Assembly: GCA_947646735.1 (NCBI GenBank)
Contig: CANTFK010000267.1
Coordinates: 102,842 to 166,841, forward strand
Reading direction: 5' to 3'
DNA: 64,000 bases
Source: Peronospora farinosa
Taxonomy: Eukaryota; Oomycota; Peronosporomycetes; Peronosporales; Peronosporaceae
The notes below the pieces were generated by a model, which was not told the DNA's origin, searched no databases, and saw nothing but the letters and a program-made list of their open reading frames with translations. The position numbers were made by a program, and so were the translations under genes. Of this stretch, positions 1 through 64,000 are shown piece by piece. Each line of letters begins with the position of its first letter. The first letter of the stretch is position 1.

Positions 1-899
1 AGGGTCATTTTGATGCGAATGGAAATTTTGTGTGGGACGACGAGGCAAAAAAGCAAGAAGAGGCTTGGCTAGAGGATGTGTCAGAGCAGCAGATGGGCGC
101 AGCCAAGCACGCTAAAAGCCGGCGTGAATTCCGGGACGAACAGACGGAGGAGACGCTTACGACGGAGACGGCAAACAAGACGCTAGCGACGCTTGTAAGG
201 CCACGTGAGACGGTGTTACAGGCGCTCAAGCGGCTTGGGTCCAAGAAGACGCGTGTTCGACCTGGAAACAAGCGCAAGCAGACACATAGTAAAGAAGCTG
301 AGACGACGGCGCAGACAGAGGAGGAGAAGAAGCAGTTTGAGCAGATCACAGAAGCCGCAGACTTTCTTATGAGGTTGGGAGAGGTGGAAGTTTATGGCCA
401 GACAAAGGAAGAGTTTATCCCGGAGGAGGAGCTGTTGGCACAGCGGAGACGAGTGCAGTTTGCTGGACAGAGTGAAGGGAAGAGCGAGGAGAAGCCTCTA
501 AAAAAAGAAATCATGTGGGAGTACAAAGCTACTGACGGAAAGATTCATGGACCTTTTCCGACATCAAGCTTCGTGGCGTGGCAGCAGCAGGTGGGTTTGA
601 TCGTGGGTGTACCTGTTGGACTGGACTATAACAATGGTGTATGGTTGTCGTAGGGCTATTTTACAGGAGAGACTACCGTGGACATGCGGCAAGTGCTGAG
701 AATTAGTGATGATGCTGCTGTAGAGCCTGCACACAAGAAGCAAAAGCAGAAAAATGAGAAGGTTTCTGCCGATCAAGAGATGCTCGACGATTTCGAGGAC
801 AGCGATAATGAAGACGACGCTAAGCTTGCTGATGACAAGGAAAAAGCAGACGAGAACCTATGGAAGCGATCCGACGCGATTGATTTTTCCTCATATTGA
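1..899 (+). CDS. LIN1/CD2BP2-like GYF-domain protein (5' truncated)
   Basis: Splicing-associated protein, the U5 snRNP 52K/CD2BP2/LIN1 family, which binds proline-rich partners through a C-terminal GYF domain. The frame is open from base 3 at the window edge, so the start lies upstream. The first residues (GNFVWDDE, then AWLEDV) are the conserved family block. The GYF domain begins at WEYK, with DGKIHGPFPTSSF and W-QQQ, and is completed only after removing an intron at 591-653 (GTGGGT...CGTAG, phase 0); exon 2 opens with GYFTGETT. Exon 2 (654-899) continues with an acidic, lysine-rich linker and ends DAIDFSSY. It converges on the CUE gene 95 bp downstream. Family assignment is strong; the missing N terminus prevents a length check. 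Confidence 0.9.
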
Positions 900-994
900 T
901 TCCTGTCATCATTCGGGTATCGACTGCGCCGCAGCTATGGGAAGGATGTATGGAGATTGAAAGTCACTGCGACGCAGTAAGTACATGTAGACAA

Positions 995-1922
995 CTAGTC
1001 GTCCTTCTTGGAGGATGCGCCTATGTCAATGTTGGGCTTCCCTGTCGTGTTGGGAGCGCTCCGTCGTCTTGAAGATCCTTGACTGCGGTAGTGGTCCATG
1101 TTTCGGCGTCGAACATCCGAATTGTCATCCAGATCCTCGCTCTCGCTGGATTCTGAGTCACTTTGCATTAATGGACGTGCACTACAGCGACAGTATGAAA
1201 GGGCGTTAGCCTTGTAATTGGCAAGGTAAAACGCAGTCTTATTCCTCACCTCTTCGGGTCTGTGCTGGCGAGGGTGTCATTGCGCGTTTGAACGCGCATG
1301 TACATATTGTGCATCTTGCTCTTCATGACTACAGATACAGTAACACATCAGTCCAGCGTATTCACGTTCCGTCAAGTTATTCTCGCCCACCTTCACTCAG
1401 GGATGTAAATTTCTCGCTCATGGCTACGTATGCGTCATTTGCAACTTCAGCCGCTGTCTTCTCGGATGCAGAAGCTTGAGTTTGCCTATTCGATCTGTCA
1501 TCATGGAAGTGCGACGAGAATTCTTCGCTGGATAAAACCTCGTCGCGGAAGAATTGGTCTTGCAGCATACGGGCAAGCATGGCATCGCGTTCTTCTTGTT
1601 CGGACATGCCAAGACAATCGTCCATCGGCAGTCGCAAGAAGTCGTCAGGAAGCTTGATATGACTCTTCGGCTTCCCTTTTGGAGAAGATGACGGACACGG
1701 TATTGAACTGCGCTGCCGACGCGTCGGAGATCCTGGAGACTGTGCAAGAGTCGGCGGTGGCTGCGGAGCTTGCTTAATACCTGCGCTAGATATCGCATCC
1801 ATCGCCAGCATCGAGTCTACAGTTCTCTCTACACTTCCTTGGTGTGCTGCCAGCAATTCCTCCAGCACTTCCACATCCCAGGACGGGAACATACTACGCA
1901 GCACGATGAGCTCATCCGCCAT
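995..1922 (-). CDS. CUE-domain protein, at least two exons
   Basis: The first exon (1922 down to about 1392) starts MADELIVLRSMFPSW and contains a CUE domain over roughly residues 1-45, with the L-xx-MFP motif and a terminal SVERTVDSMLAM helix. CUE domains bind ubiquitin. A proline/serine-rich linker and an LPDDFLRLP segment follow, then a QDQFFRDE stretch also seen in plant CUE proteins. After EKFTSLSE the frame hits GTGGGC and a stop, so an intron is needed. The last exon (ending 995, TAG) encodes a Ser/Glu/Asp-rich then basic tail ending SSKKDD. A frame-consistent model needs a 10-nt microexon near 1250; another uses a longer middle exon. The exact 3' structure is therefore uncertain. The ATG at 1922 lies 129 bp from the divergent folate-receptor-like gene, implying a shared promoter. 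Confidence 0.7.
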
Positions 1923-2051
1923 CTTGGCTTGAATTATTGTGAGCCATTTTTTCGATATCAATTGTAACAGAATATGACTTAGGAGAAATACCTTATTTAA
2001 TGTGCACCACGTAAAGAACTAGATAGCCATCGTCAATAATTTGAGTCCGAA

Positions 2052-3140
2052 ATGATAGTGACGAGCTTGTACACGACGCTGCTGTTGTCAGTGGTATTAG
2101 TGGAGAACCCCGTGCATGCAGAGGTCAAGTCCAGGTCAGACAATACATGCCGCTCAGCTGGTGTGCTTAAATTTGACCTAAACACGCATCCCATGCAACG
2201 CGTACGTCGTAATGTTGTAATCTCATTTCCTCCCTTGAATACCAATTGTGTCTATGTGACTATGTAACTATCAAATGTCAATATTCTGTAATTATGCGTG
2301 TTTCTACCGTGATACAGACGAAGGGTATGGAAGTCTGTAGCAAGTATCGCAAGAGCACGTGCTGCAATGCCACACATGGGCATGCTCTCCGGCTGTACGT
2401 GAAGCGACATAATGTGGATGCGGTGTTGCAATGGCAACCTAAAAATGCTGTATATTGCTAGGAAAATTCGCGAGCCGGTGGTGGCCCAATTCAGCCGCAA
2501 GTGTCAAGCTCTCACGGAAGAAATGACCTGTTCGTCGTGTCATCCTCTCATGGGTACATGGGAGATGAAAAACGTGTGCCCGAGTCTGTGTAATGACTGG
2601 TATAAAGTCTGTAAAGACGAATACTATGCTCACAGTGGAGCTGGTACGTTGACTCCTTGTTATGGCAACGCGCTGGTGTGCTCACCGCTCAAGGCGATCA
2701 CCGACAATGGCGCAAATTTCTGCGTCTACATGGGCTTCCACGTGGGCAGCGAAGCGGATGCCGAGGGCATCGACTGCTTTGACGGATCTGTTCCGGAGAT
2801 GATAGGTGAAGTCGAGCCTACTGAACCATTGCAAGTACGTCTGCAGCGTATGCTGGAAGAGGAGGCTGAGAACCCTTCAGGACTGTTCATCGCGGGCGTC
2901 TTTATTCTCATCACGATGGTATTGATGGGACGCAGGCTCGTGAGGCAGATTGGCGACCCATTTGGCGGTGACCAACTCAGCCTCGAGGAGGTACGTCGTG
3001 TACAACAAGAGCGCTATGAACGTGGTGAACAAATGTACGACGACGAGACCGACAGCAGCAGCAACGAAGAGATGGAGCTGCGGCCAACTATTAACCAAGA
3101 GATTGATGAGACTGAAAATAACACTTCGGGTACCTCATAA
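2052..3140 (+). CDS. folate-receptor-like cysteine-rich type I membrane protein
   Basis: Three exons fit the sites and frame: 2052-2201, 2318-2394, 2462-3140 (introns GTACGT...ATACAG, 116 bp, and GTACGT...GCTAG, 67 bp), giving about 301 aa. Residues 1-24 form a signal peptide ending VHAEV. The ectodomain is cysteine-rich: EVCSKYRKSTCCNATHG, then C-xx-C motifs in EEMTCSSCHPLMG and VCPSLCNDWYKVCKDEYY. This pattern matches the folate receptor/riboflavin-binding family (FOLR, PF03024). One membrane segment follows (LFIAGVFILITMVLMG), then an acidic cytoplasmic tail rich in E/D/S. The family binds small vitamins or acts as adhesion scaffolds in animals. The ligand here cannot be told from sequence. 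The C-terminal helix replaces the GPI anchor usual in vertebrate members. Confidence 0.75.
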
Positions 3141-3442
3141 CCTGGATTGCCGGTCTGTGTTCACGACCGTGGCTTGCTAACGGCTTTGCGTGCACAAGAT
3201 AGGGATGTAATTGGGACAACAAATTTCTTAAGCTTGATGTTACCTGTGCGGGTCTACAAGGAAAGTTGAGGTAAACAATTTATCCTCTTTGCGAAACTAA
3301 TTACACCGAAGTATACAAACATCGCAGCGGCACATGCATTCCTTATTCAATCGTGGTGTTCTGATGGCTCCTGCACTTGTCAAGACGCCTATTACCACCC
3401 GTCATCTCACAGTATATAACCCTTTTTCTCTTCAATAAGGTT
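3141..3442. other. intergenic spacer
   Basis: About 300 bp between the convergent folate-receptor-like and NDUFB7 genes. It should hold both 3' UTRs. No further open frame, repeat or RNA gene is apparent. Confidence 0.5.
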
Positions 3443-3809
3443 TTAGTCCTGGTTCTTAAGAATCTCCACGCGAGTCTTCCACTCCTCGTACTGGCACTTC
3501 TCGTAGGCATGACGCAGGTCCTGACACTTCCACGGGAGGAAGAACGTGGCCCGTCGGCACTTGTTCAGAGGGATCAGGAGGCCCGCACACGTGTCACGGT
3601 AGTGCAGTGGTACTTTGGCGTCTGCCATTTCCTGACGTGTAGCTACGCGGGGAGCTACAGACTCACCATACAAAAGTACACAACACAATAAGTGGCGAAA
3701 AAAGCACGTAACGGACTTTGTGATTTCACTGCACGTATGCTTTGTCATGTGTGCTTTTTTATTAGATAAATTGTTGCAGCTACGCACCTTCGTAATGACC
3801 GCCGCCCAT
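3443..3809 (-). CDS. NDUFB7: NADH dehydrogenase (complex I) subunit NDUFB7/B18
   Basis: Accessory subunit of mitochondrial complex I on the intermembrane-space side. Two exons: 3788-3809 (MGGGHYE plus one base) and 3443-3654, separated by a 133-bp intron (GTGCGT...CTGTAG, phase 1). The joined protein is 77 aa. It starts with a glycine-rich MGGGHYE and carries ATRQEM-DAKVPLHYRD. It has the twin CX9C motif (C-AGLLIPLNK-C and C-QDLRHAYEK-C), the signature of Mia40-imported CHCH proteins. The order RD-C-x9-KC...C-x9-C-xYEEW is that of NDUFB7. It diverges from LSM12 across a 152-bp shared promoter. Confidence 0.88.
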
Positions 3810-3961
3810 GCTTGGATTCGTTCGTCTTCACGCCTCTCAATGAGTACTCTTCGTTGATTCGCTGTAAATTATTATGCCATGTCGAGGTGTCAGAACAAAC
3901 AGCCAATCAAAAGCGTTTAGGATTGAAAAGGGTATCATAGTGTAGACAAGTAATTATTAGG
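3810..3961. promoter_or_regulatory. bidirectional promoter between NDUFB7 and LSM12
   Basis: Only 152 bp separate the two start codons. A CCAAT box lies at 3903-3907 (AGCCAATCAAAAG). Promoter function is inferred from spacing. Confidence 0.5.
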
Positions 3962-4754
3962 ATGGCGATGAGCAGCTCTGTACCAACACTCGTGTTGCCG
4001 ACGAAGCTACAGCAGGATTACAAGGCCGTGGGCGCCAAGGTAAGCGTGCTCACTAATTCTCAAGAGACTTTTGAGGGCGTGATCTTTACGGTGGACCCAG
4101 TCGCCAACTTTCTTGTGCTTGGTACGGTTTCCATCATTCAACACCTGTAAAGTAAAGCAATGCCTGTAACCTGTAAGTCGACCAAATGCTTACAATAGAA
4201 GAGCAAAATGGAATCAAGAGCAAGACACGCATCTTCCAGCTTGACGCATTGCAGAAGATTCAAGTGTTGGATCCTGCCCCTGTCGGGCTCCAGTTGACGC
4301 TCCCTGCCATCAGTGAGGAGGACTTATTGCGTGCGGAGCAACGTAATAAGGGGTTGGCGGAGCGAGCGCTTGCTTCTATCGGTCAAGGCGTGTCTGGCGA
4401 AGCTCAGGCTATCTTTGATGCTCTTAATAAGACGTACGTCTTTAGGTGGGGGGGGGTGATGCTCCATGTTCTGTCCTCACATGGTGCTGCTTTTGCTGCT
4501 GTAGGATGCCGTGTGAGTGGGAAGGTGTCAACATTCGAGTTATGGGTGAAGTGGTGATTAAACCGCCGTATCAACCGCAGAAATGCGTGAGTGCCAACAC
4601 TCAGGTGCTTTCGCGGGTGAAGAAAGTGGTATGTAGGGACTAACAATTTGGAATATGTACCCTACATCTTCGTGTCTGGTGTGTTCTTATTGGTTTGTTG
4701 CTGTTATCACAGCTGGAAGGTGAGAAGATCAAGTTGAAGAAGGCCAAGCACTGA
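3962..4754 (+). CDS. LSM12: LSM12 homolog (LSm plus AD domain)
   Basis: RNA-associated protein of the LSM12 family. Four exons: 3962-4121, 4178-4433, 4505-4628, 4713-4754; introns of 56, 71 and 84 bp, all GT-AG, with phases 1, 2 and 0. Total is 193 aa, close to human LSM12. Residues 1-60 form an LSm fold (GAKVSVLTNSQETFEGVIF, VDPVANFLVL). The second half is the anticodon-binding-like AD domain (KTRIFQLDALQKIQVLD) ending in VNIRVMGEVVIKPPY and a run of LSRVKKV-LEGEKIKLKK. Family members link ataxin-2 type proteins to mRNA regulation; that role is family knowledge. The ATG at 3962 is chosen because it starts the LSm domain directly. Confidence 0.9.
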
Positions 4755-5156
4755 GCTTGCAAGCAAGCATTCGATCCGTTGTGCTTTGGCATCCTTTTCT
4801 TTAATTTAGAGACGCAGTAATCGATCGTTGCAGTCGCGAAAATAGGCATTGAGAAGAAAAGCACACGACAGGCTTGATCTAAGTACAAGCAATGTCCGGT
4901 GTACATCTTGGTATACATTAGGGAGACACATATATTATATCGATTATTCGATACGTTAAGTAAGTGTTGAACATTGCGCCGCGAAAACGATCTGATGAAT
5001 ATATCATTTGAGGAGTTTATAGGACGCATTATTTCGTCGCACTTTTAGAACGTGTACGATTAAGCCAAGCAATTGTACACTATCATTGTGGCCATTCACC
5101 CTCAAGTCGTGCACTCAACTTTTATCCCAAGCTGCCACGTAAGATGCGCACGCATC
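4755..5156. other. intergenic spacer downstream of LSM12
   Basis: About 400 AT-rich bases holding the LSM12 3' UTR. No supported gene or repeat is seen. Confidence 0.4.
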
Positions 5157-5666
5157 CTACATTTTGCGTGGGACGACTTCGTCGGTACGTTCAGTACGCG
5201 GCTTCTTCGAACGGCGAAGATAGCCGCCACGCTCAAAAATCTCCATCAGATTTTTGGAGTTACGATCCATGTTGCAAGCCGGTCGTTTAAAGACCAGATC
5301 GTCCCATGTTTTTGGGCGATCTCTTGACGAGCTGTTGCCAGGTCTCCACGCAGAGAGCGAAGCACCCGCTCGTTCTCTAACTGTGCAACAGCAAAATCGG
5401 CACGGGCACTCGCCCGATCGAACTCGAGCTTCTGCACAGAGTCTGCCAAGCGATGACGCATGTCCCGCTCGTGTTTCAGAGCACGACGAAACCCACGAAT
5501 TACGCGATTTAACCCATCTAACTTGGCGGCTAAGGCCGATGGAATAGTCAGACCGAGTTTATTATCTACCACCGCATCCACTGCTACATTCTCGTGGTGA
5601 GAAGTACTTCCTCTTATAGCACTTATAGAGCCGCCGCATTTAGTGAGGACGGGGGACGAGCTACCT
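5157..5666 (-). pseudogene. 3' half of a gene split by a Gypsy insertion and inversion
   Basis: The minus-strand frame running from the LTR edge (5666) encodes GSSSPVLTKCGGSISA, then a long charged coiled coil (LNRVIRGFRRALKHERD..., VQKLEFDRASARADF..., LENERVLRSLRGDL). The frame stops at 5246. A shift near 5270 opens a second frame (LMEIFERGGYLRRSKKPRT) ending at TAG 5157-5159, so one frameshift is likely. The 5' half is at 14521-15646 on the plus strand. Its last codons (R-T-T-G-R-G) join this piece in frame across the shared 5-bp target duplication. No family recognised; the coiled coil recalls gag-like proteins, but this is only an impression. Confidence 0.75.
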
Positions 5667-6269
5667 TGTAACGGGCTCAAAGTTACACGTCCCCGTTAAG
5701 TATGCGATACTTAACGGGCAGGTCTAAAAAGGTACGTAAGTACTTAAGACCTGTCGCTCGGGTGAGACACACCATGTGTCACACCCTTGCGTATGTGATA
5801 TACACTAGGTGTGTTCACATTGATGGGGATGACGCCCAGCTGGAACTAGGCGTCATCAAATGACGTCAACCAGTTACGTCATTGAGCGAGCTTAAATATA
5901 ATTAAGCTCGCTTGTTGGGATGCGCATCTATAGAGATGGCACCCATCATTACATATTAACCAATCAGTAATTAAATTTATATTTAGTTCTAATTCATTAG
6001 AAATAGCTCAGTCTTGAATTTGCTAAACACTGAAGCACCAAGCACGAGAAGCTGAAAAGCTTTTACGTGACGTCGGTGCTTTAGTGTTAAGAAGTACGTT
6101 GCACTCTCGCTTAAGCGAGAGGCAACTGGTGGTACGACTGCTTAAGCAGTCGACCAACCTCCTAACCACCCTCGCACGCAAAGGTAAGACGGTCTAACCG
6201 CTTCCTCGCTTGTGTTGTGAAGGTGTGTGCTAGTAGCACGAAACAACTTCGTAGGAGTGCCCGTCTACA
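5667..6269 (+). repeat. 5' LTR, type A (603 bp)
   Basis: Begins TGTAACGGGCTC and ends CCCGTCTACA (TG...CA ends). U3 is a row of inverted repeats at about 5692-5718, 5719-5753, 5761-5785, 5793-5820, 5829-5857, 5859-5883, 5885-5913 and 5918-5944. More stems lie in R/U5, for example CTCTCGCTTAAGCGAGAG and CGACTGCTTAAGCAGTCG. R/U5 is nearly identical to that of the type B LTR, while U3 differs strongly. Confidence 0.9.
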
Positions 6270-6271
6270 CT

Positions 6272-6289
6272 TGGTAGCACTAGTAGTCC
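6272..6289 (+). other. primer-binding site
   Basis: TGGTAGCACTAG starts 2 bp after the LTR. TGG matches a tRNA CCA end, and TGGTAGCA matches initiator-Met primer sites of other retroelements. The family N element uses TGGTAGCACTTAG, so both families may use the same tRNA. Confidence 0.65.
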
Positions 6290-6329
6290 TTTCCACGATC
6301 CGTCTCTTTGAGCGTGCGTGTGGATACGG

Positions 6330-7738
6330 ATGGATCTCATCGTGGATTGGGATGACTCCCCTCACCTCTCCCAACATCATAGGGAGTTGGTGAAGCATTT
6401 GGCTCTGGGACTTTCTTGCATTGTCCTCCTGAGCAACATGTTGCTCAGTTGGAGCAATTTGAGGCGTTTGTGCTCGGACAGCGTAGAAACGCGTCCGAGG
6501 TAAACAGCCAAGCCACCGCTGAGTCCATCACTAAGACTCAGGATGAGCTTAGGCTTGAGCAGGCACGTAATGAGGCGCTCAACAGAACTGTTGAGACGCT
6601 CTCTGCCCGGCCTGCTCAACCGAGCCCCATTCGGATGGACCCTCCGAAGTTCGATGGAACTGTCCCTCACACGATTGTTCACTGGCTATTAGCAGTTGAG
6701 CAATGTGGAGTGGCGCAGCTCATCGAAGACGACACCAGAATGGTGTCGTATGCCATGTCCAACTTGCGTGGCAAAGCGTCAGAGTGGGCATACTCTGCGC
6801 TAATTGCTAATGCTGATGCATTTCCATCATGGGCGATCTTTAAGGCAAAGATTCGCGCCATGTATCAGCCGCCTAACAACGAAGTGTTGCTTATGGCGCG
6901 CTTCTTTGGAGCACGACAGGCGAAACGATCTCTGCAAGAATTTGTGCAGGAGATGTGCTCGCTGTCGGCGTCCATTAATGGGGAACCGATAACAAAGCGT
7001 ATCTGTAACGGGGCTAGAACGTACCGTCACTAGCTTACACGCGCGCTCGAGGAAGACTCAAGCCCAAGTATTAGGTATTAAGTAAATTTAACTCTGATTT
7101 TTATTTTGGTTTTAATTCGTACTAATTACGAAGATTTTAGTCGTAATAAATACGACAGTGTTCCCGCCTTTCGGGAACCACACAATTTCAGGTTGATTTA
7201 TCATTGGTCCATATTGGGGACTTTAGGCCCAATAATAAACCAATAATAAATTACCACGCTGTGCCCGCTATTCGGGCCCAGCACCTGCCTACATATGTAA
7301 TTGTTTATTTGTGTTAATGCTATATGTGTAATGTAGCCCATTACAGTATCAAGGTGGCCACGTTCATGAATGGACTTGGGCACAGCCCATCGCGTCAGGC
7401 CCTTTTTCTAAAGGGTGCCAGCGACGATGGAAGAGGCAATTGACATTGCCTTAGTTGAGGAGCAATCCTACAACAGCACCTCGGCGACAGCCTATTACAG
7501 GCCGTCGACCGATAAGTCGGATGCCACTCCTATGGAGTTAGGCAATGCAGATGTTATATGCTACAAGTGCGGCAAGCGAGGCCATATGATGGCTCGCTGC
7601 TATGCCAAAGTAGCTGCTGGTGCTAAGTTGCCCAGCAAAAGGTCTCCCAACCCGAAAGGAGGTGCGAAAAACCAGCGTGCACGACGCACGGGTTCAGAAC
7701 CTGCCCAAGATGAGTCGAGAAATGCGGGAGCGCAGTAG
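6330..7738 (+). pseudogene. gag of Gypsy copy 1 (broken)
   Basis: Retrotransposon gag-type protein. Coding blocks: IDWDDSPHLSQHHRE near the start; DPPKFDGTVPHTIVHWLL; GKASEWAYSAL; FPSWAIFKAKIRAMYQPPN (PF03732-like core); then the nucleic-acid-binding CCHC knuckle CYKCGKRGHMMARC at about 7559-7600. A deletion of roughly 24 bp near 6405 relative to copy 2 shifts the frame, and a 342-bp solo LTR (7004-7345) interrupts the core. The knuckle is intact here but has lost its last Cys in copy 2. Confidence 0.85.
7004..7345 (-). repeat. solo LTR of family N inside gag
   Basis: Begins TGTAACGGGGCTAG and ends GCCCATTACA in plus orientation. It is flanked by exact 5-bp duplications GTATC (6999-7003 and 7346-7350). 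It is the reverse of the LTR at 35000-35350, which is followed by a primer site and so sets the sense strand. Copies 2 and 3 have an empty site here. Confidence 0.93.
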
Positions 7739-7800
7739 GGGCGGGATGCCCTACTGTCGCGGACTCTGAAGCTACCCCTAAGTTCAGAGTGATCTAACAA

Positions 7801-8781
7801 ATGGGTAGCATAGTCCCTGAGGTTCCGAAAGGTCGAACCTCAACCCTTTTGGTCTATAGCGCTCGAGTACGAGGCTATGACCAAGTGATGACCCTTCTCG
7901 TGGATTCGGGTGCATCACAAAACTTTGTGAAACTCGCGGCTCTGAAAAAGAGACCGGCGAGTTATGAGTCGCTTTGCCAGGATGACAAGCGAGAAGAGGC
8001 GATCTTTCGTTTAGAGAACGGCGCGCTCGTTAAATCGGAGGGAGTTCAAGTTGAACTCACCTTCAGTTTCAGTGACTTCTTCTGTAAAGAGAAGTTCACA
8101 GTGCTAGGTATGGAGAGTCCGTATGACCTCATCCTAGGCATGCCTTGGTTGTCTAAACACCAACAATGGATAGACTGGCGTACACGCACAGTCGCTAGCT
8201 CTACGCAAGACACCGGAAAGGATGTGCTCTTGCGAGAGGCTTATGTGGCTGATGCTGTGTCCAACACAGTCGAGGGTGCGATGACGGTATGTCAATCGAC
8301 ACCAGGAACTACCCAGCTCGAAAGGAGTGGTGTAGTTGGAAGTGCACTGGCGGAAAGCCAGGTGACACATATTCCTACCCAGGTCGAAAAGACTGGTGTA
8401 GTGAATGGGGCGATGACAAGTAGTCATGCGTCCAATAGTCCTGCACAGAGCCGAGAGCCTGTGGAAGTTGAGGGTGGGCTGAAAGAAAGTCAAGCGCCAC
8501 AAGAACCGGCACAGAGCCATGAGCCTGGCGCGGTTGGAAGGACTGCTATAGCTGAGATAGCAAAGACACCTTCTTCCAGGTCAAAGGTCGTGGTGATTCG
8601 AAGAACGAGCAACAGACGTATTAAGACGATCAAGGGCACGTCAAAACGAGTGACCCTTGGATCAGTCTCGGTCCAAGAGGACGGACCTACGAACGAGTTG
8701 TTCGAGGCCGTCGAAGACAAAATGACAGAGGCATCCTCAGTTGAGGTGCTACAACTTGTATTGGATATGCCGAGGAGATAG
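7801..8781 (+). CDS. Gypsy aspartic protease domain and linker (copy 1)
   Basis: An open frame of 326 codons. The retropepsin active site is LLVDSGASQNFV (catalytic Asp near residue 35), followed by the flap region and the ILGMPWLSKH block typical of Gypsy proteases. The C-terminal half is a low-complexity linker with imperfect repeats (AMTVCQSTPGTTQLERSGVV, then similar units with THIPTQVEKTGVV and SHASNSPAQSREPV). The frame ends at TAG 8779-8781, just before RT. In copy 3 the RT follows in the same frame, so this stop and shift look like decay. Expression as part of a pol polyprotein is expected from the family. Confidence 0.85.
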   Translation: MGSIVPEVPKGRTSTLLVYSARVRGYDQVMTLLVDSGASQNFVKLAALKKRPASYESLCQDDKREEAIFRLENGALVKSEGVQVELTFSFSDFFCKEKFTVLGMESPYDLILGMPWLSKHQQWIDWRTRTVASSTQDTGKDVLLREAYVADAVSNTVEGAMTVCQSTPGTTQLERSGVVGSALAESQVTHIPTQVEKTGVVNGAMTSSHASNSPAQSREPVEVEGGLKESQAPQEPAQSHEPGAVGRTAIAEIAKTPSSRSKVVVIRRTSNRRIKTIKGTSKRVTLGSVSVQEDGPTNELFEAVEDKMTEASSVEVLQLVLDMPRR

Positions 8782-10330
8782 TAATCCCTCGGAGATGACG
8801 TGGGATCTGTTCCTGTCCGAACTAAAGGAAGGAAAGATCCACCAGATAGTCGCATCAGTTCCAGAAGAGAACGTGGTGGACTGTTGCTCTTCATCCATAA
8901 TGGATGAGAGCGTCTTGGAGACCGACAAAAGGAAACGGTTCGCTGCTCAAGGCTGGGATGCCTTGAAGGACAGCCCGTTCTATGATGTTCTGTGGAAACA
9001 CCGTGATGTGTTTCCAGCAGAAGTGCCGAGCCGCCTACCGGCCGATAGGGGCATCAGGCACGAAATTGACTTGGAGCCTGGCACCAAGTATTGTGTGACC
9101 AGGCAATGGCCGTTGCCGAAGGAACAAGTCGATTACATCGATGAGTTCTTCGACAAGCGAGCTAAGGAGGGACATGTACGTGAGAGCAAGTCACCTCACT
9201 GCAGCCCGACCTTCTGTGTGCGTAAAGAAACAGGTGGATGGCGCGTGGTTCATGCTTATAATAAGCTGAACACGGCCACCATTCCGGCTCAAACGCCGAT
9301 CCCGCGGAAAGATGTCTTGTTGAGTTCCATGGGAAAGTCAACTATCTTTTCCGCGTTGGATCTGAAGGATGGCTACTATCAGGTTCTCATGAGAGATACC
9401 GATGTAAACAAAACGACACTAAGCACCCCAAGCGGTATGCTGTGGGAGTGTCTTATGATGCCACAAGGGTTGAAAAATGCTCCGGAAACATACAACCGAG
9501 TGGTGGCTCACGTGATGCGTCAGCACCGTGCCTACGAGCCCCATTACTTTGACGATGTATTCGTGCATAGTAGGGCGGAGGACGGTCTGAGCGCGATAGA
9601 GTCGCACAAGCGTCATTTAGACGCTGTGTTGCAGACTCTGGGTGACGCCCAATTATATGTAAACTTGCAAAAAGTGCGTAATAGGGGTCCCCGAGATACC
9701 TGTACTGGGCTGCATCGTAGGTGCACACGGTGTACGAGCAGACCCAGAAAAGGTAAAGGCTGTAATGGAATGGCCAGTCCCACGACATGTGAAGGATCTG
9801 CGCCAATTCCTTGGGCTCGCTAATTACTTGCATAAGTACAGCAAGAATTATGCGGAACAGACTGAGCCATTGTCTGAACTTTTAAAAAAGGATACAGAAT
9901 GGACTTGGTCTAAGGAGTAAGTAGATGCGTTCACATCAGTGAAGCAATCTCTGGTAGAAACACCGGTATTGGCATTGCCAGACGCGGATAAGCCCTTTAG
10001 CGTCGTCTGAAATGCAAGCAATTTTGCAATCGGCAGTGCGCTCATGCAGAAGGATGACAGCGGCGTTGACCGTGTCATTTCTTATCAGTCTCGGCTTTTA
10101 AAAGCTGCCGAGCTGAATTACTCTGTGCATGACAAGGAGCTACTTTCAATTAAGTATGCCCTTGTAAAGTTTCGCGTGCACCTCTTGGGCACCAAACCTT
10201 TTGTTGTTTATACGGATCAAGGATCACGCATCACTGCGGACCGCTACAAATTCACCGCACCTCTCGCCTAGAATGGCGAGATGGCTAACATTCTTCTCTG
10301 AATTTAATATCAAAGTTGAATATAAGCCGG
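8741..10330 (+). pseudogene. Gypsy reverse transcriptase and RNase H (copy 1, broken)
   Basis: RT blocks are clear: HEIDLEPGTKYCVTRQWPLP, GHVRESKSPHCSPTFCVRK, GGWRVVHAYNKLN, FSALDLKDGYYQVLM, and the catalytic YFDD at about 9545-9556. A frameshift near 9675 moves the thumb/connection (VKAVMEWPVPRHVKDLRQFLG) to another frame. Stops at 9918 and 10008 and a small insertion near 10216-10225 (YTD-QGSRITADRY where copy 3 reads YTDHASLR) break RNase H. All these lesions recur in copy 2. Confidence 0.9.
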
Positions 10331-12561
10331 GTAAGTCGAATGTCTTGGCTGACGCGTTATCGCGCAGACCAGACTTCGAGGCAAGACACCAGGATAGTGT
10401 GTCTCGTGCGAAAGCGCAAGTTGAGTCGTCAACATTGGCAGCCATGAAGGCCTACCATGTGACGAGCTCAATGGCCTCCGATATAAAGGAGTGTTACAGT
10501 CAGGACGAACATTGTCGCCTGCTGCTGGATCATTTTGGTGGACGAAAAGTTACCCTTCCGTCGCACCTCAAAGCGAAACTAAATCGCTTTAGTTACAGTG
10601 ATGGTCTATTATGGCATCAACTGTCACCCTGTGATCCCTTGAGAATCTATGTCCCTCATGACACAGATCTCAAGCAGATGATACTTCACGAGTGCCATGA
10701 TGCGCCATCTAGTGGGCATCTGGGCCGTGAAAAGACATTCGTACGAGTGTCAGAGGAATTTTGGTGGCCCCACCTATATCGGTGGGTGGCCAACTATATT
10801 CGCTCTTGTGAAGAGTGTCAGCGCATAAAGCCTGCACCTTCGAACAGTGCACCACTGAAGCCACTGCCGATTCCAACTGAATGTTAGAAGTCGGTCAGTT
10901 TGGAATTCATGTTTGGCTTACCGCCTGACCATAAAGGCAGGACGGGGCTCGTCGTCGTTGTAGACAGACTGAGCAAGATGGTGCATTTGGCACCATGTAG
11001 CACCAAGATCTCAGGAAAAGAGGCTGCCCTCTTGTTCCTGGATCACGTGTATCGACTACACGGGATGCCCGAGTCCATAGTATCGGACCGGGATCCGCGG
11101 TTTACGTCGGGTTTTTGGCGACATGTGTTCGAGCTGCTGGGTAGCAAGCTCCACATGTCAACCGCTGATCATCCCCAGACCGATGGCCAAACAGAACGGG
11201 CCAATCGAGTCGTGGCGGATGTGTTGCGTACAATAGCGACTCCTAAAGAATGGAGCAAGCAATTTCCATTCGTGTAGTTCGCTATTAATAACAGTGTTCA
11301 CGCCACTACGGGTGAAACACCGTTTTACATTAACGGAGTGCGTCATCCTCGAACGCCAGTCTCGTTTGTACGCAGCCCGAGGCTTAGTGGGGGAAGGCCC
11401 CTCACTTCGCTCGGTGCGAATGCCAAAGAGGGCCAAGGTTGCCCTAGTGACACTGCTAATTTAGCAGTGGTCACGTCCCCTATAGGTGTCACAGAGGAGG
11501 CACGGCAAGAAATGCCAGCGCTCCTTGATGATGACACTATAGTGTTATTAACAGCGTCGACCCATGAACGACCTCTTGGAGGCGTCATCGGCGAGCTGGA
11601 TGCTAAAAGCGTAAGCGAAGCTCAGCGCTTTGTGGATGAGCGATTAGCCATCACACGTAAAGTTCGTGACGCGATGGCAAGCGCACAGGACAAGCAAAAA
11701 CAATATGCAGACCAGCATGGTCGCAAAAACAATGAACACTTTAGTGTGGGGGACAAAGTGCTATTAAGTACTGCTACCCTACCTAAACATGCAATTTATG
11801 TACTACCTGGTGGTACTACTAAGCTATTGCCCCGATTCATTGGGCCCTTTACAGTGGTTGAAGAAGTTGGAGACCTAAATTATAGGCTCACTCTCCCACC
11901 GTATATGAAGACGCACCCCGTATTTTACGTGGGTCGTCTGAAACGGTATGTTGATCCAGAAGAGATCACATATCCACATCGGTCTAACGAGACCGATGGT
12001 GATGCCGACTGTGAGTCGAGCGTCGCGACCGATCAGGCGACGAGGAAGCCGAAAGGCTCCCCGTGTATGAACGAGGCGATAGAGGACTCGGTGATCGAGG
12101 AGGACTCCGCGCTTGACGTGGGTCTCTCATCACCAGTCGCTCTAAGATGTCCAAACGGGTCTTCAGGCGGTCATACCCCTGACGATCCCTCGCCCTCACA
12201 TCGCGCAGATCCGAAGTCAGTCGCGAGATTTGACTCTCGAGATCTGCCTTCTGCCTTTTCAGCGCATCAGACTCAGCCTGCGACTGAACAGCAGCAGGAT
12301 AGGCAGCCGCGAGTAGGTGGGCGTAATCGCCGCTCCTATCGGGCGCCACCTGTGCTGGTGGACACGGAAGGGAATACGCGCTTCCTTGTTGGAAGGCTGT
12401 TGGCCCACCGGTTTGTGAAGCGAAAGCTCCAAATCCTGGTCCAGTGGAAGGGTTACCCAACGAGCTTTGACTCGTGGGAGCCTGTGGACGCTTTGCGCGT
12501 TGACGTGCCTGGGCTGGTGACTGCTTATGTGAAGCAGCACCAGCTGTCTTCTTTCTGCTAG
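10331..12561 (+). pseudogene. Gypsy integrase with GPY/F module and C-terminal chromodomain (copy 1)
   Basis: The zinc-binding HHCC domain is HDAPSSGHLGREKTF...C-EEC (to 10884). The catalytic core has VVVDRLSKMVHLAP, IVSDRDPRFTSGFW and DHPQTDGQTERANR (DDE). TAG stops at 10885 and 11275 break the frame. The 3' frame (11338-12561) carries the GPY/F module (LLPRFIGPFTVVEEVGDLNY...HPVFYVGRLKRY). A disordered stretch follows, then a chromodomain (LVGRLLAHRFVKRKLQILVQ, WKGYPTSFDSWEP, at about 12385-12500). Chromodomains in chromoviruses steer integration toward histone marks. Bases 11984-12561 are also read by the antisense frame. Confidence 0.9.
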
Positions 12562-13381
12562 GTCCAGAAGGACTAGCAGAAGAAGCGTGGCGAGAATTAC
12601 TTGGGGGTCGCTTACCGCCCATAATTTCATGCGCACGCTTCATGGCGAAGCTGATTCGCTGCGACCGTTGTTTCGTTGCATCTTCCTGCAACGTTACACG
12701 GCGCCGAAGTTCAGCTTCATAGTCGTCGGCTGTTTTGCTAGAACGCAGCACGACTGGAATTGGGAAAGCACGACCAAGTGCTTTGCCCTGCTATTTCCAC
12801 AAGGGAAAGACGCTATAAAATTTATGAGCGTCTATAGTTGCACGCTGCAAAAGCGCTGCGCTAGACCCATCCGAGTTCATCCACTCAGATGGAGGTGGCA
12901 TTGGTGGCAAGCCACCACTCACGTAGCCGCCCTCGCGACGGCGGGCTAGCGAGTCCGAAGGTGTACTTGGTGGAGCTTTAAGCTCACACTTATCTGAGTC
13001 CGACTCTCCATAATGGATTGTCAAAACATCAGCTTGAGAAGTTACATCTGACTGAGTCGCGACTACTCCTTTCGAAGTAGCGCGCTCAGTCTTAGTCGCT
13101 GCGCTCGTAGGCGCAGACGACGAGGTTTTACCTTCGCTTGTAGGAAGGATAGATGCTTCCTCAAGGACGGGTGCCTCAAATGATGGGAACATATGTCCCA
13201 TCAATGCGCTTTGCTCATCTCCACTTTGGGGTGATGGCAATGGCGTGCTCTCATTGTAATCTAAAAAGAGAGATGGATCTTCATCTACATTGTAGTGAGA
13301 TGGAAGATTCGCCTCAGTTACTGAAGCACTTTGCGACGGCTGCGAACAATCGCGGCGCGTGCGCTTAATGTTGGACTGCAT
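11984..13381 (-). pseudogene. antisense ORF of the Gypsy family (copy 1)
   Basis: On the strand opposite gag-pol, a frame opens at ATG 13381 (MQSNIKRTRRDCSQPSQS), about 155 bp inside the 3' LTR, and runs to 11984 with one in-frame TAG (12791-12793). The first 196 codons are Ser/Pro/Glu-rich with a PLPSPQSGDEQSALMGHMFP block and PPMPPPSEWM. The second part (255 codons) has a basic Ala/Ser/Pro/Gln-rich region, a coiled coil (ALKRQKADLESQISRLTSDL..., RLKTRLDILERLV), and an SR-rich tail. It overlaps the integrase/chromodomain frame by 578 bp. No family recognised. The same frame occurs in copies 2 and 3, with a different stop in copy 3. Confidence 0.75.
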
Positions 13382-13521
13382 GGTCGCCTTTGCAGGCGAC
13401 CCATCAGCCTTACTGACGTTTTGGTGGCATGAGAATTGAGTAGACTAAGCGGCGCATGTTATAACGTCTCGCCAGTCTCTCTGTCTCCTGGCGATGTTTT
13501 ACAAGATGTAAAAATCGTTTT

Positions 13522-13535
13522 AAAACGGGGGATGG
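13522..13535 (+). other. polypurine tract before 3' LTR
   Basis: AAAACGGGGGATGG directly precedes the TGTAAC start of the 3' LTR. Copy 2 has AAAAGGGGAGGATGG and copy 3 AAAGAGGGGAATGG at the same place, so the site is conserved as the plus-strand primer. Confidence 0.7.
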
Positions 13536-14134
13536 TGTAACAGGGCATCTAGTTACGCGCAACATTAAGTAATAATATTTATTGTTTGGTCTAAAAGTAT
13601 CCATGATTACTTTTGACCTGTCACTTGGGTGCAATACACAAACGTGATCCACCCTCGTGAATGTGATATCCATTTATGGATTCACATGAGAAAGGATGAC
13701 GCTAGTTGAAGCTAGGCATCGCGACGTCTCAGAAGGACGTCAGTTGCGATCTTAAATCTAGATTAAAGTTCATGCGACAGGATACGCTCCTAAAGAGTCG
13801 CGTATCCGATTTATATACATATACATGCAATCAGTAGTAAAGTTGATATTTAATTATTATTCATTAAATATAGCTCAGTCTTGAATTTGCTAAACATTAA
13901 AGCACCAAGCACGAGAAGCTGAAGAAGCTTCTGCGTGACGTCGGTGCTTTAGTGTTAAGAAGTTCGTTGCACTCTTGCTTAAGCGAGAGGCAACTGGTGG
14001 CACGACTGCTTAAGCAATCTATTTAACCGCATAAACACCCTCGCACGCAAAGGGTAAGACGGTCTGACCGCTTCCTTGCTTGTGATGAAGATGTGTGCTA
14101 GTAGCACGAGGCAATTTTTTAAAAGTGCCCGTCT
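13536..14134 (+). repeat. 3' LTR, type B (copy 1)
   Basis: Begins TGTAACAGGGCATC. U3 is only loosely similar to type A but has inverted repeats in the same order. From TATAGCTCAGTCTTGAATTT onward it is nearly the same as the 5' LTR. It runs to GTGCCCGTCT and then lacks the terminal ACA and any matching target duplication, so its outer edge is truncated. Confidence 0.85.
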
Positions 14135-14520
14135 GATTTAAACAAATATATAGAAACCTTACGCTAACAATTGTACACTACACATATATGTCGACTTCAC
14201 TTATTGCGCGCGTTCATCCTTCGTTAGCTAGCTCGTTGGATGATATTATAGACTTTATCAACCAATCAGAGGGCATCTTTCACTTGCAGGGACAAAATTA
14301 TTTTAAAGATAATCTTGTCGGTTATTTATGCAAATTTATACTCTCATTGGCACTTAAAGTGTGTGCCAACGTCATATAACGAACCCACCTCGTAACGTCA
14401 CTCCTCCCAACCAACAGTCACAATAGTGACTGATTGATTTAGTGACTCCTTCTGGGAAAGGGAAGCATTTGTTGGTCTACTAACTTTTTAACCAACAATT
14501 TTTAAAGCCTGAAGAAATCC
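14135..14520. other. spacer upstream of the split gene
   Basis: AT-rich, with a short frame at 14188-14379 that I cannot place. It should contain the 5' region of the split gene. No element boundary is visible apart from the LTR edge. Confidence 0.4.
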
Positions 14521-15646
14521 ATGCCCGTTGCCAGGAAGGCGGCAAAGAGCTTGGATGCGCGTCGGTGCGTAGCCGCTGATGAGGCTTCACAGCCTCATGT
14601 GGCAGACGATCACTCGTCTGCTGTTGTCAAACATCATCCTGCAATGTTTGTTGCAGGTCCACGTGGCTCGATGCCACGTGATGGTGTTAAACCAAAGTTA
14701 GAGGTTCTCTACTCTGGCGAGTCGGATGTGTCATCCGACTTGAGAACACGTTCAGCGCTCTCGGGTTCGCCCGAGGCGCTGGCTCTTTTCCTTGGGGGTC
14801 ATGGCACGTTGAACAAATCAATGCGCCGTGAAATTTTCGTTTTGTCTTCTAAATTAGACAATCCGCCTTCCGAGCCGAGTGTGTCACACTCGGATCGACA
14901 CGTTGAACGGGATGTCGGTACTTTTATTGACATCATGCAGGAGGACAAAGACCGTGGTGTCTTACTTGCCGATCCAGAGCTCAAACCGTGGACACTGCCA
15001 CAACATCTACTTGATCGCTGGTCTGGAATGACCAGCGATAGTCATCAAATACCATTATTCGATTCATCAAGGCTTCACGGCCTTGACGTCAGTGCGACCA
15101 ACTATGGCACTGAGCATATGTTCTTCATCGATGTTTTCATAAAACATCGATGGTACAGCGTGAATCACAAACGTGAAGGTAACGCGCTGTTGCAAGCCTG
15201 GAATGCGTTTATCCACAACGTGGAATGTGTTGGACGCGAGGCTTGGATAGACAAGCTTGCTGCAACCCGCAGCAAGTTTGAAAAGAGAAACCCAACCGGA
15301 GCACGTTATAAGTTGCATCGATTCTCCAGAGAGGCTGATTTACCATGCCTCTCTTGGGGCGACTCGTGTCCCAGTTGTTTAAACAAATCCAATTGAGCTC
15401 CATAGGAGGCTTACCTTCTTACTGAGCCCTGGTGGCGGGCCCGCATCTCCCCTGAGATGCGTGATGAGATTGCTACTTTGCAATCCCTTTACAAGCGCGC
15501 TAGACGCTCGTTTTTTTATGGACCCTCGATGCCATCGAATAAGCCTCATCGTACTGCTCGAAGAGTCCAAGAACGTCTGTCAGTTATCGAGAACGAGGTT
15601 CCCAGCTGTCTGCCTAAGGTAGATAGCCGCACCACTGGACGAGGTA
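14521..15646 (+). pseudogene. 5' half of the gene split by a Gypsy insertion and inversion
   Basis: Opens at ATG 14521 (MPVARKAAKSLDARR) and stays open for 291 codons to TGA 15394-15396. A second stop (TAG) follows four codons later in the same frame, after which coding-like sequence resumes (MRDEIATLQSLYKRARRSFF, RRVQERLSVIENEVPSCLP) up to the LTR. The last 5 bp before the LTR (AGGTA, 15642-15646) are the reverse complement of TACCT at 5662-5666. The 3' half is at 5157-5666 on the other strand, in the matching frame. Middle region motifs: GTFIDIMQEDKDRGVLLADP, FFIDVFIKHRWYSVNHKREG. Function unknown; possibly a retroelement-derived gene. Confidence 0.78.
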
Positions 15647-16246
15647 TGTAGACGGGCACTTCTACGAAGTTGCCTCGTACTCCGAGCACACACCTTATGC
15701 ACAAGCGAGGAAGCGGTTATACCGTCTTTCCTTCGCGTGCGAGGGTGGTTGGGAGGTTGGTCGACTGCTTAAGCAGTCGTACCACCAGTTGCCTCTCGCT
15801 TAAGCGAGAGTGCAACGTACTTCTTAACACTAAAGCACCGACGTCACGCAGAAGCTTTGCAACTTCTCGAACGTGGTGCGTGTGTTTAAGTAAATTCAAG
15901 ACTGATTTATATTTAATAGATTTTAACTAAATATAAATCTAAGTACTGATTGGTTAATATGTAATGATGGGTGCCATCTCTATAGATGCGCATCCCAACA
16001 AGCGAGCTTAAATATATATAAGCTCGCTCAATGACGTAACTGGTTGACGTCATTTGATGACGCCTAGTTCCAGCTGGGCGTCATCCCCATCAATGTGAAT
16101 ACACCTAGTGTATATCACATACGCAAGGGTGTGACACATGGTGTCTCTCACCCGAGCGACAGGTCTTAAGTACTTACGTACCTTTTTAGACCTGCCCGTT
16201 AAGTATCGCATACTTAACGGGGACGTGTAACGTTGAGCCCAATACA
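15647..16246 (-). repeat. 3' LTR of copy 2, type A (600 bp)
   Basis: In plus orientation it starts TGTAGACGGGCACTTC and ends AGCCCAATACA. It matches the LTR at 5667-6269 in reverse, with the same hairpin row, and is followed inward by the polypurine tract at about 16247-16262. Confidence 0.9.
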
Positions 16247-16401
16247 CCATCCTCCCCTTTTAAAACGATTTTTACATCTTGTAAAACATCGCCAGGAGAC
16301 AGAGAGACTGGCGAGACGTTATAACATGCGCCGCTTAGTCTACTCAATTCTCATGCCACCAAAACGTCAGTAAGGCTGATGGGTCGCCTGCAAAGGCGAC
16401 C

Positions 16402-17799
16402 ATGCAGTCCAACATTAAGCGCACGCGCCGCGATTGTTCGCAGCCGTCGCAAAGTGCTTCAGTAACTGAGGCGAATCTTCCATCTCACTACAATGTAGAT
16501 GAAGATCCATCTCTCTTTGTAGATTACAATGAGAGCACGCCATTGCCATCACCCCAAAGTGGAGATGAGCAAAGCGCATTGATGGGACATATGTTCCCAT
16601 CATTTGAGGCACCCGTCCTTGAGGAAGCATCTATCCTTCCTACAAGCGAAGGTAAAACCTCGTCGTCTGCGCCTACGAGCGCAGCGACTAAGACTGAGCG
16701 CGCTACTTCGAAAGGAGTAGTCGCGACTCAGTCAGATGTAACTTCTCAAGCTGATGTTTTGACAATCCATTATGGAGAGTCAGACTCAGATGAGTGTGAG
16801 CTTAAAGCTCCACCAAGTACACCTTCGGACTCGCTAGCCCGCCGTCGCGAGGGCGGCTACGTGAGTGGTGGCTTGCCACCAATGCCACCTCCATCTGAGT
16901 GGATGAACTCGGATGGGTCTAGCGCAGCGCTTTTGCAGCGTGCAACTATAGACGCTCATAAATTTTATAGCGTCTTTCCCTTGTGGAAATAGCAGGGCAA
17001 AGCACTTGGTCGTGCTTTCCCAATTCCAGTCGTGCTGCGTTCTAGCAAAACAGCCGACGACTATGAAGCTGAACTTCGGCGCCGTGTAACGTTGCAGGAA
17101 GATGCAACGAAACAACGGTCGCAGCGAATCAGCTTCGCCATGAAGCGTGCGCATGAAATTATGGGCGGTAAGCGACCCCCAAGTAATTCTCGCCACGCTT
17201 CTTCTGCTAGTCCTTCTGGACCTAGCAGAAAGAAGACAGCTGGTGCTGCTTCACATAAGCAGTCACCAGCCCAGGCACGTCAACGCGCAAAGCGTCCACA
17301 GGCTCCCACGAGTCAAAGCTCGTTGGGTAACCCTTCCACTGGACCAGGATTTGGAGCTTTCGCTTCACAAACCGGTGGGCCAACAGCCTTCCAACAAGGA
17401 AGCGCGTATTCCCTTCCGTGTCCACCAGCACAGGTGGCGCCCGATAGGAGCGGCGATTACGCCCACCTACTCGCGGCTGCCTATCCTGCTGCTGTTCAGT
17501 CGCAGGCTGAGTCTGATGCGCTGAAAAGGCAGAAGGCAGATCTCGAGAGTCAAATCTCGCGACTGACTTCGGATCTGCGCGATGTGAGGGCGAGGGATCG
17601 TCAGGGGTATGACCGCCTGAAGACCCGTTTGGACATCTTAGAGCGACTGGTGATGAGAGACCCACGTCAAGCGCGGAGTCCTCCTCGATCACCGAGTCCT
17701 CTATCGCCTCGTTCATACACGGGGAGCCTTTCGGCTTCCTCGTCGCCTGATCGGTCGCGACGCTCGACTCACAGTCGGCATCACCATCGGTCTCGTTAG
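16402..17799 (+). pseudogene. antisense ORF of the Gypsy family (copy 2)
   Basis: Mirror of the frame at 11984-13381: ATG at 16402, TAG at 16990-16992, then open again to TAG at 17797. The second part is identical to copy 1 over its 255 residues. The first differs at only a couple of residues (for example FVDYNES against FLDYNES). Charged coiled coil near 17515-17650, SR-rich C terminus. It overlaps the minus-strand integrase/chromodomain frame that ends at 17222. Confidence 0.75.
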
Positions 17800-19452
17800 A
17801 CCGATGTGGATATGTGATCTCTTCTGGATCAACATACCGTTTCAGACGACCCACGTAAAATACGGGGTGCGTCTTCATATACGGTGGGAGAGTGAGCCTA
17901 TAATTTAGGTCTCTAACTTCTTCAACCACTGTAAAGGGCCCAATGAATCGGGGCAATAGCTTAGTAGTACCACCAGGTAGTACAGAGATTGCATGTTTAG
18001 GTAGGGTAGCAGTACTTAATAGCACTTTGTCCCCCACACTAAAGTGTTCATTGTTTTTGCGACCATGCTGGTCTGCATATTGTTTTTGCTTGTCCTGTGC
18101 GCTTGCCATCGCGTCACGGACTTTACGTGTGATGGCTAATCGCTCATCCACAAAGCGCTGAGCTTCGCTTACGCTTTTAGCATCCAGCTCGCCGATGACG
18201 CCTCCAAGAGGTCGTTCATGGGTCGACGCTGTTAATAACACTATAGTGTCATCATCAAGGAGCGCTGGCATTTCTTGCCGTGCCTCCTCTGTGACACCTA
18301 TAGGGGACGTGACCACTGCTAAATTAGCAGTGTCACTAGGGCAACCTTGGCCCTCTTTGGCATTCGCACCGAGCGAAGTGAGGGGCCTTCCCCCACTAAG
18401 CCTCGGGCTGCGTACAAACGAGACTGGGGTTCGAGGATGACGCAGTCCGTTAATGTAAAACGGTGTTTCACCCGTAGTGGCGTGAACACTGTTATTAATA
18501 GCGAACTACACGAATGGAAATTGCTTGCTCCATTCTTTAGGAGTCGCTATTGTACGCAACACATCCGCCACGACTCGATTGGCCCGTTCTGTTTGGCCAT
18601 CGGTCTGGGGATGATCAGCGGTTGACATGTGGAGCTTGCTACCCAGCAGCTCGAACACATGTCGCCAAAAACCCGACGTAAACCGCGGATCCCGGTCCGA
18701 TACTATGGACTCGGGCATCCCGTGTAGTCGATACACGTGATCCAGGAACAAGAGGGCAGCCTCTTTTCCTGAGATCTTGGTGCTACATGGTGCCAAATGC
18801 ACCATCTTGCTCAGTCTGTCTACAACGACGACGAGCCCCGTCCTGCCTTTATGGTCAGGCGGTAAGCCAAACATGAATTCCAAACTGACCGACTTCTAAC
18901 ATTCAGTTGGAATCGGCAGTGGCTTCAGTGGTGCACTGTTCGAAGGTGCAGGCTTTATGCGCTGACACTCTTCACAAGAGCGAATATAGTTGGCCACCCA
19001 CCGATATAGGTGGGGCCACCAAAATTCCTCTGACACTCGTACGAATGTCTTTTCACGGCCCAGATGCCCACTAGATGGCGCATCATGGCACTCGTGAAGT
19101 ATCATCTGCTTGAGATCTGTGTCATGAGGGACATAGATTCTCAAGGGATCACAGGGTGACAGTTGATGCCATAATAGACCATCACTGTAACTAAAGCGAT
19201 TTAGTTTCGCTTTGAGGTGCGACGGAAGGGTAACTTTTCGTCCACCAAAATGATCCAGCAGCAGGCGACAATGTTCGTCCTGACTGTAACACTCCTTTAT
19301 ATCGGAGGCCATTGAGCTCGTCACATGGTAGGCCTTCATGGCTGCCAATGTTGACGACTCAACTTGCGCTTTCGCACGAGACACACTATCCTGGTGTCTT
19401 GCCTCGAAGTCTGGTCTGCGCGATAACGCGTCAGCCAAGACATTCGACTTAC
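17222..19452 (-). pseudogene. Gypsy integrase and chromodomain (copy 2)
   Basis: Same modules as copy 1: HHCC (near 18950-19150), DDE core (18506-18883), GPY/F and chromodomain (17222-18316). It is broken by stops after the HHCC part (TAG near 18896) and after the core (near 18506), at the same places as copy 1. One small difference is CISVLPG where copy 1 has YVLPG. Confidence 0.9.
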
Positions 19453-21042
19453 CCGGCTTATATTCAACTTTGATATTAAATTCAGAGAAGAATGTTAGCC
19501 ATCTCGCCATTCTAGGCGAGAGGTGCGGTGAATTTGTAGCGGTCCGCAGTGATGCGTGATCCTTGATCCGTATAAACAACAAAAGGTTTGGTGCCCAAGA
19601 GGTGCACGCGAAACTTTACAAGGGCATACTTTATTGAAAGTAGCTCCTTGTCATGCACAGAGTAATTCAGCTCGGCAGCTTTTAAAAGCCGAGACTGATA
19701 AGAAATGACACGGTCAACGCCGCTGTCATCCTTCTGCATGAGCGCACTGCCGATTGCAAAATTGCTTGCATTTCAGACGACGCTAAAGGGCTTATCCGCG
19801 TCTGGCAATGCCAATACCGGTGTTTCTACCAGAGATTGCTTCACTGATGTGAACGCATCTACTTACTCCTTAGACCAAGTCCATTCTGTATCCTTTTTTA
19901 AAAGGTCAGACAATGGCTTTGTCTGTTCCGCATAATTCTTGCTGTACTTATGCAAGTAATTAGCGAGCCCAAGGAATTGGCGCAGATCCTTCACGTGTCG
20001 TGGGACTGGCCATTCCATTACAGCCTTTACCTTTTCTGGGTCTGCTCGTACACCGTGTGCACCTACGATGCAGCCCAGTACAGGTATCTCGGGGACCCCT
20101 ATTACGCACTTTTTGCAAGTTTAAATATAATTGGGCGTCACCCAGAGTCTGCAACACAGCGTCTAAATGACGCTTGTGCGACTCTATCGCGCTCAGACCG
20201 TCCTCCGCCCTACTATGCACGAATACATCGTCAAAGTAATGAGGCGCGTAGGCACGGTGCTGACGCATCACGTGAGCCACCACTCGGTTGAATGTTTCCA
20301 AAGCATTTTTCAACCCTTGTGGCATCATAAGACACTCCCACAGCATACCGCTTGGGGTGCTTAGTGTCGTTTTGTTTACATCGGTATCTCTCATGAGAAC
20401 CTGATAGTAGCCATCCTTCAGATCCAACGCGGAAAAGATAGTTGACTTTCCCATGGAACTCAACAAGACATCTTTCCGCGGGATCGGCGTTTGAGCCGGA
20501 ATGGTGGCCGTGTTCAGCTTATTATAAGCATGAACCACGCGCCATCCACCTGTTTCTTTACGCACACAGAAGGTCGGGCTGCAGTGAGGTGACTTGCTCT
20601 CACGTACATGTCCCTCCTTAGCTCGCTTGTCGAAGAACTCATCGATGTAATCGACTTGTTCCTTCGGCAACAGCCATTGCCTGGTCACACAATACTTGGT
20701 GCCAGGCTCCAAGTCAATTTCGTGCCTGATGCCCCTATCGGCCGGTAGGCGGCTCGGCACTTCTGCTGGAAACACATCACGGTGTTTCCACAGAACATCA
20801 TAGAACGGGCTGTCCTTCAAGGCATCCCAGCCTTGAGCAGCGAACCGTTTCCTTTTGTCGGTCTCCAAGACGCTCTCATCCATTATGGATGAAGAGCAAC
20901 AGTCCACCACGTTCTCTTCTGGAACTGATGCGACTATCTGGTGGATCTTTCCTTCCTTTAGTTCGGACAGGAACAGATCCCACGTCATCTCCGAGGGATT
21001 ACTATCTCCTCGGCATATCCAATACAAGTTGTAGCACCTCAA
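19453..21042 (-). pseudogene. Gypsy reverse transcriptase and RNase H (copy 2)
   Basis: RT blocks as in copy 1 with YFDD kept (APHYFDDVFVHS). The RT frame ends with the same frameshift, and RNase H has the same inserted QGSRITADRY lesion and stops. Few substitutions separate it from copy 1 (ALETFNRVV for APETYNRVV; NLQK region preceded by YLNL for YVNL). Confidence 0.9.
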
Positions 21043-21982
21043 CTGAGGATGCCTCTGTCATTTTGTCTTCGACGGCCTCGAACAACTCGTTCGTAGGTCC
21101 GTCCTCTTGGACCGAGACTGATCCAAGGGTCACTCGTTTTGACGTGACCTTGATCGTCTTAATACGTCTGTTGCTCGTTCTTCGAATCACCACGACCTTT
21201 GACCTGGAAGAAGGTGTCTTTGCTATCTCAGCTATAGCAGTCCTTCCAACCGCGCCAGGCTCATGGCTCTGTGCCGGTTCTTGTGGCGCTTGACTTTCTT
21301 TCAGCCCACCCTCAACTTCCACAGGCTCTCGGCTCTGTGCAGGACTATTGGACGCATGACTACTTGTCATCGCCCCATTCACTACACCAGTCTTTTCGAC
21401 CTGGGTAGGAATATGTGTCACCTGGCTTTCCGCCAGTGCACTTCCAACTACACCACTCCTTTCGAGCTGGGTAGTTCCTGGTGTCGATTGACATACCGTC
21501 ATCGCACCCTCGACTGTGTTGGACACAGCATCAGCCACATAAGCCTCTCGCAAGAGCACATCCTTTCCGGTGTCTTGCGTAGAGCTAGCGACTGTGCGTG
21601 TACGCCAGTCTATCCATTGTTGGTGTTTAGACAACCAAGGCATGCCTAGGATGAGGTCATACGGACTCTCCATACCTAGCACTGTGAACTTCTCTTTACA
21701 GAAGAAGTCACTGAAACTGAAGGTGAGTTCAACTTGAACTCCCTCCGATTTAACGAGCGCGCCGTTCGCTAAACGAAAGATCGCCTCTTCTCGCTTGTCA
21801 TCCTGGCAAAGCGACTCATAACTCGCCGGTCTCTTTTTCAGAGCCGCGAGTTTCACAAAGTTTTGTGATGCACCCGAATCCACGAGAAGGGTCATCACTT
21901 GGTCATAGCCTCGTACTCGAGCGCTATAGACCAAAAGGGTTGAGGTTCGACCTTTCGGAACCTCAGGGACTATGCTACCCAT
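21002..21982 (-). CDS. Gypsy aspartic protease domain and linker (copy 2)
   Basis: Open for 326 codons, with DSGASQNFV and ILGMPWLSKH. The linker repeats match copy 1 almost residue for residue. One visible change near the end is IKVTSKR for IKGTSKR. It overlaps the start of the RT frame as in copy 1. Confidence 0.85.
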   Translation of the reverse strand: MGSIVPEVPKGRTSTLLVYSARVRGYDQVMTLLVDSGASQNFVKLAALKKRPASYESLCQDDKREEAIFRLANGALVKSEGVQVELTFSFSDFFCKEKFTVLGMESPYDLILGMPWLSKHQQWIDWRTRTVASSTQDTGKDVLLREAYVADAVSNTVEGAMTVCQSTPGTTQLERSGVVGSALAESQVTHIPTQVEKTGVVNGAMTSSHASNSPAQSREPVEVEGGLKESQAPQEPAQSHEPGAVGRTAIAEIAKTPSSRSKVVVIRRTSNRRIKTIKVTSKRVTLGSVSVQEDGPTNELFEAVEDKMTEASSVEVLQLVLDMPRR

Positions 21983-22044
21983 TTGTTAGATCACTCTGAA
22001 CTTAGGGGTAGCTTCAGAGTCCGCGACAGTAGGGCATCCCGCCC

Positions 22045-23138
22045 CTACTGCGCTCCCGCATTTCTCGACCCATCTTGGGCAGGTGCTGAACCCGTGCGTC
22101 GTGCACGCTGGTTTTTCGCACCTCCCTTCGGGTTGGGAGACCTTTTGCTGGGCGACTTAGCACCAGCAGCTACTTTGGCATAGAAGCGAGCCATCATATG
22201 GCCTCGCTTGCCGCACTTGTAGCATATAACATCTGCATTGTCTAACTCCATAGGAGTGGCATCCGACTTATCGGTCGACGGCCTGTAATAGGCTGTCGCC
22301 GAGGCGCTGTTGTAGGATTGCTCCTCAACTAAGGCAATGTCAATTGCCTCTTCCATCGTCGCTGGCACCCTTTAGAAAAAGGGCCTGACGCGATGGGCTG
22401 TGCCTAAGTCCATTCATGAACGTGGCTACCTTTATACGCTCTGGTATCGGTTCCCCATTGATGGACGCCGACAGCGACGCATCTCCTGCCAAATTCTTGC
22501 AGAGATCGTTTCGCCTGTCGTTCTCCAAAGAAGCGCGCCATAAGCAACACTTCGTTGTTAGGCGGCTGATACATGGCGCGAATCTTTGCCTTAAAGATCG
22601 CCCATGATGGAAATGCATCAGCATTAGCCATTAGCGCAGAGTATGCCCACTCTGACGCTTTGCCACGAAAGTTGGACATGGCATACGACACCATTCTGGT
22701 GTCGTCTTCGATGAGCTGCGCCACTTCACATTGCTCAACTGCTAATAGCCAGTGAACAATCGTGTGAGGGACAGTTCCATCGAACTTCGGAGGGTCCATC
22801 CGAATGGGCCTCGGTTGAGCAGGCCGGGCAGAGAGCGTCTCAACAGTTCTGTTGAGCGCCTCATTACGTGCCTGCTCAAGCCTAAGCTCATCCTGAGTCT
22901 TAGTGATGGACTCAGCGGTGGCTTGGCTGTTTACCTCGGACGCGTTTCTACGCTGTCCGAGCACAAACGCCTCAAATTGCTCCAACTGAGCAACATGTTG
23001 CTCAGGAGGACAATGCAAGAGGTTGACCAGGGCTTGTTTACCAAGTTTCAGAGCCAAATGCTTCACCAACTCCCTATGATGTTGGGAGAGGTGAGGGGAG
23101 TCATCCCAATCCACGATGAGATCCATCCGTATCCACAC
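22045..23138 (-). pseudogene. gag of Gypsy copy 2
   Basis: The N-terminal and core part is open from 23138 to about 22450, longer than in copy 1 because it lacks the deletion and the solo LTR. A frameshift near 22480 (LQEFGRRCVAVGV) separates it from the knuckle segment at 22045-22368. The knuckle reads CYKCGKRGHMMARF, so the last zinc ligand is lost. Confidence 0.85.
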
Positions 23139-23186
23139 GCACGCTCAAAGAGACGGATCGTGGAAAGGACTACTAGTGCTACCAAG

Positions 23187-23787
23187 TGTAGACGGGCACT
23201 CCTACGAAGTTGTTTCGTGCTACTAGCACACACCTTCACAACACAAGCGATGAAGCGGTTAGACCGTCTTACCTTCGCGTGCGAGGGTGGTTGGGAGGTT
23301 GGTCGACTGCTTAAGCAGTCGTACCACCAGTTGCCTCTCGCTTAAGCGAGAGTGCAACGTACTTCTTAACACTAAAGCACCGACGTCACGCAGAAGCTTT
23401 GCAACTTCTCGAGCGTGGTGCGTGTGTTTAAGTAAATTCAAGACTGAGCTATATTTTAAAGAATTTAACTAAATATATACTTGACTACTGATTGCATGTA
23501 TATGTATATAGATCGGATACGCGACTCTTTAGGAGCGTATCCTGTCGCATGAACTTTAATCTAGATTTAAGATCGCAACTGACGTCCTTCTGAGACGTCG
23601 CGATGCCTATCCTCAACTAGCGTCATCCCTTCTCATGTGAATCTATAAATGGATATCACATTCACGAGGGTGGATCACGTTTGTGTATCGCACCCAAGTG
23701 ACAGGTCAAAAGTAATCATGGATACTTTTAGACCAAACATTAAATATTATTACTTAATGTTTACGTGTAACTCGATGCCCTGTTTCA
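23187..23787 (-). repeat. 5' LTR of copy 2, type B (601 bp)
   Basis: Starts TGTAGACGGGCACTCC at the inner side, with the primer site TGGTAGCACTAG on the minus strand just inside (near 23173-23184). It ends CCCTGTTTCA at 23787. U3 matches the type B LTR of copy 1 and the partial LTR at 40876-41231. Confidence 0.88.
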
Positions 23788-24490
23788 GTAATACTTGGAT
23801 TGGGACAGCTTTCGCGCCTGCGACGAGAGAATCCAAGAATTTTCACCCCACTGAAACGTCTGCCGAAAATTGTTAATTTCGTGGGGCCAAATCTTATCCC
23901 CTTAAGGCCGCCAGGAAAGGGGCTTGGAGAGGTGCAGTATTCAGTCATGTTTTTCCCACCAACTGGTCGATGATAACCGAAGGTTTGGTAGATGTTCCCG
24001 TACTCGTGCTAGGATTACCTCCGTTTGCGCGATATCTGGCCTTAATGTACAGCCGAGTTTATTAATCAAATCCGGAAAACGCTCGAAGGACGGCGATACG
24101 ATGTGTTTCACGCTCGGTCGATGCGGGCTGACGCTCGAAGGACGGCGATACGATGTGTTTCACGCTCGGTCGATGCGGGCTGACGCTCGAAGGACGGCGA
24201 TACGATGTGTTTCACGCTCGGTCGATGCGGGCTGACGCTCGAAGGACGGCGATACGATGTGTTTCACGCTCGGTCGATGCGGGCTGACGCTCGTGTTACG
24301 TGCACCATGCGTGATCTAGTACACCCAAGCTATGAGATACACATCCTCCTTCCCAGTAAGTGCCAGAAGCGCGTGTTTCACTCGCCGTGTTTTAATGGCG
24401 ACGGGAACGGAAAGATATTCACTACAAGTAGTGGCAGTGCCTGCCAAGTTGTAGTCCATATCTTAACAAGCAATGCCAGCGATTGGTCAT
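23788..24490 (-). mobile_element. LINE relic fragment
   Basis: Homologous by eye to parts of 42630-43200 and 44870-45436, starting GTAATACTTGGATTGGGACAG. Element Y of the inversion inserted into it, and GTAAT is one side of the expected target duplication. The minus frames are those of the decayed reverse-transcriptase region of the full repeats. Confidence 0.65.
24079..24286. repeat. 52-bp minisatellite, four copies
   Basis: Four near-perfect head-to-tail units starting ACGCTCGAAGGACGGCGATA. The homologous LINE relics at about 42943 and 45179 have a single unit, so the array expanded locally. Confidence 0.92.
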
Positions 24491-25063
24491 AATTGAGAAA
24501 TGATGATAACAGAATATTACCCTGCGTTACAAATGCTCGGTTGTACCTTCTGAGCCTTTTTGCTTGCGTACGTCATCGATAATGTCGCAAGCACCTATGT
24601 CTCACCAAGTGCAGAGTGATGCGATGCCTTGGAAGGGTCAGAAGGTGCGAAAGTAATTATTCTAAGCTCAGAAAAATTCAACCGAGATCCTGAGCACCCA
24701 CCCATGTACATTCAATCACCCACTGTACGAACCATAACCAATTACAGAATGGTGGGTGCATTGGAACGTTTACTGGATTGGAAGTAATCATTTCTGTACT
24801 TCAACGCTCATACTAAGTATGTAGTGTAGGATAGCTATAAATAATTATACTTGACATAGCAAAAGCTAGTGAATGGATTGCCATCGCCAACGACGATAAA
24901 ATACAGTTTACTTTTTCCCTAAACCCGTTTCCGTTCGGTTGGTCGCACGCTTCGTGCACTCATTGTGCATGTGAGATTGATCAAGCGTGAGGAAGCTGCC
25001 ATTCTTTCTAGCCTCACTTTTGAAAGTTACCTTTGTTTGCTTCATACCTTCAAGAATCATCAT
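24491..25063. other. upstream region of the exonuclease-family gene
   Basis: No open gene. The first 340 bp are shared with 43200-43508 and 45436-45740; the rest is shared only with the right duplication unit. Confidence 0.5.
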
Positions 25064-25070
25064 TCATTCC
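25064..25070 (+). promoter_or_regulatory. oomycete-type initiator element
   Basis: TCATTCC, matching the oomycete Inr core, lies 11 bp before the chosen ATG (25081). It is repeated in the right unit just before 46016. Confidence 0.55.
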
Positions 25071-25080
25071 TTCGGTCACA

Positions 25081-26068
25081 ATGCGCTTAGTAAAAGCCCT
25101 TGCTGCTGGTCTTGCGTATACTCTTTTTGATGTATCCAGCTCTGTAGCTGATGATGAAGTGGGGATCATGAGTTTTAATGTTCGCACCTCGATCGCCAAT
25201 GACCCGTGCCCGAGCGGCTGCTGGGATGTACGCAAGGAGAGAGTAAAGAAACTCATTGAGAAGTATAAGCCCGATATTATCGGCGTCCAAGAGGCAGCTC
25301 CCGACCAAACCGCGTTTTTCCAGAATGTGCTGGGGTTCGCAGCCACTGGAGAGTGTTCGGCCGAATGTCAATACAACGAACGCAACAGCATATTCTTTGT
25401 AGAAGCGCGCTGGGAATTGTTGAGCACATCGTCATACGCGTTGGTACGTTGTTAGCGCCAAGCCATGGTGGCGGTGTTGTTACTTTCCTCTCGTCATGAA
25501 ACTAACCGATCTTTATGATTTGATTTAACAGAGCGCAACTCCTGAAACACTGCCGTCCAACACTTGGAGTCTTGAATTCCTCCGTTCTGCGGTCATCGCG
25601 CGCCTTCGCGACAAGAAAACTTCGCGCGTGATATGCATGCTGAACACGCACTTTGATATCTCTCGTGGTCAACCCCAGTCAGCGGTTTTGTCTGCAAAAC
25701 TGTTGAGCCAATTTTGCCAGCATGATGACACTGTAATTATGACTGGAGATCTGAACACTGCGCCTAGCAGCCTCGCTGTCCAGTACCTCCTGGGCAAGAC
25801 CTCGATTAATGGGATGTCGACGCCCATCTCGTTGTACGAAACGCTGACTGCTGCGGGTGCAGGCGGGAGTACGTGGATTGGGCCCTCTTTTGGGAACATG
25901 CTAGTATCGGACAAGATTGATTACATTTTCGCTCGCCGTGACGCCCACACATGTCTACGCAGCGGGATGGTTTTAGCTGACTTGTTTGACGGGTATTCCA
26001 GCTCCGACCACGCAGTGTTGCTGTCCAAGTTCTGCCTAGGAGGTGGATGTCAAAAGTGCATTCCGTAG
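25081..26068 (+). CDS. secreted endonuclease/exonuclease/phosphatase-family protein (left copy)
   Basis: Two exons, 25081-25443 and 25532-26068, joined over an 88-bp GT-AG intron (GTACGTTG...TTAACAG, phase 0), giving 299 aa. Residues 1-24 form a likely signal peptide (MRLVKALAAGLAYTLFDVSS). The EEP fold is shown by MSFNVRT near residue 30, QEA near 75, a catalytic MTGDLNT near 191, DKIDYIF near 248 and SSDHAVL near 280 (the His/Asp pair). Such enzymes include DNase I, sphingomyelinases and phosphatases. The paired cysteines favour a secreted protein; the substrate is unknown. An upstream ATG at 25033 would mask the signal peptide, so 25081 is preferred. A second intact copy lies at 46016 and relic pieces at 53.7-54.3 kb. 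Confidence 0.88.
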
Positions 26069-26320
26069 TTTGCACGATACAGCACAGATGCATTATGCAT
26101 ACATAAAAATACCTACATCACAGTTGTTTTTGTGTTAAGATCAATGGATTAACAAAGAGATTTATTTAGTCATTTGCAACTCGAATTAGCAACAATTGCT
26201 ATTATTTTTTTTTATTGTATACAGCTCGCATGGCCCACATTAAGTTCAAGCTTCCCTCGTGAAAGTGACATTTCATCGTTAATTATATTTTCGCAGCATT
26301 CCGGTCCAGCTCCCACCACC

Positions 26321-27916
26321 ATGGACACGCTGATCTTGGGCGCCCATCGCCTGAGCAGCAGCTCAAGCTCCAGTTCCAGCTCCTCCAATTATGGTGACAG
26401 GGATTTTATGAATCATAGTAATAAGCTTCAAGTACAGATGCCTGCACCTCCCCCTCCTCCTCCAAGCTCTCCTCCGCCAGACATGATGCCGCCACCGCCG
26501 CCTGGACCTCCTCCACCTGTTGATCTAAACCAGAAGACAGCGCGACGACCAAAAATGGATACTTTGACGAGTAATAAAGGTACACCAAAGACACCGTCTC
26601 AATCTCTGTCGAAGAGTCAAGAGAAGAAGCTGCTAACGATTCGATACCAACCGTCTTCTTTAGTGAAGCAGGGACATACTGAACCTGAGAGTATGCAGAA
26701 TGAAGAAGATCAAGAGGAAGAAGTGGAGGACGATGATGTGGACGCGTATTCGGACGAGTCAGATGTGTTTGAAGAGGATATGGAGGCCATATTGTTTGCT
26801 GAAGAGGAGGAAGACCGACGCAAAGGGTACATGGACTGTCTGACCGAGACGCATTTGGACAATGCTGAATACCCGTACCCAGCGTATCTTGGCAAGTTAG
26901 CCACTCTTTTCACAGAGCAAAATGCGCTTGGAAAAAACCCTGAGGATTTTATTAATTGCAACAATCTCTTGGTACGTTGCAGACCATTGGCTATAGATGG
27001 TAAAGAGATATATGAGATGATTGATTACTCAATTTATGCTAACTTTAGGTTAATCCAAGACAGCTGAGACTGTTGGACACTCGAACTGCTGCACTTGAGC
27101 GAGAGAAATGGGCACAAGTGCGGAAATCTACCGCGTTGAAGGCGAAAGAAGAAGAGACGAGGAGAAGCCAGGAAAGGTAAGAGGACTCTTATGTGTCCTG
27201 CTATTTAGTAGTTTGTTAGGATCGGTTGGTAACTTGAAACTGATCTTTTGCGCGGTGACAGACTGGCGGAAGCGCTTGAGCCGCCTGCTAAGAAGATCAA
27301 AATATCAGAAGCTACTATGAAGGCTTTGGAGTCCAAGCAATATGTTTCTGCGAGCAGCTTGAAACTTTCTAATAAATCGTCGCGAAAGCGAAGTCGAAAG
27401 AAACCCACAGCACCAATTGCATCCATGACACCAGCAACGCCAGCTTTATCAAGTCTCTTGAATACATCGAAAGGTAGCAGGAGAAAGGCAAAACCTAAGT
27501 CGTTGTCGGTACAGACAACGAATGTCAACGAGAAAGTAAACGGGAAGCCCGTTGTTGGTCCGGCCATTAAGAAGAAAAAGACGACGGCATTTAGCAGCCA
27601 TGCGAAGAAGAGCACAACCGATGCAACTCCTGTGATATCCAAGACTGCGGCTACCGGTGCGAAGGCTATTAAGGCTGCCAAGAAAGAACATGTCAAGCAA
27701 AAAGCAATTCTTGCTGCTAGCGATCTCAAGGAAGTCAGAGTACAAGCTCAAATTGAGAAGAACCGATCTGCGGCGGACGTAGATCGTGGCAACGAAAGCT
27801 CGTCGTCTTCCTCGTCGTCGTCTTCCTCCTCTTCGTCGTCATCTTCCTCCTCGTCTTCATCGACTTCAGTATCCAGTAGCTCATTTGACGATGACACAGC
27901 AAGTAATGTGGTTTAG
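26321..27916 (+). CDS. Ser/Pro-rich acidic-basic protein, likely nuclear, unknown function (left copy)
   Basis: Three exons (26321-26971, 27049-27176, 27262-27916) give 477 aa; both introns are GT-AG and frame-consistent. The ATG is in a good context (CCACCACCATGG). N terminus: serine run, then proline tracts (MPPPPPGPPPPVDL). Middle: very acidic (EEDQEEEVEDDDVDAYSDES), then a conserved-looking block (CLTETHLDNAEYPYPAYLGK, ALEREKWAQVRKS). C-terminal part: lysine-rich with bipartite-like signals (RKRSRKK, KKIKIS, KKKKT) and a long polyserine run. No family recognised. The mix of acidic, basic and low-complexity blocks suggests a chromatin or RNA partner; that is inference. Confidence 0.75.
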
Positions 27917-27978
27917 GAACCAAGTAAGGACGGTTTTGATTTCATTTGCTTAATGTTAAGAGCTACCATCGTGTCACA

Positions 27979-28785
27979 TCACGATCTAGTGCTTCTAATC
28001 GTATCATTTTCACCCGTTTGCGCTGCTGACTTCTCCACCCAAACCCTCGCTGATCTCTTCCCCGATTCGAAAAGTTGATCCAGCACCTCAATCCTTGGCG
28101 GAAACAAAGCAAAGCGTGCCAACTGCATTATTGTAAAGGGGAAGTCCGGATCGATCGATGGGCTAATCTCATAGTCTGTGCGACGAAAGATGTGCCCGGG
28201 GAACGCACATACCTTGGTGTATCCCGGCACTTTTGGCACTAAAGTAATGAGGCCTCCGTCCACATGATATTCTCCTCGAAACACAGACATTCCTCGTCTA
28301 GACAAGTACCAAGGCACATAGCACGATGCAATGAGTGCATCACATAGATCATCCGTCGAGTGGAAATCATCGGTTAGCACCAAGGCTCTCCAAGGCCACA
28401 TCTTCTCTGTTGCAATCGTGAGTCTTTGTGCCAACGTCTCTACCTGTAGATCACCGAATTTGGCATGGAAGATGGTACGCAGTCGCTTCTCAAGCTTCCA
28501 GACAGTGCCATGATTGTGACAGAGCCGGGTTATGCCTTTTACCTCATCGAAAATGTCGCTTATGTTGGCGTTAGTGGCCAAACTTAAGGCAACGATGGCA
28601 CCCCCAGAAGCTCCAGCGAACTTAGAGTTGGCCTGGATATAGCCAGCATCCAGCAGTCCCTGCGCCACGCCCAAGTGATACGAAATCAAGAATCCACAAC
28701 CACCGAAGCTGAAGTTGTTTGCAGTGGGAGGTGCAATACTGGAGAAGCTTCGATCGAACGAGCGAGTGAGAAGAAGGCGACACAT
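27979..28785 (-). CDS. patatin-like phospholipase (PNPLA type, left copy)
   Basis: 268 aa. The N-terminal FSFGGCGFLISYHLGVAQGL block is the oxyanion region of PNPLA lipases. The nucleophile elbow is GASGG (Ser60) and the catalytic Asp lies in HVDGGL (Asp176), the Ser-Asp dyad of the family. The glycine block recalls animal ATGL/PNPLA2. Substrate lipids cannot be inferred. The start at 28785 places the glycine-rich loop about 28 residues in. It converges on the Ser/Pro-rich gene 62 bp away. The right copy (48952-49759) is broken by one base. Confidence 0.9.
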   Translation of the reverse strand: MCRLLLTRSFDRSFSSIAPPTANNFSFGGCGFLISYHLGVAQGLLDAGYIQANSKFAGASGGAIVALSLATNANISDIFDEVKGITRLCHNHGTVWKLEKRLRTIFHAKFGDLQVETLAQRLTIATEKMWPWRALVLTDDFHSTDDLCDALIASCYVPWYLSRRGMSVFRGEYHVDGGLITLVPKVPGYTKVCAFPGHIFRRTDYEISPSIDPDFPFTIMQLARFALFPPRIEVLDQLFESGKRSARVWVEKSAAQTGENDTIRSTRS

Positions 28786-29304
28786 TAGACTGTGTGCTCG
28801 TTAGTTATTCGTTTCCTATTTATATACTAACCGGTACGTTACTAATCGACTTGTTTAATGCAAAAAATAGAGGAAAAGTATGCGGTGCTGGGGTTGAGGG
28901 GATGGGTCCGCTAGCAACGAAACAGCTGCTGGTGGTATTGTTTACAATTCTGCGACGCGCACAAACACAATAAATACGCGAGACGCCTTTATATTACAAA
29001 TGAATTTTACAGAAAGAGTTGGTGTATATTAGATTGAGCCCTGTCGTTTAGATAAAATACAATGTTTTACACACGAATGTTATGTAGTCCACGCGTATAA
29101 ACCACCTCAATATTAATTGATCTTGTATCTGCTTTGTTGCAGCGAAAGCAGTTGCATACAACACATTGTCACTAACGTGAATTTTTTGTAGGTACAAATA
29201 TCTGATTCAGGCTCATATAAATAATACAATGGCCTGACAATCTATTAATAGATGCCTAATCTCTTTAATCTAGATATATTAGAAAGCTTGATGTACACTA
29301 TAGC
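28786..29304. other. intergenic spacer, shared with the right unit
   Basis: AT-rich sequence between the lipase and the type C LTR. No gene seen. Confidence 0.5.
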
Positions 29305-29880
29305 TGTAAACGGGCGCTTCGTAAAGAAGATGCCATGAGCACACCTTCAAGCAGTGTGAGGAAGCGGTTATACCGTCTTAACTCCGCTTGCGTTGGTCGG
29401 TCGTTTAAAGCGTCGTACCAGCTGTTGCCGGCCGCTTAAAGTGGTCCGCGCAACGAACGTTAAAACGAGCACCTACCTGCGCCACGGAATCTGTTTCCAG
29501 TCTTCCCGTGCGCAGTGAGTATGATGTAGTAAATTCAAGACTGACTTATATTTAATAGAATTTAACTAAATATAGATCTAACTACTGATTGGTCAAATAT
29601 AAAGATCGGATACGCGTCTCTTTGGAAGCGTATCCTTACGTGCGAGCTTAGAATGTATTTAAGCTCGGTGATGATGTCTGTCTGAAACGTCACCATGACG
29701 CCAGTCCCAACTGGCGTCATCCTCGTTGAATGTGAATCCATCCATAAATATCGCATTCACGAGGGGGTGTCACATTGATGTGCCGCACCCAAGTGGCAGG
29801 CCTAAGATACCTCGTACCCTTTCAGGCCTGCCCGTTGATTAGTCGATATTTTACCAACCGTGTAACTTCTAGTTGTTACA
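29305..29880 (-). repeat. LTR type C (576 bp)
   Basis: TGTAAACGGGCGCTTC ... TCTAGTTGTTACA. U3 stems are well preserved, for example CAGGCCTGA with TTAGGCCTG, GATGACGCCAGT with ACTGGCGTCAT, and GGATACGC with GCGTATCC. The next inward bases give the polypurine tract (AAAGAGGGGAATGG on the minus strand). Confidence 0.88.
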
Positions 29881-29990
29881 CCATTCCCCTCTTTAGGACA
29901 ATTTTACAAATTTGTAAACATCGAAAAGAGACGATGACGCCGAAGCGTGATAAGGCTGATGGGTCGCCTGCAAGGCACCCATGCAAACCA

Positions 29991-32330
29991 ACACAAGGCG
30001 CACGCGCCACGATAACACGGAGCCGTCGCTATGTGTCTCTGTGACAACGCCGACATCTACTGTCCGCTTGTCAGCAGAGAACACTGGTCTATCCCACTAC
30101 CGTGCGGATGAAGATGTGGTGAAGTGGTTTTCTAAATTGTGAAGAGCCCAGGGGCCAGTTGGATTGAAGGGACAAGGGGACGTGGGCTAGGGAGAAGGGA
30201 CCACGCACCAGAGAGAAGTGATCGGAGATAAGGGAACCTCGAAGTGAAGCGACCGTTGGCTAAGAATTTGAGAGACACACAAAGGAGAGGTCATTACCAG
30301 GGTACTGTTTGACCGGTACCGAAGGGAGTCGACCATGGCCCTCATTGGTCGTCCCGGTCCATCATTGGTAGACCCAGGTCCCTCGTCGGTAGACCCAGTC
30401 CCCCATCGGTCGACCCGGTCCCTCGTTAGTAGACCTGGGTCCCTCATTGATCGACCCGGTCCCTCGTTGGTAGACCTGGGTCCCTCATTGGTCGACCCGG
30501 TCCCTCGCTGGTAGACATGGGTCCTTCATTGGTCGACCCGGTCCCTCGCTGGTAGACCTGGGTCCCTCATTGGTCGACATGGGTCCCTCATTGATCGACC
30601 CGGTCCCTCTTTGGTCGACATGGGTCCCTCATTGATCGACCCGGTCCCTCTTTGGTAGACCTGGGTCCCTCATTGGTCGACCCGGTCCCTCGCTGGTAGA
30701 CATGGGTCCTTCATTGGTCGACCTCGGCCCCTCGGGGCTCAGCCACTCCTGACCAGTTGATACAAGGATCAGACTAGTCGACGCAAGGAATCAGAGCTTC
30801 AGGCAAGGATAGAGTAAAGGAGTTAAAAGGATAGGACTATATAAAATACTACTCAATTTGCGATCTACGTGGCACGACTCCGTCACCCAAGAAGAACTTG
30901 CTCTAAGCTACTCACTGTTCCGGGAAGGGATATATTTTGGCCCCCCGTCGAAGACAGTTGCGTAGCAAAGTTCAAGGGCGAATAGAGCTCCAGGATATAT
31001 TTGGCCTGTGAGCTCGTTCGAGTAGCAACACCCCCCAAGACCCGCTATCGGAAGCGGTATCCCTCACCTTAAGGTCCGGGAGCAACGTAAAGGTCAGGTG
31101 GTTAATACCCCTGAAACAAGAAGGAAAAGGCCAGGGACGACAAGCTTCCTGAAGAATTTGGCTCTAAGTCCACTCTCGACAAGGTCGATCGAGTGGCCAC
31201 CTACCGGCCCACCGAGTGAAGCATATCCACTCGAGGCTCCCCAGGTCTACCTCCCTCAAGATAGACTCTACATCGTCACCAAGTTCTCCGAAGAGTGCAA
31301 CCCGCCAGCCGACGGGTACACAAGGTGAGAGAAGGTTCATACGCGGCATCGGGGTACCCCCTCCGACAGTCGGCAGTCCGGCACAGTGAGTGGTTTGGGG
31401 TCTCATCATACAATTTTGAGAACCCACTCCACCACAAAGACTTGTCTCTCATTGTTGACTACAATGAGACTATGCCATTGCCATCACCCCAAACTGGTGA
31501 TGAGTACAAAGCTTTAATGGGACATTTTTCCACATCATCTGAGACACCCAATCTTCAGAAATTTTCCATGCTTTCTGACAGCGAGGTTCATGCCTTGTCG
31601 TCTGCGCCAACGAGCGCAGCGACCACAACTGAGCGCGCTGCTTCGAAAGAAAAGCCGCGACTCAGCAGCAGTTCGGCGATTCTAAATTGACCGCCTCTTT
31701 CAACGCTACGTCTGACGTCTTGACAATCCATAATAGAGAGTTAGACTCAGGCGAGGGTGAGAAAAAGCCCCTTTGACTTCACTGTCGGCCTCACTAGCTC
31801 GCCGTCGCGAGTGAAGCTTCGGAGTGATGGTTTGCCAACGATGCCACCACCATCCGAGTGGCCACGATGGCGTGTAAATAGTGTGACGCTTTTAAGGCTT
31901 TCCACTATTGACGCTAATAAACGTTTTAGCGTCTTTCAATCATGAAAGAGGCAGGGCAAAGCCCGAGGTCGTGCTTTACCTATCCCCGTCGTGCTGCATT
32001 CAGATGAAACAACCGACAAATACGAGGTAGAGTTCCTTCGCCGTGTTACACTCATGTAGATGCAGTGAAACAGCGGTCGCATCCAACCTGCTTCGCTATG
32101 ACGTGTGCGAGGAAAATATTGGGTGATAACATGCCCCCAACTCTTTCTCGATACGCTGCCACTGCTAGTCCATCAGGACCAAGCAGAGCGAGTGCAGCTG
32201 ATGCTTCTGCTCGTAAGAAGCCACAAGCAGAGGCAAGTCGATGCGCAACGCGTCAACAGGCTCCCATAATTCGAAATTCTTCGATAGATCCTTTTAGCTG
32301 GACAAGGATCTGAAGCTTTTGCTTCACATG
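29991..32330 (+). pseudogene. antisense ORF relic of Gypsy copy 3
   Basis: Opens at ATG 29991 with MQTNTRRTRHDNTEPS, matching MQSNIKRTRRDCSQPS of the other copies. It is interrupted at 30138-31412 and resumes with DYNETMPLPSPQTGDEYKAL, SSAPTSAATTTERAASKEK and MPPPSEW. A TGA at 31943-31945 falls three codons before the position of the TAG in copies 1/2, and the frame reads through the other copies' TAG position. Many differences from copies 1/2 are silent in this frame. Further stops follow near 32057. Confidence 0.7.
30138..31412. mobile_element. insertion with 20-bp tandem repeats, possibly a large solo LTR
   Basis: Interrupts the antisense frame of copy 3. It starts TGTGAAGAGCCC and ends TCATCATACA, so TG...CA ends, but no clear target duplication is seen. 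About twenty imperfect 20-bp units (GGTCCCTCATTGGTCGACCC and variants) fill roughly 30337-30735. A TATA-like TATATAAAAT follows at 30838. U3-like repeats before a TATA box suggest a solo LTR of another family. Borders are uncertain. Confidence 0.55.
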
Positions 32331-32606
32331 GCGGTGGGCCAACAATCTTCTAACAATGAAGAGTGTATTATTACCCACATCCACCAACATAGGTAGCGCC
32401 CGATAAGAGCGGCAATTACGCCCAACTATTTGCGGCTGCCCTTCTGTTGTCGTTCAGTCGCAAGCGGAGAGCGTTGCGGTGAAGAGAGAGGCGGCTGATC
32501 TTTCAAGTCAAGTCTCGCGACTGAATTCGGATCTACGCTCTGTATATATGAGGGACTGTCAGGGCATGACCGTCTAAGCTCTGTCTGGAACTACATGAGC
32601 GAATGG

Positions 32607-33723
32607 CTATAAGAGGTCCACGTCAAACACGGATTCCTCCTCGATCACCGAGTCCTGTGTCGTCTCTTTATTATATGGAAAGTCGTTCGGCTTCCCCGTC
32701 GCCTGATCGACAACGACGCTCGACTCATAGTTGACGTCACTATCGGTCTTGTTAGACTGATGCAAATATGTGAGATCTTGTGGATCCACATACCTTCAGA
32801 CGACCCAAGTAAAATACGGGGTGCGTCTTCATATACGGTGGGACAGTGAGCCTATAATTTAGGTTTCCAACTTCTTCAACCACTGTAAAGGGCCCAATGA
32901 ACCGGGGCAATAGCTTAGTAGTACCACCAGGCAGTACAGAAATTGCATGTTTAGGTAGGGTAGCAGTACTTAATTGCACTTTGTCCCCCACACTAAGTGT
33001 TCATTGTTCTTGCGACCATGCTGGTCTGCATATTGTTTTTGCTTGTCCTGTGCGCTTGCCATCGCGTCACGGACTTTACGTGTGATGGCTAATCGCTCAT
33101 CCACAAAGCGCTGAGCTTCACTCACGCTTTTAGCATCCAGCTCGCCGATGACGCCTCCAAGAGGTCGTTCATGGGTCGACGCTGTTAATAACACTATAGT
33201 GTCATTCATCAAGGAGCGCTGGCATTTCTTGCCGTGCCTCCTCTGTGACACCTATAGGGGACGTGACCACTGCTAAATTAGCAGTGTCACTAGGGCAACC
33301 TTGGCCCTCTTTGGCATTCGCACCGAGCGAAGTGAGGGGCCTTCCCCCACTAAGCCTCGGGCTGCGCACAAACGAGACTGGCGTCCAAAGATCGCGCAGT
33401 CCGTCGATTCAAAATGGTGTTTCACCCGTACTGGCGTGAACACTGTTATTTATAGCAAGCTACACGAATGGAAATTGCTTGCTCCATTCTTTGGGAATCG
33501 CTACAGTACGCAACACATCCAACACAACTCGATTGGCACGTTCTGTTTGGCCATCAGTTTGGGGATGATCAGCGGTTGACATGTGGGGCTTGCTTCCCAG
33601 CAGCTCAAACACATGTCGCCAAAACCCCGACGTAAAACGCGGATCCCGATCCGATACTATGGATTCGGGCATCCCGTGTAGTCGATACACGTGATCCAGA
33701 AACAAGAGGTCAATCTCTTAATC
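32607..33723 (-). pseudogene. integrase C terminus and core relic (copy 3)
   Basis: Contains the GPY/F module (LLPRFIGPFTVVEEVGNLNY), the stretch upstream of it, and the DDE core (IVSDRDPRFTSGFW, DHPQTDGQTERANR), in several frames. The chromodomain region further left is no longer open. Confidence 0.85.
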
Positions 33724-34998
33724 TCAAATCTTGGTGCTACATGGTGCCAAATGCACTATGTTGCTCAGTCTGTCTACAAAGACGACGAGCCCCGTCCTGG
33801 CTTTATGGTCAGGCGGTAAGCCAAACATGAAGTCCAAACTGACCGATTTCCAACATTCAGTTGGAATCGGCAGTGGCTTCAGTGGCGCACTGCTCGAAGG
33901 TGCAGGCTTTATGCGCTGACACTCTTCGCAAGAGCGAATATAGTTGGCCACCCACCGATATAGGTGGGGCCACCAAAATTCCTCTGACACTCGTAAGAAT
34001 GTCTTTTCACGGCCCAGATGCCCACTAGATGGCGCATCATGGCACTCGTGAAGTATCATCAGCTTGAGATCTGTGTCATGAGGGACATAGATTCTCAAGG
34101 GATCACAGGGTGACAGTTGATGCCATAGCAGGCCATCACTGTAACTAAAGCGATTTAACTTCGCTTTGAGGTGCGACGAAAGGGTAACCTTTCGTCCACC
34201 AAAATGATCCAACAGCAGGCGACAATGTTCGTCCTGACTGTAACACTCCTTGATATCGGAGGCCATTGAGCTCGTCACATGGTAGACCTTCATGGCTGCC
34301 AATGTTGACGACTCAACTTGTGCTTTCGCACGAGACACACTATCCTGGTGTCTTGCCTCGAAGTCTGGTCTGCGCGATAACGCGTCAGCCAAGACATTCG
34401 ACTTACCCGGCTTATATTCAACTTTGAAGTTAAATTCAGAGAAGAATGTTAGCCATCTCGCCATTCTCGGCGAGAGGTGCGGTGAATTTATAGTGGTCCG
34501 CAGTGATGCGTGATCCGTATAAACCACAAAAGGTTCGGTGCCCAAGAGGTGCACCCGAAACTTTACAAGGGCATACTTAATTGAAAGTAGCTCCTTGTCA
34601 TGCACAGGGTAATTCAGCTCGGCAGCTTTTAAAAGCCGAGACTGATACGAAATGAGACGGTCAACGCCGTTGTCATCCTTCTGTATGAGCGCGCTGCCGA
34701 TTGCCAAATTTCTTGCATCGCAGACGACGCTAAAGGGCTTATCCGCGTCTGGCAATGCCAAGACCGGTGCCTCCACAAGAGATTGCTTCAGTGACGTGAA
34801 CGCATCTTCTTGCTCCTTTGACCAAGTCCATTCTGTATCCTTTTTCAAACGATCAGACAATGGCTTAGTCTGCTCCGCATAATTCTTACTGTACTTCTGC
34901 AAGTAATTTGCGATCCCAATGAATTGGCGCAGATCCTTCACATGTCGTGGGACTGGCCATTCCTTTACAGCCTTTACCATTTCTAGGTCTCGTACCAT
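33724..34998 (-). CDS. RT C terminus, RNase H and integrase zinc domain (copy 3, open frame)
   Basis: 424 codons open, starting beside the family N LTR. It holds the RT connection (VKEWPVPRHVKDLRQFIG), RNase H (KPFSVVCDARNLAIGSALIQ; LNYPVHDKELLSIKYAL; YTDHASLRT), then HHCC (HDAPSSGHLGREKTF, C-EECQRIK) and the start of the core (FMFGLPPDHKARTGLVV). Copies 1/2 carry stops and an insertion in this span, so this copy shows the unbroken family sequence. It is only a fragment of pol. Confidence 0.85.
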   Translation of the reverse strand: MVRDLEMVKAVKEWPVPRHVKDLRQFIGIANYLQKYSKNYAEQTKPLSDRLKKDTEWTWSKEQEDAFTSLKQSLVEAPVLALPDADKPFSVVCDARNLAIGSALIQKDDNGVDRLISYQSRLLKAAELNYPVHDKELLSIKYALVKFRVHLLGTEPFVVYTDHASLRTTINSPHLSPRMARWLTFFSEFNFKVEYKPGKSNVLADALSRRPDFEARHQDSVSRAKAQVESSTLAAMKVYHVTSSMASDIKECYSQDEHCRLLLDHFGGRKVTLSSHLKAKLNRFSYSDGLLWHQLSPCDPLRIYVPHDTDLKLMILHECHDAPSSGHLGREKTFLRVSEEFWWPHLYRWVANYIRSCEECQRIKPAPSSSAPLKPLPIPTECWKSVSLDFMFGLPPDHKARTGLVVFVDRLSNIVHLAPCSTKI

Positions 34999-34999
34999 G

Positions 35000-35350
35000 T
35001 GTAATGAGCCACATTACACACATAACATTACCATAGATATTCAATAACATATGTAGGTAGGTGCTGTGCCCGAATAGCGGGTACAGCGTGGGAAAATTAA
35101 TTATTGATTTATAATTGGGGCCTTAAGTCCCAATTGGAACAATAAAAAATTAGCCTGAAGATGTGGGGGTCCCGAAAGGTGGGAACACTGTCGTATTACT
35201 CAAGACTTACAAGTCTCCGTTATTAGTACAAATGTAAACAAAAATGAAAATCAGAGTTAAAATTGCTTAATACCTATTACTTTTTTTTGGGCTTGAGTCT
35301 TCCTCTAGCGCACGTGTAAGCTACTGAAGTTACGTTCTAGCTCCGTTACA
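35000..35350 (+). repeat. 5' LTR of family N (351 bp)
   Basis: TGTAATGAGCCACATTACAC ... TAGCTCCGTTACA. It is followed after CC by a primer site TGGTAGCACTTAG (35353), which fixes the sense strand of all family N LTRs in the window. Confidence 0.9.
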
Positions 35351-35392
35351 CCTGGTAGCACTTAGTATATCTTTCCTCTGCTCGAGTTTGGT

Positions 35393-36350
35393 ATGAGCAA
35401 ATCGTCGTACTTTAATTCTCCAGAATTATTTCAGGAGCAAGCGACCTTCCCCCATCTCACTTGTGTTAAGTGGGATGCCCTTTATGACCTCATGGCTATA
35501 CTGCGAGAGGCGTTTGTCACGTCTCTGATTAGATTATCGACCCCTGATGGGCATCGTCTCGCCATACATGAGCTTATGACACGCGAGCTCGTCGAAAATA
35601 ACTGGCGAGGTTTAACTCCCTCGCGATTTTCACTGAATGATGCCGTGAAGATGAAAACCTCCTCCTACTCAGGAGAAGGTAAAGATCGATTGTCGCTGAT
35701 TTTATGGTTTCCGAAAAGTTGACATCGCCTCAAGACTTCTTGAAGCGCCCAATGCGAAGGTCAACTTCCTTCTTTCCCGCCTCACCGTGAAAGCAAAGGA
35801 GTGGGTCCTCGGTAAGCTCGTGTGAACGAGCATTCTTCCCCACTCTTGATAATATAACAAGCACGACCTTCGTCTTGCCATGGATCCATCGTAAGAGGAA
35901 AAATTGATGCGCTCAAGATTCCTGTATATGCGACAGGGTAGAATGACGATTCGCGACTACGTGCAGATGGCTAGGCATCTGGCGTCGTGTATTATCACGC
36001 ACCCCATGGACATGTACACACAGTTTTATCTTTTTGTGGATGGTATGCGTGAGGGGCAGACCCGCTTATCGCTCGAGCACGCGGAGCCTGCCACATTGGA
36101 GGAGGCATTTGCTATTGCCCTTCATGAGGACTTAGGGGCCACTAAGACCTATTCCAAATCCTCAGTCGTCACCATTCCCCGGCCTTCTGGTCCGGAACAT
36201 ATGGAGATCGACGTGATTGAGTCGTCGGGTGACCGAAGACGTGTCATTTTCCATAAGGGTGTCGCTCGTAGAGGGTTCTAAATGGTTTACTTTAGTTCTC
36301 GAAAGCCAGGGCATCGTGCGGCTGAGTGCCGTGCGCAAGCGCCGATATCG
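35393..36350 (+). pseudogene. gag of family N
   Basis: First frame MSKSSYFNSPELFQEQATF (35393-35722), then a shifted frame at 35904-36281 with RQGRMTIRDYVQMARHLASC and PATLEEAFAIALHED, the usual gag tail before the knuckle. The knuckle remnant (RKPGHRAAECRAQ) has lost its first cysteines (VYFSSRKPGH). Confidence 0.75.
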
Positions 36351-36499
36351 GTGCATGTAGCGGATGCCCATCAGAAGGGTGCTGTACCGGCCGCACGTCC
36401 AAAAAAACGGTCGGGACCAGTAGGTGCAGGGCGCCCTACTGGTTGGAACGGAGGTCCGGGTCCCCCGGTGGCAGCCCAACCTTTCAGTCCTCCTGCGCT

Positions 36500-36758
36500 A
36501 CGCGCACGGTTAAATGCCACCACTATGCGTGGTGATTCACGTCTAATTATTGTCAGTTTACATGTCGCTGGCGTCCGGCAACTTCTGCGAGCACTCCTGG
36601 ACTCAGGAGCAACGAATAATTTCTTTCTTATATCTTGTTTATCGATGCTGCCCCCAGCATTCCGGTCCGTGAGGGACCTGGCCAATTCGTCTTCAAGTTG
36701 GCTGCCGGAAATCACACCGCGTATCGCGGCGCAAAGTGTCGTTGCCGTACATGTTTGA
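36500..36758 (+). pseudogene. aspartic protease of family N (fragment)
   Basis: Active site LLRALLDSGATNNFFLISC. The frame continues to about 36758, after which the expected ILGMSWL motif lies in another frame (near 36820). Confidence 0.75.
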
Positions 36759-37049
36759 CAGTTTTCACAGTAATGATGATTTCGTGGTGATCGCGATAAT
36801 TTATGCAATCGATTGCATACTGGGCATGTCATGGTTAGCACTTAATAAGCCCTAGATCGACTGATTAGCCAGATCAGTAAGACGTCGACGCAAGTTTGAC
36901 GTCAGAAATGTTTACCCATCTCTTTGTGTCTCCAATGAATGGCCCAACGTCACAGTCGTGGATCGTGATTCCACGACGCTGGCGGTTCACAGAGAGAGCG
37001 ATGGCCCTATCTGCACTGCTTGTGCTGTTCTTCGAGGAACAATTGACAG

Positions 37050-37610
37050 TGAACCCTCGCTCCTCAGCGAGGAGAACGACGCGGTCGAACAGGGGTTCCC
37101 GTCATTAACTCGGTTGAGCAGGGGTTCCCGAACTTCATTAGCGCGGTTAAACAAAGGTTTTCGCACGTGAATGCAGTGGTTGAACCGAGGTTTTCACCTG
37201 AACCTATTTTGGTTTAGCAGGAGCTTTCACAAGGGCATTGTGACGACGAGCAAGAGCTCGCCAACAAGTGTGACGTGGACGGACAGGAGTCCCCACGCGA
37301 AGCATGATGGTCGAACCGGAGTTTTCATTTGCACCTTTTGTGGTCAAACTTGGTTTCTCACATTTGCAAATTGTGGTTGAGAAGAAGCTTCCACACGAGT
37401 ACAGCGTGGATGGACAGGAGTCTCCAGGCGAGAGCATGATGGTCGAATCTAGGTTTCCATCATAATCCACTGGATTAATCAAAAAATTCCTACCTGAACG
37501 CTTGGTGGTTGAGTAGGGGCTTTCACAAGGGTTTACGGCGGTCGAGCAGGAGCTGTCGCATCAATTGTAGACGGTCGAGTATGAGCTACTTCCGCCAAGT
37601 GTTTCCGTCA
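37050..37610 (+). repeat. imperfect tandem repeats in the protease-RT linker of family N
   Basis: Recurring pieces such as GGTCGAGCAGGGG and GGTTTTCAC, spaced about 35-60 bp, encode diverged VVEQGFS-like units. They are decayed, so unit length is not exact. Confidence 0.6.
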
Positions 37611-37879
37611 TTATGGATGAGGAATTCTAGTGACTAGAAGGGTGACGGTTTATTACCTGACGCGGTTCGCCAGCTTCGAATAGTGACTCGCAGCACGATG
37701 GGAACAACAGCATCGAGAATTTAGCGCTGACATGTTTCCACGCTATCGTGAACGTGGAAAGGAGTTCACAAAGACGCCAATACAATTAAGTCCCTAAACC
37801 ACCTCGCGATGCGTCTTTAATTACAAGACTTTCAGGACTCTCTTGGAAGCATTACCTACGTGAATTAAAGGGAGGCACT

Positions 37880-38741
37880 GTGGAACAAGTGTGTCTGATC
37901 ACTAACGTGATCCTTGCAGTGACGAACGAGGAGCATATGACGCGTTTTCGAACCGCTGAACCAAAGTCAGCGCGTGTAAAAAGATTTACGTCACAATCAT
38001 GGGAGGCTCTGCGAGAGTCTGGTAACTCTGTCTACGAAATTGCTCGTGAGTATGCAAACGTGTTCCCGGACAGAATTCCGGCTGAACTTTCTGCTGACCG
38101 TGGTGTTCGGCACGAGATTGATCTCGTGCCAGGGTCGAAGTATTGTGTGACACGGCAGTGACCGTTGCCTCGAGATCAAGTCGAAGTTATTGACGCATTT
38201 TTTGAAGGCCGCCGCAAAGCGGGTCATGTGCGGGAGAGTATCTCACCACATTCGAGTCCGGCCTTCTGCGTGAAGAATACGACGAGGGAGTGCATGCAAT
38301 TTTTGCTATATAATGCCGCTATTCCTGCGCAAACGCCTATCCCCAGGAATTACATGTCAAAAAGCGTCATCTTCAGTGCCATCGACTTTACCTGTGCTTA
38401 TACCATATTTTGATGCGACCGAGCGATATCCACTCACAGCGGTGATTACCCTGAGTGGCATGTTATGGGAGTGGCTGGGTATGCCACAAGGATAGAAGAA
38501 CGCTCCGGCCACTTTCATTCGCATGGCGTCTCAACTAGTAAGACCACTTCAGAACTTTGCTCCGAGATACTTCGACGTCAATTTTGTTCACAGTCGCGCT
38601 GAGGGCAACCTCAACGATGTACAAGTTCACCTTCAAAATTTAAAACTGTTGTTTCTAGCTATGTGGGACAACAAGTTGTATGCAAATCTCAAAAGTGTGT
38701 CTTTTGTGCTCCTAAATTTCCGGTGCTGGGTTGCTATGTGA
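37880..38741 (+). pseudogene. reverse transcriptase N-terminal part of family N
   Basis: HEIDLVPGSKYCVTRQ, PLPRDQVEVIDAFFEGRRKA, GHVRESISPHSSPAFCVKN, LWEWLGMPQG and RYFDVNFVHSRAE are recognisable, in several frames with stops (for example 38159 and 38412). The YxDD site reads YFDV, so it would be inactive. Ends near KLYANLK. Confidence 0.8.
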
Positions 38742-39170
38742 GTAAATCGGGCTGCAGCGAGGCGACTTGCTCTCACGTACATGCCCCGCCTTGGCTTGCT
38801 TGTCAAAGAATTCATTGATGTAATCGACTTGTTCCTTCGGCAACGGCCATTGCCTGGCCACACAATACTTAAAGCCAGGTTCCAGGTCAATCTCGTGCTT
38901 GATTCCCCTTTCGGCCGGTAGGCGGCTCGAAACTTCTGCTGACGGCCTTTCCACAGAACATCATAGAACGGGATGTACTTCAAAGCATCCAAGCCTTGAA
39001 CAGCAAACCGTTTCTTTTTGTCGGTCTCCTAGACGCTTTCGTCCATTGTAAACGACGAGCCTCTAGTCCACCACGTTCTCTTTTAAAACTGGTGCGACTA
39101 TCTCGTGAATCTTTCCTTCTTTTAGTTCAGACAGGAACAGATCCCACGTCATCTTCGAGAGATTTACTAT
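38742..39170 (-). pseudogene. RT N-terminal remnant of Gypsy copy 3
   Basis: Resumes copy 3 with GHVRESKSPRCSP, HEIDLEPGFKYCVARQWPLP and the region between protease and RT. It joins abruptly to the family N RT, with the copy 3 RT core lost. Confidence 0.8.
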
Positions 39171-40169
39171 CTACTCGGCAGATGCCAAGACAAGTTGGAG
39201 CACTTCAACTGAGGATGCCTCCGGCATTTTGTCTTCGATGGCCTCGAACAACTCGTTTGTAGGTCCGTCCTCTTGGATTGAGGCTGATACAAGGGTCACT
39301 CGTTTCGACGTGCCCTTGATCGTCTTGATAAGTCTGGTGCTAATTGTTCGAGACACCACGACCTTTGACCTGGAAGAAGGTGTCGTTGCTATCTCAGCTA
39401 ACGCACTCCTTCCAACCGCGCCAGGCTCATGGCTCTGTGCCGGTTCTTGTGGCGCTTGACTTCCGTCTAGACCACCATCAACTGCCACAGGCTCTCGGCT
39501 CTGTGGAGTTCCATTGGACGCATGACTACCTGTCATCGCCCCATTCACTACACCAGTCTCTTCGAGCTGGGTAGGAATATGTGTCACTTGTCTTTCTGCC
39601 GGGGCACTTCCAACTACACCACTCTTTTCGAGATGGGTAGTACCTGGTGCCGATGGACATACCGTCATCGCACCCTCGACTGTGCTGGACACAGCATCAG
39701 TCACATAAGCCTCTCGCAGGAGCACATCCTTTCCGGTGTCCTGCGTAGGGTTAGCGACTGTGCGTGTACGCCAGTCTATCCATGGTTGATGTTTAGCCAA
39801 CCAAGACATGCCTAGGATGAGGTCATACGGACTCTCCATACCTAGCACTGTGAACTTCTCTTTACAGGAGAAGTCACTGAAACTGAAGGCGAGTTCAACT
39901 TGAACTCCCTCCGATTTAACGAGCGCGCCGTTCGCTAAACGAGCAATCGCCACTTCTCGCTTGCCATCCTGGCAAAGCGACTCATAACACTCCGGACTCT
40001 TTTTCAGAGCCGCGAGTTTCACAAAGTTTTGTGATGCACCCGAATCCACGAGAAGGGTCATCACTTGGTCATAGCCTCGTACTCGAGCGCTATAGACCAA
40101 AAGGGTTGAGGTCCGACCTTTCGGAACCTCAGGGACTATGCTACCCATTTGTTCGATCACTCTGAACAT
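39171..40169 (-). CDS. Gypsy aspartic protease and linker (copy 3)
   Basis: Open for about 332 codons: GSIVPEVPKGRTSTLLVYS, DSGASQNFV, ILGMSWLAKHQPW, and the repetitive linker with THIPTQLEETGVV. It ends TAG just before RT. The ATG equivalent to the other copies is at about 40148. Confidence 0.85.
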   Translation of the reverse strand: MFRVIEQMGSIVPEVPKGRTSTLLVYSARVRGYDQVMTLLVDSGASQNFVKLAALKKSPECYESLCQDGKREVAIARLANGALVKSEGVQVELAFSFSDFSCKEKFTVLGMESPYDLILGMSWLAKHQPWIDWRTRTVANPTQDTGKDVLLREAYVTDAVSSTVEGAMTVCPSAPGTTHLEKSGVVGSAPAERQVTHIPTQLEETGVVNGAMTGSHASNGTPQSREPVAVDGGLDGSQAPQEPAQSHEPGAVGRSALAEIATTPSSRSKVVVSRTISTRLIKTIKGTSKRVTLVSASIQEDGPTNELFEAIEDKMPEASSVEVLQLVLASAE

Positions 40170-40210
40170 AGGGGTAGCTTCAGAGTCCGCGACAGTAGGG
40201 CATCACGACC

Positions 40211-40861
40211 CTACTGCGCTCCCGCATTTCCCGACCCATCATGGGCAGGTGCGGAACCCGTGCGTCGTGCACAATGGTTTTTCGCAGCTCCCTTCGGGTA
40301 GGGAGCCTTTTTGTTGGATGCCTTCAAACCAGCAGCAAGTTCGGAATAGCAGCGAGCCATCATATGGCCTCGCTTGCCGTACTTGTAGCAGATCACATCT
40401 GCATTGCCTAACTCCATAGGAGTGGCATCAGACTTCTTGGACGACGGCCTGTAATAGGCTGTCGCCGAGGCGCTGTTGTAGGATTGCTCCTCGGATTAGG
40501 GGAATGTCAATTGCCTCCTCCATCGTCGCTGGCACCTTTCTAAAAGGGCCTGACGCGATGGGCTGTGCCATAGTTTATTCATGAACGTGGCCATCTTGAT
40601 ACGTTCTGGTATCGGTTCCCCATTAATGGACGCCGACAGCGAACGCATCTCGTGTACATATTCTTGCAGAGATCGTTTCGCCTGTCGTGCTCCAAAGAAG
40701 CGCGCCATAAGTAACACTTCGTTGTAAGGCGGCTGATACATGGCGCGAATCTTTGCCTTAAAGATCGCCCATGATGGAAATGCATCAGCATTTGCCATCA
40801 GCGCAGAGTATGACCACTCTGACGCTTTGCCACGCAAGCTTGACATGGCATACGACACCAT
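40211..40861 (-). pseudogene. gag of Gypsy copy 3 (5' truncated)
   Basis: Core at 40496-40861 (MVSYAMSSLRGKASEW, IFKAKIRAMYQPPYNEVL) and knuckle part at 40211-40417 with CYKYGKRGHMMARC, where the second Cys is replaced by Tyr. The N-terminal gag is lost at the LTR junction. Confidence 0.82.
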
Positions 40862-40875
40862 TCTGGTGTCGTCTG

Positions 40876-41231
40876 CGTGGTAGCAAATTCAAGACTGTGC
40901 TATATTTAATGAATTATATTTAAATATAACTACTGATTGGCTATATATATAGATAGATCGGATACGCGACTCTTTAGAAGCGTATCCTGTCGCATGAACT
41001 TTAATCTAAATTTAAGCTTGCGAATGACGTCCTTCTGAGACGTCGCGATGCCTAGCTTCAATTAGCGTCATCCCTTCCCATGTGAATCCATAAATGGATG
41101 TCACATTCATGAGGGTGGATCACGTTTGTGTATCGCACCCAAGTGACAGGTCAAAAGTAATCATGGATACTTTTAGACCTTACATTAAGTATATTACTTA
41201 ATGTTTACGTGTAAATAGATGCCCTGTTTCA
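40876..41231 (-). repeat. truncated LTR type B (copy 3)
   Basis: Matches U3 of the type B LTR (from AAATTCAAGACTG to CCCTGTTTCA). R/U5 and the inner junction to gag are deleted. No target duplication matches the left flank ATAGC. Confidence 0.82.
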
Positions 41232-41289
41232 AAAGACCTTTCGTAGCGTTTTATGTATCGAGTTTTACGTGATATTCACTACAAGTAGT

Positions 41290-43508
41290 GAGAACAGATT
41301 GGTTAGTGCAAGATTTATGGTAGGTAGTCAATTGCACTAGCAGCGCTGGAGGGTCGAGGCATTGCCTACGCCTTGCAGCACGTCTATGAACGCCGGACTG
41401 CTTTCTCGGTTCTGATATAATTATGTCGTAACATGCAAATAGTTGGGCTCCACAGACGGCTGTGACCGCCCTGCAATGGAGACGTTCGATGAGCGCCTCT
41501 TCATTGGGAGCTGAATCCTTCCCCAGATCAAAGTTGCAATGGCTTGTATCGGAATATGCGCATTGTTAAAAATCCTATCCACGCGAAGTTGCCAGAGCAT
41601 TGTAATGATGATGGTCACTGCGACTTCCCAAAGATATTTTAAAAAGGTAAATGCTTATAAATGTGGATTCGATCCTTATGATGATGCTAAAAAAGCTTGC
41701 GGCGAGATGCGTGGTACGCTACAATTTGTGCAGTGCTCGAGCCCATCCAGTAGGTGGGTAGGATGTTGAGGTGTACTTTCCCAATGACTGATAAGCCTGG
41801 CATAAATTGCCTGAGCACGGGGACATCCACAAAAGAGATGCTCCTGGGTTTCCTTTTGGCCTACACATTCCAAATATGTGCATGATCCGTCCGGGGGCCG
41901 GTTTTGGTACCAAAGGTTTAGCTGTCCGGTGGCGTGTCAATATCGTGTCCATAGCTTATATTCGTTACCGCATGACCGTGATCTCATAGCTGAGCCGGCG
42001 CGACATCTAAAGCTGTGCGTTGCCACCGCGTAGTCTGGCTCTTGGTGGCTAGCCGATCGATGACCTGCTTCAGCGGTGCTACGAGACAGCGCTTTGTCGC
42101 CTGAAAAGCTTGCTGTTTCAGGGTAGTGAATAGTCGATGATTGGGAACCGTAGGAGGTGTGGATCATGGACAGTGGTGAATCTGTGGGTTGGAAAAAATG
42201 ACAACTCCATGTCGGCTGAACTTGCTCTCCGCTTGTTGGGTGAGTTCCTGCGATATCCCTCCAGCCAGCGGCGGATCGCCGTCGAAAACCCAAGTTATGC
42301 CATTAGGGCATTAAGCGAGCTCTTAGCTCTAAGAATGACTTGATTTAACTAAGAGAGAGAAACACCGAACTTTGCCTGGTCCGAGCAGCTCCCACGAGAT
42401 GGCTTGCGTGATAGGGGGGTTGTTACCGTAGCCGCAATGGGATTAGGCACCCTGTTAAATTTCCCACGTCTAGTGGCGGCGACGAAAGTAGGACTATGAT
42501 CGCCCATTCTCGAATTTTTGCATGCGAATGGCGAAGGGCGTTGACGTCCATGCCAATGCCGCTGAAGACGTATTCTTGAGGGCCAGTCCGCTGGATGTGG
42601 AGTTGTTCGAGGAAGACATCCCAAGCTCTGTAATACTTGGATCGGGACAGCTCTAGCGCCTGCGGTGAGAGAATTCAAGGATTTTCACTCCACTGAAACG
42701 TCTGCCGAAAATCGTTAATCTCCTGGGGCCAAATCTCATCCCCTTAAGGCCGTCAAATCCATCCCTTTAGGCCGCCAGGAAAGGGGCTCGGAGAGGTGCA
42801 GTTGCCAGTCATGTTCTTCTTACTAACTGTTCGATGATGACCGAAGGTTTGGTAGATGTTCCTGTACTCGTGCTAGGATTACCTCCATTTGCGCGATATC
42901 TGGCCTTATTGTACAGTCGAGCTTATTAATCAAATCCGGATAACGCTCGAACGACGGCGATATGATATGTGTTACACTCGGTCGATGCGGGCTGACGCTC
43001 GTGTTACGTGCACCATGCGTGATCCAGTACACCCACGCTATGAGATACACATCCTCCTTCCCAGTAAGTGCCAGAAGCGCGTGTGTCACTCGCCGTGTTT
43101 TAATGGCGACGGGAACGGAAAGATATTCACTACAAGTAGTGGCAGTGCCTGCCAAGTTGTAGTCCATATCTTAACAAGCAATGCCAGCGATTGGTCATAA
43201 TTGAAAAATGATGATAATAGAATATTACCCTGCGTTAGAAATGCTCGGTTGTACCTTCTGAGCCTTTTTGCTTGCGTACGTCCCCGATAATGTCGCAAGC
43301 ACCTATGTCTCACCAAGTGCAGAGTGATGCGATGCCTTGGAAGGGTCAGAAGGTGCGAAAGTAATTATTCTAAGCTCAGAAAAATTCAACCGAGATCCTG
43401 AGCACCCACCCATGTACATTCAATCACCCACTGTACGAACCATAACCAATTACAGAATGGTGGGTGCATTGGAACGTTTTTACTGGATTGGAAGTAATCA
43501 TTTCTGTA
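41290..43508 (-). mobile_element. LINE relic, tandem unit a
   Basis: Shares about 2.2 kb with 43509-45740 at an offset of 2236 bp. Minus-strand frames include a zf-RVT-like motif of LINE reverse transcriptases (MECVGQKETQEHLFCGCPRA, followed by an ARLISHW helix). Frames further upstream (HALLALTGKEDVYLIAW) look like the RT C-terminal domain. Many stops. It differs from unit b by a short foreign patch at 41630-41697. Confidence 0.75.
41630..41697 (+). other. short patch resembling mitochondrial nad3
   Basis: About 66 AT-rich bases replace about 80 bp of LINE sequence present in unit b. In one plus frame they read KKVNAYKCGFDPYDDAKK, close to the conserved ECGFDPF-DA segment of NADH dehydrogenase subunit 3. 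Flanks on both sides return to LINE sequence. Family knowledge only; not searched. Confidence 0.55.
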
Positions 43509-45435
43509 GAGAGAGAACAGATTGTCTATTTACTGATTAGTGCAAGATCTCTGGTAGGTAGTTAACCACACTAGCAACGCTGGAGGGTCCAGGAATTGCC
43601 TACGGCTTGCAGCACGTCTATGAACGCCGGACTGCCCTCTCGGTTCTGATATAAATATGTCGTAACATGCAGATAGTTGGGCTCCACAGACGGCTGTGAC
43701 CGCCCTGCAATGGAGACGTTTGATGAGCGCCCTCAGTTGGAGCTGAATCCTATTCCAGATCAAAGTTTCACTGGCTTGTATCGGAATAAGCGCATTGTTA
43801 AAAATCCTATCCACGCGAAGTTGCCAGAGCATTGTGATAATGACGGTCACTGCGACTTCTCAAATCGTCCTCCAGGCTGTGGCGAATAGATCAATGTCTT
43901 CCGGGTACCGGGCTAACAGCTTTGCTGTGACCTGCGGCGAGATGCGTGGTACGCTACAGTTTGCGCAGTGTTCGAGCCAATCCAGGAGGTGGGTAGGATG
44001 GTGAGGTGTACTCTCCCAATGACTGATAAGCCGGGCCCAGATTGCCTGAGCACGGGGACATCCCCAAAAGAGATGCTCCTGGGTTTCCTTTTGGCCTACA
44101 CATTCCAAATATGTGCATGATCCGTCCGGGGGTCGGTTTTGGTACCAAAAGTTTAGCTGTCCGGTAGCGTGTCGATATCGTGTCCATAGCTGGTATTCCG
44201 TTACCGCATGGCCGTGATCCCATAGCTGAGCCGGCGTGACATCTAAAGCTGTGCGTTGCCACCGCGTAGTCTGGCTCTTGGTGGCTAGCCGATCGATGAC
44301 CTGCTTCAGCGGTGCTACGAGACAGCGCTTTGTCGCCTGAAAAGCTTGCTGTTTCAGGGTAGTGAATAGTCGATGATTGGGAACCGTAGGAGGTGTGGAT
44401 CATGGACAGTGGTGAATCTGTGGGTTGGAAAAAATGACAACTCCATGTCGGCTGAACTTGCTCTCCGCTTGTTGGGTGAGTTCCTGCGATATCCCTCCAG
44501 CCAGCGGCGGATCGCCGTCGAAAACCCAAGTTATGCCATTAGGGCATTAAGCGAGCTCTTAGCTCTAAGAATGACTTGATTTAACTAAGAAAGAGAAACA
44601 CCGAACTTTGCCTGGTCCGAGCAGCTCCCACGAGATGGCTTGCGTGATAGGGGGGTTGTTACCGTAGCCGCAATGGGATTAGGCACCCTGTTAAATTTCC
44701 CACGTCTAGTGGCGGCGACGAAAGTAGGACTATGATCGCCCATTCTCGAATTTTTGCATGCGAATGGCGAAGGGCGTTGACGTCCATGCCAATGCCGCTG
44801 AAGACGTATTCTTGAGGGCCAGTCCGCTGGATGTGGAGTTGTTCGAGGAAGACATCCCAAGCTCTGTAATACTTGGATCGGGACAGCTCTAGCGCCTGCG
44901 GTGAGAGAATTCAAGGATTTTCACTCCACTGAAACGTCTGCCGAAAATCGTTAATCTCCTGGGGCCAAATCTCATCCCCTTAAGGCCGTCAAATCCATCC
45001 CTTTAGGCCGCCAGGAAAGGGGCTCGGAGAGGTGCAGTTGCCAGTCATGTTCTTCTTACTAACTGTTCGATGATGACCGAAGGTTTGGTAGATGTTCCTG
45101 TACTCGTGCTAGGATTACCTCCATTTGCGCGATATCTGGCCTTATTGTACAGTCGAGCTTATTAATCAAATCCGGATAACGCTCGAACGACGGCGATATG
45201 ATATGTGTTACACTCGGTCGATGCGGGCTGACGCTCGTGTTACGTGCACCATGCGTGATCCAGTACACCCACGCTATGAGATACACATCCTCCTTCCCAG
45301 TAAGTGCCAGAAGCGCGTGTGCCACTCGCCGTGTTTTAATGGCGACGGGAACGGAAAGATATTCACTACAAGTAGTGGCAGTGCCTGCCAAGTTGTAGTC
45401 CATATCTTAACAAGCAATGCCAGCGATTGGTCATA
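43509..45435 (-). mobile_element. LINE relic, tandem unit b
   Basis: Same relic as unit a with the uninterrupted zf-RVT region (QKETQEHLFWGCPRAQAIWA, then VTAKLLARYPEDIDLFATAW). The left end (about 43510) is the 3' end on the minus strand, where unit a abuts. Confidence 0.75.
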
Positions 45436-46015
45436 ATTGAAAAATGATGATAATAGAATATTACCCTGCGTTAGAAATGCTCGGTTGTACCTTCTGAGCC
45501 TTTTTGCTTGCGTACGTCCCCGATAATGTCGCAAGCACCTATGTCTCACCAAGTGCAGAGTGATGCGATGCCTTGGAAGGGTCAGAAGGTGCGAAAGTAA
45601 TTATTCTAAGCTCAGAAAAATTCAACCGAGATCCTGAGCACCCACCCATGTACATTCAATCACCCACTGTACGAACCATAACCAATTACAGAATGGTGGG
45701 TGCATTGGAACGTTTACTGGATTGGAAGTAATCATTTCTGTACTTCAACGCTCATACTAAGATGTAGTGTAGGATAGCTATAAATAATTGTACTTGACAT
45801 AGCAAAAGCTAGTGAATGGATTGTCATCGCCAACGACGATAAAATACAGTTTACTTTTTCCCTAAACCCGTTTCCGTTCGGTTGCTTCGTGCACTCATTG
45901 TGCATGTGAGATTTGATCAAGCGTAAGGAAGCTGCCACTCTTCTAGCCTCACTTTTGAAAGTTACCTTTGTTTGCTTCATACCTTCAAGAATCATCATTC
46001 ATTCCTTCGGTCATA
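45436..46015. other. upstream region of the right exonuclease-family gene
   Basis: Shared with 24491-25080, with small deletions. The initiator TCATTCC is present before 46016. No gene. Confidence 0.5.
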
Positions 46016-47003
46016 ATGCGCTTAGTAAAAGCCCTTGCTGCTGGTCTTGCGTATACTCTTTTTGATGTATCCAGCTCTGTAGCTGATGATGACGTGGGGA
46101 TCATGAGTTTTAATGTTCGCACCTCGATCGCAAATGACCCGTGCCCGAGCGGCTGCTGGGATGTACGCAAGGAGAGAGTAAAGAAACTCATTGAGAAGTA
46201 TAAGCCCGATATTATCGGCGTCCAAGAGGCAGCTCCCGACCAAACCGCGTTTTTCCAGAATGTGCTGGGGTTCGCAGCCACTGGAGAGTGTTCGGGCGAA
46301 TGTCAATACAACGAACGCAACAGCATATTCTTTGTAGAAGCGCGCTGGGAATTGTTGAGCACATCGTCATACGCGTTGGTACGTTGTTAGCGTTAAGCCA
46401 TGGTGGCGGTGTTGTTACTTTCCTCTCGTCATGAAACTAACCGATCTTTATGACTTGATTTAACAGAGCGCAACTCCTGAAACACTGCCGTCCAACACTT
46501 GGAGTCTTGAATTCCTCCGTTCTGCGGTCATCGCGCGCCTTCGCGACAAGAAAACTTCGCGCGTGATATGCATGCTGAACACGCACTTTGATATCTCTCG
46601 TGGTCAACCCCAGTCAGCGGTTTTGTCTGCAAAACTGTTGAGCCAATTTTGCCAGCATGATGACACTGTAATTATGACTGGAGATCTGAACACTGCGCCT
46701 AGCAGCCTCGCTGTCCAGTACCTCCTGGGCAAGACCTCGATTAATGGGATGTCGACGCCCATCTCGTTGTACGAAACGCTGACTGCTGCGGGTGCAGGCG
46801 GGAGTACGTGGATTGGGCCCTCTTTTGGGAACATGCTAGTATCGGACAAGATTGATTACATTTTCGCTCGCCGTGACGCCCACACATGTCTACGCAGCGG
46901 GATGGTTTTAGCTGACTTGTTTGACGGGTATTCCAGCTCCGACCACGCAGTGTTGCTGTCCAAGTTCTGCCTAGGAGGTGGATGTCAAAAGTGCATTCCG
47001 TAG
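46016..47003 (+). CDS. secreted endonuclease/exonuclease/phosphatase-family protein (right copy)
   Basis: Exons 46016-46378 and 46467-47003 with the same 88-bp intron as the left copy. The 299-aa product is nearly identical (D for E after VADD; G for A after CS). The EEP motifs MTGDLNT, DKIDYIF and SSDHAVL and the signal peptide are kept. It stayed open while its two neighbours in the unit broke. Confidence 0.88.
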
Positions 47004-47255
47004 TTTGCACGATACAGCACAGATGCATTATGCATACATAAAAATACCTACATCACAGTTGTTTTTGTGTTAAGATCAATGGATTAACAAAGAGATTTAT
47101 TTAGTCATTTGCAACTCGAATTAGCAACAATTGCTATTATTTTTTTTTATTGTATACAGCTCGCATGGCCCACATTAAGTTCAAGCTTCCCTCGTGAAAG
47201 TGACATTTCATCGTTAATTATATTTTCGCAGCATTCCGGTCCAGCTCCCACCACC

Positions 47256-48889
47256 ATGGACACGCTGATCTTGGGCGCCCATCGCCTGAGCAGCAGCTCA
47301 AGCTCCAGTTCCAGCTCCTCCAACTATGGTGACAGGGATCCTATGAATCATAGTCGTAAGCTTCAAGCACAGATGCCTGCACCTACCCCTCCTCCTCCAA
47401 GCTCTCCTCCGCCAGACATAATGCCGCCACCGCCGCCTGGACCTCCTCCACCTGTTGATCTAAACCAGAAGACAGCGCGACGACCAAAAATGGATACTTT
47501 GACGAGTAAGAAAGGTACGCCAAAGACACCATCTCAATCTCTGTCGAAGAGTCAAGAGAAGAAGCTGCTAACGACTCGATACCAACCGTCGTCTTTAGTG
47601 AAGCAGGGACTACTGAACCTGAGAGTATGCAAAATGAAGAAGAGCAAGAGGAAGAAGTGGAGAACGATGATGTGGACGCGTATTCGGATGAGTCAGATGT
47701 GTTTGAAGAGGATATGGAGGCCATATTGTTTGCTGAAGAGGAGGAAGACCGACGCAAAGGGTACATGGACTGTCTGACCGAGACGCATTTGGACAATGCT
47801 GAATACCCGTACCCAGCGTATCTTGGCAAGTTAGCCACGCTGTTCACAGAGCAAAATGCGCTTGGGAAAAACCCTGAGGATTTTATTTATTGCAACAATC
47901 TTTTGGTACGTTGCAGACCATTGACTATAGATGGTAAAGAGAGATATGAGATGATTGATTGCTCACTTTATGCTAACTGTAGGTTAATCCAAGACAGCTG
48001 AGGCTGTTGGACACTCGAACTGCTGCACTTGAGCGAGAGAAATGGGCACAAGTGCGGAAATCTACCGCGTTGAAGGCGAAAGAAGAAGAGACGAGGAGAA
48101 GCCAGGAAAGGTAAGAGGACTCTTATGTGTCCTGCTATTTAGTAGTTTGTTAGGATCGGTTGGTAACTTGAAACTGATCTTTTGCGCGATGACAGACTGG
48201 CAGAAGCGCTTGAGCCGCCTGCTAAGAAGATCAAAATATCAGAAGCTACTATGAAGGCTTTGGAGTCCAAGCAATATGTTTCTGCGAGCAGCTTGAAACT
48301 TTCAAATAAGTCGTCGCGAAAGCGAAGTCGAAAGAAACCCACAGCACCAATTGCATCCATGACACCAGCAACGCCAGCTTTATCAAGTCTCTTGAATACA
48401 TCGAAAGGTAGCAGGAGAAAGGCAAAACCTAAGTCGTTGTCGGTACAGACAACGAATGTCAACGAGAAAGTAAACGGAAAACCCGTTGTTGGTCCAGCCA
48501 TTAAGAAGAAAAAGACGACGGCATTTAGCAGCCATGCGAAGAAGAGCACAACCGATGCAACTTCTGTGATATCCAAGACTGCGGCTACCGGTGCGAAGGC
48601 TATTAAGGCTGCCAAGAAAGAACAGGTTAAGCAAAAAGCAATTCTTTCGGCTAGCGATCTCAAGGAAGTCAGAGTACAAGCTCAAATTGAGAAGAACCGA
48701 TCTGAGGCGGACGTAGACCGTGGCAACGAAAGCTCGTCGTCTTCCTCGTCGTCGTCTTCCTCCTCTTCGTCGTCATCTTCCTCCTCGTCGTCGTCTTCCT
48801 CCTCTTCGTCGTCATCTTCCTCCTCGTCTTCATCGACTTCAGTATCCAGTAGCTCATTTGACGATGACACAGCAAGTAATGTGGTTTAG
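47256..48889 (+). pseudogene. Ser/Pro-rich protein, right copy with frameshift
   Basis: Same exon plan as 26321-27916. A single base is missing at about 47610 (CAGGGACTACTG against CAGGGACATACTG), so the frame shifts in exon 1 to a basic reading ending near 47777. The rest of the gene downstream stays open in its own frame. The polyserine run is 39 bp (13 codons) longer than in the left copy. A truncated product cannot be excluded. Confidence 0.8.
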
Positions 48890-48951
48890 GAACCAAGTAA
48901 GGACGGTTTTGATTTCATTTGCTTAATGTTAAGAGCTACCATCGTGGCACA

Positions 48952-49759
48952 TCACGATCTAGTGCTTCTGGTCGTATCATTTTCACCCGTTTGCGCTGCT
49001 GACTTCTCCACCCAAATCCTCGCTGATCTCTTCCCCGATTCGAAAAGTTGATCCAGCACCTCAATCCTTGGCGGAAACAAAGCAAAGCGTGCCAACTGCA
49101 TTATTGTAAAGGGGAAGTCCGGATCGATCGATGGGCTAATCTCATAGTCTGTGCGACGAATGATGTGCCCGGGGAACGCACATACCTTGGTGTATCCCGG
49201 CACTTTTGGCACTAAAGTAATGAGGCCTCCGTCCACATGGTATTCTCCTCGAAACACAGACATTCCTCGTCTAGACAAGTACCAAGGCACATAGCACGAT
49301 GCAATGAGTGCATCACATAGATCATCCGTCGAGTGGAAATCATCGGTTAGCACCAAGGCTCTCCAAGGCCACATCTTCTCTGTTGCAATCGTGAGTCTTT
49401 GTGCCAACGTCTCCACCTGTAGATCACCGAATTTGGCATGGAAGATGGGTACGCAGTCGCTTCTCAAGCTTCCAGACAGTGCCATGATTGTGACAGAGCC
49501 GGGTTATGCCTTTTACCTCATCGAAAATGTCGCTTATGTTGGCGTTAGCGGCCAAACTTAAGGCAACGATGGCACCCCCAGAAGCTCCAGCGAACTTAGA
49601 GTTGGCCTGGATATAGCCAGCATCCAGCAGTCCCTGCGCCACGCCCAAGTGATACGAAACCAAGAATCCACAACCACCGAAGCTGAAGTTGTTTGCAGTG
49701 GGAGGTGCAATACTGGAGAAGCTTCGATCGAACGAGCGAGTGAGAAGAAGGCGACACAT
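48952..49759 (-). pseudogene. patatin-like lipase, right copy with frameshift
   Basis: One extra G near 49446-49448 (AGATGGGTACGC against AGATGGTACGC) splits the gene. The N-terminal 111 codons (with GASGG) are at 49424-49759; the rest (with DGG) is in another frame at 48952-49485. The catalytic dyad is thus separated. Confidence 0.88.
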
Positions 49760-50278
49760 TAGATTATGTGCTCGTTAGTTATTCGTTTCCTATTTATATA
49801 CTAACCGGTACGTTACTAATCGACTTGTTTAATGCAAAAAATAGAGGAAAAGTATGCGGTGCTGGGGTTGAGGGGATGGGTCCGCTAGCAACGAAACAGC
49901 TGCTGGTGGTATTGTTTACAATTCTGCGACGCGCACAAACACAATAAATACGCGAGACGCCTTTATATTACAAATGAATTTTACAGAAAGAGTTGGTGTA
50001 TATTAGATTGAGCCCTGTCGTTTAGATAAAATACAATGTTTTACACACGAATGTTATGTAGTCCACGCGTATAAACCACCTCAATATTAATTGATCTTGT
50101 ATTTGCTTTGTTGCAGCGAAAGCAGTTGCATACAACACATTGTCACTAACGTGAATTTTTTGTAGGTACAAATATCTGATTCAGGCTCATATAAATAATA
50201 CAATGGCCTGACAATCTATTAATAGATGCCTAATCTCTTTAATCTAGATATATTAGAAAGCTTGATGTACACTATAGC
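49760..50278. other. intergenic spacer, shared with the left unit
   Basis: Copy of 28786-29304. No gene. Confidence 0.5.
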
Positions 50279-50658
50279 TGTAAACGGGCGCTTCGTAAAG
50301 AAGATGCCATGAGCACACCTTCAAGCAGTGTGAGGAAGCGGTTATACCGTCTTAACTCCGCTTGCGTTGGTCGGTCGTTTAAAGCGTCGTACCAGCTGTT
50401 GCCGGCCGCTTAAAGTGGTCCGCGCAACGAACGTTAAAACGAGCACCTACCTGCGCCACGGAATCTGTTTCCAGTCTTCCCGTGCGCAGTGAGTATGATG
50501 TAGTAAATTCAAGACTGACTTATATTTAATAGAATTTAACTAAATATAGATCTAACTACTGATTGGTCAAATATAAAGATCGGATACGTCTCTTTGGAAG
50601 CGTATCCTTACATGCGAGCTTAGAATGTATTTAAGCTCGCTGATGATATCTGTCTGAA
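50279..50658 (-). repeat. partial LTR type C
   Basis: Starts TGTAAACGGGCG with the same ATAGC flank as 29305 and breaks off at TGTCTGAA. No internal Gypsy sequence follows; unique sequence begins. Confidence 0.88.
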
Positions 50659-51516
50659 CTTAACATACAAGTGTAATAATTGGCTCGTTACACAAATGGA
50701 AATATAGGTGTACAATGGGCGAATCATTTCTCAGGTTATGTAAATGCAAAGACAAGTTTTCCAGAACGGCACGAACAATAGCGAAGACTGTTTTCGACGA
50801 TTGGTTGCGAGTAAAGTAATCCGTCACGATCGAGAGCTGGGGTTTTTGTCGGATTTCCTTTAAGCATCTAACCGGATCGCAGGACAAAAAAACGAGCTAC
50901 CTTGGCATGCAGTCCCCAGGCGAATGATGCAAACATGACGCGGAAACGGCCATATTATCATAGCACCTTCGTGGGCTGCCTTTGCTTCCCTGCAACAAGC
51001 AGGAGCCGCAATTAATGCTCATGTCCACGCACAGCAAAAAGGTCATGTTTTAGTTATTGTCAAACGACAAAAAGATCGGCAATTAGAAGACGGTGACGTT
51101 GAAAGCTTTAATTGTTGTTTACGCTCAACATGATTTTATTTTTAAATGGCGGAAGACCTCTTAGCATTAAAGTAAGCTGGGGTTCCGCCAGACGTATATG
51201 CCTCTTTTGATGTGTAGAAGTCATCGGTGCTAGAAAGCAGTTGAATTTGTGCCAGTAGATAGTATGTATACGCTCTGATATTTCAAAGCACTTAATTAGA
51301 AAGTCCAATAGTTATAAAACCGTAGTTCTTTTTCGTTACTTTTTCGATTTGGCACTTTGACCTAATAAAATTGAGGTGGATGATGATTACAAAAAGGTAA
51401 CTACACCTCCCCAAATTAAAGTAATTGAACGGCGCTTTGTTATTGCGCTTCACTTTGTGCTACATTCGTACTACAACAATCTCTTTACAGTTCTTCTGAT
51501 CTGTTGCTGTGGCATT
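50659..51516. other. upstream region of the ABC transporter
   Basis: No gene recognised. An in-frame ATG at 51376 exists but would add a 47-residue extension ahead of the likely targeting peptide. Confidence 0.45.
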
Positions 51517-53637
51517 ATGGCAATGCTTCAGGGACGCAACATCTTTCTGCGCGGCATGCTGCGTCTAGATGTTGTGCGTCGGACGTGCATCTCGCCCGTT
51601 CCATTTTCCACGTTAATGAGACGACGTCACCCCGCGTCGCTCGCGCTACCTGAGCTGGGTAATGGTGTGCTGAGTTTCTCGTCGTCGGCGCTAGACGAGC
51701 AGCTCGATAAGACTAAGAAGCTACTCAAGGTCAAGAATCTCAATGCGCTAAGCGGAATGGGGCTTAATCGACCTCCTGACACGGTCAAAGAGATTCTGAG
51801 CTTTCTGATGGGTCATTTATGGCCTAATGAGAACTCCGAGGAGGCTAAGGAAATAAAGAAGAAGGTGCTCATCTCGGCGGGCCTTGTGGTAGCGTCCAAA
51901 GCAATGACAATCCAAGTGCCTTTTGTCTTTAAAGAGCTGGTGGACAGCATGGGGGAGGTATCAACTGTCGTAGCGGGGTCACCCGAAATTGCGGTGCCTC
52001 TGGCCATGGTGCTTGGCTACGGAGTAGCGAGATTCAGTGCTAGTGCGTCATCCGAATTGGCCAATGCCGTATTTGCGACAGTGGCTCAGAAGACCATCCG
52101 AAAAGTCGCAGTGCGAGTGTTCGAGCACTTGCACGCCTTGGATCTCAGATTTCACTTGGATCGGCAAACGGGTGCACTGTCACGCATCATCGACCGTGGG
52201 TCTCGATCAATTGATTTTGTGCTGCGTGCCATGGCATTTAGAGTGGTGCCGACGTTGCTGGAGATTGGGCTAGTAAGCATCATCATGGCTACGAGTTTTG
52301 GCCTGCCGTACGCGGGTGTAACACTGGGTACGCTTAGTGCGTACACGACGTTCACGGTGCTGGTCACGCAGTGGCGCGATGAAATTCGTCGTGAGATGAA
52401 TCGCCTTGAGAATGAGGCTGGTGCGAAAGTTATTGATTCATTGATGAATTATGAGACGGTCAAGTATTTTAACAACGAAGAGCACGAGACAGAGCGCTAC
52501 GACGAATCGCTAAAAGGGTATCAGCAAGCGGCACTTAAAACGCAAACTTCTTTGGCGATGCTGAACGTCGGACAGAACGGTATCTTTAGCGTTGGTCTTA
52601 CAGCCATCATGTTCATGGCGTGCGAAGGGATTGCTGCTGGCTCGCTCACCGTTGGTGACTTGGTGCTTGTGAATGGTTTGTTGTTCCAGCTGTCCATCCC
52701 TCTTAACTTTATCGGTAGCATTTACCGTGAAGTGCGTCAATCAGTCACGGACATGGAGTCCATGTTCAAGCTGGGTGCTGTGACGCCTGTCATTACAAAT
52801 CCGGACAAAAATGTGAGCTTAATTGGCAAAGAGCCGAAATCCATTGAATTCTGCGATGTAGACTTTGGGTACAGCACGGAGCTTCCAATCCTACGCAAGA
52901 CGTCGTTCAAGGTTGACGCTGGCAAGCGCGTTGCTATTGTTGGTACTAGTGGTTCCGGCAAGTCTACGGTACTCCGATTGTTATACCGCTTTTACGACCC
53001 CCAGAATGGCTCAATCCTCATTGACGGAAAGGATATTCGCCAGATAAGTCTGGACAAGCTGCGTCAGGCAATTGCAATTGTCCCGCAAGACACCGTTTTG
53101 TTTAATGAGTCAATATTCTACAACATCAATTACGGCCGTCTCGATGCGACTCCAGAGGAGGTGATGAACGCTGCCCGTGCCTCCCAGATCCACCGATCGA
53201 TCGAGACGTTCCCGGATGGATACAACACTCGCGTGGGTGAGCGCGGATTAAAGCTTTCCGGTGGCGAGAAGCAGCGTGTGTCGATTGCGCGTGCAATACT
53301 CAAAGATGCGCCGATTCTGCTATTCGACGAAGCCACCAGTGCCCTAGATTCAGAGACTGAGTCGGAAATCGTGCGTGAGCTTGCATCCGTTGGCGCAAAC
53401 CGCACGTCGCTCATCATTGCTCACCGTCTGTCCACGATCCAAAATGCCGACGAGATCATCGTGTTCGACAAAGGACACGTGGCCCAGCAGGGATCGCACG
53501 AGGAGTTACTGCGCGATGTCGAGGGCAGATACGCAGAAATGTGGGCTCGTCAGAATCAACACGTGCTCGGACTACTCGGCACCGTCGACGAGGACGACAT
53601 CGAGACGAAGACTAAAGGTATAGAAAGAAGCCCATGA
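51517..53637 (+). CDS. ATM1: mitochondrial half-type ABC transporter, ATM1/ABCB7 family
   Basis: Inner-membrane exporter that hands a glutathione/sulfur compound from the mitochondrial iron-sulfur pathway to the cytosol (family knowledge). From ATG 51517 it is 706 aa, the family's usual size; the frame is open back to 51376. The N terminus is basic and Ser/Arg-rich ([20 protein letters not shown]), fitting a transit peptide. A six-helix membrane domain follows ([20 protein letters not shown] and others; [20 protein letters not shown] is a strong ATM1-type block). The nucleotide-binding domain has Walker [10 protein letters not shown] (about residue 476), signature LSGGEKQR (about 580), Walker [13 protein letters not shown] and the H-loop AHRLST. 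No intron is needed. Confidence 0.92.
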
Positions 53638-53740
53638 TTAATTTGAAATGTTTAAACCTCACGTAGCCCACGTTGCAAAACGCTTAAGCCATCTTGGTCT
53701 GAAAACACGTGCTTACAACTAAAGACACCTGAATACTGTG

Positions 53741-53957
53741 CCTTGAAGCTTCGCTATCCAGTACGTCAGCGGCCAGGGCCAGATTGATGGGGACTTCACG
53801 CCAATCCCAATGAATGAAACATTGGCATGCTGCGGGTGCAGGAGGGCATACGTGGACTAGGGACTCTTTTGGGAGCCATCTAATAGGCAGCAGGCTTAAT
53901 TACATCACACAGGGTATACTTGCTCAAACCACGCAGTGCCGCTGTCCGAGTTGTGCC
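53741..53957 (+). pseudogene. relic fragment of the exonuclease-family gene (C-terminal part)
   Basis: Matches the segment around SLAVQY..., AAGAGGSTWIGPSFG, DKIDYIF and DHAVLLS of the intact genes. One plus frame reads HAAGAGGHTWTRDSFGSHLI and RLNYI. Several stops and shifts. Confidence 0.75.
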
Positions 53958-54249
53958 ATTCGCTTCGGTAAATGGCCGGAAATCGGTGGCTTTTGCGTTT
54001 GCGTTACACTTTGTTTGCTGTGATAAGTGTCAGATACTTATGGTGCTTATGTTTGAAACTTGTTTTTAGTTGGCAGAGTAATGCGACTGCAGTACTCAGG
54101 CCCAACACGTGAAACCTCGAGTATCAGCATGCGGCAGTGATCGTTTGTCTGCGTCACCGTGACTAAAGCCGCATCGTGCGCAACTTGACATGCTCTCCGA
54201 CATCAGACGCGGTCAGATCAGGTATATGTGCCTGTGGCGCATCGCATTA

Positions 54250-54345
54250 GTGAGCATTGTTAGGAAGGTGACACGGTGTTCATGACAGGTAATCTCAACG
54301 CGATACTGACGGCAGCTACGATAAAGTACCTGGCCAATGAGATGC
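54250..54345 (+). pseudogene. relic fragment of the exonuclease-family gene (catalytic part)
   Basis: Reads D-TVFMTGNLNAILTAAT, then KYLANE, against DDTVIMTGDLNTAPSSLAVQ of the intact gene. It lies downstream of a more C-terminal fragment, so order is reversed and at least two relic copies existed. The catalytic Asp of GDLN is Asn here. Confidence 0.65.
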
Positions 54346-55622
54346 CATACACGGCTCGTACACGCGATTGCGAGCGCTACCCCCTACGTGAAAGTGGAGC
54401 CCTCCATTATGGTTGAGGCAGTGGTTGTACAACTACGGCCCATGAGTGTCATGCAAAGAGGGCAGGACTTACCAATGAGCTGAAGAGTGCACTGTACACA
54501 GTTGATTGCGGATTATCATAGTGTCGAAGTCAACACCCCTTGGCCGAGTAGATGTTTTTTCGTGAAAGATGATGCTGCAAGGCTGTGTCTGACCCAAAAA
54601 CATTTTTTAATTCTGATGAAAAAGCACTGCCTTCATCAGCTCCTCGAAAAGGCAAAAAAAGGCATGTCGGACATCAGTCTACGTCCGACCAGCTAGGAAT
54701 TGTTTGCAGTCATTACAGACAAGCACATTGATGCCGTCTGTCATATTTACGATTAGCTTTGCTGTAAGTGGCTGCACTGCGAGCTTCTTTTTGGTGCGAT
54801 GAATACATGCAATGATGAATAAAACAGGTCTTATGTATTACTAATGGTTCAAGGTAGAATCTCGCCTAAAGAACTTTTTGCTATGGTAGTGAAATGGCTA
54901 CAAAATTGGTTACAGCAACAAGCTTCTAACGAATACGACATCTGCGAAAGCCTTTACATAAAGCAGCTTCGCTGGCTACGATCGCGCTTGAATGTAGTTA
55001 CTGCCTGCTTTACATGATCCCTAAAATCCTCGATAGGACTGAGACCTGGCGACACTTTTCGAGGATCTTTGATGAGTTGGCAGAATCGCGAGCTAATAGC
55101 CATCTTCGATTCCTATGACTGAGACGGTAGCATCTAGATTGTTTTCGTAAATTACTTCGTAGTAGGCACTGCTTCACAGATAAAAAGCTCCGAAGTTACA
55201 CACACCATTACGAAACGTAGGTTTCTCAGGCACGAAGAACTTGTGTAGCTTTACGTCAATTGGTTTTACAAAACAAAGGACTGTATCTAATTGTTGGATA
55301 TCAAAGCTTTCTTCCAATAGAAGTTTCGAATTGATTCAATGTGTATAAGATCAGTATTTGTTAGACTTTAGACTATCTGTATCTACTAAGCATCGTTTAA
55401 CATTGAATACAAATCCATCATGTAACTTTCATCTCCATTGAGTCCATCACTACCTTCTTTATACGCTACAATTCGAATATGATTGAAGAGAATGTGCGAA
55501 TGAATGAATCTGCTGCTTTTTTCTTTTCCTTCTCGTGACCTCACATATTTGGCTCCTTATCTTCTCTTGAGCTGCGCACACATCGCCGCTGCTATCCACG
55601 CCGCATTACCATTCTCACGGCT
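54346..55622. other. intergenic region
   Basis: AT-rich sequence with only short frames. No gene, repeat or RNA recognised. Confidence 0.4.
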
Positions 55623-57065
55623 TTACTCCACCATTGCATCTAATTTTGCCTCCATCCGCGCCATCGCCGTCGCCAACTTGTCGATGTCAGCAGTATGTTG
55701 ACCTAGTGTGTGGAACATCGCTCCCTGCTGTGTTGCTAACTGCTGCTGGGTCTCAGTGGTACGGCACAGTAGATCCATGAGCATCGTCTCCATCTTCGGG
55801 CCTGCCGTCACCTGACCATCGCCAGCGTTGGCTGCAACAAGGTCTTGCGACGAGCCAGCAACAGGTTGAGCCACCACTTGATTCGCAATTCCAATTCCTG
55901 ATTCTCGAAGCGGCTCAGCAGCACGCTTCGGAGCCACCGTTTGCTGCTGCTCATCGCCTTCCACCACGTTCACAGTCTCCCCATTCTCAAAAGGTGCAGC
56001 CACAGCATTCTTGCGGTCTTCTAGATTCTTCATCGCTACGTTCGAGAGCTTTTCGAGCGTTGCAATATCACACGTATTACGCGGATGTGTATCAAACACA
56101 AACACTGTACCAAGAAGGTGACCAGATGGTGTGCATATCGGCGCGCCGGCATAAAATCGAATCTTTGCGGCACCCGTCACCAATGGATTCTTTGCAAATC
56201 GTTTGTCCAACAACGTGTCCATGACGACCATGGGCTCTTTGGACATGATGGCGTGCGCGCAAAAGGACACGGACCGCGGCACTTCATTCTGTGCAAGACC
56301 CACGCTAGCCTTGAACCACTCGCGGTCCTCGTCCAGCAAACTTACAGCCGCGATGGGGCTCTTAAGAGCGTTACTCGCAAGATCACAGATAATATCGAAC
56401 ACATCTTCGCTGGGCGTGTCCATGATGTCGAATCCGCGTAGAATCTCAAGGCGCGCAGACTCGCCCGGGACAATAGGAGGCTTAGGCCATGGGTGGTCCC
56501 AGCTAAAGTCCAGCGGATAGTCGAATTCTGGCTGCTGGAAGTCGCGAGTTAAGTGCGACAAATCACCCTCCGAGTTGCCAGTGGGTGAGTGAAAGTTCTG
56601 CGCCTCCCAATGCTCCTCACGCGGGGGCGGCGATGAAGCCGTGCCAGCCGTGCCAGATATGGGGGCCGTGGGCGGCGGCTGCTGATTAGCCTGGCCATTG
56701 GCGTGCGACAGGATGCAAGACATGCAGACGCGCACAAGCGACCGACCAATAACGGGCAACTCCGCCTCCTTCTTCAGCGTACAGTTGCCACACACCACCT
56801 CGCCACACTGCAACGAAATTCAACAAAGAGCGTCACATACCGGCACAATAATCAATGGCTGAAGCCTTATACCCCCTCTATAGCGATATCATCGTACCTT
56901 GCGGCAGTGGTGCTTTCGCCGGAAGCGCGTAAAGTTACGCGTGCACACGTGGCATCTGTACCGCTCCGTGTCCAGCACCCAATCGTCCTGGTGACGCAGT
57001 TGGTCGATGGTCAGCACGTCATTGCCACCGATGGTGCTGCTACCTTTTAGTCCCTTACGCGACAT
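55623..57065 (-). CDS. FYVE zinc-finger and GAF-domain protein
   Basis: Two exons (56898-57065 and 55623-56807; 90-bp GT-AG intron, phase 0), 450 aa. The FYVE domain spans residues about 25-75: W-V-D near 30, C-xx-C in YRCHVCTRNF, then RFRRKHHCRKCGEVVCGNCT, the R(R/K)HHCR signature that binds PI3P. The GAF domain covers about 150-300 (RLEILRGFDIMDTPSEDVFD, FCAHAIM, FYAGAPICTPSGHLLGTVFV). The C-terminal part is Gln/Ala-rich with a coiled coil (AMARMEAKLDAM). FYVE-GAF proteins are expanded in oomycetes. PI3P, its expected ligand, is made by VPS34, encoded 1.8 kb away; the neighbourhood may be chance. Confidence 0.88.
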
Positions 57066-58826
57066 GGTGCGGCTACAGGCTGTCTACCTAAGTATACGAG
57101 GAGGGGAGGGGAGTCGAATCCGGGTTCTTCCTTTCAGTCTTCGTTCGAACACACACACAGGCCTAAGGACGCTGCGAGCTGACGTCAAAAGTGCGTTCTG
57201 CTCTGTGATAGGCGGCGTGGAGGAGGGGGTCTTGGTCTGACGGACAGACTGTCTTAGGTGCTCTCTCTTTTCTCGCTCGCTCCACGCGTGTACACGAGAG
57301 TCTGGGCTTCGTTGCCACGGCTGGTCTGCGAAGAGCATACAAAGTCCAAGTCTATAGCTGCCCCACAAAGAAAGACCGCTCTTGGACTTTTTCTGCATGT
57401 TCGCCCCCTCGTCAGCTGTCGTGCGGTCGCGGTGACTAAAATGGGTCACTAGCCAGAAATGAGCAATGTTTAAAGTAGGGCGATCGAGCTACCTCTGCAC
57501 TTGTAGCTGTTACAAAGCAGCTATGCACAGCTTTTTTTTATTTGTCGTAATGGCGCAAACCCGACTTATAGCTTCGTGCATAGCTGATATTTGGGCGGCC
57601 GGAATCTCAATTTACTTGAAGCAAAATGACCTTAGCTCATCTCCGTCTGCAGCTTCAGCTTGACCGCTGGCTACATCTTAGTTTGCCAACTTCAGCCAAA
57701 TACACACATGGCTTGAACTGTTCAAGGGATGCATCCATATATTTCCTCCGTTAATCGCACGAAGACCTATGTAGTAAGCACGCATGAGCTCTAAACATTG
57801 TTAGTTGCTGTTAAGGTGGTGGAACAAGAACCTCCATGTAAAGCTCATCTTTTGCTTTCATGACTTCGTCTATTTATGTAAGTACTGTTTCGGTAACAAA
57901 GTCAAGTCCGAACCTTTGCTGTGTGGCTCAGCAAGCAAGTCTGTAGAAGTAGGGGCTGCTGCTCTTATGACAGCAACGTTGCCCCAGCCGTACTCTTTGA
58001 CTACCTAAAGAAAGATGCTGGTCTTTCGTAGCGTCTTCGGAGGATGGAAAGCATTTATCCACGATTGCAAGCGAGCTACCTACGAACACAGATGCCGTGT
58101 GTTGATTGATTGCGTGCATGTAACGGTCATGATGTCGTTTAGCGATCCAGTGGAGGTTTTCACTTGATCGCTAAACGACATCATGACCTTTACAAAGTTA
58201 CGCGTTGTGTTCTGGCGTATGATAAAATACAAACTCGTCGGGCAAATTTGTCTCAAATAAGTGGTATTGTGGACGATTGCAGAGAAAAGGCACAAAGGTG
58301 CTGGTTTAGTTGACGCGAAATGCTGGGACAAGTGCATTTTGATTCCGCCTTCTTGCACGAGGATAGTACATTATATCGTAACTACGCAAACTTGCGCTTA
58401 TCGCCAAAGTATTTTTAGCGGCTGTGCGAGTTGAGTAGATAGACGTTTCATACTGAATATACTCCTTCCACCCGCCAGAATTTGCAAGCCCCGAACCGCA
58501 TCGTTCCTGTACCGATTCGACGGTAAGCTGCAGAAGACATCGTTGCCATCGTCTCGCAAGCAGAAAATGTGTAAAACGTCGCTTTTGCCCTGCCCAAAAC
58601 GTGCTTGATTCGACAGCGTAGCTTGACATTGGTAACGCTTTGACCAATCCATGTCGCTAAATGATCAATATCCTGCCAAAATTCGTCGAGCGAAATTGTA
58701 AGTTAAATCTGGTGAACGTTGTTGATGTTGCTGCGCGGATTTCACATCATACTTTCGCGACACATTACATCACCTACCTTCAGACAACATTTATCACTAT
58801 TTTCTCGTCATTTCGTAAGTGCAACC
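57066..58826. other. intergenic region between the FYVE-GAF and VPS34 genes
   Basis: Short frames only (for example 57463-57663 and 58306-58647 minus), none with recognisable features. Contains the hairpin at 58125-58188. Confidence 0.4.
58125..58188. repeat. perfect 23-bp inverted repeat with 18-bp loop
   Basis: Arms 58125-58147 and 58166-58188 are exact reverse complements (GGTCATGATGTCG ... GACATCATGACC at the outer ends). Loop 58148-58165. No target duplication noted. Confidence 0.9.
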
Positions 58827-61794
58827 ATGGCGAGCCGCCTCAAGGAATACCGCTACTACCTCAGCAGCGGCGTGAGCATGGGCATTTCCGTCAAGATCTC
58901 ACTTTTAGAGCTAGCTCCTGCACTTGGATGCTCTGTCAGTGGAGATGCGCCTAAACGTGCAGTGTCCGAGGCACCAATTGCTGGACTTGAGCAGCTCGCA
59001 GGCTCGTCGTCCGAGGTGCGCAATTCGCCCATAAGCGAGATTTTTTTGACTGCTCAGGTATTTTCCGATGGTCTCCCACTGCACTCCATGGTTATCAGGT
59101 ACATTTACGTATGTCTTGGTCTTTCTTTTCTCTTTAGTGCCCTTATAAAGATCGTGGTGTCTATTTCCACGCAGCTCCAAGGGTCCGACCAAGTGCAGCA
59201 ACTCCACCATCTACTGGAATGAGTGGATCTCCTTTCCTGTGCGCTACCGTGATCTTTCACGTAATTCTCTCCTGGCTATCACCATTTGGGGCGTGGGCTG
59301 GGTCCCTATTGGTGGTTCCACCATCTCTTTCTTCACCAGGCAGGGCGTGTTGCGCGACGGTGTGCAATGTCTTCGCATCTGGGAAGGTTGCGAAGCAGAC
59401 TCATCTCCAAACACCACAACTCCATCTGAGATTGATGAAGAGTGGGTGAGACAAGAGTGTTTCCGACTAGACAAGCTCCGCGAGAAGTACGAACGTAAGG
59501 AGATCGCGCGCAACGAGTGGATGGACAGCGTAACTGATCGACGCATCGCTCGCATTCGACGAGGCAGTGAACCACCGACGAGAAAGGATGCGCTTGGGCC
59601 CTTTTGCTCGTACCGTAAAGACGCCCTTTTGTGGCTCGAAATGCCGTATTTTGGAGATGTCGTCGTGTATGAGGAGGAGCCCTACTCGCAACGCAACTTG
59701 ACGTCTTCATATACTGCCGACATGGGACCCAGACGGATGAATTATGAAAATGGAAACACGTCGTCGGCTACTGTGTCGTGCGACTCCCACACACTCAGTG
59801 GATCGTACGACCTGGCCACAACTGTGACGCCTGCTGGATCGAGAGACCTACCAAGTCTTGTGACCGTGTGGGATCCTGACCTTAACGAAGATAACCCGGC
59901 CGAACGCAAGTACCGTCGGCTTGCTCGCGACATCCTGCGCGGATCGATTGATCCCAACCTCAAGCCCAGCCGTGACGAAAAGGCACGCATTGAGCTTTTG
60001 CTAGCAACGCCAACAGATAACTTGAAGAATGAAGACAAGGATTTGCTGTGGAAATTCCGCTACACTCTGACAGACAACAAAAAAGCGGTAGTGAAATTTC
60101 TGCTGTCGGTTGATTGGAAAGACGAACTAGAGGTGAAGCAAGCGACGGATCTGCTATCTCAATGGTGTGAAATCGATATCGCCGACGCTCTGAAGCTGTT
60201 AGGCCGTGAAAAGGAGTTCAAGCATGAAATCGTGCGTCATTTCGCGGTTTCTACTCTGGCGACGGCCAAGAACGAAGACCTGCTTGACTTCCTGCTGCAG
60301 CTTGTCCAAGCATTGCGGTATGAAAAACCTGGCTCGGCCATCACATCTTCTCGCGGAGCAATGAGCGGAGATGAAACCGGCAGCACAGACGGTTCGATGG
60401 CAAGTGAAAGCCTTGGTCCATTGGCTCGATTCCTTATCGCGCGGTCAAGCACAAATTTTCAAATGGCCAACTACTTCTACTGGTACCTAAAAGTTGAAGC
60501 CGGAGAGCAAACAAAGGACTCGGAGATCTTTCACACTGTTTTAAACCAGATGCTGACAGAAATGAAGCGGGACGAGGAGAAGAAACCGATTTACGACATG
60601 CTCATGGCTCAGCGTGACTTTATGAGTCACATATTGGCGATCCACAACAAGGCTCGCGAAGAGAAGGGCAGGAAAGACCAGAAGGAGGAAAAGCTGCGGC
60701 ACTACCTGAAGCAGTTTCCGTGGTCGAAAGGAACTATTATCTCTTTGCCCCTTGACCCAGTAGTTCATTTAAGTGGAGTTGTTGCTTCCTCGGCAAAGAT
60801 GTTCAAAAGTGCAATGTACCCGGCCGTAATTCAGTTTCAGACAGTGATTCCTCCAATTGATCAACAGCATCACACGATTATTGTAGAAGGTGAAGGTCAT
60901 CATCCACCAAATTCGGGTCAGTCGATGTTTGGCGGCAGCGATGCCAGCATTATACGTGAATCCTTGCCGACCCGTATGATCAGTCTCCTACACCGCGAAA
61001 AGGAAGGACCGATGTACAAGTTCATGGTGAAGAACGGAGACGATCTTCGTCAAGATCAACTGATTATGCAAATGTTCATTCTGATGGACCGATTATTGAA
61101 AAAGGTGAACCTAGATTTGAAGTTGACTCCGTATCGCATTTTAGCAACAGGCGCCAACGATGGGTTGATGGAATTTGTCCAAGATTCGTATCCGGTCTCG
61201 TATGTGGTCTCCCACTTCGAATCGCCACAGATTGTGAGCTTTTTACGGAAGCACAATCCGGACCCGAGTGCAGAGTTCGGAATTGCACCCGAAGTTCTAA
61301 GCACATATGTGAAATCAGTGGCCGGCTATTGTGTATTGACGTATTTGCTGGGGATCGGTGACCGTCACTTGGATAACCTGATGATGAAGTCAGAAGGTCA
61401 CATGTTCCACATTGATTTCGGCTTTGTCTTTGGAGCTGATCCCAAGCCCTACCCACCTCCGTTCAAGCTGACAAAAGAAATGGTGGAAGGCATGGGCGGC
61501 CCTACGAGCGAGCACTACCAGAAGTTTACGACCTACTGCTGCCAAGCTTATAACTGGCTGCGCAAGAGTGCTGATTTAATTTTGAACTTGCTTAGCTTGA
61601 TGGCCGACTCTGGCATTGAAGAGTTATCAGCGAATCCTGCTACAACTCTATTGAAGGTTGAGGAAAAGTTTCGTTTGGATTTGACGGACGAGCAGGCAGA
61701 GCAGTTTTTCCTGGGCCTCATCAATGACAGTGTGTCTGCTCTGTTCCCGCTGCTTGTGGACTGGATCCACAAGGTTGCAACGAAGCTGAAGTAG
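58827..61794 (+). CDS. VPS34: class III phosphatidylinositol 3-kinase VPS34
   Basis: Makes PI3P on endosomal and autophagic membranes. Exons 58827-59098 and 59175-61794 (76-bp GT-AG intron, phase 2) give 963 aa, near the usual 850-900. N-terminal C2 domain: YRYYLSSG at the start, then NSTIYWNEWISFPVRYRDLS and WGVGWVPIGGSTISFF after the intron. PIK helical domain around DLLWKFRYTLTDNKKAVVKF and LLSQWCEIDIADALKLLG. Kinase domain: GDDLRQDQLI near 711, catalytic loop GIGDRHLDNLMM near 819, HIDFGF near 838, then PYPPPFKLTKEM. The C-terminal helix ends WIHKVATKLK. A serine-rich insert lies in the linker (about 60350-60420). Confidence 0.95.
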
Positions 61795-62805
61795 GCAACA
61801 TCGGTGCATATTCATTCTCATTACACGTATTTTTTCTTTTGTTTCGTCTGCGAATCTCCGATAACGTACGCATTGATAATTAAAATGCCTCCTCGTGGGG
61901 TCACTTTCTTATAAAAGCTTGTTGTAAACTCAGGAAAATCCGTGGCGAAAGGGCCGCTAGTTGTTTCATTCGTTCGTCCGGTGATAAACTGTTCTCAGCA
62001 ACTGATTACTGCTGCTTTCGGCATGTTCCTGGAAATGCAAGTTAAGTATTTGCATCTGGAGGTACTCTTTTAGCTTGGTGTTGAATGCAGTTTTTGCACA
62101 CGTTGGAATATAAAGGCAAACAACTTGACTTGGTGTACCGTGTGGACACGCATATGGCACATCCTAAGCAGTATTTGCATCACCAGCTTGTGAATACATC
62201 GCAACCGCGTAACGTTCCAGCAAGCGGACGTGGCCATCGCCGGCAGCGTGCAGAAATTTTGTGAGACCGGCATGCGGCAACTTCGCGCAGTCGCGAAGCG
62301 AGAGTACGGACGAACATACACGAGAACTCAAGGAGCCCGTCTGATGCTATGTCAACGTGCCATAGCCAGACAACCCCCAGAGCCGTCACCGCAGGTGACA
62401 AGCCCCGTACAACCACCGATCTCGAACGAAGAACCGGCGTTGCTAGCAAGGCTTAGGATCTACCAGACATCCTGCAACCACTAAAGGTTAAATAGACTCG
62501 TCTGCCTCTTTCTCAAAACTTGACTTGGTGTACTGTCACAACAGGACTGTAGCGCCCATTAGCCGCCGGTGGGATACTGTGGGAAGGTTTAAGGAAAAGT
62601 TGCGTTGACCTTATATCGAACTGCTTCTCTAACAAATTGTGTAACCGGATGAATCCTTCGCATAATATTAAACCAAACACTAAGTGCTATGAGAATATTA
62701 TCTTAGCTCATATTATTGACAAATATTATCTTAGCTAATAATACTTAACATTGTTACCTTTTAGGTCGTCGAATTTCCTTAAAGTTTGAGAGGTGGGCAT
62801 ATTTT
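61795..62805. other. region downstream of VPS34
   Basis: Contains the VPS34 3' UTR. AACTTGACTTGGTGTAC occurs twice in direct order (62122-62138 and 62517-62533), bounding about 400 bp of unknown sequence. No supported gene. Confidence 0.4.
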
Positions 62806-62952
62806 TGTATTTATTACGACACAAAAATCTTCGTAATTAGTACGAATTTAAACAAAAATCGAAGTTAATTTTACTTAATACCTAATACTTGGGCTTGAGG
62901 TTTCCTCAAGCGCGCGTATAAGTTAGTGACGATACGTTCTAGCCCCGTTACA
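62806..62952 (+). repeat. partial LTR of family N
   Basis: 3' portion only (CTTAATACCTAATACTTGGG ... TAGCCCCGTTACA), diverged from the solo LTR at 63184-63523. Confidence 0.8.
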
Positions 62953-63183
62953 GTTATGGGATAGGGATTCAACCATTATGGGAAAGGGGTTAATCGTTAT
63001 GGGAAGAATCCCAAGATTTTGGCTCCGGATTTGTTTAACAAATTATTATTAGGACATAGCCGAAATTCTATAATCGACTTTACCACATAACACCTTGTTG
63101 CAGATGGCAATGGAAGGTTTTGTGTATGCAAAGGCTATGCCTATATGCCTCATGGTCATAGCTGGAACCTTAAAGGCTAGTCC

Positions 63184-63523
63184 TGTAATGGGCTACATTA
63201 CACATATAGCATTAACACAAATAAACAATTACATATGTAGGCAGGTGCTGGGCCCGAATAGCGGGCACAGCGTGGTAATTTATTATTGGTTTATTATTGG
63301 GCCTAAAGTCCCCAATATGGACCAATGATAAATCAACCTGAAATTGTGTGGTTCCCGAAAGGCGGGAACACTGTCGTATTTATTACGACTAAAATCTTCG
63401 TAATTAGTACGAATTAAAACCAAAATAAAAATCAGTTAAATTTACTTAATACCTAATACTCGGGCTTGAGTCTTCCTCAAGCGCACGTGTAAGCTAGTGA
63501 CGGTACGTTCTAGCCCCGTTACA
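63184..63523 (+). repeat. solo LTR of family N
   Basis: TGTAATGGGCTACATTACAC ... TAGCCCCGTTACA, 340 bp, with exact 5-bp duplications AGTCC at 63179-63183 and 63524-63528. Nearly identical in reverse to the solo LTR at 7004-7345. Confidence 0.93.
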
Positions 63524-63601
63524 AGTCCCGGCAATAGCCAAGCTTAAGGCTTTGCCGAGGTTTCTAGCTGGCTAATATCATGGCCTCGATCAGCCAGTCA
63601 G

Positions 63602-63769
63602 AAGGGCTTTCGGGAACCACATATCATCATTAATTTATACTAGTTCATTAGGCCCCAATAATAAACCATAATACAGTGTCACGCTGTGCCCGCTATTCGG
63701 GCACAGCACCTGCCTACAAATGTATATGTTTGTTTCTGTTAATGTTAAAATGCAATGTGGCCCATTACA
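63602..63769 (-). repeat. partial LTR of family N, opposite orientation
   Basis: Ends GTGGCCCATTACA. It covers the reverse of the first half of the LTR, including GGGCACAGCACCTGCCTAC. Confidence 0.78.
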
Positions 63770-64000
63770 TCACCCTTTTCTTAACACAGCACTCGCCAAC
63801 TGTGAGTGTTCAACATTAGATACTTCAACGCTCAAAACCGAACCAAGCAATGTCTAAACACACGAATCCTAACCCTCAGCACTCCCAAGCACCATCAGTA
63901 AGAATGCAAATCCACGTAATAAACCAAAAAATTAATTATAAACACTGTATGACTTGTCCGGAGCTCGCACTCCAAATTTACAGGAAATAATGCATAAGTA
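63770..64000. other. unassigned right end
   Basis: AT-rich; no gene or element recognised. Confidence 0.4.

What the first reader, a model, noticed from the sequence alone, without database searches (positions are those of the whole stretch)
11984..13381. Conserved antisense ORF overlapping the integrase/chromodomain end of a Gypsy family
In three copies (11984-13381 minus, 16402-17799 plus, 29991-32330 plus) a frame of about 466 codons starts about 110-155 bp inside the 3' LTR and runs against gag-pol, overlapping the chromodomain frame by 578 bp in the intact arms. The start, PLPSPQ-GDE and PPPSEW blocks and a coiled coil are kept. Comparing copy 3 with copies 1/2 where no sense frame overlaps, many differences fall on third antisense positions (CCT/CCA, ATC/ATT, TAC/TAT, GAG/GAA, ACA/ACG). 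Antisense genes are known in a few plant LTR elements and in deltaretroviruses, but I know of none described for an oomycete chromovirus. Function could be regulation, RNA binding or an accessory gag-like role (inference).
Basis: partly seen in the sequence, partly recalled or inferred. Interest (0 to 1): 0.9.

Follow-up and report, generated by a model that had tools for sequence, protein, structure and literature searches.

The report
Antisense gene in downy-mildew Gypsy retrotransposon
A family of Gypsy retrotransposons in a downy mildew carries a second gene written backwards across the end of its main gene, its sequence differences show the mark of selection to keep the protein, and the protein is predicted to work in the nucleus, where it likely regulates the element.

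Summary
The frame is real and is a gene, though the window's copies are broken: copies 1 and 2 carry an in-frame TAG at codon 197 and have lost the true start (MPPKR..., 16 codons upstream); copy 3 is decayed. Outside the overlap, variants private to one copy look neutral in the antisense frame (N/S 0.94), as do those in exactly two (1.23); those in three or more do not (0.42; 70 of 136 at third positions). In the overlap the constraint is split: pol over the chromodomain, the antisense frame over the coiled coil. Relatives at 47-62% identity exist, and distant sense and antisense proteins can be read from one DNA in the same phase (164 of 164 codons). The ORF starts about 106 bp inside the element, not in the LTR. 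Antisense genes at this place are known in plants and fungal Boty; an oomycete one with a long dual-coded overlap is a new variant. Nuclear regulation is inferred; expression is untested.

The parts
11984..13381 (-).
16402..17799 (+). Antisense ORF, copy 2 (broken in the same way; inverted near-identical copy)
13428..13430 (-). ATG matching the start codon of intact family members (MPPKR), out of frame with the rest in copy 1
16353..16355 (+). The same ATG in copy 2
31301..32755 (+). Decayed remnant of the antisense ORF, copy 3 (about 69-80% identical to copy 2)
12620..12937 (-). Segment for the conserved core (residues 165-270 of 481), free of pol's frame
   Evidence: coordinates computed from the L005 numbering
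12128..12331 (-). Segment for the predicted coiled coil (residues 367-434), overlapping pol's linker
   Evidence: coordinates computed from the L005 numbering
11338..12561 (+). Sense pol frame, copy 1: integrase tail (SH3_Tf2-1) and chromodomain
12388..12534 (+). Chromodomain (PF00385), copy 1; lies opposite antisense residues 299-347
   Evidence: mapping
17222..18316 (-). Sense pol frame, copy 2
13536..14139 (+). 3' LTR of copy 1 (end approximate)
15647..16246 (-). 3' LTR of copy 2
5667..6269 (+). 5' LTR of copy 1
23187..23787 (-). 5' LTR of copy 2

Best explanation
This is a second, antisense gene of a chromodomain-bearing Gypsy retrotransposon family of a downy mildew, overlapping pol tail to tail, whose variants shared among three or more copies show the mark of purifying selection and whose predicted nuclear coiled-coil product likely regulates the element's own expression or nuclear RNA traffic. 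Shown by calls: an open frame of about 481 codons in many copies; codon-level constraint in the antisense frame outside the overlap; constraint divided between the two strands inside the overlap; relatives at 47-62% identity; the same overlap and phase in distant relatives. Predicted: a basic N-terminus that looks like a bipartite nuclear signal, an acidic SP-rich motif, a helical core, a coiled coil, and an arginine-serine-rich tail. Inferred: an antisense transcript starts in or next to the 3' LTR, the protein enters the nucleus, dimerises through the coil, and acts on the element's RNA or DNA, the way HBZ or other retroviral accessory proteins act.
For: Selection: free part, N/S by copies carrying the variant: one 0.94 (306N/115S), three or more 0.42 (72N/61S; Fisher p 1.1e-4), five or more 0.34; codon positions 33/33/70 in the three-or-more class. 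With five near-twins dropped: one 0.99, three or more 0.35 (p 1.4e-6), five or more 0.38. In scan windows from x=722 on, past the ORF's end, the antisense frame gives 1.04-1.55 and pol's frame 0.50-0.80, for variants in two or more copies. Overlap, three or more copies: chromodomain segment pol 0.25, antisense 2.80; coil and tail segment antisense 0.46, pol 1.12. Relatives: 14 hits; 26 hits. Distant overlap: P0030 x P0021 164 of 164 doubly compatible codons, P0040 x P0021 144 of 144, control pair score 180 over 190, 48 shuffles at most 11. The same DNA: coil segment antisense 40/67 identical against pol 20/67; chromodomain pol 36/49 against antisense 22/48. Predicted helix 367-434, block pLDDT 72-92 over residues 381-430. 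Tail with 14 RS/SR/SP dipeptides in 60 residues, reached by 0 of 5000 shuffles.
Against: No expression evidence was available. Variants in exactly two copies show no constraint (free part 1.23; 1.13 with twins dropped), the two-or-more class is weak (0.71, p 0.094), and one of four scan windows touching the free part shows none at that level (0.96). In the overlap pol's frame gives 1.51 for private variants in the coil segment (antisense 0.85), so its neutral level is not 1 there. 72 of 150 listed copies of pol's tail have no listed antisense match beside them (capped lists). A recalled oomycete start-site motif pair was found in 0 of 70 leaders and 3' LTRs in either direction, which is uninformative. 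No Pfam or NCBIfam match over a curated cut-off, only weak coiled-coil-like ones, and no PDB relative. AlphaFold is poor overall (mean pLDDT 46.6 and 47.3). The nuclear signal and RS-like tail were judged by eye and composition.
Confidence: 0.55

Rival explanations
1. A real antisense protein gene, but with a structural or integration role: a gag-like nucleic-acid binder or a nuclear-import factor of the pre-integration complex.
For: Basic N-terminus, coiled coil and RS-rich tail fit nucleic-acid binding; it travels in the same element as a chromodomain integrase.
Against: The element has its own gag with Retrotrans_gag and a CCHC knuckle; no similarity of the antisense protein to the 205-residue gag piece compared (best E 2.1). 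Antisense expression suits regulation better than stoichiometric packaging (inference).
Confidence: 0.2
2. The antisense RNA is what matters (silencing or interference); the protein is only tolerated.
For: Antisense transcripts from LTRs often act as noncoding RNA (PMC10186651, abstract and passages). sRNAs map to both strands of LTR elements in Phytophthora infestans (PMC3522703, passages).
Against: RNA-level constraint would not concentrate on one reading frame: 70 of 136 shared variants fall on third codon positions and N/S is 0.42 in that frame; the frame is kept in relatives at about 50% identity.
Confidence: 0.06
3. A chance open frame, or a by-product of constraint on pol, in a young repeat family.
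For: Copies are about 97% identical over most of the region, so an open frame in many of them could be inherited; window copies are broken.
Against: 289 codons of the frame lie where the three sense-strand frames of copy L005 hold 8, 9 and 16 stops; 0 of 20,000 shuffles stay open; frame-specific constraint; overlap kept in distant relatives.
Confidence: 0.03
4. A captured host gene carried as cargo, with its own promoter and no role for the element.
For: Gene capture is known for LTR elements (PMC7264820, passages).
Against: The gene is locked into pol's coding sequence by a dual-coded overlap.
Confidence: 0.08

Closest known systems
Plant antisense additional ORFs between pol and 3' LTR (aORF-3R / eORF-3'R): maize Grande gene23, rice RIRE2, Silene Retand, PvRetro13
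   Same: Same side of the element and orientation, described as present in most copies, unknown or nuclear function, SMC-like or DNA-binding-like products, tandem repeats near by in Retand (PMC7264820 passages and sections 5 and 7, PMC11963269 passages).
   Different: They are described there as lying between pol and the LTR, Retand being a non-chromovirus lineage; here the last 192 codons lie on top of pol's chromodomain and linker. No Transposase_28 match.
brtn, the antisense gene of Boty-like elements of Botrytis cinerea
   Same: Antisense extra gene of an LTR element in a microbial plant pathogen (Zhao et al. 2011, seen only as a reference title in PMC8365987, and as a mention of Boty in PMC7264820).
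   Different: Sequence not available here, so homology was not tested; host is a fungus; whether it overlaps pol was not seen.
HBZ of HTLV-1 and other retroviral antisense genes (APH-2, HIV-1 ASP)
   Same: Antisense genes controlled from the 3' LTR (PMC10186651 abstract and passages; HBZ reviews as search listing). That HBZ is nuclear with a leucine zipper and that ASP lies opposite a sense frame is partly recalled.
   Different: No bZIP match here; no shared family found; retrotransposon, not retrovirus.
Chronos and Archon Gypsy elements of oomycetes
   Same: Oomycete Gypsy elements, Chronos with a chromodomain (PMC5348765, passages).
   Different: Chronos has a second RNase H; only the ordinary one was found in the pieces read here. 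The word antisense does not occur in that paper's main text.

Membership tests
Antisense additional ORF of LTR retrotransposons (aORF-3R / eORF-3'R) | ORF antisense to gag-pol, in the 3' part next to the 3' LTR | tested here: met
   in distant relatives (leader, by eye)
Antisense additional ORF of LTR retrotransposons (aORF-3R / eORF-3'R) | At least 250 codons (threshold of Neumann et al., PMC6317226) | tested here: met
   about 481 codons; one open frame spans nearly all of it in 22 of 70 copies
Antisense additional ORF of LTR retrotransposons (aORF-3R / eORF-3'R) | Present in most copies of the family | tested here: inconclusive
   at least 149 places; 78 of 150 listed pol tails have a listed antisense match beside them, both lists capped
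Antisense additional ORF of LTR retrotransposons (aORF-3R / eORF-3'R) | Present in related elements of other species | tested here: met
   P. effusa and 13 unnamed relatives
Retand TRP28 antisense proteins | Transposase_28 domain (PF04195) | tested here: not met
   not among matches up to E 10 of 10 family members (filters drop most above 0.1); none in the genome, but that search rang in no control genome either
HBZ-type antisense regulators | bZIP domain | tested here: not met
   no bZIP family among matches; only weak zipper-like ones under their cut-offs
HBZ-type antisense regulators | Transcript from an antisense promoter in the 3' LTR | not testable with these tools
   no RNA data; motif scan uninformative
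Boty brtn | Sequence homology to brtn | not tested
   no brtn sequence at hand
Chromodomain-bearing Ty3/Gypsy element | gag, protease, RT, RNase H, integrase with SH3-like tail and C-terminal chromodomain, LTRs | tested here: met
   (in broken pieces)
Chromovirus clade (RT phylogeny) | RT groups with chromoviruses | not tested
   no reference tree was built
Chronos (oomycete) | Second, archaeal-type RNase H | tested here: inconclusive
   only RT_RNaseH found between RT and integrase, but the frame is broken there

The most novel reading that the evidence does not exclude
An oomycete retrotransposon lineage independently invented an antisense nuclear regulator by overprinting the disordered linker of its own integrase: the coiled coil of the new protein was written opposite the linker, and the chromodomain sits opposite the new protein's disordered stretch, so each strand keeps its folded part. 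It would work like HBZ or Rev, and it would be one more origin, beside plants, fungi and deltaretroviruses, of regulators read back from the 3' LTR.
Probability: 0.35. Interest if true: 0.8.

Novelty: new variant of a known kind. Interest (0 to 1): 0.62.

Why it matters
In the papers seen here, antisense genes of LTR elements come mostly from plants, and their function is called unknown. Here there is codon-level evidence at two depths of time, and a stretch of nearly 200 codons that serves two proteins with constraint divided by segment. If the nuclear regulator reading holds, the same solution arose in deltaretroviruses, plants, fungi and oomycetes, which would make 3'-LTR antisense control a general feature of LTR elements and not a retroviral oddity. 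The gene is also listed as an unnamed protein product in Peronospora genomes and should be masked as transposon.

Tried and rejected
Viral contigs: no relative. Other families in the same genome: queries P0013 and P0014 gave 89 scored hits each, at 43-53% identity to the queries, and no family nearer to those queries than the known one. Homology to the element's gag piece: none. Transposase_28: none. PDB: one chance hit, E 0.67. Fold of the core: two AlphaFold jobs, poor, so no fold search was run. Promoter motif, recalled from memory: 0 of 70. Other frames: in the free part the minus frame that shares the wobble position also scores low for variants in three or more copies (0.56; 0.44) but holds 8 stops in L005 and was rejected. 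Third-position excess against copy 3 alone was judged too weak to rest on. Literature searches for an oomycete antisense retrotransposon gene; the titles, abstract openings and passages seen describe none; most subscription papers are not held.
Full report
WHAT WAS CLAIMED AND WHAT IS THERE. The window holds two Gypsy elements in inverted orientation, about 5667-14139 (+) and 15647-23787 (-), with bodies 99% identical. gag, CCHC, protease, RT, RNase H, H2C2, integrase core, SH3_Tf2-1 and chromodomain are found in broken pieces (the integrase core just under its cut-off). Against pol runs the frame at 11984-13381 (-) and 16402-17799 (+), overlapping pol's last frame by 578 bp. Both copies carry TAG at codon 197. 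The 3' LTRs begin at 13536 and 16246, so the frame is internal, not in the LTR. Copy 3 at 29991-32330 is not open; its remnant lies at about 31301-32755.

THE FAMILY. The window is G000:C57 of a 46.85-Mb assembly. A database protein named Peronospora farinosa sits on a contig of 643,695 bases (P0033), the length of G000:C183, so the genome is very likely P. farinosa. The C-terminal 255 residues match 149 places, a lower bound. I fetched the 70 best ranked. In 22 of 70 copies one open frame spans from that codon's place to within 20 codons of the usual stop; in two of the 22 (L060, L064) the first ATG is the later one. 21 of 69 keep pol's tail frame free of stops by position, without correction for indels; 4 have both. 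Of 150 listed places for pol's tail (the 215 residues before the overlap), 78 have an antisense match on the other strand within 2.5 kb among the listed places (47 of the better-scoring 75, 31 of the other 75). Both lists are capped, so the missing 72 are not shown to lack the gene.

SELECTION. I aligned the 70 copies and sorted variants by how many copies carry the minor allele: private ones arose mostly after insertion and should be neutral, shared ones passed through active elements. In the free part (codons 1-289; 728 variants: 436 in one copy, 156 in two, 136 in three or more) the antisense-frame N/S against the private spectrum is 0.94, 1.23 and 0.42, and 0.34 for five or more. Fisher test of three-or-more against private: p 1.1e-4; third positions 70 of 136, binomial p 9.8e-6. 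Within the core (codons 166 to 289) the five-or-more class gives 0.19 (10N/18S). Dropping one of each of five near-identical pairs gives 0.99, 1.13, 0.35 (p 1.4e-6) and 0.38. The two-copy class shows no constraint and the two-or-more class is only 0.71 (p 0.094); I read two-copy variants as mostly young, but this is a post hoc reading. A window scan over two-or-more variants gives 0.58, 0.67, 0.96 and 0.66 in the four windows touching the free part, and 1.04-1.55 in the windows from x=722 on, where pol's frame takes over at 0.50-0.80.

DIVIDED CONSTRAINT IN THE OVERLAP. For variants in three or more copies, the chromodomain segment has pol 0.25 (6N/9S) and antisense 2.80 (15N/2S); the coil-and-tail segment has antisense 0.46 (35N/31S) and pol 1.12 (50N/17S). 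Private variants in these segments give antisense 1.18 and pol 1.41 (chromodomain), antisense 0.85 and pol 1.51 (coil and tail), so pol's level under no selection is above 1 here and some constraint on pol's linker is not excluded. In the overlap as a whole the antisense frame goes from 0.90 (private) to 0.60 (three or more; Fisher p 0.14) and 0.40 (five or more; p 0.025). The same split appears at a much greater depth: between the window family and the P0030/P0021 pair the coil segment is 40/67 identical in antisense and 20/67 in pol, the chromodomain 36/49 in pol and 22/48 in antisense. P0036 with P0012 or P0013 agrees: coil antisense 45/67 and 42/67 against pol 32/64, chromodomain pol 36/49 against antisense 22/49 and 17/49. 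P0035 with P0019 agrees for the coil (41/66 against 24/66); over the chromodomain its cut-off sense protein gives pol 11/18 against antisense 27/49. P0040, the fifth pair made, shares its antisense partner with P0030 and gives nearly the same numbers.

RELATIVES. Searches found 14 and then 26 proteins: 13 named, all unnamed products of P. effusa or P. farinosa, and 13 without a name. P0008 is 62% identical, P0012-P0015 47-50%. The N-terminal MPPK motif, the acidic DPSLIVDYNES motif, the core and the coil are kept in the alignments. No hit is named Phytophthora, whereas pol relatives there are many (206 hits, 120 listed); only the candidates sharing most words were scored, so this does not show absence. 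Upstream of the start, P0012 and P0025 read through a stretch that resembles, by eye, the translation of the LTR edge and leader of this family.

A TEST WITHOUT DNA. The distant relatives are known here only as proteins. I asked whether a sense protein and an antisense protein could come from one DNA, letting the script choose codons and scoring compatible codons along every register, in the phase found for the window pair (12 sense by 8 antisense proteins). Control pair: score 180 over 190 codons. P0030 with P0021: 164 of 164. P0040 with P0021: 144 of 144. P0035 with P0019: score 121 over 151. P0036 with P0012: 81 over 91. 48 shuffles: at most 11. Of the other pol relatives tested, P0052 (Phytophthora) and P0067 (another P. 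farinosa protein) gave at most 14; P0042, P0043 and P0046 gave 10-25, nearly all over the chromodomain. So the tail-to-tail overlap in this phase exists in distant relatives and is not seen in these pol proteins of other families. The linker between SH3 and chromodomain is about 103-212 residues long in ten relatives, so a long linker is not special to elements with the overlap; overprinting of an existing linker is a fair inference.

THE PROTEIN. No family match over a curated cut-off, no solved relative. AlphaFold gives a long helix at 367-434, well scored over 381-430 (block pLDDT 72-92), and about 70 for one helix at 251-270; the rest is poor, and a second run on the core alone is poor throughout. 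The first 40 residues carry net charge +4 to +8 with two basic clusters in the five relatives examined; the last 60 are rich in S, P, R, H with 7-16 RS/SR/SP dipeptides. I read these as a nuclear signal and an RS-like tail; both are predictions.

HOW IT LIKELY WORKS. Antisense transcription from the 3' LTR or leader, a nuclear dimer, and action on the element's own RNA or chromatin. The first step is inferred from place; the second from motifs and the coil; the third from analogy to HBZ and to the nuclear product of Grande gene23 (PMC7264820, section 7). I give about 0.9 to a selected antisense protein gene and 0.55 to the regulatory reading.

KNOWN AND NEW. Antisense ORFs between pol and the 3' LTR are established in plants (passages of PMC7264820, PMC11963269, PMC6317226) and in Boty of Botrytis (brtn, seen as a title and a mention). 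The oomycete survey PMC5348765 does not use the word antisense in its main text, and the passages seen of PMC3522703 and of the brown-alga survey PMC12477816 describe none (the latter mentions an opposite-strand gene in a DNA transposon). New here are the host group, the long dual-coded overlap with the chromodomain and linker, and the codon-level evidence. Searches behind the statement that I found none in print for oomycetes.

MODULAR EXCHANGE. Between copy 2 and copy 3, pol is 89-99% identical, but from about 17825 towards the LTR identity falls to 69-80%; the break lies about 26 bp past the antisense stop codon. One case is not a rule, but it suggests that antisense gene, chromodomain and LTR can be swapped as a block.

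Noticed in passing
5667-6269, 13536-14139, 15647-16246, 23187-23787: LTRs look swapped between the two inverted elements: 5' LTR of copy 1 is 92.7% like the 3' LTR of copy 2, and 3' LTR of copy 1 is 90% like the 5' LTR of copy 2, while each element's own pair is only 77-80% alike (mostly in the first 360 bp); the five bases TACCT flank copy 1 on the left and copy 2 at its 3' end. This fits an inversion by recombination between the two elements; no matching pair of flanks was seen at the other two ends.
   Followed up: partly
7346-13529 and 16254-22437: Bodies are 99% identical although even the best-matching LTRs differ by 7-10%, which suggests gene conversion between the inverted arms.
   Followed up: no
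G000 contigs C273, C18, C215, C255, C262, C46: Six other pairs of copies lie 4-8 kb apart in the same convergent orientation with equal or nearly equal scores, like the window's pair; C39 holds one pair in the other orientation.
   Followed up: no
17825 / about 32780: Sharp drop in identity between copies 2 and 3 just past the antisense stop codon: a mosaic element.
   Followed up: partly
[quoted passage not shown]
   Followed up: no
14521-15396 +: A 291-codon ORF in the spacer between the two elements has 210 matches in the genome (134 candidates scored), many in frames of 400-650 codons; no Pfam match.
   Followed up: partly
24235-29686 and 45179-50658; 41300-43508 and 43534-45742: Two further large direct repeats, 97.5% and 95% identical, not identified.
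   Followed up: no
2412-3140 + and 59239-61794 +: Host-like genes towards the window's ends: a Folate_rec match and a phosphoinositide 3-kinase.
   Followed up: no
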